Below, piece by piece: positions 1 to 41,555 of a stretch of 41,555 nt of DNA. Both the position numbers and the translations under genes were made by a program. The stretch lies in the IMG/VR virus record IMGVR_UViG_3300044633_000786, positions 1-41,555 of that record; one strand, written 5' to 3'. Below the pieces are notes generated by a model. It was not told the DNA's origin and did no database searches. It saw nothing but the letters and a program-made list of their open reading frames with translations. How positions within the stretch are numbered: position 1 is the first letter of the stretch; the number at the start of each line of letters is the position of its first letter. The DNA comes from a virus.

Positions 1-166
1 TACTGTTAAAATTTACTTTGCATTTATAAGTTTCTTCAAACAGTTTTTCAATATAACTAGCTTTAGCATCCAAGTGTTCTTCTTTAAGAATTTGATAAGC
101 ATCATCAAGTGCAGGATGTGCTATATCTAGTGTATTATTCGTATTCGTCTGATCGTCGCATTGCAT
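1..166 (-). CDS. 5' part of an unknown gene overlapping the sigma factor gene, cut by left edge
   Basis: An open frame starts with ATG at 166-164, inside the last codons of the gp55-like gene in another frame, and stays open to base 1 (55 codons). A GAGGA Shine-Dalgarno-like stretch lies a few bases upstream of this ATG. The translation looks like ordinary soluble protein: a Thr/Asn-rich start, then an amphipathic helical stretch (LDDAYQILKEEHLDAKASYI). It overlaps the upstream gene by 32 nt, which suggests translational coupling within one leftward operon. I do not recognise the family. The 3' end lies outside the window, so length and function cannot be judged. The ribosome binding site and the unbroken frame make it likely to be real. 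Confidence 0.6.
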   Translation of the reverse strand, partial: MQCDDQTNTNNTLDIAHPALDDAYQILKEEHLDAKASYIEKLFEETYKCKVNFNS

Positions 167-959
167 TCTCGTATTCCTCGGATCCTGTTCTAGTGTAAGA
201 TGGATTCATTCCGTTCATTTCTAAAATGTCATCTCTAATATTTTGATTTCGTTTTTCAATGTTAATAACTCTAACAAAACTATTAGTAACTGCTGCTGTA
301 AAATAAGCAAACGGGTTATCTGACTTAGATTCGTCAAATTGTAATCCAATCTGTGTTAATTGCAGTATTGCTTGTCCACGCATCTCATCGTTGTATGTGT
401 AACCCCTAACGTTTCCTCTAGTAGCATAACGTTCACATAATTTAATCATCATACGAGCTAGCGTATTAGTAATCTGACCTGCATTTTTATCAAAATGTCC
501 AGTTTCTAAGTCGCCGCTCCAATGGCTTTTGCCTACACATACTAGCGTGTTGTCTATAAATTTCCAGTGTTGAAAAGGTGGAAAGTTAACTTTTTCTCGT
601 TTATCTGCTTCTGTTTTTGGATTTTTCTTCCTAACTGAGTTAAGTGGAATATGATCGTATGTCATAATTCTAAATACTAAACTGTCTTTTGAAATAGTTT
701 TATAATTTACTTCACATTCGGCTTGTTTAATTTTTTCGCCTTCGCTCTTTCTAGTTAAATACGCTAAGTCCCCTATACGCTTTGCTTGATTCCGTTTTGC
801 AGTAGCGATAGTGCGGATGTTTATTTTATCCACTCCGGGTAAAATAATATCATATTGGTGGTATGACGGGTTTGTAAAAACACAATAAGAACTTTTTGAT
901 CTATGTATTTCTAACAGCATATCTTTATTATTTAAGTAATTTACTTTTGGTGTAAGCAT
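135..959 (-). CDS. gp55: Late-transcription sigma factor, gp55-like, with long N-terminal extension
   Basis: Probably directs host RNA polymerase to phage late promoters, as T4 gp55 does. The sigma-like core lies in roughly residues 166-264, numbered from the upstream ATG at 974. Here YNDEMRGQAILQLTQIGLQF is followed by DESKSDNPFAYFT and by NIEKRNQNIRDDILEMNG, the sigma region-2-like block shared with marine T4-like gp55. T4 gp55 is about 185 aa. This protein carries about 150 extra N-terminal residues (KVNYLNNKDMLLEIH near the start, FRIMTYDHIPLNS near 101-113) of unknown role, perhaps a fused domain. I prefer the start at 959: a GGAGA site sits 8 nt before that ATG, whereas the ATG at 974 would lie only a few bases from the predicted transcript start and has no ribosome site. 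It is transcribed away from the structural genes it presumably activates. Confidence 0.82.
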   Translation of the reverse strand: MLTPKVNYLNNKDMLLEIHRSKSSYCVFTNPSYHQYDIILPGVDKINIRTIATAKRNQAKRIGDLAYLTRKSEGEKIKQAECEVNYKTISKDSLVFRIMTYDHIPLNSVRKKNPKTEADKREKVNFPPFQHWKFIDNTLVCVGKSHWSGDLETGHFDKNAGQITNTLARMMIKLCERYATRGNVRGYTYNDEMRGQAILQLTQIGLQFDESKSDNPFAYFTAAVTNSFVRVINIEKRNQNIRDDILEMNGMNPSYTRTGSEEYENAMRRSDEYE

Positions 960-967
960 TGTTCGTA

Positions 968-972
968 TCTCC
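968..972 (-). promoter_or_regulatory. Ribosome binding site deciding the gp55 start
   Basis: On the minus strand GGAGA (972 to 968) is followed by an 8-nt spacer and ATG at 959-957. The longer reading starts at an ATG (974-972) that overlaps this site and has no Shine-Dalgarno sequence of its own. The spacing favours initiation at 959. Confidence 0.65.
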
Positions 973-984
973 ATTTACATGTAT

Positions 985-1013
985 ATTATAAACTCTACAG
1001 TTAATAAAGTCAA
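985..1013 (-). promoter_or_regulatory. sigma70-type promoter for the gp55-like gene
   Basis: On the minus strand TTGACT (1013-1008) and TATAAT (990-985) are separated by exactly 17 bp, close to the ideal bacterial housekeeping promoter. The predicted transcription start is near 978, about 20 nt before the preferred gp55 start codon. This fits expression of the late sigma factor by the unmodified host polymerase before late genes turn on. The -35 element shares base 1013 with the late-type promoter on the other strand. Confidence 0.75.
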
Positions 1014-1020
1014 ATAAATA
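1013..1020 (+). promoter_or_regulatory. T4-like late promoter AATAAATA before the tail-tube cap gene
   Basis: AATAAATA matches the NATAAATA form of the T4 late -10 element (TATAAATA in T4) and lies 23 nt before the ATG at 1044. An AAAGGA ribosome site is at 1031-1036. It would start the rightward baseplate transcript. A single 8-bp motif is weak in AT-rich DNA. Position in an intergenic gap and recurrence before 6326 and 25365 support it. Confidence 0.6.
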
Positions 1021-1043
1021 ATACAATAATAAAGGAATTAAAT

Positions 1044-1970
1044 ATGTCAATAGCAGGCGCAGGCGCCGCAGCAGCAGCCGGTATAGGTGCAGCAGGTGGT
1101 GCAATAAATTTTATGAGTAACATACGATCGGCAACATTACCACGAGCTGGCGAAGTTGCAGGTGATTTAATGAGTGTGTATTCTGTATATAAAGATAGTA
1201 CAATTGACGATTGGCGAGTAAGAATGACATTACCAACATGGCCAAGTTTTAGGGGTAGTCCAGTATTAAAACCGTTAAAAGATGCAGGCGGTATGATATT
1301 TCCATACACTCCGTCAATTCAGCTTAGTAATAGTGCATCGTATTCGGCAATGACACCAGTTCATTCAAATTTTAAATTTAATACATATCAGCATAGTGAT
1401 CCTGGTACAATTACTATTACTGCTCCGATGAATGTTGAAGATAATGCACAAGCGTTGTATTGGATTGCTGCATTACATTATTTCAGGGCAATGACAAAGA
1501 TGTTTTCAGGTAACGATCCAAAAGCAGGTAACCCGCCGCCAATTGTGCAGCTAAATGGGTACGGGAGTTATGTGTTTAATAATGTTCCGGTTGTAGTAAC
1601 TAGTTTTAGTACAAATTTAAATGCAGAATGTGATTACATTCCGGTTCAAACTAACACAAGTATTGCTGGCGCAGTTGCTTCGGCTGCAGGAGGGATAGGT
1701 GCTATTGCAGGAGCAGTTGGTGGTGCATTTGGTGTATCAAAAGTAACTGATAAAATAACTGACATTACAGATGGAATTTCATCTGTAGCAACTATGGCTA
1801 ATTCTTTAGGGTTTGGCGGATCAATGGGCGGCGGAACTGCATATGTACCAACTAAAAGTACATTCACTGTAAATTTAACACCTATGTATAGTAGAACAAG
1901 TGCTCGCAAATTTAGCTTAGACAACTTTGTTGCAGGCGGGTATCTTAACAATAGTTTTGGATATGTTTAA
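1044..1970 (+). CDS. gp48: Baseplate tail-tube cap/initiator, gp48/gp54-like
   Basis: Predicted to sit on the central baseplate hub and prime assembly of the tail tube. The recognisable core spans about residues 85-200: PYTPSIQLSNSASYSAMTPV, then HSNFKFNTYQHSDPGTITIT, then ALHYFRAMTKMF, and GSYVFNNVPVVVTSFSTNLN. This arrangement is typical of gp48/gp54-type tube-junction proteins of marine T4-like phages. The N-terminus (residues 2-22) and residues 210-235 are very Ala/Gly-rich, which is common in tube-associated proteins and is not read here as a membrane anchor. At 308 aa it is nearer T4 gp54 (about 320) than gp48 (about 364). I chose gp48 because in marine T4-like phages that gene usually adjoins gp53, as here. 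The stop overlaps the gp53 start in TAATG, implying coupled translation. Confidence 0.72.
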   Translation: MSIAGAGAAAAAGIGAAGGAINFMSNIRSATLPRAGEVAGDLMSVYSVYKDSTIDDWRVRMTLPTWPSFRGSPVLKPLKDAGGMIFPYTPSIQLSNSASYSAMTPVHSNFKFNTYQHSDPGTITITAPMNVEDNAQALYWIAALHYFRAMTKMFSGNDPKAGNPPPIVQLNGYGSYVFNNVPVVVTSFSTNLNAECDYIPVQTNTSIAGAVASAAGGIGAIAGAVGGAFGVSKVTDKITDITDGISSVATMANSLGFGGSMGGGTAYVPTKSTFTVNLTPMYSRTSARKFSLDNFVAGGYLNNSFGYV

Positions 1971-2269
1971 TGGCACAATATAATAATAGAAGTCCTTGGT
2001 TTAAAACACTAATTACACAAGATTACTTAGATATTTTAAAAATTCGGCCAGTTGCGGCAGAATATTCAGATTACCTTTATACAATTGAATCGCAATATAC
2101 ACATCGTCCGGATTTGTTAGCATTTGATTTATATAATGATGCTGCATTATGGTGGGTTTTTATACAGCGCAATTTAGATGTATTACAAGATCCAATTTTT
2201 GATTTTGTGCCAGGTACAAAAATCTACATTCCGCAACTTAGTAAATTAAAAAATTCATTAGGTATATAA
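1970..2269 (+). CDS. gp53: Baseplate wedge protein gp53
   Basis: A small baseplate wedge subunit that helps join neighbouring wedges around the hub in T4. At 99 aa it is shorter than T4 gp53 (about 196 aa) but close to the compact marine version. Diagnostic features are SPWFKT near the N-terminus, YTHRPDLLAFDLYND (about 43-57), LWWVFIQRN (about 60-68) and a C-terminal DFVPGTKIYIPQLSKL, which resembles the LysM-like end of the family. The start codon shares one base with the gp48-like stop. The next gene follows one nucleotide after the stop. Confidence 0.85.
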   Translation: MAQYNNRSPWFKTLITQDYLDILKIRPVAAEYSDYLYTIESQYTHRPDLLAFDLYNDAALWWVFIQRNLDVLQDPIFDFVPGTKIYIPQLSKLKNSLGI

Positions 2270-2270
2270 T

Positions 2271-4445
2271 ATGACAGATTCAGCAACAACATTAGTCGGT
2301 AGTGCAGCATCTAGTATAGCATCTACAGTGTCAGAGTTTGCATCAAGCATAGCAACTGCATTTAAATCAGTCGGTGATATCCAAATTCCGCTGCCAAATG
2401 TATTACATGACTATGCAAGTTATGATTACATCTTAGGTATTGCAGTGTTAAGCGATGCTGATCTTCAAAACCCTAATAGATACATGTCTTACAAAGGGTT
2501 AAAGTTAATTTGTAAATCTGCAAATGCTGATCCAAGCAATCGAGTTAAGACTGACTATGGAACATTTGATTTTTTCATTGATAATTTAGTAATTGATGCA
2601 GTAATTGGGCATGAGCGTGGAAACGTTACTAATTCAACAAATATTTCATTTACTATTAATGAACCGTATAGTATGGGAATTTTTCCGATGGCCTGTCAAC
2701 AGGCGGCATGGGAAGCCGGCCATCAAAACTGGAGAGTAGCACCGTTTGTTTTAACTATTGAATTTCGTGGTAATGACGAACTAGGAATGATGTCATTAAT
2801 TCCTACAACAACTAGATTCATACCGTTTAGATTTATAAATTTAAGTATGAATGTAAATCAAGATGGTGCAGTGTACCAAGTAACTGGAATGATATGGAAT
2901 GATCAAGGTCATAATGTAAGAAACTCAACGTTAAAAACGGATGTGTCTGTTAAAGGGTCAACTGTTCAAGAAGTGTTACAAACTGGTGAAAAAAGTTTGC
3001 AAGCAGTATGGAATAAAAGATTACAGCAGCTTAAAACAGATAAGGTTATTGATGTGCCAGATGAAATAATAATTTTATTCCCAACTAATATTACAACAAG
3101 TGAAGATGATGGAGGCAGCAGCGGCGATAGTGCAACTACTGGCTCTGCAGCAGATTCAAAAACAATTTACACTAATTTAGGTACAACTACTAAAGATGTA
3201 GTAGTTGATGCAGACAACAATAAAATACAAATTCAAGTTCAAGATATTAAAGACGTTAACTTAATTGGAAAAGCAAAGATTGGTGTAGGTACTAATAAGT
3301 TTGCAAGTGCGCCTTACGGCAACGACAACGCGATTTATAATCCTGATTTAAAAGTTAATGTACGAGCAGAAAATACGCCAAAGTTAGATGAGAGTGATTT
3401 TAGATTTAGACAAGACACCTCGCTAACAAATGCAATTAACCAAGTGTTATTGCAAAGTGATTATCCAAAAGGTGCGTTTAATCCAGATTCGTTATCAGCA
3501 GAAGGATACGTAAAATGGTGGAGAATTGATATTCAAGTGTATAATGTATCAACTGATGCAACATATTCTCAAACTGGTCGTAAACCTATAATTATAGTAT
3601 ACCGAGTAATCCCGTATAATGTTCATAACAGTTCTGCGCCAACTGGAACAAATCAACCAGCAGTTGGTTTTGATGAATTACGCAAGAAGACCGTAAAAGA
3701 ATACAATTATTTGTATACTGGTAAGAATGTAGACGTAATATCGTTTGAAATTAAATTAGAAAATAGTTTTGCAGCTACTATGGGCGCTGACGCAGGAAAA
3801 CGATCACAGGATATTAGAACTGCACAAGAGAATGATGCAGAAGAGCCAAAAGCAAATACATTAGCATTAAAAGGTGCTAAACCTCAAAAAACAGGACATC
3901 CGGCTGTTATTGATTATGGCGGATTACTTTCTAATTCTGAAAATTTAGGTGGCGGCCCTGCTGATACTATTGAAACTCGTGCTGCTAGAATTTTTCATGA
4001 TAATGTTACTAGAGGGTCTGACATGTTAATGTTAGATATGGAAATAGTAGGAGATCCATTTTTTATTGCACAAAGTGGAACTGGAACTTATACCGCTGCA
4101 CAATCTCAATTTCAAGGTTTAAATACTGATGGTACGGTAAACTACCAAACTGGTGAAGTAAACGTAATAGTTAATTTTAGAACCCCAATTGACGTCGACC
4201 AAACTACTGGAATGTATCAATTTGCACCAGAGGTGCCGTCGTCACCGTTGCTGCTATATAGTGGATTATTTAGAGTAAACACGCTTACTAGTTATTTTAA
4301 AAACGGATCATTTACACAGAGGTTACATGGAAATAGATTACCAGGACAAGAAAATACAAGCGAGCCATCTAAAGATGGATTGTTTAATTTGGGACAGCTT
4401 ACAAAAGATGGGTTGGCTGCAATTGGCGGGTTTTTTGGAATTTAA
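2271..4445 (+). CDS. Large baseplate hub-like structural protein (positional gp27 candidate)
   Basis: A 724-aa protein between gp53 and the gp5-like spike gene. The T4 spike partner is gp27, so I suggest a hub role from position rather than from a clear sequence match. The first 35 residues are Ser/Ala/Thr-rich. Residues about 45-265 form a conserved-looking beta-rich block (YDYILGIAVLSDADLQNPNR, FFIDNLVIDAVIGHERG, SFTINEPYSMGIFP), followed by a Ser/Gly/Thr linker near 285-305 and a second beta-rich half ending in DPFFIAQSGTGTY and LYSGLFRVNTL. The latter stretch recalls hub domains that contact the tube. No membrane segments or enzyme motifs are visible. It is about twice the length of T4 gp27, so other hub components could be merged here. 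Virion location is fairly sure, exact identity is not. Confidence 0.55.
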   Translation: MTDSATTLVGSAASSIASTVSEFASSIATAFKSVGDIQIPLPNVLHDYASYDYILGIAVLSDADLQNPNRYMSYKGLKLICKSANADPSNRVKTDYGTFDFFIDNLVIDAVIGHERGNVTNSTNISFTINEPYSMGIFPMACQQAAWEAGHQNWRVAPFVLTIEFRGNDELGMMSLIPTTTRFIPFRFINLSMNVNQDGAVYQVTGMIWNDQGHNVRNSTLKTDVSVKGSTVQEVLQTGEKSLQAVWNKRLQQLKTDKVIDVPDEIIILFPTNITTSEDDGGSSGDSATTGSAADSKTIYTNLGTTTKDVVVDADNNKIQIQVQDIKDVNLIGKAKIGVGTNKFASAPYGNDNAIYNPDLKVNVRAENTPKLDESDFRFRQDTSLTNAINQVLLQSDYPKGAFNPDSLSAEGYVKWWRIDIQVYNVSTDATYSQTGRKPIIIVYRVIPYNVHNSSAPTGTNQPAVGFDELRKKTVKEYNYLYTGKNVDVISFEIKLENSFAATMGADAGKRSQDIRTAQENDAEEPKANTLALKGAKPQKTGHPAVIDYGGLLSNSENLGGGPADTIETRAARIFHDNVTRGSDMLMLDMEIVGDPFFIAQSGTGTYTAAQSQFQGLNTDGTVNYQTGEVNVIVNFRTPIDVDQTTGMYQFAPEVPSSPLLLYSGLFRVNTLTSYFKNGSFTQRLHGNRLPGQENTSEPSKDGLFNLGQLTKDGLAAIGGFFGI

Positions 4446-4447
4446 CA

Positions 4448-5845
4448 ATGGCAGATAATACAAAAGACGTTTCACGTTCGTCAGAACCGGCTAGTACTCC
4501 AGGACCGTACCTTGCAAAAGTTATTAGTCATTTAGACCCGACATATATGGGAGGGTTAGAAGTTGAATTATTAAGAGCATCAGGTAACGATCATTCAGAA
4601 GGGCAATTGCATCAAGTAAAATACCTAAGTCCGTTTTGCGGCGCAACTGGAGTTGAGCAGGTCGGAAAAGATCCAAATGATTATAATAATACACAAAAAA
4701 GTTATGGAATGTGGATGGTTCCACCAGATCCGGGTTGTACAGTAGTTGTTATTTTTATTGATGGCGATCCTAAACGCGGTTTTTGGATTGGCTGCGTACA
4801 AGATGAAAACATGAATTTTATGACGCCAGGTATAGCAAGTACTGAAAACACTATTATTGAAGAAAAGTACAAAAATACTATTAAGAACGGTTCTAGGGTA
4901 CCAGTTGCAGAATATAATAAACAGATCAATAAAGAAACATCTGACCCAACTAAATTTAAAAAACCAGTACATCCGTTTGCTGCAGTTTTAGTAACAAGCG
5001 GGTTAGACAAAGACGATACTCGAGGCATAACAACTAGTAGTGCTAGACGAGAAACTCCTAGTATGGTATTTGGAATATCAACACCTGGCCCAATTGATAA
5101 GCAAAATGGTGCAAAACAAGGTACTATTGGAAAGAAAGAGCATGCAATTAAGAATGCGTATGTAAGCAGGTTAGGTGGTTCAACGTTTGTAATGGACGAC
5201 GGTGATGACAAGTTTGTTAGAGAAAAGAAACCATCAGAAGCAGGACCTAACTATATTCCTGTTGAACAGGGTAAAACTGCAAAAGATCATACCATGCCGC
5301 ATAACGAATTAGTTCGAATTAGGACTAGAACCGGACATCAAATTTTATTACATAACAGTGAAGATTTAATTTACATTTCACATGGCAGCGGCAATTCTTG
5401 GATTGAAATGACTGCAAATGGCAAGATAGACGTGTATTCTAAAGATAGTATTAGCATGCATTCTGAGCAGGATATAAACTTTACTGCTGGTAGAGATATT
5501 AATTTTACTACAATTGCAGGTAACGTTAGCACTAATGCAACGGGAAAGATATTAGAAACGTCAAGCGGAACTAATGAAACAAAAGCAGGTGGCAACATTA
5601 TAGAAACTGCTCCACAGATTCATATGAATGGTCCGGCTGCAGCAGTTGCACCAAAAACAAATAGAATACCAACAAAAGAACCATGGGCAGGGCATGAGAA
5701 TTTAGATCCAACGTTAGTTACACCGGCTAAAACTAAATCTGTAGTAACACCACCACCTAAACCTGTAGTACCTGCAATGTTTAAAAAATATACAACTACA
5801 ACTGATACCTTTAATAAAGTTAAACCACCGGAGAAGAAAAAATGA
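4448..5845 (+). CDS. gp5: gp5-like baseplate central spike without visible lysozyme domain
   Basis: Forms the membrane-piercing needle under the hub. Residues about 20-115 are an OB-fold domain of the gp5/VgrG type (GPYLAKVISHLDPTYMGGLE, then MVPPDPGCTVVVIFIDGDPK and RGFWIGCVQD). A middle section carries SARRETPSMVFGISTPGP, LGGSTFVMDDGDDK and LVRIRTRTGHQILLHN, characteristic of marine T4-like gp5 homologues. From about 300 to 400 short alternating repeats (WIEMTANGKIDVYSKDSISM, DINFTAGRDINF) predict a triple-stranded beta-helix. T4 gp5 has a lysozyme domain between OB and helix. I see no glycosidase signature here, so it probably pierces mechanically. The C-terminus is rich in Pro and Lys and ends PPEKKK. 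The stop overlaps the gp25 start by 4 nt (ATGA). Confidence 0.82.
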   Translation: MADNTKDVSRSSEPASTPGPYLAKVISHLDPTYMGGLEVELLRASGNDHSEGQLHQVKYLSPFCGATGVEQVGKDPNDYNNTQKSYGMWMVPPDPGCTVVVIFIDGDPKRGFWIGCVQDENMNFMTPGIASTENTIIEEKYKNTIKNGSRVPVAEYNKQINKETSDPTKFKKPVHPFAAVLVTSGLDKDDTRGITTSSARRETPSMVFGISTPGPIDKQNGAKQGTIGKKEHAIKNAYVSRLGGSTFVMDDGDDKFVREKKPSEAGPNYIPVEQGKTAKDHTMPHNELVRIRTRTGHQILLHNSEDLIYISHGSGNSWIEMTANGKIDVYSKDSISMHSEQDINFTAGRDINFTTIAGNVSTNATGKILETSSGTNETKAGGNIIETAPQIHMNGPAAAVAPKTNRIPTKEPWAGHENLDPTLVTPAKTKSVVTPPPKPVVPAMFKKYTTTTDTFNKVKPPEKKK

Positions 5846-6276
5846 GCTCAGTATTATACGATAGGATTTCGTTACCTGCGATACCAACTAAACCTGAATT
5901 ATTAGCACCAAAGACATATCGCGGGTTTAGTTCAATAAGCAGTAATACAGAACATTTTAGTCTGTATGACTACGAACTTATTAAGCAAGATATCTTAAAT
6001 CACTTCCATGTTAGGCAAGGTGAACGATTAATGCAACCTAGATTTGGCACAATTATATGGGATTTGCTATTTGAACCGTTAACTTCTGATGTAAGATCGT
6101 TAATTGAACAAGATGTAAATGCAATTATTAACTACGATCCGAGGGTATCAATTTCTGATACTACAATAACAACATATGAGAGTGGTATAGAGATTGCATT
6201 TACATTAGCATATAACCCTTATAGAGTTTCAGAAGATATAACATTGCGATTTGATCAAGAGAATGGCATAGCATAA
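5842..6276 (+). CDS. gp25: Baseplate wedge / sheath initiator gp25
   Basis: A 144-aa gp25-family protein that nucleates the contractile sheath on the baseplate and is related to TssE of type VI secretion systems. Family features are NHFHVRQGERLMQPRFGTII (about 52-71), the following WDLLFEPLTSDVRSLIEQDV and YDPRVSISD, and a C-terminal strand pattern ending in DITLRFDQ. The length is close to T4 gp25 (132 aa). It starts in an ATGA overlap with the spike gene, with GGAG at 5830-5833 eight bases upstream. It ends 49 nt before gp6, the longest gap in this part of the operon, where a second late-type promoter sits. Confidence 0.88.
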   Translation: MSSVLYDRISLPAIPTKPELLAPKTYRGFSSISSNTEHFSLYDYELIKQDILNHFHVRQGERLMQPRFGTIIWDLLFEPLTSDVRSLIEQDVNAIINYDPRVSISDTTITTYESGIEIAFTLAYNPYRVSEDITLRFDQENGIA

Positions 6277-6298
6277 TAACTGCGTGGTTAATTTATTC

Positions 6299-6306
6299 AA
6301 TAAATA
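6299..6306 (+). promoter_or_regulatory. T4-like late promoter AATAAATA before gp6
   Basis: The same octamer as at 1013-1020 lies in the 49-nt gap between gp25 and gp6, 19 nt before the gp6 ATG at 6326. AGGA at 6315-6318 supplies the ribosome site. It could give extra transcription of gp6 and the following 12.7-kb gene. Confidence 0.55.
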
Positions 6307-6325
6307 CCATTATTAGGACAACAAC

Positions 6326-9300
6326 ATGAGCGCAACCGACAGACAAAACAGATTATTAGTGGCCGAAGATTGGAAAAAAGTATACCAATCTTTTAAAAAT
6401 GCGGATTTTCAAAGTTATGATTTTGAAAATTTAAGACGCACAATGGTTGATTATATTCGTCAAAATTATCCAGAAGATTTCAATGACTATATAGAAAGTT
6501 CAGAGTATCTAGCATTATTAGATGTAATTGCATTTTTAGGACAAAGTATTTCGTTTCGAGTTGATTTAAACGCTCGTGAAAATTTCTTTGAGTTGGCAGA
6601 ACGCCGAGACAGTGTATTGCGGTTAGCAAGATTAATTAGTTACAATGCAAAACGAAACATACCGTCAACTGGTTTATTAAAATTTAGCTCAATTCAAACC
6701 ACTCAATCAGTAATTGACAGCAATGGTCGTAATATGGCTGGCCAAATTGTAACATGGAATGACCCATCAAACTCTAACTGGTATGATCAGTTTATTAAGA
6801 TTATGAACGCGTCAATGTCTGTAAACCAACAGTTTGGTAATCCATCTGATAAAGCTACGATATACGGTACTTTAACTGAAAAATATACACTAGAAACTAA
6901 CTCAAATGATGTACCAGTGTATTCATTCACAAAAACTGTTGCTGGCAGAACTATGAATTTTGAAGTTACTAGCACAACCTTTGCTGGACAAAATTACATA
7001 TACGAAGAAACACCTAAAGCAGGTCGTAAGTTATCATGTATATTTAAAAATGACGGACAAGGATACGGGAGTGCCGGGTCTGGTTTCTTTTTAAACTTTA
7101 CACAAGGAACAATAGCAAACGCTCAGTTTACGATTACACAACCAAGAAGTAACGAAATTGTAGATATTGGCACTACTGGTATTAATAATACCGATTTGTG
7201 GTTGTATAGATTAGATAAAAATGGATTAGAAACAGAAGAATGGACAAAAGTTTCAAACTTTGAAGGCAACAATATTATCTATAATAGTGTTAACAAAAGT
7301 ATTAGAAACATTTACAGTGTAACAACTCGTGCAAATGATGCAGTAAGTTTAAACTTTAGCGATGGCACATTTGGTAACAAACCATTAGGTACATTTAAAG
7401 TTTACTATCGTACTAGTAACGGAATTTCCTATGTAGTTAATCCAAAAGACATTAGAAACATAACACTTTCTATTCCGTATGTGTCAAACTATGGCCAACA
7501 AGAAGTATTAACAGTATCCTTATCATTAGAAACTACAATTAGCACAGCTGAAACCACTGAAACAAACGCAAATATTAAAGCAAACGCTCCTGCTACGTAT
7601 TATACGCAGAATAGAATGATAACTGGTGAAGATTACAATATTGCACCGTTGAGTGTTAGTCAGCAAATTTTAAAAGTTAAAGCAGTTAACAGATCGTCTA
7701 GTGGTATTAGTCGGTATTTTGACCTAGTTGATCCAACAGGCAAGTATAGTTCGACTAATTTATTTGCAGATGATGGCGTAATTTACACTGAAAATTATCA
7801 ATCAACTGACAAATTTAAATATATTAGCAAAACTGATATCCAGGGTGTTATTGCAAATATTATTAACAAGATTCTTAAGAAAGATGAGTTAAGAAATTTT
7901 TATTACTCGCACTATACAACTAAGTTTCAAACTGCTGACGACATTTATGTGTGGTCGTCAAATGTAGATACATCAGGGTGCATTAAATCAGGTACATTAT
8001 TGGGCGATATTCTTCAGGTTGGTGCAACTACATCTGGAAGTTTAATGTTGTCCTACATTAAATCCGGTGCACTAATTAAATTTATTAGTCCGTCAAATCA
8101 ATATTTTGATACAACTAATCAAAATAAATTAGAAACGTTGGGAATTAATGATGAAATTACAAATCACTTTGGTGCTACTACTTATATATGGGCTGCAGTA
8201 GTATCGGTTTCAAACGATGGACTTGATGCAAACAGCATTATATTAAATGTTAATGTACCAGCTGGGTCAACAGTTAGTCAAATTATTCCTCAATTTAGAT
8301 CAATATTAGAGACTTCAGTTATTACCACAATAACTGATTTAATATTTGAAAATAAAGAATTTGGATTAAGTTACAATACGTCATTACAACAATGGCAAAT
8401 TATTCGAGAATCAAATTTAAATTATTTAAATGCTTTTAATATTTTATCGCAAGGTGATATTACAAACAAGCAGCAAGATTCTAGTTGGATGATTTTGTTT
8501 ACAACAGATAACGAAACATATACAATATCTAGTCGTGAGACAAGATATATTTTTGAAAGTGATACGCAGTTAAGATTTTTTTACGATAAAACTCAATCGG
8601 TATACAACAGTGTATCTAATTCTTCAGTTCGTGATAAGATTAAAGTGTTAAGTATTAACACTAATTCTAATACAAAATCATATACTACTGATTTTTCATG
8701 GGATGTTGTATCTGAGTATATTGGCTTAGACGGGTACGTTGATAATAAGAAGATCGTAATATCGTTTTCTGATAGCGATAATAACGGAGTTGTTGATGAT
8801 CCAGATGTCTTTACCCAGATTGTATCAACAAACACGTATGTTATACAAGAGAAGTATGTAATTTCTCAAGGTCAAGAAGATTATAAATTTATTAAAAATA
8901 ATGGAACTATTTTAAATTTTGTTCGTTCAACTGAAAGCTATACCGTACAACCTGGAAAATACTATTATTTTATAGATACTAATACTGTAAAAAAAGCATC
9001 GTCAACTGGAACATTAGAAGCATCGATTGATTATAAAGTGTATGTTGGCAGATCTGGATTAAAATTTCAATATGTACATAACGCAAAATACGATTCTAGA
9101 ATTGACCCAGGTGCAAGTAACATTATTGATGTATATATATTAACTAAATCGTATGATACTTACTACAGACAATGGGTAAGTGGTGCAATAACTACTAAAC
9201 CGTTGCCTCCTAGTTCTGAAGAATTATATAATATAGTAGCACCGTCTTTAAACTTAATTAAATCAATTTCGGATGAAGTAATATATCACCCGGTAAATTA

Positions 9301-9736
9301 TAAAATTTTATTTGGGACCACTGCATCATCTGAGTTGCAAGCAACTTTTAAGATTACAAAAACACCAGGTCAAGTAATTTCAGATAACGATGTTAAATCT
9401 CAAGTAATTGCAGCAATTAATGACTTCTTTGTGTTAGATAATTGGGATTTTGGAGATACGTTCTTTTTTACAGAGTTAGCAACATATGTAACGACTAAAG
9501 TTGCACCAAATATATCTAATTTTGTTATTGTTCCAAAACATAATAGTATTAATTTTGGAGGGTTGTACGAAATAAAATCGGCTATGAATGAAATTTTAAT
9601 CAATGGTGCAACGGTTAATGATATAGAAATTATATCAGGTATTACTGCATCAAATATAAAATCTTCAAATTTAATCACTGAAAACAATACAATAAATCGC
9701 CAATTTATAACAAGTTCAGCTTATGGGAGTAACTAA
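6326..9736 (+). CDS. gp6: Baseplate wedge protein gp6 (enlarged)
   Basis: The wedge scaffold that forms the inner baseplate ring; family of T4 gp6 and phage P2/Mu baseplate J-like proteins. The conserved N-terminal part contains FENLRRTMVDYIRQNYPEDF, YIESSEYLALLDVIAFLGQS and ENFFELAERRDSVLRLARLI, followed by SYNAKRNIPS (together about residues 32-115). The C-terminal dimerisation-type region shows VIYHPVNYKILFG and FFVLDNWDFGDTFFFTEL. At 1136 aa it is much longer than T4 gp6 (about 660 aa). The extra length lies mainly in the middle (about 430-900), with low similarity to anything I recognise. The stop shares one base with the next ATG (TAATG). Confidence 0.88.
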   Translation: MSATDRQNRLLVAEDWKKVYQSFKNADFQSYDFENLRRTMVDYIRQNYPEDFNDYIESSEYLALLDVIAFLGQSISFRVDLNARENFFELAERRDSVLRLARLISYNAKRNIPSTGLLKFSSIQTTQSVIDSNGRNMAGQIVTWNDPSNSNWYDQFIKIMNASMSVNQQFGNPSDKATIYGTLTEKYTLETNSNDVPVYSFTKTVAGRTMNFEVTSTTFAGQNYIYEETPKAGRKLSCIFKNDGQGYGSAGSGFFLNFTQGTIANAQFTITQPRSNEIVDIGTTGINNTDLWLYRLDKNGLETEEWTKVSNFEGNNIIYNSVNKSIRNIYSVTTRANDAVSLNFSDGTFGNKPLGTFKVYYRTSNGISYVVNPKDIRNITLSIPYVSNYGQQEVLTVSLSLETTISTAETTETNANIKANAPATYYTQNRMITGEDYNIAPLSVSQQILKVKAVNRSSSGISRYFDLVDPTGKYSSTNLFADDGVIYTENYQSTDKFKYISKTDIQGVIANIINKILKKDELRNFYYSHYTTKFQTADDIYVWSSNVDTSGCIKSGTLLGDILQVGATTSGSLMLSYIKSGALIKFISPSNQYFDTTNQNKLETLGINDEITNHFGATTYIWAAVVSVSNDGLDANSIILNVNVPAGSTVSQIIPQFRSILETSVITTITDLIFENKEFGLSYNTSLQQWQIIRESNLNYLNAFNILSQGDITNKQQDSSWMILFTTDNETYTISSRETRYIFESDTQLRFFYDKTQSVYNSVSNSSVRDKIKVLSINTNSNTKSYTTDFSWDVVSEYIGLDGYVDNKKIVISFSDSDNNGVVDDPDVFTQIVSTNTYVIQEKYVISQGQEDYKFIKNNGTILNFVRSTESYTVQPGKYYYFIDTNTVKKASSTGTLEASIDYKVYVGRSGLKFQYVHNAKYDSRIDPGASNIIDVYILTKSYDTYYRQWVSGAITTKPLPPSSEELYNIVAPSLNLIKSISDEVIYHPVNYKILFGTTASSELQATFKITKTPGQVISDNDVKSQVIAAINDFFVLDNWDFGDTFFFTELATYVTTKVAPNISNFVIVPKHNSINFGGLYEIKSAMNEILINGATVNDIEIISGITASNIKSSNLITENNTINRQFITSSAYGSN

Positions 9737-12700
9737 TGGCTAACAATATACCTAGAATAACAGCAACTGATCCAAGTGATGATGCTACGTCTGCATCTTT
9801 TTTACCTCGAATTTATAGAACTGATTCAAATAAAAAGTTTTTACATTCAACAATAAATCAACTTACTCAACCAGGGGCTGTAAAAAAAGTTAGCGGTTAT
9901 ATTGGAAGACAGTATTCAAAAGCTACGTTGTCCGATGATACATTTGTTAATGCGCCAACTCGTAATCGCCAAAATTATCAACTTGAACCCGGATTCGTAA
10001 TTGAAGATAACATGCATAATAACGTGTTTTTAAAAGATTATCAAGATTATATTAATCAATTACGTGTATTTGGTGCCGATGTTTCAAATCATTCTAGACT
10101 AAACAAACAAGAATTTTACAGTTGGAATCCTCATATTGATTGGGATAAATTTGTTAATTTTCAAAATTATTATTGGATGCCTCACGGTCCTGATACCATT
10201 ACTATACAAAACAAATCAAAAATACAAATTACTAGTACTTACACTGTAAACGTTGAAACAACAGAGTATGGTAGTTCTTATATTTTTTCACCTGATGGAA
10301 TGACTAGAAATCCAGTAATTACATTATATAGAGGACAACAATATAAATTTATAATTAACAGTGTTGAAAATCCATTTAGTATTAAAACGTTACGAACTAC
10401 TGGGCCATTAGATCGATACATAAATCCGTTATTACTTAATAATGCAATCGAAACTGGCACTATAACATTTACAGTTCCGAACAATGCCCCTGATGAACTA
10501 GCATACGTAAGTGAAAATAATATTGATATGGGAGGAGTGTTTAATATCTTAGATGTAAGTGAGACTGGGTATATTAACGTAGAGTCCGATCTTATTGGAA
10601 AGAAAACGTATAGCTATGGTACTATAACATTAGTTGATGAAACAATAGTGCCGTTTGCATTAAGCAACGGCATGAAAGTGCAATTTGCTGGAAATGTATT
10701 TCCTAAAAAGTATGCTACTGGAAGATATTATGTTGAAGGCGTTGGGGATGCAATTCGATTAATACATGAAAATGATTTACAAATTATTACTGCATACACT
10801 AATACTTCGTCAATGTTATTTGACACAACACTATTTGATACAACTCCATTTAGTGACTCAATTTCGTATGTTACTAACCCTGATTACATTGTAATTAATC
10901 GTGCATCTGTTGATAAGAATTTTTGGAGTAGAAATAACAAATGGATTCACAAAGATGTTATTGAAAAAAGTGCGTTAAAAAATGGCATACATCCTGCTTA
11001 TGATCAGTCAATGCGAGCAGCAAGGCCAATTATTGAGTTTGAGAAAAATTTAAAATTATTTAATTTTGGAACTACATCTATCATTGATATTGCGGTTATT
11101 GATACGGTTACAGTTGATGCATTTTCAATAGTAGAGGGAGCATTTGGATATAATATTGATGGTGTTGACCTTAAAGATGGCCAACATGTTATTTTTACAG
11201 CTGACTTAGATGATCGTGTAACAAACAACATCTATCGTATTGATTTTATTAATGTATTACATGAAAATAGTTTGCAGAAAATTAGTAGCAAAGGAAAAAT
11301 TGATTCAATTAGTGCAACTAATAGCGGATGGACCGCTAAAATTACCAACATGAATTCAACTGCTGGATTAAATGTAGGAACACTAATTGCGGTAACAGAC
11401 AAAACCGGAAAGTTAGGTGGCGGCCCTTCAGGCAGTGCCGGGTCTGCAAGAGTTTCTGCAATAATTGATTCAACTAGTATTGAATATCGCATAATTGGCG
11501 GCAACAAACCAACTGTTGGAACAGTTGCTGATATTATTTGTGTTATTAATAGTAATCAAATTCGATTAGTTGAAGTGGCAAAACCAGTATACAATCAAGT
11601 TGCGTTAATACAATACGGCACTGTTTCGCAAGGACAAATGTATTGGTTTAATGGCACAGTGTGGAAATTATGCCAACAAAAAACTAAAGCAAACCAGCCG
11701 CCACTATTCGATTTAGTTGATGAAAATGAATATAGTTTTGGAGATTTATCGGTATATCCAGGTACGTCGTTTGATGGAACTTCTATTTTTTCTTATAAGG
11801 TTGGAACAACAATAGCAGATAAAAATTTAGGTTTTGCATTGTCATATAAAAATATTAACAACATTGGCGATATTGTTTTTAATTTTTCGTTAGTAACTGA
11901 TAAGTTTAGTTATGAAGTAAATGAAAAAATTGTTAGTAAACAGGTTGATACCGGGTTCTTAATTAAGTATGATGCAGCTGGAAAGATATCATATGTTAAT
12001 GGGTGGAAAACTAGCGAAGTTGAACACACACAAGCGGCAATTAGATTGTATAGGAATTCAGATAAAACTAATAATTTTGATATTGACATTTTTGATTATT
12101 TGCCAAGTCTTTCAGAATTCGAGGCTAGAGTGTATGTTAATAATGTTCGATCTAACGATTGGATATTTAAACCAATAAGCTCAACTAATCGATATCTAAA
12201 TTATCATCAAATAATTTTTAACACTGATGTAAAGTTAACTGATTCAATAATGATTAAAGTGTATTCAAATCTTCCAGTTAATGCTAACGGGTATTTTGAG
12301 ATTCCAATTAACTTACAAAATAATCCATTAAATGGCGTGTTATCAGAATTTACATTAGGTGAAGTAATTGATCATGTTGGCAGTATTGTTGATAACGTGC
12401 ATACTAGCGGTTTTTTTGGAAACTATCCTGGGATAAGCAATTTAAGAGATTTAGGCTCAGTTTCGCAATACGGTACAAAGTTTGTTCAACATAGCGGTCC
12501 TGCAAGTTTATCAATGTATCATATTACTTCGGATACAAATAATATAATTCGTGCAATTGATCAATCTAGAGATGACTATTGTAAATTTAAAAAGACATTT
12601 ATGTTTGTTGCAGAATCGTTAGGGGTTGATGCAGACGAGTTTACTCATGTAAATTTAATACTACGCCATATTAATAAAGATGCGCCAAGTACGTCGGCAT

Positions 12701-15700
12701 ATTATTTTAGCGATATGGCACCTTATGGATCAAGAATTCAAACAGATTTCTTAGTAGCTGCACCTGAAGATAATTTGTTTTCTTTATCGCAAGGGTTTTC
12801 ATTGTCTACGTTATCATCAACTGCAGTAGGAGTATATTTAAACGGTATGCAATTATTGCACGGTAAAGAGTATTCATTTACTGATCAAGGGTTTATATAT
12901 GTAACTGCAGAGTTAACAGCCGGCGATACTATAACAGTTTATGAATATGAAAGTACCGACGGTTGCCTAATACCTGAAACACCAACTAAATTAGGCATGT
13001 GGCCAAAATATGAACCAAAAATATTTTTAGATACTACGTTACGTATTCCTGTGAATATGATTCAAGGACACGATGGAAGTTTAACATTAGCATATAACGA
13101 TTATCGAGATGCATTAGTATTAGAGTTAGAAAAACGAATTTATAATAACATAAAAGTAACATATGATCCGACATTATTCGATGTTGCAGATGTAATTCCT
13201 GCGTATTCAAGAAAATCGGATTATAGTAGAGAGCAGTTTAATTCTTCATTAATGTCAAATTTTTATAAATGGTCTTCGAAAGTTGGCGTTGATTTTGCAA
13301 CACCACTATCGTATGATACTCGTGATTCTTTTACTTTTAGTTATTCTAAACAGGCTGCGCCTGATGGAAGAGTTACGCCTGGTTTTTGGAGAGGCATATA
13401 CCAGTGGATTTTAGATACTGATCGCCCTCATATGTGCCCATGGGAAATGTTAGGGTTTTCCGAAGAACCTAGTTGGTGGATATCAGTATATGGTCCAGCA
13501 CCGTATACTAAAAATAACTTAATTTTATGGCAAGATATTAGCCGCGGGCTAGTAAAAGAGCCAAACAAACTACCAATTCGTCTTAAAAAATATGTTAAAC
13601 CGTTTTTAATGGATCATATACCAGTTGATGACGATGGGAATTTACTTAGTCCGTATGATATCAATTTAGCAACGGGTTATATAACTCCTAGTATTCAAGG
13701 CGACTTTATCTTTGGTGATGTTTCTCCAATTGAAGCTGCATGGAGGAGAAATTCGCATTATGCATTTAGTGTAATAAAAACAGCTATTTTATTAAATCCT
13801 GCAAGAGTAATTGGTGTATTGTTAGATCGTTCACGGATTGTGATTAGTAAAACCGGACAGTTAATATATACTGATACAAATTTAAGAATTACGCCATCTA
13901 GTATTGAGTTACCAACTGTATATTTAAGCTCTAATCGTATTCAAACTGCAGGATTAGTTAATTATTTGATTAATTACATTGATTGCAACACGTTAACACA
14001 ATACAACAATTATAAATTTGAATTAGAAAATATTGTAGCAAAGTTATGTTACAGAGTAAGTGCATATACAAGCAAAGAAAAATTTAATTTGTTATTAGAT
14101 TCAAAGTCACCTATTGCAGTTGGCAGTATTTTTATTCCGCAAGAAGACTACACCCTTGTGTTAAACTCGTCATCTCCAATCGGAATTTTAACATACAGTG
14201 GAGTTGTAATTACTAAAATTGCTGGCGGATTTGAAGTTAAGGGTTATAGCCAACTACAACCATATTTTAAATATTTTCCTTCACTAACGTCGGGGGTTTC
14301 GGTTAATGTTGCAGGCATTTCTGAAAGTTTTGTTGAATGGGCACAAGGACAAGACTACTTTGTAGGATCGTTAGTTAGATATCTTTTAAGGTATTATCGA
14401 GTTCTAGTTGATCATAAATCAACGTTATTATTTGAGTTTAACAAGTTTTATTCTTTAGAAAAAATGCCAATAGTAGGCGGTGTTAACGCATATTTTAAAA
14501 ATAAATGGGATACTACTACTAAAATTATACCATACGGAACTAAACTAAATTCAATTCAAGAAGTTGTTGACTTCTTATTAGGGTATGGAAAATGGTTAAG
14601 TGCGCAAGGGTTTATATTTAATGAATATAATTCAAATCTTAGTGCAATTGAAAACTGGGAAACTAGTGCAAAAGAGTTTATGTTTTGGACTACTCAAAAT
14701 TGGTCGGCACCAAATTCTACGTGGGCCGATTGGACCACAACTATGACAATTAGATATGGTGACATAGTACGATACAACGGATCATATTACAAAGCATTAA
14801 AAGATATGCAACCGACTGTATTTAATGAGTCTGACTACTATTTGTTAAATGGTCTTGATTTATCAGGTCATGCTGTAATATCACTTAGTCCGTCTGCAAA
14901 TAAATTAGTGTTTAACACTATTTTAACTACAATTGATGATGTTACAAATCCAAATAATGAATATGAGATTTTAAATGCTAGCGGCGTTGCAATTCACAAA
15001 AGCTTCATAAACATGTTTAGAATTGATAACGCAGTAACATACATCCCAAAAACTGATGATGGTATCTTTTGTGCAAGTTTTTACTTAATTCAACGTGAAC
15101 ATGTTGTAGTTCTTAATAACACTACAATGTTTAACGATACAATTTACAATCCTGAAAGCGGTTACAAACAAGATAAGATTAAAGTTTCGGGTTACGTAAG
15201 TTCTAATTGGAACGGTACGTTATCTGCTCCGGGATTTATTGTTGATCGTGCAATTATAACTGAGTGGACCCCGTGGAAACATTATATTATTGGTGATACT
15301 GTAAAATATAAATCATTTTATTACAGTGCTAAATCTTCGTTAGCTGGCGCAGAATCGTTTGATTCTGCAAAATGGTCAAAATTAGATAAAAAACCAACAC
15401 CAAAAATGTTACCAAACTGGACGTATAAAGCAACACAGTTTACTGATTTTTATAGTTTAGATAGTGAAAATTTTGATATAGCTCAGCAAAATTATGCTCA
15501 ACATTTAATTGGTTATCAGAAAAGACAGTATCTTGAAAATATTATTCAAGATGATGTAAGTGAATATAAATTTTATCAAGGTATGATTATTGAAAAAGGA
15601 ACCCAAAATGTTCTTAATAAGCTATTCGATGTGTTGAGTGCAGCTGGCAATGAAAGTTTACAATTTTATGAAGAATGGGCAGTTCGTACTGGGCAGTACG

Positions 15701-18700
15701 GTGCATGTTCGTCGTTTGAAAGCATTGAATTTGTGTTATCAGAATCTCAATTTAAAATAAATCCACAAGGATTTGAATTAGTTAATACTAAAGATCGATT
15801 CCATGAAACCTTAGTTATTCAACAAGGAGTTACTGATATCTATGTAAAACCTGCAAGGTACACACCAAATTTATGGCCAGTGGCTAAACCGTTAAAAACT
15901 TCAACGGTTTATGCAAGAGTTGATGAAGTTGCGTTTAGTGTAAAACAACTTTCTGATATTAATATTGCAATGGTTAAGAATGGTGACTATATTTTATGTA
16001 CATTTGCTCCAACTGACTGGAACGTTTATCAATATTTTGATCGTAGTATTAATGATTCATATAAAATTCAAATTACGTTAATTACTTCAGATGACGATGG
16101 AACATACATCACACTTGATAACACGGCTGAAATTTCAGTAGGCACACTAATTGTATTTAAAAATGTAGGAGATGACAAAGTTTACACCGTTACTGCTATT
16201 CAAGGTAATATTATAACTGTTGTTACTGATGTAATTATTACTGCAACTGAAAACTCAACGGTTGGTCTGTTAATACCTCGAAGAATTGGCACTACTCTTG
16301 ATAACAACAATTATACTAATGCTGATCTAAAATCTAATTATTTAATATGGACTGATAATGATTCTAATGTTACTGATTATTATCAAGATACTAGCAACTG
16401 GAAAGTGTGGGAATATAACCCAGTATATGCATTAACTGCTAGGCCCAATTTAAATTCAAAAATTAGTCAATACGGACGTGCAATTGCAACAACTGACGAT
16501 GGTACCACAATTGCAGTATCTCAAAAATCTGATAATGGGTACGATATTTTTAGAGGAGAAGTTGTAATTTATAATAACACTAAAAATGATTGGATTGCAA
16601 CTCAAATTATTAAACGTCCATTAAGATTTCAAAGTGTTAGCGAAGTTGATAATGAGGATAATGTAGCAACAGTTGTTGCGTTGTCGCCAGATGGAGAATG
16701 GTTAGCATTAGGATCACCAACTGCTGATAGCAATAATCAAGGAGTTATTTCAATATATAAACGAGATGTTAACAGCTTATATGTATTAGTTGACACACGG
16801 ATTAGTCCAGAGCCTTTAGACAATGAACATTTTGGAAATTCTATTGCATTTGGTACTAATATGATGTTTGTAGGTACAACTGCTAGTACAGTTTATAGAT
16901 ATGAATATAAATTAACAGAAAAAGGATTCACTACCTTTGTGTCTAACGGAAGTAAAGGCACTACATTAGTAGTTGCTAGTACTGCAGGTATATCACGCGG
17001 GATGATACTATCAGGTAACGGTTTTACACCTAACCATTTAGTGTCATCTGTAGTTAATGGAACTACTATTATAATTAGTCTCGAACCTGCAGAAAAACCT
17101 GCAGGTCGTATTGCGTTTTCAGTTTACGAATGGGCTGAATTACCTAGTATTAGTAAACCGACTGGTGCATCTGATGCGTTTGGTACAGACATTTCAGTGT
17201 CGTTAAACAATACAATTGCAATATCAGATCCACGTACAAATGGCAAAGTATATGTATATTATGCAAATGAAGATTTTGTTTATAACTCAGCTAATCAAAT
17301 TGATAATATAGTAGCTAACACCGTTGGACAACATATTTCATTGTCAAAGAATGATGATTTTATTGCAATTTCAAATATTTTAAGTTCAACTGCACGTAAT
17401 GTAAATATCTATTCTTTATCACTAAAAGAATCTGTACAGGTTATTCCAACTGTTGAATTTAGTTCAGCAAATGCTCCTGCAGTGTTTTTTACAGACGACT
17501 ATCGTACGCTAGTAATTTGTGATTTTGATTATGTTTCTGTTGCAGATGTATACAACATTTATGAAAAAGATTGGATTTTTAGTGAACGCCTAGAACCAAA
17601 ATATGCATCACCAATATTTGCAGTTACTGCTACTAATTTAATAGTAGGTGCACCTGCATGGACTGAGCAAACAGCAACTATTAATCTAATTAATAATACC
17701 GCACATACAAATACAACGGCTACTGGTAAAATTGATAAAGATAAAGACTTAGTGTGTAACATTGCCATTAACGACATTATTATTGGCAACGGTATTCCGG
17801 AAGGGTCGGTAATTACTGCAGTTAATCCTCAAAGTGATTTTATAGAATTTACAGTTACATTCCCAATAGCCACTACAATAACTACTGATATAACAACAAC
17901 ATATGTATTTGTATCAAGTACAGGTAATGGTGCTGGAAAAATATATGAATATGTTAAGCCAGTTAACCAATTTTCATGGACAGTTAAAAATACATCAATT
18001 ACTAAACCTGACATTACTAAAGTTAAACAAGCGTTTTTATACAACAAAGTATCTAATAAATTAATAAAATATTTAGATGTTGTAGACCCTATACAAAATA
18101 AACATCCTATTATTGCAGAACGAGAAGTAAAGTATAAATCCCCATATGATCCTGCAATTTATTCGCATGCTACAACTACTGTAGTTACTGTGGATGAAGG
18201 TATTGCATGGGGCGCAGCACAAGTTGGTTCGTTATGGTGGGATGTGCGCACTACTAAGTTCTTTGACAATTTTACAGACAATTCTGTTTATAGAAACAGC
18301 ATGTTAGGTACATTAGCAACTGGTGCATCAGTTGATATTTACGAATGGGTTGAAACTGAGTTGTTACCGGCAGACTGGGATGCAGACGCTGATACATCTG
18401 CAGGGTTAGCGCAAGGTATAAGTGGAACATCGTTATACGGAGATAGTGCATATGTGGAAGTAAAAACATATGACACGATAAGTCAGCAGTTTTCGTCTAC
18501 TTATTATTATTGGGTTAAAAATAAAGAAACAATTTCGTCAACTATTGGTAGAACAATATCAGCTGCAAATGTTTCTAGGGTAATTTCAAATCCTAAAGGC
18601 GAGGGGTATGAATACCTTGCATTAACTGGGTTAAATTCATTTAGTTTAGTTAATGTTAAACCATATCTGTTGCATGATGATATTGTGTTATCGATTGAAT

Positions 18701-21700
18701 ACTGGTTAATAGATAAAACTGATCAGAATATACACACTCAATGGAAATTAATTAGTACATCGTCGTCAACTGACATACCAGCATCTATAGAACAAAAATG
18801 GATTGATAGTTTATGCGGTAAAGATGTTAACGATCGATTAGTGCCAGATCAACTGTTACCGCCTAAATTAAAATATGGTATTGAAAACAGACCTCGTCAA
18901 AGTATGTTTGTTAATCGATTTGAAGCAATTAAACAAGTAATTGAACAAACTAACATACATTTAAAATCAGAGTTAATTGTCGATACAAGAGATCTTTCGT
19001 TGTTAACATCATATGATACTCCGCCGACTAGTATTCGGCGGTTATATGACACTACATTAGATACTAATTTAGAATTGCAGTATGTGATCACAAAGTATTA
19101 TATTGCGCCTAGTTTAACTGCAGATATTACAGATGGAAAAATTACAAATGTTAATATTATTAGTTCCGGTCAAGGCTATTTAATTGCGCCTTATATTACA
19201 GTTACTGGTACTGGCAAGGGTGCAGTAATTCAGTCAATTATTAACGAATCTGGACAAATAACCGGAGTTAAAATTCTTAACGGTGGCGACGGGTATACAT
19301 CCAATCATGTGTTAACAGTTAGAAGTTTTTCAGTATTAGTGCTAAGTGATGCAACTAGTAACGGAAAATGGAGTATTTATTCATATGTTCTTTCTACTAG
19401 CACATGGTATAAATCGTTAACATACACGTACGATACGACAAAGTATTGGAAGTATGTTGATTGGTATAAACCTGGGTTTAATCAATTTACAACAGCAACC
19501 CATCTAGTAACCACGTATGCAGAATTATCTCAACTAAATGATACAGTTGGTGATATTGTAAAAGTAAAAACAACTAATTCAGGTCGATGGGTATTATTGC
19601 AAAAACATGATCCTACAGTTAACCAACAACTAGAAGAAACTGCATCGTTTGATTGGACACACTTGTATACCGTAATTGGTAGCCAAAACGGTACTATTCA
19701 GTTTAGCTCATTATTGTACGATTTTTACGGTACTGTTATTGGGTATGACGGCATGTTATATGATTCCGGAATGCATGACAATTTTGCATCTATTGAATTG
19801 CGCAATATTTTAATTGCAATTAAGGATGATTTGCTAATAGGCAATTTAAAAACTAAGTATTTAGAATTGTTCTTTTCAACTGTTAGATATGCAATGAATG
19901 AGCAAACCTATATTGACTGGATATTTAAAACTAGTTTTGTAAATGTAATGCATCAAGTAGGTAAATTACAGCAACGAGTTACCTATAAAAATGATAACTT
20001 GTCTAATTTTGAAGATTATGTGTCTGAAGTGAAGCCGTATCGAACACAAATCCGTGAATATATAAGTTCGTATACTAATTTAGATGATAGTAATGTTGCA
20101 ATAACTGATTTTGATTTACCACCTGCATACGACTTAGATCGAAATGTAGTTTCAGTAGTAGATTACGATAATCCGTTAATTAATTCATATCCGTGGAAGT
20201 TTTGGTTAGATAATGTAGGGTATTCACTAGTTGATATAAAAATTACTAGTGGTGGAGCAGAATATTTAACAGAACCAGCAGTAACTATTGAATCTAAAAC
20301 CGGATTGGGCGCAACCGCTCGCGCATTTATTGTTAATAAGCAAATATCTAGAATTAAATTAATTACTCCAGGGTCTGGATATAAAACAACACCTAAGATT
20401 GTAATTACTGGAGGGTATTCAAATAATGGTAAATCTGCAACTGCTATTCCAATTTTAGGTAAAAGCGTAGTAAGAACAAGCAATATTGCATTAAAGTTTG
20501 ATCGAGTAAATCAAAATTATCTTATTGATAACTTGCAACATGTTGAAACTATTAAAGGCGCGTCAATCGTAACCGGTACTAAAGTTCAGTTTATTCTTAA
20601 ATGGATACCAGATGTATCAATTGGAAAAACTTCAGTAACTGTTAACGGTGTACTTGAAATCCGCGACAATTATAAAATGGGAACAGTTATATCAATTGTT
20701 GATGGCCATCCTGTTCACACTGGTGTAATTACATTTAAAACTGCACCAATGCGCGGTAGTGAACTTATTATATCATATTATAAAGATACTGGGTTGCTAA
20801 CGGCAACCGATAGAATACATTATTATTACAAACCAAATTCGGGTGATGTAGGAAATGATTTACCGCAGTTGATGTCAGGGATCGATTATGGCGGAGTAGT
20901 AGTTAGCGGATTAAGTTTTGAAGTTGATCATGGTTGGGATAGTATGCCGTACTATAACGACACTTGGGACAACTTTGATCCTGCACTCAACGACGTTAAG
21001 TACACATTAGGTGACGAGTTTTCTTATACAATTAAACTTCCATATGTTCCAACAATTGGTACAAGATTAAACGTGTATCTTGTAAAACCAAATACTGAAG
21101 CAGTGCGTATTGATTCAAAAACTTACGATATTGACGTAGTAGACCTTGCAAATCCAAATGCAGCAATGTTAACACCAATTGCAACAGGTGATACTGATAT
21201 TATTGAAATTCCAACTTCAATAAGTGCAGATGCAGGTGATACTATTATTATACGTAAAGAAACAAGTGACGGTGCGATAGTTAACGAGTATGACACTGCA
21301 TTGTCAGGTGGTAATTTTTCTTATAACGCAATGTCGGATGGGCTATCGGCTGAGGATATAGTAGTTGATGGTGACGATTTTAATTCAGTAACTGCTGGCA
21401 TTGGTCCAGAAGAAGTAGTTCCGGGACAAGTTATTGACACACTTGGAATTAAAGTATTTAATAAATTGCCATCGGGTGAATTTACGTCGTTTATGCATTT
21501 TAAAAATATGTTAAATCAATATCGGTATATTCGGTTAAATGCAAATAAACGTACCCGATTAGTTAACGAGTTAAATTATTACGATACTACTATTACAGTT
21601 GAAGATTCAAGTTTGTTTGATCAAACATCGTATGGTAGTTATGGCATAATTGACATTAATGGTGAACGTATTGAATTTTTCTCAAATGTAGATAACGTGT

Positions 21701-22404
21701 TAAGCGGTCTTCGTAGGGGAACTATGGGTACAGGAATTCCGACTGTGCATAGAGCCGAATCAATTGTGCAAGAGCTAGGTCTAACTGAAACAATTCCATA
21801 TGTTGAAAATACACAAATTGAACAAGTAGTATCAAATGGAACCCATTTTATAAATTTGTCGTACACACCTAACAAAGTAGCAAATACTAAATGGAGTTTT
21901 GCAGATCCTGCACTTGCAGAATATGGACAAAGTGATGAAATTGAAGTATTTGTTGGGGGATACGATAATTATAAAATATGGACATTAGAGACTGTGTATT
22001 ATGTGAATGACATTGTAAATGTTGGAGTGTATGTTTACCGATGCGCAGTTCAACATGTAAGTAGTAGTAATTTTAAAAATGATCGTAGTAAATGGAATTA
22101 TTTTATTGGAAATATACGATTGAAAAAGACGCCGTATGTTGTTTACAATATAAATTCTGAAGAAGGTGAGCATACATTTGATGCAGACTTTTCAGTAAAC
22201 GGTACTACTAAACAAATACGATTAACAAATGTGTTAAGTGCAAATACAATAGTAACTATTATTAAACGACAAGGCAGTAAATGGGTTAACAATCAAACAG
22301 AATTAAATTTTATAGGGTCAGTACCTGGAGTTGATTATGCTGATATCTCAATAACATATGATTCAACTAGCATTACATTTGATAGTGAAGATACAAGATT
22401 TTAA
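9736..22404 (+). CDS. Giant 4222-aa baseplate/virion structural protein
   Basis: Sits where T4 has wedge genes 7-10. The first 150 residues (FLPRIYRTDSNKKF, QLEPGFVIEDN, WNPHIDWDKFVNFQNYYWMP) match a large structural protein common in marine T4-like phages. Further regions: about 190-272 a cupredoxin-like fold lacking copper ligands; about 395-500 VIEKSALKNGIHPAYDQSMR and related blocks; about 1070-1340 a Trp-rich conserved core (FWRGIYQWILDTDRPHMCPW); about 1665-1706, 1843-1884 and 4079-4123 carbohydrate-binding-module-like strips (Y..GD.V.Y...YY.A); about 2246-2640 FG-GAP-like beta-propeller repeats; about 3139-3193 and 3503-3566 GxGY...P.I.I.G repeats; about 3929-4025 a conserved C-terminal block (NGERIEFFSN, GLRRGTMGT). 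It starts in TAATG with GGGAG six bases upstream. No signal peptide or membrane segment is evident. Likely a baseplate-peripheral or fibre-carrying protein; exact T4 equivalence is uncertain. Confidence 0.8.
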   Translation: MANNIPRITATDPSDDATSASFLPRIYRTDSNKKFLHSTINQLTQPGAVKKVSGYIGRQYSKATLSDDTFVNAPTRNRQNYQLEPGFVIEDNMHNNVFLKDYQDYINQLRVFGADVSNHSRLNKQEFYSWNPHIDWDKFVNFQNYYWMPHGPDTITIQNKSKIQITSTYTVNVETTEYGSSYIFSPDGMTRNPVITLYRGQQYKFIINSVENPFSIKTLRTTGPLDRYINPLLLNNAIETGTITFTVPNNAPDELAYVSENNIDMGGVFNILDVSETGYINVESDLIGKKTYSYGTITLVDETIVPFALSNGMKVQFAGNVFPKKYATGRYYVEGVGDAIRLIHENDLQIITAYTNTSSMLFDTTLFDTTPFSDSISYVTNPDYIVINRASVDKNFWSRNNKWIHKDVIEKSALKNGIHPAYDQSMRAARPIIEFEKNLKLFNFGTTSIIDIAVIDTVTVDAFSIVEGAFGYNIDGVDLKDGQHVIFTADLDDRVTNNIYRIDFINVLHENSLQKISSKGKIDSISATNSGWTAKITNMNSTAGLNVGTLIAVTDKTGKLGGGPSGSAGSARVSAIIDSTSIEYRIIGGNKPTVGTVADIICVINSNQIRLVEVAKPVYNQVALIQYGTVSQGQMYWFNGTVWKLCQQKTKANQPPLFDLVDENEYSFGDLSVYPGTSFDGTSIFSYKVGTTIADKNLGFALSYKNINNIGDIVFNFSLVTDKFSYEVNEKIVSKQVDTGFLIKYDAAGKISYVNGWKTSEVEHTQAAIRLYRNSDKTNNFDIDIFDYLPSLSEFEARVYVNNVRSNDWIFKPISSTNRYLNYHQIIFNTDVKLTDSIMIKVYSNLPVNANGYFEIPINLQNNPLNGVLSEFTLGEVIDHVGSIVDNVHTSGFFGNYPGISNLRDLGSVSQYGTKFVQHSGPASLSMYHITSDTNNIIRAIDQSRDDYCKFKKTFMFVAESLGVDADEFTHVNLILRHINKDAPSTSAYYFSDMAPYGSRIQTDFLVAAPEDNLFSLSQGFSLSTLSSTAVGVYLNGMQLLHGKEYSFTDQGFIYVTAELTAGDTITVYEYESTDGCLIPETPTKLGMWPKYEPKIFLDTTLRIPVNMIQGHDGSLTLAYNDYRDALVLELEKRIYNNIKVTYDPTLFDVADVIPAYSRKSDYSREQFNSSLMSNFYKWSSKVGVDFATPLSYDTRDSFTFSYSKQAAPDGRVTPGFWRGIYQWILDTDRPHMCPWEMLGFSEEPSWWISVYGPAPYTKNNLILWQDISRGLVKEPNKLPIRLKKYVKPFLMDHIPVDDDGNLLSPYDINLATGYITPSIQGDFIFGDVSPIEAAWRRNSHYAFSVIKTAILLNPARVIGVLLDRSRIVISKTGQLIYTDTNLRITPSSIELPTVYLSSNRIQTAGLVNYLINYIDCNTLTQYNNYKFELENIVAKLCYRVSAYTSKEKFNLLLDSKSPIAVGSIFIPQEDYTLVLNSSSPIGILTYSGVVITKIAGGFEVKGYSQLQPYFKYFPSLTSGVSVNVAGISESFVEWAQGQDYFVGSLVRYLLRYYRVLVDHKSTLLFEFNKFYSLEKMPIVGGVNAYFKNKWDTTTKIIPYGTKLNSIQEVVDFLLGYGKWLSAQGFIFNEYNSNLSAIENWETSAKEFMFWTTQNWSAPNSTWADWTTTMTIRYGDIVRYNGSYYKALKDMQPTVFNESDYYLLNGLDLSGHAVISLSPSANKLVFNTILTTIDDVTNPNNEYEILNASGVAIHKSFINMFRIDNAVTYIPKTDDGIFCASFYLIQREHVVVLNNTTMFNDTIYNPESGYKQDKIKVSGYVSSNWNGTLSAPGFIVDRAIITEWTPWKHYIIGDTVKYKSFYYSAKSSLAGAESFDSAKWSKLDKKPTPKMLPNWTYKATQFTDFYSLDSENFDIAQQNYAQHLIGYQKRQYLENIIQDDVSEYKFYQGMIIEKGTQNVLNKLFDVLSAAGNESLQFYEEWAVRTGQYGACSSFESIEFVLSESQFKINPQGFELVNTKDRFHETLVIQQGVTDIYVKPARYTPNLWPVAKPLKTSTVYARVDEVAFSVKQLSDINIAMVKNGDYILCTFAPTDWNVYQYFDRSINDSYKIQITLITSDDDGTYITLDNTAEISVGTLIVFKNVGDDKVYTVTAIQGNIITVVTDVIITATENSTVGLLIPRRIGTTLDNNNYTNADLKSNYLIWTDNDSNVTDYYQDTSNWKVWEYNPVYALTARPNLNSKISQYGRAIATTDDGTTIAVSQKSDNGYDIFRGEVVIYNNTKNDWIATQIIKRPLRFQSVSEVDNEDNVATVVALSPDGEWLALGSPTADSNNQGVISIYKRDVNSLYVLVDTRISPEPLDNEHFGNSIAFGTNMMFVGTTASTVYRYEYKLTEKGFTTFVSNGSKGTTLVVASTAGISRGMILSGNGFTPNHLVSSVVNGTTIIISLEPAEKPAGRIAFSVYEWAELPSISKPTGASDAFGTDISVSLNNTIAISDPRTNGKVYVYYANEDFVYNSANQIDNIVANTVGQHISLSKNDDFIAISNILSSTARNVNIYSLSLKESVQVIPTVEFSSANAPAVFFTDDYRTLVICDFDYVSVADVYNIYEKDWIFSERLEPKYASPIFAVTATNLIVGAPAWTEQTATINLINNTAHTNTTATGKIDKDKDLVCNIAINDIIIGNGIPEGSVITAVNPQSDFIEFTVTFPIATTITTDITTTYVFVSSTGNGAGKIYEYVKPVNQFSWTVKNTSITKPDITKVKQAFLYNKVSNKLIKYLDVVDPIQNKHPIIAEREVKYKSPYDPAIYSHATTTVVTVDEGIAWGAAQVGSLWWDVRTTKFFDNFTDNSVYRNSMLGTLATGASVDIYEWVETELLPADWDADADTSAGLAQGISGTSLYGDSAYVEVKTYDTISQQFSSTYYYWVKNKETISSTIGRTISAANVSRVISNPKGEGYEYLALTGLNSFSLVNVKPYLLHDDIVLSIEYWLIDKTDQNIHTQWKLISTSSSTDIPASIEQKWIDSLCGKDVNDRLVPDQLLPPKLKYGIENRPRQSMFVNRFEAIKQVIEQTNIHLKSELIVDTRDLSLLTSYDTPPTSIRRLYDTTLDTNLELQYVITKYYIAPSLTADITDGKITNVNIISSGQGYLIAPYITVTGTGKGAVIQSIINESGQITGVKILNGGDGYTSNHVLTVRSFSVLVLSDATSNGKWSIYSYVLSTSTWYKSLTYTYDTTKYWKYVDWYKPGFNQFTTATHLVTTYAELSQLNDTVGDIVKVKTTNSGRWVLLQKHDPTVNQQLEETASFDWTHLYTVIGSQNGTIQFSSLLYDFYGTVIGYDGMLYDSGMHDNFASIELRNILIAIKDDLLIGNLKTKYLELFFSTVRYAMNEQTYIDWIFKTSFVNVMHQVGKLQQRVTYKNDNLSNFEDYVSEVKPYRTQIREYISSYTNLDDSNVAITDFDLPPAYDLDRNVVSVVDYDNPLINSYPWKFWLDNVGYSLVDIKITSGGAEYLTEPAVTIESKTGLGATARAFIVNKQISRIKLITPGSGYKTTPKIVITGGYSNNGKSATAIPILGKSVVRTSNIALKFDRVNQNYLIDNLQHVETIKGASIVTGTKVQFILKWIPDVSIGKTSVTVNGVLEIRDNYKMGTVISIVDGHPVHTGVITFKTAPMRGSELIISYYKDTGLLTATDRIHYYYKPNSGDVGNDLPQLMSGIDYGGVVVSGLSFEVDHGWDSMPYYNDTWDNFDPALNDVKYTLGDEFSYTIKLPYVPTIGTRLNVYLVKPNTEAVRIDSKTYDIDVVDLANPNAAMLTPIATGDTDIIEIPTSISADAGDTIIIRKETSDGAIVNEYDTALSGGNFSYNAMSDGLSAEDIVVDGDDFNSVTAGIGPEEVVPGQVIDTLGIKVFNKLPSGEFTSFMHFKNMLNQYRYIRLNANKRTRLVNELNYYDTTITVEDSSLFDQTSYGSYGIIDINGERIEFFSNVDNVLSGLRRGTMGTGIPTVHRAESIVQELGLTETIPYVENTQIEQVVSNGTHFINLSYTPNKVANTKWSFADPALAEYGQSDEIEVFVGGYDNYKIWTLETVYYVNDIVNVGVYVYRCAVQHVSSSNFKNDRSKWNYFIGNIRLKKTPYVVYNINSEEGEHTFDADFSVNGTTKQIRLTNVLSANTIVTIIKRQGSKWVNNQTELNFIGSVPGVDYADISITYDSTSITFDSEDTRF

Positions 22405-22419
22405 TTAAGGATAAAATAA

Positions 22420-23607
22420 ATGGCTAAACAAACAATAAACGTAGGTTCATCGTCTAATGATGCAACAGGTGATACACTGCGAGGTGGTGCAATAAAAATT
22501 AATAGTAATTTTACCGAATTGTATCAGAACAATGATTCGGTGTTTACTAGATTACTTGCAGGATCTCACATTACATTATCTAAAGTAGGTAATAATTGTA
22601 CAATAAACGCAATAGTAACTCCGTATGTGTTACCAACAGCAAGTACAAGTACAATAGGCGGTGTAAAAGTTGACGGATCTTCTATTACAGTTAACGGAAG
22701 TGGTGTAATTAGTACTTCAGTCTACTCACTACCAACAGCAAGTACAAGTACAATAGGCGGTGTAAAAGTTGACGGTACTACAGTTACTATTTCTAATGGT
22801 ATAATTAGTGCAGCTGCTGCATATTCACTACCAACAGCGAGCCAATCTGAAAAAGGCGGTGTGAGAGTTGACGGATCATCTATTTTAATTAATAATAGTG
22901 GTGTTATAAGTTCAGTATATACGTTACCAATTGCTAGTACAACTGCGTTAGGTGGCGTAAAAGTTGATGGATCATCTGTTACTATTTCTAATGGTATAAT
23001 TAGTGCAGCTTCTGCATATTTATTGCCAGTTGCATCAACTACTGAGTTAGGCGGTGTAAAAGTTGACAACACTACTATTACTATTTCTAATGGTATAATT
23101 AGTGCAGCTGCTGCATATTCACTACCAATTGCAACAACTACTGAGTTAGGCGGTGTAAAAGTTGACGGTACATCTATTATAATTAACGGTAGTGGTGTAA
23201 TTACTAGTACTCTTGCTAGTTCAAGAACACCTGTATCAAATACAACAACAGTTATATTTCCTGGTTCAACTGTTAATTTAACAATTGTTGGATACAAAGG
23301 TTATGCGTTGTACAAAGTTGAGACATTTTCTTCAGCAGGTAGCGGCGGTGCATGGGTAAGAATCTATACAAATTCCGCATCAAGAACATCAGATGCATCT
23401 AGATTACAAACAAGTGATCCGTCTATACAAGGCATACTTGCTGAAGTTATTACTATTACAAACGCAACAGTTCCAATTACACCAGGAGTTTTTGGATTTA
23501 GCGACGAAGCTGTACCAACTTCAAATATTCAATTAGCAGTAACTAATACAAGTCAAGTTCCTTGTACAATCACTGTAACATTAACGTTGTTACCGTTGGA
23601 GATATAA
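22420..23607 (+). CDS. Repeat-containing tail fibre protein
   Basis: A 395-aa fibre-type protein. The N-terminus has INVGSSSNDATGDTLRGGAI then KINSNFTELY (about 5-35), a recurrent attachment motif in marine phage fibres. Residues 71-265 are six tandem copies of about 33 aa with the pattern LP.AS....GGVKVDG....I..G.IS, expected to form a trimeric beta-structured shaft. The last 120 residues (GYKGYALYKVETFS, WVRIYTNSASRTSDASR, PITPGVFGFSDE) look like a jelly-roll-type terminal domain seen on such fibres. An AAGG ribosome site precedes the ATG after a 15-nt gap from the giant gene, and the protease gene starts one nucleotide after its stop. A role in host-surface contact is inferred from architecture. 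Confidence 0.75.
   Translation: MAKQTINVGSSSNDATGDTLRGGAIKINSNFTELYQNNDSVFTRLLAGSHITLSKVGNNCTINAIVTPYVLPTASTSTIGGVKVDGSSITVNGSGVISTSVYSLPTASTSTIGGVKVDGTTVTISNGIISAAAAYSLPTASQSEKGGVRVDGSSILINNSGVISSVYTLPIASTTALGGVKVDGSSVTISNGIISAASAYLLPVASTTELGGVKVDNTTITISNGIISAAAAYSLPIATTTELGGVKVDGTSIIINGSGVITSTLASSRTPVSNTTTVIFPGSTVNLTIVGYKGYALYKVETFSSAGSGGAWVRIYTNSASRTSDASRLQTSDPSIQGILAEVITITNATVPITPGVFGFSDEAVPTSNIQLAVTNTSQVPCTITVTLTLLPLEI
22630..23214 (+). repeat. Six tandem ~99-bp coding repeats in the fibre gene
   Basis: Units of 33, 33, 32, 33, 33 and 31 codons encode LP.AS....GGVKVDG repeats. Parts are identical at DNA level: 46 bp are the same at 22631-22676 and 22730-22775 (one repeat apart), and a block of about 50 bp starting at 22784 recurs at 23078. 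This points to recent duplication or gene conversion and possible copy-number change. Confidence 0.9.
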
Positions 23608-23608
23608 A

Positions 23609-25315
23609 ATGAAAGATCTTCATGAATATATCATTACGTTACATAAGTTAGAGGATTCTGATGATTTTTATCACGATCTCGAGACGACAGGCGGAACTAC
23701 TGATATACCAGAACGTGCTGTTCTAGTATATCGTAGAAGACCAATTAGTAGAAATACACATTACATGCTAACTCATGAAGAAGCAAAATTAATTAATAAT
23801 GATCCAAGAGTTGCAGGTGTTACATTAGCTGAAATGATATTAAATTCAATTACACCTAACTGGACAACACCGTCTCAAACTTATGACAAATCGTCAACTA
23901 ATTGGGGAACACACTATAACTGGGGTATAAAGCGGTGTACGTATGGAAATCAATTAAGCCCGTGGGGAAATCCAGGAACTCCAAGTATTACAAGTACATC
24001 ATCTTACAGTTTAAGTGGTAAGAATGTTGATGTTATTATTGTTGACGGACATGTTAATCCATCACATCCAACATTTAGTATAAATGCCAATGGCACAGGC
24101 GGAAGTAGAGTTAATCAATTTGATTGGTATACGCTAAATTCATTAGTATCGTCAGTTGACGATGATGCAGCAACTTTGTTATCTGGAACTTATACATATA
24201 CTCCATATTCAACCGGGTTTGGATCGGACGCAGCATCGGATAATAATCATGGATGTCATGTTGCCGGAGTAGCAGCAGGTAATGAAAACGGGTGGGCACG
24301 CGATGCAAACATTTATAACATTAGCCCGTATACTAGTACTAATCCAAATTCGTTAAGTTCGTTAATTATGTGGGATTACATAATAGCATTTCATTTATCA
24401 AAAACTGTAAATCCCGCAACTGGTGTTAAAAACCCAACTATATGTAATTGCAGTTACGGAGCATCTTTAAAATTTCCAAATACTTTAGGCTATACAACCG
24501 GACCAATTACGTATGCTAGTTATCGAAACACTGAAATTGGTGACGATATTGTAGCATTAACCGCTGCTGAATTAAATTCTGTTGGAATTTATAACACTAC
24601 AGAATCAGGAGTAGTAACTGCAACGGTGCCATACTTTAATGAAGCAACTGCAGCTGACATAGAACAAGCAATCGCTGCCGGAATAATAATCGTAGCTGCA
24701 GCAGGCAATGATTCGTTCTTTATAGATAACGATGACGGCCTTGATTATAATAATACGTTTGATGCTACATATGACGAAACTAATTATCTTTGGTATCAAC
24801 ATAGGGGTCAGGCACCTGCGGCTGTATCAAATGTGATTGCTGTAGGTGCAGTTGGCATAAATTCTGTAGAAGATAAAGCATCGTATAGTAACACCGGACC
24901 TCGAATTACTGTGTTTGCACCTGGAACTAATATAATGAGTTCATTCAATGACAACCATTATTATGGGGCTGTAACTGACCCAACAAATAGTAATTATTTT
25001 AATGGAAAAATTTCTGGAACATCTATGGCTAGTCCGCAAGTATGCGGAGTGTTAGCATGTGTATTAGAGGCGTATCCTTCTATGAATCAAGCAGATGCAC
25101 TACACTATATTCAATCTTATGCTAGACTAAATCAAATAACAGGTACATCGGGAGGTACTTCGGATACACATGATTTACAAGGTGCACCAAATTTATATTT
25201 GTATGCATATCCAGAACGCCCGTTAGTAAATTCAGTATACCCAAAAAGAAATTTTAAAGTAAGACCAACTGTTGGGAATGTATTTCCTAGAGCTAAAATC
25301 CGTGTATACAAATAA
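23609..25315 (+). CDS. Subtilisin-family serine protease (S8) in the tail fibre cluster
   Basis: A 568-aa subtilase with all catalytic parts in order: Asp146 in VIIVDGHV, His214 in HGCHVAG, oxyanion Asn367 in AAAGND and Ser472 in GTSMASPQ. Residues about 1-80 (EYIITLHKLEDSDDF, LTHEEAKLINNDPRVAG) resemble an inhibitor-I9-type propeptide, so it may be made as a zymogen. No signal peptide is visible, as expected for a protein packed on a virion rather than secreted. The C-terminus has two related short motifs (SVYPKRNFKVRP and NVFPRAKIRVYK) that might dock it to the particle. GGAGA at 23598-23602 sits six bases before the ATG, and the gene is packed between fibre genes. The likely role is cleavage of host surface protein or maturation of a tail protein. 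The family is certain, the target is not. Confidence 0.88.
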   Translation: MKDLHEYIITLHKLEDSDDFYHDLETTGGTTDIPERAVLVYRRRPISRNTHYMLTHEEAKLINNDPRVAGVTLAEMILNSITPNWTTPSQTYDKSSTNWGTHYNWGIKRCTYGNQLSPWGNPGTPSITSTSSYSLSGKNVDVIIVDGHVNPSHPTFSINANGTGGSRVNQFDWYTLNSLVSSVDDDAATLLSGTYTYTPYSTGFGSDAASDNNHGCHVAGVAAGNENGWARDANIYNISPYTSTNPNSLSSLIMWDYIIAFHLSKTVNPATGVKNPTICNCSYGASLKFPNTLGYTTGPITYASYRNTEIGDDIVALTAAELNSVGIYNTTESGVVTATVPYFNEATAADIEQAIAAGIIIVAAAGNDSFFIDNDDGLDYNNTFDATYDETNYLWYQHRGQAPAAVSNVIAVGAVGINSVEDKASYSNTGPRITVFAPGTNIMSSFNDNHYYGAVTDPTNSNYFNGKISGTSMASPQVCGVLACVLEAYPSMNQADALHYIQSYARLNQITGTSGGTSDTHDLQGAPNLYLYAYPERPLVNSVYPKRNFKVRPTVGNVFPRAKIRVYK

Positions 25316-25327
25316 ACATAACACTTA

Positions 25328-25341
25328 TTATCACGTGATAA
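25328..25341. repeat. 14-bp perfect palindrome overlapping a late-type promoter
   Basis: TTATCACGTGATAA is self-complementary and lies in the 49-nt gap after the protease gene. Its right end overlaps the GATAAATA motif. It could be an operator-like site or a chance palindrome; it is too AT-rich at the ends to be a convincing terminator. Confidence 0.45.
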
Positions 25342-25344
25342 ATA
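25337..25344 (+). promoter_or_regulatory. T4-like late promoter GATAAATA before the 203-aa gene
   Basis: GATAAATA fits NATAAATA and lies 20 nt before the ATG at 25365, the same spacing as the motif before gp6. It would start a transcript covering the 203-aa protein and the three fibre paralogues. Confidence 0.55.
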
Positions 25345-25364
25345 TAGAATAACGAGAGAACATT

Positions 25365-25976
25365 ATGCAGACTACAGATTTAACAGGGATACATATCGAA
25401 GGACATCTTAAGATTTTTGATCCCGCTAGTAAAGAAGTTTATGTGAATAAACGTAACGCAATTCACTATGAAAATATTAGTATTGCGTTAGCAAGAGGGA
25501 TTGCAAACAGAGGAGATGGGTTTATATATGAGATGAGTTTTGGTAACGGGGGCACATCCATTGATGATACTGGAATTATTACATATTTAACGCCAAATAG
25601 CTCAGGTTCAAATGCTAGTTTATATAACGAGCAATTTTCTAAGATTGTTAATGATTCGTCAATTAACAATTTAGATCCAACTCGTAATTATATTGAAACT
25701 CGACATGTGCCTGGTCACAATTATACTGATGTATTTGTTACTTGCTTGTTAGATTATACTGAACCTGCAGGGCAATCTGCATTTGATAATTCTTCAACAG
25801 TTAACAACGCATTTATTTTTGATGAATTAGGATTAAAGTCTTACGGTGCAGATGGCAATAACATGTTATTAACTCATGTTATTTTTCACCCAGTGCAAAA
25901 ATCGTTAAATCGATTAATTCAGATTGACTATACAGTACGAATTCAAAGTTTAACTAGTGTAGTAGGAGTTCAATAA
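25365..25976 (+). CDS. Conserved virion structural protein of unknown role
   Basis: A 203-aa protein I recognise only as a type recurring in marine T4-like phage structural regions. Visible features are GIHIEGHLKIFDPASKEVYV and NKRNAIHYENISIALARGI in the first 50 residues, YEMSFGNGGTSIDDTGIITY (about 61-80), and a C-terminal strand series THVIFHPVQKSLNRLIQIDY. No membrane segment, signal peptide or enzyme motif is seen. It is probably a baseplate or fibre-connecting subunit, judged by its place between the protease and fibre genes. A GAGAG ribosome site precedes the ATG. The stop overlaps the next start by one base (TAATG). Confidence 0.6.
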   Translation: MQTTDLTGIHIEGHLKIFDPASKEVYVNKRNAIHYENISIALARGIANRGDGFIYEMSFGNGGTSIDDTGIITYLTPNSSGSNASLYNEQFSKIVNDSSINNLDPTRNYIETRHVPGHNYTDVFVTCLLDYTEPAGQSAFDNSSTVNNAFIFDELGLKSYGADGNNMLLTHVIFHPVQKSLNRLIQIDYTVRIQSLTSVVGVQ

Positions 25977-28198
25977 TGTCATATCCTGTTAATCATACAG
26001 ATGGCCAACAAAAAACAATTGTTGCAGATCAGGTTATTAATAACTCAACATCGTTGAGTTTTGTTGGAAAAAATTATGCAGGTTATGGTCAAATAATTGC
26101 CGAAAACTTTCTACATTTAATGGAAAATTTTGCAAACATTTCTGCACCATTAAATCCAGTTGAAGGACAGTTATGGTATGATAATACTCCTGGAGTTAAT
26201 GCACTTAAAATTTATAATGGAACCATATGGAATCCGGCAGGTGCTATTAAAAAAGCATCAACCCCACCGTCATTAACAGAAAGTGTTAATGGCGATTTAT
26301 GGGTAAATCCAAATACTAAACAGTTGTTTATGTTTTCGGGGTCAAACTGGGACTTAATTGGTCCGCAGTTTAGTAGTGGATTAAAATCAGGTCCAGTAGT
26401 TGAGATTATTACTGATATTTTAGGTGACGACCATGCAGTTGCAGCTATATATGCGCAAAATGAACAAGTTGTTATTATTAGTCAATCTGCATTTACTCCG
26501 AAGTTAAGCATTAGCGGGTTTAAACAGATTAATAAAGGTATTAATTTGTCAACTGCTAATCAATCGGTTAATCTAACTAAATTTTGGGGAACTGCAGAAA
26601 GCGCAGATGGATTAGTTATTAATGGAAGTGTAGTTAGTTCAAATAATTTTTTAAGATCAGATGTAATTTCATCAACTAGTAAATCAATTAATATTCGATC
26701 AAACGATGGAATTGGTATTGGCACTAATATTAGTTTTAAAATAAGTGTTGATGATGTATCAAATTTAGTTAGCTTAACTGCACGATCTGGTAAAAACATT
26801 AGTTTTGATTTTACTAATTCAGAAGATACTATTTTAGCTGTCGGCGCATCTTGGTCATCAACTATTGTAACATTAACATTTGCAACGTTACCAAAAACTC
26901 CATTTGCAATTGGTACATCGATTAGTGTTGCTAGATTTATTCCAACTGCATATAACGGAACATTTACAGTAGTTGGCGCTAGTGCAAGTTCAGTTAGCTA
27001 TGTAATAGCAGTTAATCCTGGACCAGTAACAGTATATGGTCAAATTAAAAGTGCTGATGCTGGATATTCGTCTGGACTGTTTATTAAGTCAGATTTAACA
27101 GTTGGGATTAGAAATTCGTCACCAACTGAAGCATTAGATGTAAATGGAAATATTTTAACTAATAGTGCGTTAAAGGTTACTGGTACATCTGATTCTACAT
27201 CACTAACAACTGGCAGTATTATAACAAGTGGCGGATTAGCAGTTACTAAAAAGTCAAATTTTGGCGATACTGCTAAATTTAACAATACGGTTAGCTTTTA
27301 TAAAGAGAGCGGTGGATCAGTAATGTTGCCATCATATTCGGAAACACAAATTGGAATGCCGTTATATGATATTGGATCAGAAAGTTTACCATTTAGAGAC
27401 ATCTATGCTCAAACAATTTATGGTGATATTAACGGAGATATCACAGGCAACGTAGACGGTAATGTATACGGTTCTGCAAATACGTTACAATTTGCTAGAC
27501 TGTTTACAGTATCAGGTGATGTAACAGCTACTGCTGTCCCATTTAATGGTTCTGCAAATGTAACACTTGAAACTACAGTAAGTCCTAATTTTATTTCAGC
27601 AAAACCGGCAGCAACTAAATCGTTAGTAACTGATGAAATCTTAACATTTCGCCCAAGTACTGGTCTACAAAGAACTACTAAGCAGCTATTTTTAGCATCT
27701 GTACCAGTAGTGCCAATTGGGTCAATTATAACATATGCAGGTATATATGCACCTGTTGGCTATTTGTTATGTGACGGCTGTGAAGTTCAAATTGCATCGT
27801 ATCCAGATTTATTTAATATAATTGGGTACTCATATCGAAATAAAACAGGATTAGTAGGTGACGGCACATTTGCATTACCTGATTTGCGAGGACGGTTTCC
27901 GTTAGGCAGAGATGACATGGATAACGATTTAACAGTGCGTACTGCATCAAACTTAGAAGTAAATGCAGGCGGCAATCGAAATGGTATTGGGACTGCTGGC
28001 AGCGATCGAGCATTCCGAGTTCATCATAATTCATCAACTACATTAGGTGCAGGTTCAGGAAGTGAATCGTTTGGTGTACCGTCGGTAGTTGGCGTACACG
28101 GAAGCAATGTGACAGAGAATGCCACAGGAAATCCTAATTCAATTATGAATCCATATCAAACAATAAATTATATTATTTTTACTGGTGTATTACAATGA
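25976..28198 (+). CDS. Tail fibre with collar domain (paralogue 1)
   Basis: A 740-aa fibre. Residues 1-130 hold a domain shared with the next two genes (SLSFVGKNYAGYGQIIAENF, then NPVEGQLWYD). Residues to about 230 are also related, including the TKFWGTAESADGL segment. The middle is beta-rich shaft sequence with GDINGDITGNVDGNVYGSAN. Residues about 577-646 are a phage tail-collar domain (PIGSIITYAGIYAPVGYLLC, then FALPDLRGRFPLGRD), as in T4 short tail fibre gp12. The chain ends NPYQTINYIIFTGVLQ, the usual end of this family. Likely a trimeric receptor-contacting fibre. AGGAG at 25964-25968 is the ribosome site. The stop overlaps the next start (ATGA). Confidence 0.8.
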   Translation: MSYPVNHTDGQQKTIVADQVINNSTSLSFVGKNYAGYGQIIAENFLHLMENFANISAPLNPVEGQLWYDNTPGVNALKIYNGTIWNPAGAIKKASTPPSLTESVNGDLWVNPNTKQLFMFSGSNWDLIGPQFSSGLKSGPVVEIITDILGDDHAVAAIYAQNEQVVIISQSAFTPKLSISGFKQINKGINLSTANQSVNLTKFWGTAESADGLVINGSVVSSNNFLRSDVISSTSKSINIRSNDGIGIGTNISFKISVDDVSNLVSLTARSGKNISFDFTNSEDTILAVGASWSSTIVTLTFATLPKTPFAIGTSISVARFIPTAYNGTFTVVGASASSVSYVIAVNPGPVTVYGQIKSADAGYSSGLFIKSDLTVGIRNSSPTEALDVNGNILTNSALKVTGTSDSTSLTTGSIITSGGLAVTKKSNFGDTAKFNNTVSFYKESGGSVMLPSYSETQIGMPLYDIGSESLPFRDIYAQTIYGDINGDITGNVDGNVYGSANTLQFARLFTVSGDVTATAVPFNGSANVTLETTVSPNFISAKPAATKSLVTDEILTFRPSTGLQRTTKQLFLASVPVVPIGSIITYAGIYAPVGYLLCDGCEVQIASYPDLFNIIGYSYRNKTGLVGDGTFALPDLRGRFPLGRDDMDNDLTVRTASNLEVNAGGNRNGIGTAGSDRAFRVHHNSSTTLGAGSGSESFGVPSVVGVHGSNVTENATGNPNSIMNPYQTINYIIFTGVLQ

Positions 28199-29079
28199 GT
28201 TATATTATAAACAAAACAGATGGTTCAGTATTAACTGAAATTACTGATGGAAATATTGATCAAGTAGCAACTGATTTAACGTTAATTGGTAAAAGTGCAA
28301 GTGCATACGGTGAATATATTAATGAAAATTTAGTTAGATTATTAGAAAATTTTGCTAATACATCACAGCCGTTGCATCCGGTTGAAGGGCAGTTGTGGTA
28401 TGATACAATTGAAAAACGGGTAAAAGTATATGACAGCACTGCAGGGTTTAAATTAACTAGTGGTACTATTGTGTCTGATATCGTGCCGTCGTCAATTGCA
28501 CAAGGCGATATATGGATTGATAGTAAACGTCAGCAATTGTATTTTAATGACGGAGTTGCAACGATTTTAGCAGGGCCGTACGATCCTGCAGTAACTGGAT
28601 TTAGCATTATTGAAGTGTTAGACATTTATGATATACCTAAAACACTAATGGTATTAGTAATTGATACTGTACTGTTTGCAATTTATAGTAATGAAGAATT
28701 TACTCCCGGTTCTGATATCTTAGCATCTGGCTTTTCGGATCAAATTAAAGTTGGTTTAAATTTAATTAACTCATCAATAATAACAAATGTTGCAGATCCG
28801 GTAAGTTTACAAGATGCCGTAAATAAACGTACATTAATTAACAGTATAAAATTAGCACCATTAGTTGTATCAGTTGACATTTCTGCATTTACTGGAGATA
28901 AAAATGCAAAGATTATAACAGACTATCTTAATGTATTATTCCCCCCATCTGAATATAATGTTGCAGGCGGCACTACTAGATGTAAGGTGATTTGCAATGA
29001 CACTACTGCTCCAATTGAAAGCCAAATAACTATTAGACAGTTTTACTTAACAAGTGGAACATGGCAAATTCCAAGCTAA
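28195..29079 (+). CDS. Short tail fibre paralogue 2, without collar domain
   Basis: A 294-aa protein whose first 230 residues are related to the genes on both sides (LTLIGKSASAYGEYINENLV, HPVEGQLWYDTIEKRVKVYD, GDIWIDSKRQQLYF). It has no shaft or collar region. After about residue 215 it ends in a different domain containing LVVSVDISAFTGDKNAKIIT, TRCKVICND and a final TSGTWQIPS. It could be an adaptor that caps or branches the fibre, or a product of duplication followed by loss. It starts in an ATGA overlap with paralogue 1 and has only a weak ribosome site, consistent with coupled translation. Confidence 0.68.
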   Translation: MSYIINKTDGSVLTEITDGNIDQVATDLTLIGKSASAYGEYINENLVRLLENFANTSQPLHPVEGQLWYDTIEKRVKVYDSTAGFKLTSGTIVSDIVPSSIAQGDIWIDSKRQQLYFNDGVATILAGPYDPAVTGFSIIEVLDIYDIPKTLMVLVIDTVLFAIYSNEEFTPGSDILASGFSDQIKVGLNLINSSIITNVADPVSLQDAVNKRTLINSIKLAPLVVSVDISAFTGDKNAKIITDYLNVLFPPSEYNVAGGTTRCKVICNDTTAPIESQITIRQFYLTSGTWQIPS

Positions 29080-29126
29080 TTTATAACAAATACAACTAAA
29101 TATAATAAAATAAGGAATCCTACAAG

Positions 29127-30641
29127 ATGGCATACATCATTAACAAATACAACGGTGATCAAGCAGCAGTAGTAGATGATGGCACAATCAATACTACTCT
29201 TGATCTTAAATTAATTGGCAAAAATTATGCCGGTTATGGCGAAGCTCAAAACGAAAATTACACATGGTTGCTTGAGAATTTTGCAAGTCAAACTGCTCCA
29301 CCAAAAGCAATCGTTGGCCAACTATGGTATGATACTTCTGAACAAAAATTAAAACTTAACAACGGTACTGGAAAATGGCGTACACTTGGAGTAGTTGAGG
29401 TAGTTGTAAATAATAGTGTTACTAAGATTAACGATTTAGAAACTGGTGATTTATTTTGGAATACTACTAATGAACAACTATGGTGTAAAAGTGCAACTGA
29501 AAATGTATTAATTGGTGGGAAACTTATTGGTATTTCAACTGCAATGAAATCTAGTACAGTATTAGCAGATGACGGTGAATCTTACGAAGTTATAGAAGCA
29601 ATGATTGACAATGTTACTACGTTTGTAATTAGCAGCGCGTCAGCTGAATTTACTTTAGATCCTACAGAGGATTTAACTTCAGTTGGTTTCTTAACCATTT
29701 ATCCCGGTATTACTATTAAAGGAATTAATTCAACATTATTTACATCGGATACGTATCAGTTTTGGGGAACTGCATCTGATTCTCAAAGATTAGATGGGTT
29801 TGAATCTAGCGAGTACATTAACAAAACTTTACCAATTTTTCCAAATCTTGCAAATTTTGCAGATACTGGATTATCAATCGGTGCTGCTCCAAATGAAAGA
29901 TTACTTATATCAATCGATGGATCTACACCTACATTTTACAATCAAAGCAACAGTACAATTACATTTAAAACAACTGAATTAACATTAACAAAATATCCAA
30001 TGAAATTAGTTGGTCAAAATATTATACCTGGTAATGCGAATAATTCAAATATTGGTTCACCTACTGAAAAATTTAATACAGTATATGCAACTACATTTGA
30101 AGGTAATGCAACTAGTGCCGATGGAGTAACACTCGACGGCGTTGCAAAATTAGCTAGTGCAGCAGCAGATCCGGATACTGTAGTAGTAAGAACAAATGAT
30201 ATTATCGAATTTGGTGGAATCCAATGTACCGCAGGGTCAATTACTGCAACATACTTTATTGGTAATGCATTTTTAGGAAATGGTGATATTGCAGAAAAAT
30301 ACTTAGCCGATGCAGTATATGACGTGGGAACTGTAATGATGATCGGCGGTGATAACGAAGTTACTGCTGCAACATCAGGACATCGTGCAATTGGTACCGT
30401 ATCACAAGATCCTGCGTACTTAATGAATGCTAGCCTAGAAGGCGGCATTGCAATTGCATTAAAAGGACGCGTACCGGTAAAAGTAGTTGGAAAAGTAACA
30501 AAAGGTGATCGATTAATTTCTACTGATAGTGGTGTAGCAAGAAGTTATACAAATGCAGATGATTCAAGTTTTGTATTTGCAGTTGCATTAGATTCTAGCG
30601 AGTTTGAAGATATTAAAATAGTTGAAGCATTAGTGCTGTAA
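29127..30641 (+). CDS. Tail fibre paralogue 3 with a different C-terminal domain
   Basis: A 504-aa member of the same N-terminal family (LKLIGKNYAGYGEAQNENYT, AIVGQLWYDTSEQKLKL, YQFWGTASDSQRLDGF). A short shaft (IGSPTEKFNTVYATTFEGNA) matches the end of the shaft in paralogue 1. The C-terminal 125 residues differ: GDIAEKYLADAVYDVGTVMM, IAIALKGRVPVKVVGKVTKG and DRLISTDSGVARSY. This resembles the terminal domain of several phage fibre and appendage proteins, possibly of the self-cleaving or trimerising chaperone class, though no cleavage residues can be assigned. AAGGA at 29112-29116 lies 10 nt before the ATG in a 47-nt gap. The next giant gene follows after 14 nt. Confidence 0.7.
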   Translation: MAYIINKYNGDQAAVVDDGTINTTLDLKLIGKNYAGYGEAQNENYTWLLENFASQTAPPKAIVGQLWYDTSEQKLKLNNGTGKWRTLGVVEVVVNNSVTKINDLETGDLFWNTTNEQLWCKSATENVLIGGKLIGISTAMKSSTVLADDGESYEVIEAMIDNVTTFVISSASAEFTLDPTEDLTSVGFLTIYPGITIKGINSTLFTSDTYQFWGTASDSQRLDGFESSEYINKTLPIFPNLANFADTGLSIGAAPNERLLISIDGSTPTFYNQSNSTITFKTTELTLTKYPMKLVGQNIIPGNANNSNIGSPTEKFNTVYATTFEGNATSADGVTLDGVAKLASAAADPDTVVVRTNDIIEFGGIQCTAGSITATYFIGNAFLGNGDIAEKYLADAVYDVGTVMMIGGDNEVTAATSGHRAIGTVSQDPAYLMNASLEGGIAIALKGRVPVKVVGKVTKGDRLISTDSGVARSYTNADDSSFVFAVALDSSEFEDIKIVEALVL

Positions 30642-30655
30642 GGAGCAAGAAATAA

Positions 30656-33600
30656 ATGGCAATTTTAACAAGTGATTATAATGCACTCCAAGCTAGAATT
30701 TCAAAAATTCTAGGTGTTGGGGCAAACGAGTTTGGATACGGACAACTATTAGAAAGTTCTCAGTTAGCCACTACTGTTCCGGCACAAATACCTGATTTTA
30801 CAGAATTACGTAACGATATACTAGCTGCTAAATATCACCAAGTTGGTATACCTGCAACACTTCCTATTTCTGTAATAGGAACTACCATTACTGCAGGACA
30901 GTGGTCACAATTTTTAACAGTAATGACTCAAGTTGAGGCATCAAAATTAGTGCCGCCTCATTCAACACAAGCAACTAGGGTTGAGTTAGCAAACGAAGAA
31001 ACACCGTCTAACACATGGAACAATACAACTACTCACACAGTAACTGTACAGTTTGATGACGCGGAACAAATGCGTTATTATTTTAATACCGGTAGTTCCA
31101 TTGAATTTAGTGCGTCGAGTGTTAATACTGCAACTAATACAAAATCAGTTGCATGGAGTTCATTATTATCTGGATTAGGAGTAGTTAGTTTTAAATATGC
31201 ATCAACTACTTCGACTAAATCAACAGGATCGTCAGTTGGTTTTAAATCATTAACTGCAGATGATCAAATTGTATTTAAGAAAACTAAATCAGATACGCCG
31301 TCGGCTAATATATATCAAATTGTAGCTAGAAAAGATAATGACACTGCTACTATTGTTTTTACAATTTATTACATAAACGCCGGAGCAAATGTAACTGGTG
31401 TAATTCATAGTGTTGTTAGCGCGTATTATGCATCAGGTAGTTATGTTGATATTTCACCTCCGATTGCATATAGTGAATTTGCTGCAGGGGTGTCTAACCC
31501 AACTTATGCATTATCAAGGTCTATAGCTAGCGTTAATGAAACAAATCTTAATGTTGTGTTTACTGTAACAACTACGAATTTCTCCGACGGCTTGTTATAT
31601 TTTACAGTGTTTGGTACTAGTATTTCAAAATCTGATTTTGATCCAACATCGGATCTTGTATTAAACACGTTATACGGAACAGTTGATATTGTAGGCAATA
31701 CTGGAACATTTACATTAATTCCGGCTGCAGACTTATTTACAGAAGGTAAAGAACAATTCCAAGTTCAATTAAGAATTGATAACGATCCTAAAAGTCCAGT
31801 ACTTGCACAATTAAGTTCATTAGAAATAATTACAGACACTTCGTTGACACCACCTGCGCCGACATATTCAATTTTACCGTTGTCAACAACTGCAGTAACA
31901 GAAGGTCAAACTATATTATACCGAATTGTTACTAAAAATGTAAAAGATGGAACTGATTTATATTGGTCAACAAAAGTATTAACACCGTCACTTCAAGCAA
32001 ACGACTTTTTAGATAATAGATTAAATGGCGTTATCACAGTATATGGAAACTTAACTGAATTGTATAGAACAATTTATGAAGATACATTATCTGAAACTAC
32101 TGCAGAATCTTATCAAATTGTGTTGTCAGTAGTTAATCTAGATACTGGTATTTCAAAAACTGTTCAAACTAGTGAATTAGTAAAAATTACTGATAAAGTT
32201 TCTATTGAACCAGATGTACCGTATGTTGTACTTGCTGATGATAATTCTATTCCAGAAGATTCAACAACTAAAGTAACGTTTACTATTAACACACCAAAAC
32301 TTCCAGTAAATACAAAATTATATTGGAAAACAGTTAAAGATAACGGTGTGCTAACAGCTACAGATTTTACTGATGGTACATTAACTGGTTCAGTTGTTAT
32401 AAAAAATAACGTTGGTATTGTTGTTAGAAAAGCAAAAAAAGATTTGTTAACTGAAGGTAATGAAACATTTCATTTATCGGTATATTCAGACGTTGGGATG
32501 ACAAAATGGTTAGTTGATAGTGATCCAATTACTATTGACGAAACTGTAACCTATCAATTACTTAGAACTCCGGCAACAATGGCAGAAAGTACTACAAGCG
32601 GTGCACTTGGAGCAGGTGTTATGTTTGATCTTACTACACCGTGGTTGACTAATGGTACTATATTATACTGGACTACTGTGTCTAGACAAGGTGTTGTTAT
32701 CGCATCTGATTTTACAGATAACGCAATCGATGGTACGGTTGTAATTAATGCTAATAAAGGTAGTATTCTTAGACGTGCTGCAACCGATTTATTAGTAGAA
32801 GGTATTGAACAATTTCATTTAGAAATTCGGGCATCTGAAGGTACTAGCGGCCCAATTTTAGTTTCAAGCCAACTTACTTCTATTACTGAAACCGTTGCTT
32901 ATGAAATTTTACCAACAACATCATATATTGTTGAAAATCAACCAGGTGTTAATTTTGAAGTTAAAACACCATTTTTAGCAAACGGAACACTATTATACTG
33001 GCAAACTGTAGTAGATACTGGATCAATTACAGCATCGGATTTTACAGATAACAGATTATCAGGTACTGTTGAGATTAACGGTAACATGGGAACTATTCCT
33101 AGGGTTGCAATTCTTGACGCATTAACTGAAGGCAAAGAATCGTTCCATTTAATTTTAAAAACAGGCTCTGCAATTAGTACTAAGGTTGCTACTAGTTCGA
33201 TAGTTACAATTGGTGAAGATGTTGGGTTTACAATTAATGCGTCTACACCGTCATTTACTGAAGGCTCAACTGCAATTACTTTTAGTTTTACAACACCATC
33301 TTTACCGGACAACACTAAAATATTTTGGACTACACTAAGACATGCTGGTAATATTACTGCTGATGATTTTATTGTATCGGATGCGCAAGGTGGCGCAGCA
33401 CAACGATTAGATGGGTATGCACTTACTACAAAAAATAAAGGTTCATTTATTATTTCAGCTAGACGTGATAATGTAACTGAAGAGCCTGAAACATTCAAGA
33501 TTCAATTACGTATTGATTCAAAATTAGGTGCAGTTCAAAAAGAGTCGGAGTTAATTACATTAAATGAGATTATACCATATACTATTAGTCCGTCGGTAGT

Positions 33601-36600
33601 GTCAGCTAACGAAGGCGATACTGTACAGTTTAATGTTACTACACCATGGATTTCAGATCAAGAAAAACTCCAGTTAAACTGGACTACGTTTTCAACCCTT
33701 GGTACCATAAACACAACCGATCATCCGGACTTTACTGATTCAACATCCGGATCAGTTACAGTTAATGGTAATTCTGCAAAGATTTTTAGAACAATAAACA
33801 AAGATACATTTACTGAATCGGGTATTAAGAATTTTGGGTTAAAATTGTGGAGTACATCAGGAACTTTATTAGCTACTAGTACAGTTGTTACTATGGTTGA
33901 CACCTCTCAAACTATAGTGGTTCCAGAACCAGAACCACCAACATACGATGTTGTTCCTAGAAAAACAAAAATTATAGAAGGTGAATCGGTTATATTTGAC
34001 GTTCTTACAGATAACGTATTACCAGCAACTCCGCTTTATTGGTCGACAGTTAGAAGTAATAATTGCGAATTATTGCAAACTCAAAGTTCATCTCCGGTAT
34101 ATATTACATATGACAATCCGGGCACTGCAAGTAAATTAGGTCGCACTACTATTACTGTAACAGCTTCTGCAAATAATAATAGAATTGACGCTGATCGTAT
34201 GTTCTTACTTGTGTTACGTACTGGGTCAGTTAACGGCACAGAGGTTGCTACTAGCGCAATGCCAGTATCATTAGTTGATGCAACTCCTTACCTAATTAAA
34301 GCAAATAATTCTTCAATTACAGAAGGTAGTTCAACTGGCGTAAGATTTGATATTTCAACTCCGGATGCTTCGTTTGGTACAACAATGACATATACGATTG
34401 TTCCTGAAGCTAACAGTACTATAACTTCTGATGATTTTGTTGGATTGTCATCGTTAACTAATCCAGTTACGATTGATCAATATGGTTTAGGTAATTTTAC
34501 GTTACTTGCTGCAGCTAATTCACCTAAAGAAGTTGATGAATCATTCCGTATTGAATTAAGACCTCAAGGTAGTCAAACACCGGTTACGTTAGGTTTACCG
34601 AGTCCAATTGTAAAAATTACAGAACTTGCAGTATATACATTAACTTCAACTACTCCAAATAATTCAGTAATGGAGGGTAATACAGCAACATTTGTATTCT
34701 CAACTCCAAAGTTACTACAAGACATAACATACTCTTATAGACTTATTGGAGTAGGTGCTAATGGTAGCACGTTAGACGGCTCTGATTTTTCACCGGCTAG
34801 TTTAACTGGGTCGTTTATAGTAACTAAAGAAGCAAGTTCTTACAATCTTTCTATATCAACAACAGTTGGTTCACTCATCGCTCCAGAAGGGTCGGAACAG
34901 TTCCAAGTTGAAATATATCAAAGTAATGTATTAATTATATTAACAGGCGGTAGCCCAACTATTACTATTACTGAGGATACACCGTATAAAATTAAAGAAA
35001 CAGCCCGCGAGGTTACGGCAGGTAATGTTATAGTATTTGAAGTTACGTCACCAAAGCTTGATATTAATACACAGTTGTTATGCGAGATTGTCTCAACAGT
35101 CCCTGGCGCAATTACCGCTAGCGATTTTGGTGAAGGTAGCATGACACTAAATGTAAATTTAATTACCGGATATGCCGGAACACTTACGTTAACTACTGTT
35201 AATCCTAACCCAGCAAAAGGTAGCAGACCTTTTACTGTTAGATTATACAACCTTGCGCAATCTAGTTATGTATCTAGCGGGACAGTAACAATTAAAGATG
35301 CACCAGTTACAACTACTCCAGGTGGTCCAGTTACACCTACCCCAGGTGGTCCAGTTACAACTACCCCAGGTGGTCCAACTACACCAAATTATAAATACTG
35401 GTACTTAACAGCTAAGTATAGTAAGGTTATACTAGGTGATCCAATGGAGTTTACTCTTACTACCGATGGACCTACTGCATCGGATCGGGTAATTGACTGG
35501 GTGATTGTGCCTTGGAAAAATATAGCTGGTACAGGCACTCCAGTGCTGCCGCCGCAATTGGTGTTAACTGGTTCAATAACTCTACCTGCTAACCAAGCCA
35601 AACTTGATTTTAGTGTTGCAACACCTAGTTTATCTGCCATATGGATAGGGTTTGCAGTTCTTCTTGAATTAAGAATTGGCGGAGCTCTCTTAACATACGA
35701 GATAAACCATTCCAATACGTATACATATGTAGAGCTGTATTACCTTAAAAACATAGATATTTATCTTGATACTGGTAATACTTTAATACATAGTCCAGCA
35801 GGAAAAAATGCTCCAGATTTAGTGTATAAAGTATTTGTACCCTATTATTATCCATTTACAACAATTGAAATTTTTGCTGATCCAGATGCATATACACCAA
35901 CTCCGGCTCCTTTTACAGTAGAACGCATAGTTAGTGTTCCGGATCCTACAGCACTTTCTCAAGCGCCGGCAACAGGTAAGATTAGCGATGTCCGGACAGT
36001 AACAGGTAACCAACTATTAAATCAGCCACATACTCTTAATTATAGTCTCCCTCAAAGTACTAATTTACGGTTTGGGTCTACTGGTCTTAAACCTACATTT
36101 ACATTAGTTGCTCCGGATTCGTATGTAATTACTGCTAATTTTCTGACAATTGATGAAACACCAACAAAGAACACAGTTCGATTTACAGTTACAACGCCAA
36201 CGTCAGTTCCTGCCGGTACTTTAATAAGCTGGACTTTAATTGGTGTTGATTATAAACGATTAGGGTTACAAACTAATAGTGGAAGTAAAACTAAAGATCC
36301 ATCTAATAATACTTGGTTTGATTTTACTGCAGTTGCAAATCAGTTAGACGATACAGTAACTGAATTTTATATATCAGTAGACGCTACCGAACCTGGAAAA
36401 GTGTTAACAAATCAAGGGTCAAGTCCAAAAGTAAAACTTGAGGATACTTCAAAAAAACTAAAACATACTGTTGATATTACAGGTTATTTTAATGGTAACG
36501 GTGTTGGAAGTATCGCAGGTATTACTATGCCAGCGTCAGCATCAGCAGTTGTTAACAAGGAAACTGGAACTTTAAGAATTACAGCTGCAGTGTCTCCTGC

Positions 36601-39600
36601 GTTTACTGGTGAACAATTTAAGTGTTCTATTGTTAATGCATCACACACATTTATTTTTGGAGCATTAAATCAAGGTTCGACTAATTCTAAAATTGTAACT
36701 ACTAGTAGCACCTCAACGCTTGAAATTACATATACATCAGCATATCGTCAAGAGATTAAAAATTCCGAACAGTTTCAAGTTCAATTTACAAGTGTAACAG
36801 AACCAACGTGTACTATAACTTCTAAAATATTAGAATTTATAGTTCCTAATGCACCTCCAATTGCAATTGTATATGCCCCAACTATGAAAATTGTTAAGCC
36901 AACTGTTAATTATAACGAAGTGTCTACATTGAGTATTAGCGGCGGTAAACCTGAAGATCAGGGGTCTATACTTTCAACTGGTGCTCCTGTGAAAGATATG
37001 GGTGTGGACTATGCAGTTGGACAAGGATTTAAATTAGATGTAAATGGAAATTACACAGCAAACATTAGTACATGGAAAACTGGTGGAATTAAAACATTTA
37101 CTGCAAGTTTTAATAGCAAAACACCATCGTGTTCTGCTATATTAACAGTTAATGAACCTCCAAAACCACAAATTATTGCATCTATCAAAGAACAGCCGTT
37201 TACATTAAAAGTTACTGATACTACTGTGTATAAAGTAGTAGCTCAATTTGATCCAGTTGATAGAATATTACCAATAACAATTACTGTAGAAACAACTAAT
37301 CCATTAATACGCCGGTCACTAGGTGCTAACGAAACAACTGGTGTGTTAACAACTAAAGATACTACATTTTTATCATCAAATACCTATCAAGTTTTTGCAA
37401 ATTTACAAGCAAGTCCAGTTGTCGGATTAACTGGTTATTTGGCATTTACTATAAAATTTACTACTAACAATCCTTATACAAATGCATCATTGTTTGTTAG
37501 TAGTGCAGATATTACATTAGAAGTTGCAACAATATATAATCAATCGATAGTAATTGATCCTGCGTCACGCGGATCTAATGGAACTTCAAACGTAATGATA
37601 ACAGGTGGTAAAGCTGGCTCACAAGTGTTAATATCAATAGTTGGTACAGGTACTTTTACAAGCAACAGTTCGTGGCATAAAGCAAATTTAGATAGTACTG
37701 GTAAGTTAACAATAGAGTATAAAGATAGTAACCCCGGTGCAGGTGTTGGTACGTTTACTGCAAAATTTGAAGATGGGAATACTAGAACTGCTACACTAAC
37801 TATTACAGATGTAATAAAAACGGTTACTAAACATTACGGAGTATCGGGTGTTATCGTATTTCGAGACGGTGTGAAAGTTAAATCAGTTGTTGTTTCAGGA
37901 GCTGCCGGAAGTATGGGATATAGTAGAAATCCAACTCCTGGTGATTCAATAAGTGGTACATCGACTGCATTAACATCAGCTACTTCTTTATCCGTAGTAG
38001 TCGGGCAACTAGGAACTCCGGCAGAAAGTGTTCGGTATGCACCGGGTATTGCTGTTAACAACGTATTAGGAATAGGCGGCTCTGGAGGGAAGAGTGGTGC
38101 ATCTGAATCAGGCGGCGGCGGTGCAGGCGGCGGCGCATCTGCAATATTTATTGGGACTTCTTTTGTAGGAACCCCGGTATGTGTAGGTGCAGGTGGCGGC
38201 GGCGGAGGAAGTTATTCAACAGAAAGCGGTGGTGCAGGTGGTAATGCCTCTGCTACTAACCAATCATCATCTTATTCTGCAATTTCTAACGGTGTAACAG
38301 GCTCTGATGGAAGCGGTAAAGGTGGCGCCGGTGGCGGTGGTGGCGGCGCCCCAGGTGGCGCCGCCGGAACTCTTGGTAATACATCTAAAGATGGTGCAAC
38401 TGGCGGCAAAGGCGGAACATCGTATGTCCCGACTGGATTTAGATTTGCAGGGTCAAACCCAGACGATGGTATGGTATCAATTACTTTTGAGTATGTTGAA
38501 TCACAGTATGGCGATAATATAGGATCGTGGACTCCGTGGACTGGTCGTACAATTTCACCTGGTACAGTGCATGAATATTCAGGTACATTAACTTTAAATT
38601 TAGCTTACGACACAAATCGTACTAAAGTAATTGCATCAATAACAGCTAACATTACTAGTGATGATATTAGCGCACAACGTACTTATTATTATGTATACGG
38701 TACTAAAGCAACTAAGACAGCAGCTCAGTCGGCACCAAACCCAATTGATATTGCATTTTCGACTGACTGCCAAGGATTTTTAACATTAACATATGCAGAT
38801 GGACAAAAATTAACAGTTTCGACAGAAAAATCTAATTTACCTGCAGTGCAATCGGTAGCAGGCGCACCGTCGGCAGTAAGTGTAAGTCGAATACAAAACA
38901 CGTCAATGTTAGTTCACTGGCGTAAGACTACTAGCCCAATAGGTGGGTCAGCTGACCGATATACAGTTTCTGCACAATATGCGACAAGTACTCCAATTAA
39001 TGGTACTGACACAATCTATACAACAACAGATGCATCTGGAGATTTGTACACAACTACATTATCGGGGTTAACTCAACATACATTATATACAATTACAGTA
39101 ACTGCAATTAATGTGTCAGGATCAAATTCTGCACAGACAACTGCTACTACTGCGTTTACCTTACTACCGCAAGATTACACAGGTGAATTTAATATAACTA
39201 GTACGCGACAAGGTACTACTAATTTTGTTACTATTTCTATATCTGACAATATTGTATCAGCTAATATTGATGGCAGATCATTCTTAGCATCATATGTTAC
39301 TGGGTATGTTGGTGGTGAGGCAGCTCCTCAATATAACGTTCAAAAATATGATACACTAGCGGGAAACACACCAATAACTTCATTTGTAATGCCAGCAGGT
39401 GTTATTGGATCTGCAACATTAACGTTGCATTTTCGAGATGATAGAACGTTACCAATTACGAGATCGTTTGGAATACAGGAGTTAATACAGCAACCACCTG
39501 CATCTCCCGGAAAACCTACTAGTTTGTTAATTAGTGCAATATCACCTTCGAGTTTAGCAATCCAATGGAGGGCTCCGACCTCAGGTGGTGCAGTAGCTAG

Positions 39601-40480
39601 TTATGAAACAAATATAGATGTAAATCCAAACTATCCGACAATAATTTCTGAAAATAACGGACTCTTTATACGCGCATATAATAATTTGCAACAGTATGTA
39701 AATTATACAGTAACAGTTATTGCAAGAAATGCTACAGGTTATGCGACTGAATCTACAAGTGGTAGAACTGCAGTTGACGAAGCATTACGTGTAATTACTG
39801 GAAGCTTTACTACTACCTCAAATACTAAAAACGGTTCTAATACTGTGTTTGTAGTATCTGATACAACAACAAGTCAGTTAGAAATTATATCAAAAACTGC
39901 AGTTTACACATATAGTACTGGCGGTACTGGTGTTACTGTAGGTGTTTCTCCACAGATAACCTTACCTATACAGACAGGAACAGGAACTGGCACTATACCA
40001 TATGGTATAATTGGATCAGCAATATTAACAATTACGTTTGTAGATGGTAAAACTGCAACAAAAACAACAGCAATTGGGTTAGCAGACCCAAATGCTGGAA
40101 TTGTTATTATTGGACCAGTGCAAGGAGGAGGTAATACTGGTCCCATTACAGGACCAGTATTACTACCATCATTACCTGCAATACCGTCGCGTGAGTTAAC
40201 CGGAGGGATATCAAACGTTGTAAACAATGACTGGTCTACTATATCTGTTACTGATAATATTACAAGTGCTACTAATAATATACACAAAAAAGTATATGAG
40301 GCAACGTATGAATTAGTTGATCCAAACGATTATTCGTTTTCTACAGTTGGAGAGTCGAGTTCTACATCTACACTATCAATTCCAGACAATGCATTTCGAG
40401 GAAAAGCGTTTGTGAACGTATATTTTAAAGATGCTCCTTTAGTAGTAGGTAAGACGTATAGTAAGGATTTTAACTTGTAA
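30656..40480 (+). CDS. Giant 3274-aa modular adhesin-like virion protein
   Basis: Probably a long surface fibre or adhesin. Residues 1-100 (AILTSDYNALQARISKILGV, GYGQ) and about 120-275 (HTVTVQFDDAEQMRYYFNTG) match the N-terminus of structural proteins of marine T4-like phages and should anchor it to the tail. About eleven Calx-beta-like repeats of roughly 115 aa cover about 283-1545, each with a pattern like V.EG..V.F.V.TP....T.LYW.T and TEG.E.F.L.L. A TPGGP linker lies near 1552-1575 and another beta domain begins near 1817. A glycine-rich domain spans about 2470-2590, and fibronectin-III-like domains about 2735-2836 and 2948-3039. A beta module occurs four times between 2637 and 3274. AAGGAG at 30640-30645 is the ribosome site. 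No signal peptide is seen. Confidence 0.8.
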   Translation: MAILTSDYNALQARISKILGVGANEFGYGQLLESSQLATTVPAQIPDFTELRNDILAAKYHQVGIPATLPISVIGTTITAGQWSQFLTVMTQVEASKLVPPHSTQATRVELANEETPSNTWNNTTTHTVTVQFDDAEQMRYYFNTGSSIEFSASSVNTATNTKSVAWSSLLSGLGVVSFKYASTTSTKSTGSSVGFKSLTADDQIVFKKTKSDTPSANIYQIVARKDNDTATIVFTIYYINAGANVTGVIHSVVSAYYASGSYVDISPPIAYSEFAAGVSNPTYALSRSIASVNETNLNVVFTVTTTNFSDGLLYFTVFGTSISKSDFDPTSDLVLNTLYGTVDIVGNTGTFTLIPAADLFTEGKEQFQVQLRIDNDPKSPVLAQLSSLEIITDTSLTPPAPTYSILPLSTTAVTEGQTILYRIVTKNVKDGTDLYWSTKVLTPSLQANDFLDNRLNGVITVYGNLTELYRTIYEDTLSETTAESYQIVLSVVNLDTGISKTVQTSELVKITDKVSIEPDVPYVVLADDNSIPEDSTTKVTFTINTPKLPVNTKLYWKTVKDNGVLTATDFTDGTLTGSVVIKNNVGIVVRKAKKDLLTEGNETFHLSVYSDVGMTKWLVDSDPITIDETVTYQLLRTPATMAESTTSGALGAGVMFDLTTPWLTNGTILYWTTVSRQGVVIASDFTDNAIDGTVVINANKGSILRRAATDLLVEGIEQFHLEIRASEGTSGPILVSSQLTSITETVAYEILPTTSYIVENQPGVNFEVKTPFLANGTLLYWQTVVDTGSITASDFTDNRLSGTVEINGNMGTIPRVAILDALTEGKESFHLILKTGSAISTKVATSSIVTIGEDVGFTINASTPSFTEGSTAITFSFTTPSLPDNTKIFWTTLRHAGNITADDFIVSDAQGGAAQRLDGYALTTKNKGSFIISARRDNVTEEPETFKIQLRIDSKLGAVQKESELITLNEIIPYTISPSVVSANEGDTVQFNVTTPWISDQEKLQLNWTTFSTLGTINTTDHPDFTDSTSGSVTVNGNSAKIFRTINKDTFTESGIKNFGLKLWSTSGTLLATSTVVTMVDTSQTIVVPEPEPPTYDVVPRKTKIIEGESVIFDVLTDNVLPATPLYWSTVRSNNCELLQTQSSSPVYITYDNPGTASKLGRTTITVTASANNNRIDADRMFLLVLRTGSVNGTEVATSAMPVSLVDATPYLIKANNSSITEGSSTGVRFDISTPDASFGTTMTYTIVPEANSTITSDDFVGLSSLTNPVTIDQYGLGNFTLLAAANSPKEVDESFRIELRPQGSQTPVTLGLPSPIVKITELAVYTLTSTTPNNSVMEGNTATFVFSTPKLLQDITYSYRLIGVGANGSTLDGSDFSPASLTGSFIVTKEASSYNLSISTTVGSLIAPEGSEQFQVEIYQSNVLIILTGGSPTITITEDTPYKIKETAREVTAGNVIVFEVTSPKLDINTQLLCEIVSTVPGAITASDFGEGSMTLNVNLITGYAGTLTLTTVNPNPAKGSRPFTVRLYNLAQSSYVSSGTVTIKDAPVTTTPGGPVTPTPGGPVTTTPGGPTTPNYKYWYLTAKYSKVILGDPMEFTLTTDGPTASDRVIDWVIVPWKNIAGTGTPVLPPQLVLTGSITLPANQAKLDFSVATPSLSAIWIGFAVLLELRIGGALLTYEINHSNTYTYVELYYLKNIDIYLDTGNTLIHSPAGKNAPDLVYKVFVPYYYPFTTIEIFADPDAYTPTPAPFTVERIVSVPDPTALSQAPATGKISDVRTVTGNQLLNQPHTLNYSLPQSTNLRFGSTGLKPTFTLVAPDSYVITANFLTIDETPTKNTVRFTVTTPTSVPAGTLISWTLIGVDYKRLGLQTNSGSKTKDPSNNTWFDFTAVANQLDDTVTEFYISVDATEPGKVLTNQGSSPKVKLEDTSKKLKHTVDITGYFNGNGVGSIAGITMPASASAVVNKETGTLRITAAVSPAFTGEQFKCSIVNASHTFIFGALNQGSTNSKIVTTSSTSTLEITYTSAYRQEIKNSEQFQVQFTSVTEPTCTITSKILEFIVPNAPPIAIVYAPTMKIVKPTVNYNEVSTLSISGGKPEDQGSILSTGAPVKDMGVDYAVGQGFKLDVNGNYTANISTWKTGGIKTFTASFNSKTPSCSAILTVNEPPKPQIIASIKEQPFTLKVTDTTVYKVVAQFDPVDRILPITITVETTNPLIRRSLGANETTGVLTTKDTTFLSSNTYQVFANLQASPVVGLTGYLAFTIKFTTNNPYTNASLFVSSADITLEVATIYNQSIVIDPASRGSNGTSNVMITGGKAGSQVLISIVGTGTFTSNSSWHKANLDSTGKLTIEYKDSNPGAGVGTFTAKFEDGNTRTATLTITDVIKTVTKHYGVSGVIVFRDGVKVKSVVVSGAAGSMGYSRNPTPGDSISGTSTALTSATSLSVVVGQLGTPAESVRYAPGIAVNNVLGIGGSGGKSGASESGGGGAGGGASAIFIGTSFVGTPVCVGAGGGGGGSYSTESGGAGGNASATNQSSSYSAISNGVTGSDGSGKGGAGGGGGGAPGGAAGTLGNTSKDGATGGKGGTSYVPTGFRFAGSNPDDGMVSITFEYVESQYGDNIGSWTPWTGRTISPGTVHEYSGTLTLNLAYDTNRTKVIASITANITSDDISAQRTYYYVYGTKATKTAAQSAPNPIDIAFSTDCQGFLTLTYADGQKLTVSTEKSNLPAVQSVAGAPSAVSVSRIQNTSMLVHWRKTTSPIGGSADRYTVSAQYATSTPINGTDTIYTTTDASGDLYTTTLSGLTQHTLYTITVTAINVSGSNSAQTTATTAFTLLPQDYTGEFNITSTRQGTTNFVTISISDNIVSANIDGRSFLASYVTGYVGGEAAPQYNVQKYDTLAGNTPITSFVMPAGVIGSATLTLHFRDDRTLPITRSFGIQELIQQPPASPGKPTSLLISAISPSSLAIQWRAPTSGGAVASYETNIDVNPNYPTIISENNGLFIRAYNNLQQYVNYTVTVIARNATGYATESTSGRTAVDEALRVITGSFTTTSNTKNGSNTVFVVSDTTTSQLEIISKTAVYTYSTGGTGVTVGVSPQITLPIQTGTGTGTIPYGIIGSAILTITFVDGKTATKTTAIGLADPNAGIVIIGPVQGGGNTGPITGPVLLPSLPAIPSRELTGGISNVVNNDWSTISVTDNITSATNNIHKKVYEATYELVDPNDYSFSTVGESSSTSTLSIPDNAFRGKAFVNVYFKDAPLVVGKTYSKDFNL
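35303..35374 (+). repeat. Three 24-bp tandem repeats encoding a TPGGP linker
   Basis: Three nearly identical 24-bp units, starting at 35303, 35327 and 35351, encode PVTTTPGG, PVTPTPGG and PVTTTPGG, followed by a partial fourth unit. They separate the Calx-beta-like array from the downstream half of the protein and probably act as an extended flexible linker. Confidence 0.88.
38068..38420 (+). repeat. Glycine-rich low-complexity coding region
   Basis: This part of the giant adhesin gene is markedly richer in G and C (many ggc/ggt triplets) than its surroundings. It encodes runs such as SGGGGAGGGAS, GAGGGGGGS and GGAGGGGGGAPGGAAG. Such composition is typical of glycine-rich domains in phage adhesins, which can stack polyglycine helices and expose variable loops. 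Confidence 0.75.
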
Positions 40481-40491
40481 ATATAAATGAT

Positions 40492-40513
40492 AAAGCCGGC
40501 ATATGCCGGCTTT
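40492..40513. terminator. Bidirectional terminator between adhesin and thyX
   Basis: AAAGCCGGC and GCCGGCTTT flank ATAT, giving a perfect 22-bp palindrome. It lies in the 40-nt gap between two converging genes, 11 nt after the adhesin stop and 7 nt from the thyX stop. GC-rich stem cores with A/T tails on both sides suit a terminator working in both directions. Confidence 0.85.
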
Positions 40514-40520
40514 GTTGTGA

Positions 40521-41288
40521 TTAGTGTTTGTAAAAATTAAAAAAGTGTTGATGCCATTTAAGTTTTTTAGGTTCAACAATTTCTTCTTTAATAGGTTCTA
40601 AAACTGGTTCTTCCTTATAAACAAAGTCATTTACCATTGGAAATACTGCGCTAATTGCTTGCGCACACGCTACTGCAACTTGTTTGTGTTCAAGCTGTGT
40701 ATCCACGTTACTGCGCACTTGTATGTAATGAATCCATGAGCGCAACGTCCCGTTAACATACACACGACTTTTAGTGTTGCCTTCTGGAAGAACGACACGA
40801 GCTTGCTCTTTAGCAATGCCTTTGCTAATTGCCCATTCATATTGTGCTTTTGCTGAATTAATATGAGCTTCTTGTCTTAGATGCCATTCGTCATTAATCG
40901 CCTCTTCTTCTGCAGTATTAATTGTAATTGAATTTTGACGATTTTTAGGATCTTGAAATCTAGCATCGCGTATTTCAAAAGACAGATCGTTTGTTGGATC
41001 TGCATAGCGTTGACTAAACTCTTGGAATCTAAATGAAGCGTGACGTAGTAATTGACGTGCAATATCGCGGGTGGTATTTACTTCTAAACACACATTAACC
41101 ATTTCAAGCGGTGACCAATGCGCATGCTTAATTAAGTAGTTGATAAGTTTTTCTGAAGTTTCTGTATTAAACTGATTTGACGGATTACTTACACGAGCGC
41201 AAAATGCTATAAGTTCTTGTGCATCGGTAATTCCTAATTCAGCAAATTCTTCAGTTGGTTGAGAATATGATACTAATTTAATGTTCAT
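40521..41288 (-). CDS. thyX: Flavin-dependent thymidylate synthase ThyX
   Basis: Makes dTMP from dUMP using methylene-tetrahydrofolate, FAD and NADPH, supporting phage DNA synthesis in the host cytoplasm. Family features: HAHWSPLE (55-62), the signature region LLRHASFRFQEFSQRY (80-95), ARVVLP (163-168), and NGTLRSWIHYIQVR (179-192), which carries the conserved active-site Arg/His pattern. The usual signature is RHR-x7-S; here the third residue is Ala84 (RHA-x7-S92), while an Arg appears at 87. At 255 aa it has normal length plus an acidic and then basic tail after about 222 (EEPVLEPIKEEIVEPKK). It overlaps the gene upstream by 4 nt (ATGA), so the two are co-translated on a leftward transcript whose promoter lies outside the window. 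Confidence 0.92.
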   Translation of the reverse strand: MNIKLVSYSQPTEEFAELGITDAQELIAFCARVSNPSNQFNTETSEKLINYLIKHAHWSPLEMVNVCLEVNTTRDIARQLLRHASFRFQEFSQRYADPTNDLSFEIRDARFQDPKNRQNSITINTAEEEAINDEWHLRQEAHINSAKAQYEWAISKGIAKEQARVVLPEGNTKSRVYVNGTLRSWIHYIQVRSNVDTQLEHKQVAVACAQAISAVFPMVNDFVYKEEPVLEPIKEEIVEPKKLKWHQHFFNFYKH

Positions 41289-41555
41289 AATTTTTGTTTC
41301 TTTAAAAATTTATTGGTTAGTTTTTCTACATCTTTTTTTACTTTTACTGCATCTAGTTTAAAATCTACATCGTCTATTTCTTCTTCATACGAATTTAACA
41401 ATTCTGATAAACTCTGTTGAAAGCTATTCCATCCATCTTTTTTTATTTTAGTTGTTAATTTTATTTCCCAAGACTTATTATCTTTAAAATTAATAACTAC
41501 TGAATGCAAATAAAGAAGAGGTAACACATTAAGTGATACCTCTTCAAATACTTCT
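41285..41555 (-). CDS. Unknown small protein upstream of thyX, 5' end cut by right edge
   Basis: The frame is open from the right edge to a TGA at 41287-41285. A GTG at 41527 could be taken as the start. The same frame continues upstream without a stop and reads EVFEEVSLNVLPLLYLHSV, which looks like continuous protein, so the true start is probably beyond the window. The visible 89 residues include VVINFKDNKSWEIKL, an acidic stretch YEEEIDDVDF, and a Lys-rich helical end. I do not recognise the family. The 4-nt overlap with thyX places both in one operon. Confidence 0.65.
   Translation of the reverse strand, partial: EVFEEVSLNVLPLLYLHSVVINFKDNKSWEIKLTTKIKKDGWNSFQQSLSELLNSYEEEIDDVDFKLDAVKVKKDVEKLTNKFLKKQKL

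Follow-up and report, generated by a model that had tools for sequence, protein, structure and literature searches.

A tail fibre gene followed, one base later, by the gene of a complete protease raises the question of where in the phage life cycle that protease acts, and on what. We addressed it for the window analysed here, the whole 41.6-kb IMG/VR record, by comparing the protease, its fibre and their genetic environments with those of other phages (Table 1). Taken as a whole, the explanation that we consider fairly probable is that an active pro-subtilase is docked as a payload on the fibre tip and cuts a host surface protein at adsorption.

Table 1. Positions of the features discussed, in the window unless a locus label precedes the position
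Feature	Position	Strand	Description
gp6-like baseplate wedge gene	6326..9736	+	1136 aa; PHROG 10646, E=4e-293; lineage marker
Giant virion chain	9736..22404	+	4222 aa; its gene precedes the cassette
Fibre gene	22420..23607	+	395 aa; N-terminus gp9/10-like, then head-fibre-like repeats and a C-terminal knob
Domain A, jelly-roll-type knob at the fibre C-terminus	23221..23604	+	~128 aa; from alignments and AlphaFold2 model
GGAG, ribosome-binding-like site for the protease	23598..23601	+	from sequence; 7 nt before the protease ATG, within the end of the fibre gene
Subtilase gene	23609..25315	+	568 aa, ATG start; ORF call, Pfam and PHROG
I9-like propeptide domain (predicted)	23609..23860	+	residues ~1-84, exact end inferred; predicted secondary structure
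S8 catalytic domain	24017..25123	+	residues 137-505, Pfam PF00082
Catalytic Asp146	24044..24046	+	retained in 140/142 relatives
Catalytic His214	24248..24250	+	retained in 141/142 relatives
Oxyanion Asn367 (AAGND)	24707..24709	+	retained in 142/142 relatives
Catalytic Ser472 (GTSMASP)	25022..25024	+	retained in 142/142 relatives
C-terminal tail	25217..25312	+	residues 537-568, with two degenerate repeats; predicted to be disordered
Tail core RPTVGNVFPR, proposed docking motif	25262..25291	+	residues 552-561; sole occurrence in the window
203-aa gene	25365..25976	+	downstream of the cassette; 52-54% identical to Atu_ph07 and Phosso
S53 peptidase	L163:4377-5696		after domain-A fibre, tail present
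S53 peptidase	L301:5386-6660 (same contig as L109)		after domain-A fibre, tail present
S53 peptidase	L340:3125-4366		after domain-A fibre, tail present

An intact S8 enzyme next to a fibre gene

The Pfam Peptidase_S8 profile matches residues 137-505 of the 568-aa ORF (E=1.8e-30; score 106.7 bits, cut-off 21.8). PHROG 9158, to which no function has been assigned, spans its residues 5-563 (E=3.6e-97). The Asp-His-Ser order and the D-[ST]-G/DG, HGxHVAG and GTSMA motifs of peptidase family S8 are all present. The AlphaFold2 model (mean pLDDT 85) has the subtilisin fold, with 309 matches at E<=0.001 in a Foldseek search of the PDB, and the top match of its catalytic core is the proteinase K-like structure 2b6n (E=4.5e-18, TM 0.84 by target). 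Alignment confirmed the positions that the first-pass annotation had assigned to the catalytic triad and the oxyanion Asn. Judged from its sequence, the ORF is a complete S8 subtilase with D146, H214, N367 and S472 intact. That annotation had also suggested checking whether close relatives have lost catalytic residues. Scored over 142 unique long relatives, the four residues proved to be retained almost throughout, the exceptions being S-CAM1, where D is replaced by E, and contig L134, which is frameshifted. The S-CAM1 protein (L009:6990-9245), a divergent relative annotated as a tail fibre protein, possibly represents an inactive branch.

The N-terminus of the subtilase is predicted to fold in the order beta-alpha-beta-beta-alpha-beta (E5-11, H14-25, E40-42, E49-54, H56-62, E68-73), which fits I9, and the Foldseek alignments of the model to pro-subtilisin E and pro-Tk-SP run over ~549 columns. 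A Pfam I9 search of the protein gave no match. The propeptide-like N-terminus noted at first is thus consistent with the predicted order of elements and has no counterpart in the profile search. Such an I9-like propeptide would help the enzyme to fold and hold back its activity, and autoprocessing would presumably yield the mature form. No signal peptide is evident, in agreement with the earlier reading, the highest 15-aa Kyte-Doolittle mean over the first 75 aa being 0.17. A secretion signal is typical of most extracellular S8 members and does not define the catalytic family. The window enzyme resembles the pro-forms of proteinase K and subtilisin (MEROPS S8) in its fold, triad, oxyanion Asn and predicted I9-like N-terminus, but it differs from them by the lack of a signal peptide, a stretch of ~60 aa between propeptide and core, and a C-terminal RPxxGxxYPR tail.

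The fibre encoded upstream is the presumed carrier of the protease. It matches Pfam T4_gp9_10_N and Phage_head_fibr, and its C-terminus matches PHROG 15343. Within the C-terminal knob, domain A, AlphaFold2 gave a pLDDT of ~97; compared with PDB structures, the domain returned generic beta-sandwich matches only, none of them specific. We propose that domain A is the docking site for the protease tail. The spacing of one base was correctly read in the first-pass annotation (fibre end at 23607, protease start at 23609), and, together with the GGAG located inside the fibre gene, it fits translational coupling, by which the protease would be made next to its own fibre. Fusions of domain A with the protease in a single ORF were sought among the relatives, and none was found.

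Association of domain A with proteases in other phages

A tblastn search with the subtilase returned 47 phage records at up to 42% identity, nearly all of them Synechococcus or Prochlorococcus myoviruses, and several of these records are already labelled subtilisin-like protease. Sullivan et al. 2010 (PMC3037559) had noted that some cyanophages contain S8 peptidases; that paper and those on S-CREM2 and S-SZBM1 contain no statement about a protein of the window type. In viral_contigs, at least 588 relatives of the subtilase were collected with an alignment query, which was needed since a single-sequence query detected none there. Scanning genome_contigs yielded full-length relatives in a few MAG contigs only, probably binned phage DNA. 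Three full-length or nearly full-length relatives (L181, L182 and L184), two of which have the tail, come from Rhodobacteraceae and Rickettsiales MAG bins and are probably on phage contigs.

We analysed the genetic environments of the best-scoring 80 loci of each scan. Loci located by the protease alone contain 99 subtilase ORFs, 95 of them with upstream sequence. The ORF immediately upstream ends in domain A, 125 aa long, in 89 of these 95 cases, at a distance of -4 to +8 nt from the protease (1 nt in 51 cases). In five of the remaining six cases, the protease comes after another conserved fibre end, domain B (P-SSM2, AG-345-E02, S-SCSM1, Sf-CH5 and S-T4); the sixth protease is the second of a tandem pair (L021). 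When domain A alone served as the query, the next ORF coded for a protease at all 80 loci, with two S53 enzymes among them. L109, considered as an S8 subtilase, was rejected as such; it is an S53 enzyme that matches the S8 profile weakly.

Some of the relatives have more complex architectures. Tandem subtilases are found behind a single domain-A fibre at L021:4186-8545 and L164:4353-8354; the first enzyme of the L021 pair has a large insertion in its catalytic domain and both copies keep the tail, and the contig end cuts the second enzyme of L164. In ACG-2014h (L012:4989-7913), a single chain comprises a subtilase, then an esterase-like alpha/beta-hydrolase stretch and a cupredoxin-like domain, these extra domains corresponding to weak Pfam matches (AXE1, BD-FAE and Copper-bind).

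The C-terminal tail and the payloads behind domain A

In the relatives, the core of the protease tail reads RPxxGxx[YFW]PR and is frequently preceded by a degenerate copy. The tail has a pLDDT of <50 in the AlphaFold2 model, yet R552, P560 and R561 are invariant across 49 aligned relatives, on a par with the catalytic residues. Where extra domains are present C-terminal of the catalytic domain, in S-H9-1, ACG-2014h and L130, the tail core is located between them. The five proteases linked to domain B are devoid of the RPxxGxx[YFW]PR tail. These subtilases (L007, L016, L180, L010 and L011) have a common alternative tail of the approximate form R-x-[IV]-[LI]-[FY]-[NS]-P-[FY]-x-N.

The core was found in only two of 1282 other ORFs, each inside a domain-A cassette, namely the S53 protease of L163 and, in L015, a small protein encoded after an NTGW-type protein. 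A six-frame scan of 233 kb of phage DNA without domain-A cassettes gave no match; in 729 kb of bacterial loci there were three matches, all of them non-canonical and in short reading frames. The N-terminus of the subtilase was also considered as a docking domain and rejected: the alternative payloads have no N-terminus in common with it, and the model of this region has an I9-like fold.

We made a census of the unique payloads that follow a C-terminal domain A, including those from an extra scan with domain A of non-protease cassettes. Complete S8 genes have the tail in 142 of 142 cases, 139 by pattern and three, with degenerate tails, by eye; two truncated or frameshifted ORFs and 21 ORFs cut by contig ends were left out. 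A tail of the identical type is present in all three S53 sedolisin payloads. For the NTGW-type payloads (~770-900 aa), the tail is borne by the small protein encoded next, mostly 77-100 aa long, in 45 of 46 cases, and the exception is an interrupted ORF. As the census rows are related to one another, these counts do not represent independent events; only a few units are independent, namely S8, S53 (at least two changes), NTGW with its small protein, and three siphoviruses. Across these unrelated payloads, domain A and the tail are coupled.

The NTGW-type virion proteins (L180:12708-14920, L348:5380-7910 and L347:5374-7819) mostly end with CARTT, and their genes are followed by those of the tail-bearing small proteins. 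S-BM3 has two such small genes behind its NTGW-type gene.

The three siphoviruses are the cyanosiphoviruses P-SS2, S-CRES1 and S-CBS2, in which domain A is also found and the tail protein is encoded by a separate gene. In P-SS2, domain A corresponds to ORF 087, and ORF 090, three genes downstream, ends with RPTSGFIYPRRI. The whole genomes of S-CRES1 (73.7 kb) and S-CBS2 (72.3 kb) contain one tail match each, in small ORFs that end with NRPVSGLVYPRLVG and PRPSSGFLYPRAF, respectively, and that are distant from the domain-A gene. These two phages had been regarded as exceptions to the rule linking domain A and the tail, which was rejected after the reading of the whole genomes revealed a tail ORF in each.

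The S53 payloads (L163, L109/L301 and L340), which belong to the sedolisin/kumamolisin family, occupy the same slot after domain A and have the same tail as the window protein, from which they differ by their peptidase family. They match kumamolisin (E=4e-23 and 2e-35), and their catalytic Glu, Asp, oxyanion Asp and Ser are all intact. They had no match among 50,697 phage records. They lack the usual large S53 propeptide, which indicates that zymogen control is not uniform. In the domain-A tree, the S53 label requires at least two changes, with two S53 members among the S8 cassettes; the third one is on a long branch and its placement is unsure. That an unrelated S53 enzyme takes the place of S8 behind domain A and bears the same ten-residue tail speaks for selection on proteolysis itself. 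That the subtilase fold is a mere binding head with dispensable activity appears highly improbable: the loss of the catalytic Asp in S-CAM1 would fit this idea, but the near-perfect retention of the catalytic residues elsewhere and the use of a second protease family as a replacement both speak against it.

Docking of the tail on domain A is a likely, if putative, explanation for these sequence patterns. It is also conceivable, albeit rather unlikely, that the tail is a hitch-hiking segment or binds another partner such as a chaperone, the baseplate or a host molecule, its link with domain A reflecting gene linkage only. The adjacency of the genes and the common ancestry of the relatives are in line with such a scenario, but it does not readily account for the recurrence of the tail on S53 enzymes and on otherwise dissimilar small proteins, nor for its presence far from the domain-A gene in S-CRES1 and S-CBS2. 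According to the docking hypothesis that we prefer, the mature enzyme would bind via its flexible C-terminal tail to the domain A knob of the upstream fibre. Such binding would place the payload at the C-terminus of the fibre, which is normally its distal end. We are inclined to see domain A and the RPxxGxxYPR tail as a general plug-and-socket of phage fibres for mounting interchangeable payloads. The first-pass annotation mentioned neither the tail nor the alternative payloads, nor the jumbo-phage context described below.

Phage lineage, probable virion association and possible function

The gp6-like protein of the window is ~35% identical to those of the jumbo phages PA5oct, Paride, Phosso and SCTP-2, and not to those of cyanophages. 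In blastp analyses, the giant chain is 27-28% identical over ~960-1490 aa to its counterparts in PA5oct, Phosso and Atu_ph07. By these comparisons, the window phage is a jumbo T4-like phage of the PA5oct/Phosso/GAP32 lineage. The genes of Phosso are in the order gp25-like, gp6, giant chain and 203-aa homologue, and the last two are 30 nt apart, an empty site; Atu_ph07 and PA5oct have other small genes where the window has the fibre-protease pair. No S8 relative was found at E<=1e-5 anywhere in the records of Phosso, Atu_ph07 and PA5oct, despite their homologous giant chain. Since the flanking genes are found in these phages without the pair, the latter is a module that was either gained or lost at a variable site. 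The gp6 of S-CREM1 and S-H38 is unrelated to that of the window, and in these phages too the pair directly follows a giant wedge gene.

These data bear on the possibility that the subtilase is a virion maturation protease that, like an assembly protease, cleaves tail proteins in morphogenesis, be it its own fibre or the giant chains. Its site in a structural operon beside the giant chains and its lack of a secretion signal agree with this role, and processing of a giant chain had been put forward in the first-pass annotation. The latter is disfavoured because the giant chain exists in Phosso, Atu_ph07 and PA5oct without any S8 relative. Furthermore, the cassette moves between unrelated backbones, the cyanophage gp6 being unrelated, and the same slot also holds non-protease payloads. 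We deem a maturation role improbable, although the enzyme might conceivably cut its own fibre.

Other features of these genomes were noted. Genes of 740, 294 and 504 aa in a row at 25976-30641 of the window have a related N-terminal region of ~80-130 aa, which also occurs in the lone fibre encoded behind the 203-aa homologue of Phosso and Atu_ph07. The 3274-aa chain encoded at 30656-40480, with many degenerate beta-type repeats (T-x-x-EG-x-T-V-x-F-x-V-x-T-like) and then fibronectin-like and glycine-rich stretches, is probably a long fibre. In the gp6 homologues of G011 and G012 (contigs of L090 and L091), two matching pieces are separated by a single in-frame TGA, which may reflect stop reassignment or faulty assembly.

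Several proteins of related phages have been detected in virions. Mass spectrometry of purified P-SS2 virions identified ORF 087 with 11 peptides and ORF 090 with four, as well as both ORFs between them (PMC2784084, Table 2). In S-SCSM1, the subtilase-domain protein QFG06492.1, which also has laminin-G/ConA-like domains and belongs to the domain B group, not to that of domain A, carries the depositors' tag '(virion protein)'. This tag appears to mark proteins detected by mass spectrometry, because a number of expected structural genes lack it, whereas NMNAT, reported in the S-SCSM1 virion proteome (PMC9602691), has it. For S-CREM1, the nearest isolate by layout with a proteome, 14 virion proteins were detected, and the peptidase is not named in the text. 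Based on the S-SCSM1 tag and on the near-universal pairing with domain A in the relatives, the protease is very probably virion-borne and fibre-linked, as first suspected. An intracellular effector or a lysis factor, acting outside the particle on host proteins or at lysis, would be compatible with the absence of a signal peptide and the late position in the operon. Nevertheless, the strict pairing with a fibre domain, the S-SCSM1 tag and the detection of the P-SS2 domain-A and tail proteins in virions make such a function quite improbable.

In the scheme that we favour, the two genes would constitute a tail-fibre cassette within a jumbo T4-like phage, with the subtilase as its payload. The displayed protease would cleave S-layer, outer-membrane or capsule-anchoring proteins during adsorption, which would clear a path to the receptor or expose it. 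The clearance of host surface protein proposed in the first-pass annotation is supported, indirectly, because the enzyme is tied to the distal fibre end and some relatives have lectin-, esterase- or cupredoxin-like domains. We somewhat favour a host surface protein as the substrate.

The closest known genes are the PHROG 9158 members of T4-like cyanophages (S-WAM2, S-H38, S-H9-1 and Sf-FR1, and T4-GC 292 in P-SSM2), which, at 30-42% identity, are like that of the window in their full-length family, triad and post-fibre position, and unlike it in their backbone, the window having that of the PA5oct/Phosso/GAP32 jumbo lineage. In the records and papers searched, they are given a bare name or called 'hypothetical', and neither a docking tail nor payload exchange is described. 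A subtilase beside a fibre is thus already known, as annotated in Synechococcus myoviruses. The arrangement of domain A, tail and exchangeable payload appears to be new, as neither a fibre-docked protease nor the RPxxGxxYPR tail was described in the open literature that we searched, subscription journals being outside this coverage.

The enzymes known from phage tails are for the most part sugar-degrading spikes. Like tailspike depolymerases and other enzymes borne on tails, the window protease would be a virion enzyme of the adsorption apparatus that degrades a surface layer. In contrast with them, its expected substrate is protein, not polysaccharide, and it is encoded by a gene of its own and has a putative, portable docking tail, rather than being a beta-helix spike. 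The peptidase S74 intramolecular chaperone domains of tailspikes, with which a fibre cleaves itself once, likewise represent a protease-type activity in a fibre context, but the window gene codes for a complete, trans-acting S8 enzyme.

If a fibre-tip protease is confirmed, some phages would cut or expose host surface protein before DNA injection. The S8/S53 swap points to a small candidate docking motif. The plug-and-socket, if it exists, would serve jumbo T4-like phages as well as cyanomyoviruses and cyanosiphoviruses, with S8 proteases, S53 proteases or, via a small adaptor, another structural protein as payloads, and there would be a whole class of phages with proteases on their fibre tips. 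Our analyses thus provide a hypothesis of function for PHROG 9158, for PHROG 15343 and for the many 'hypothetical' small proteins ending with RPxxGxxYPR in marine and freshwater phages.
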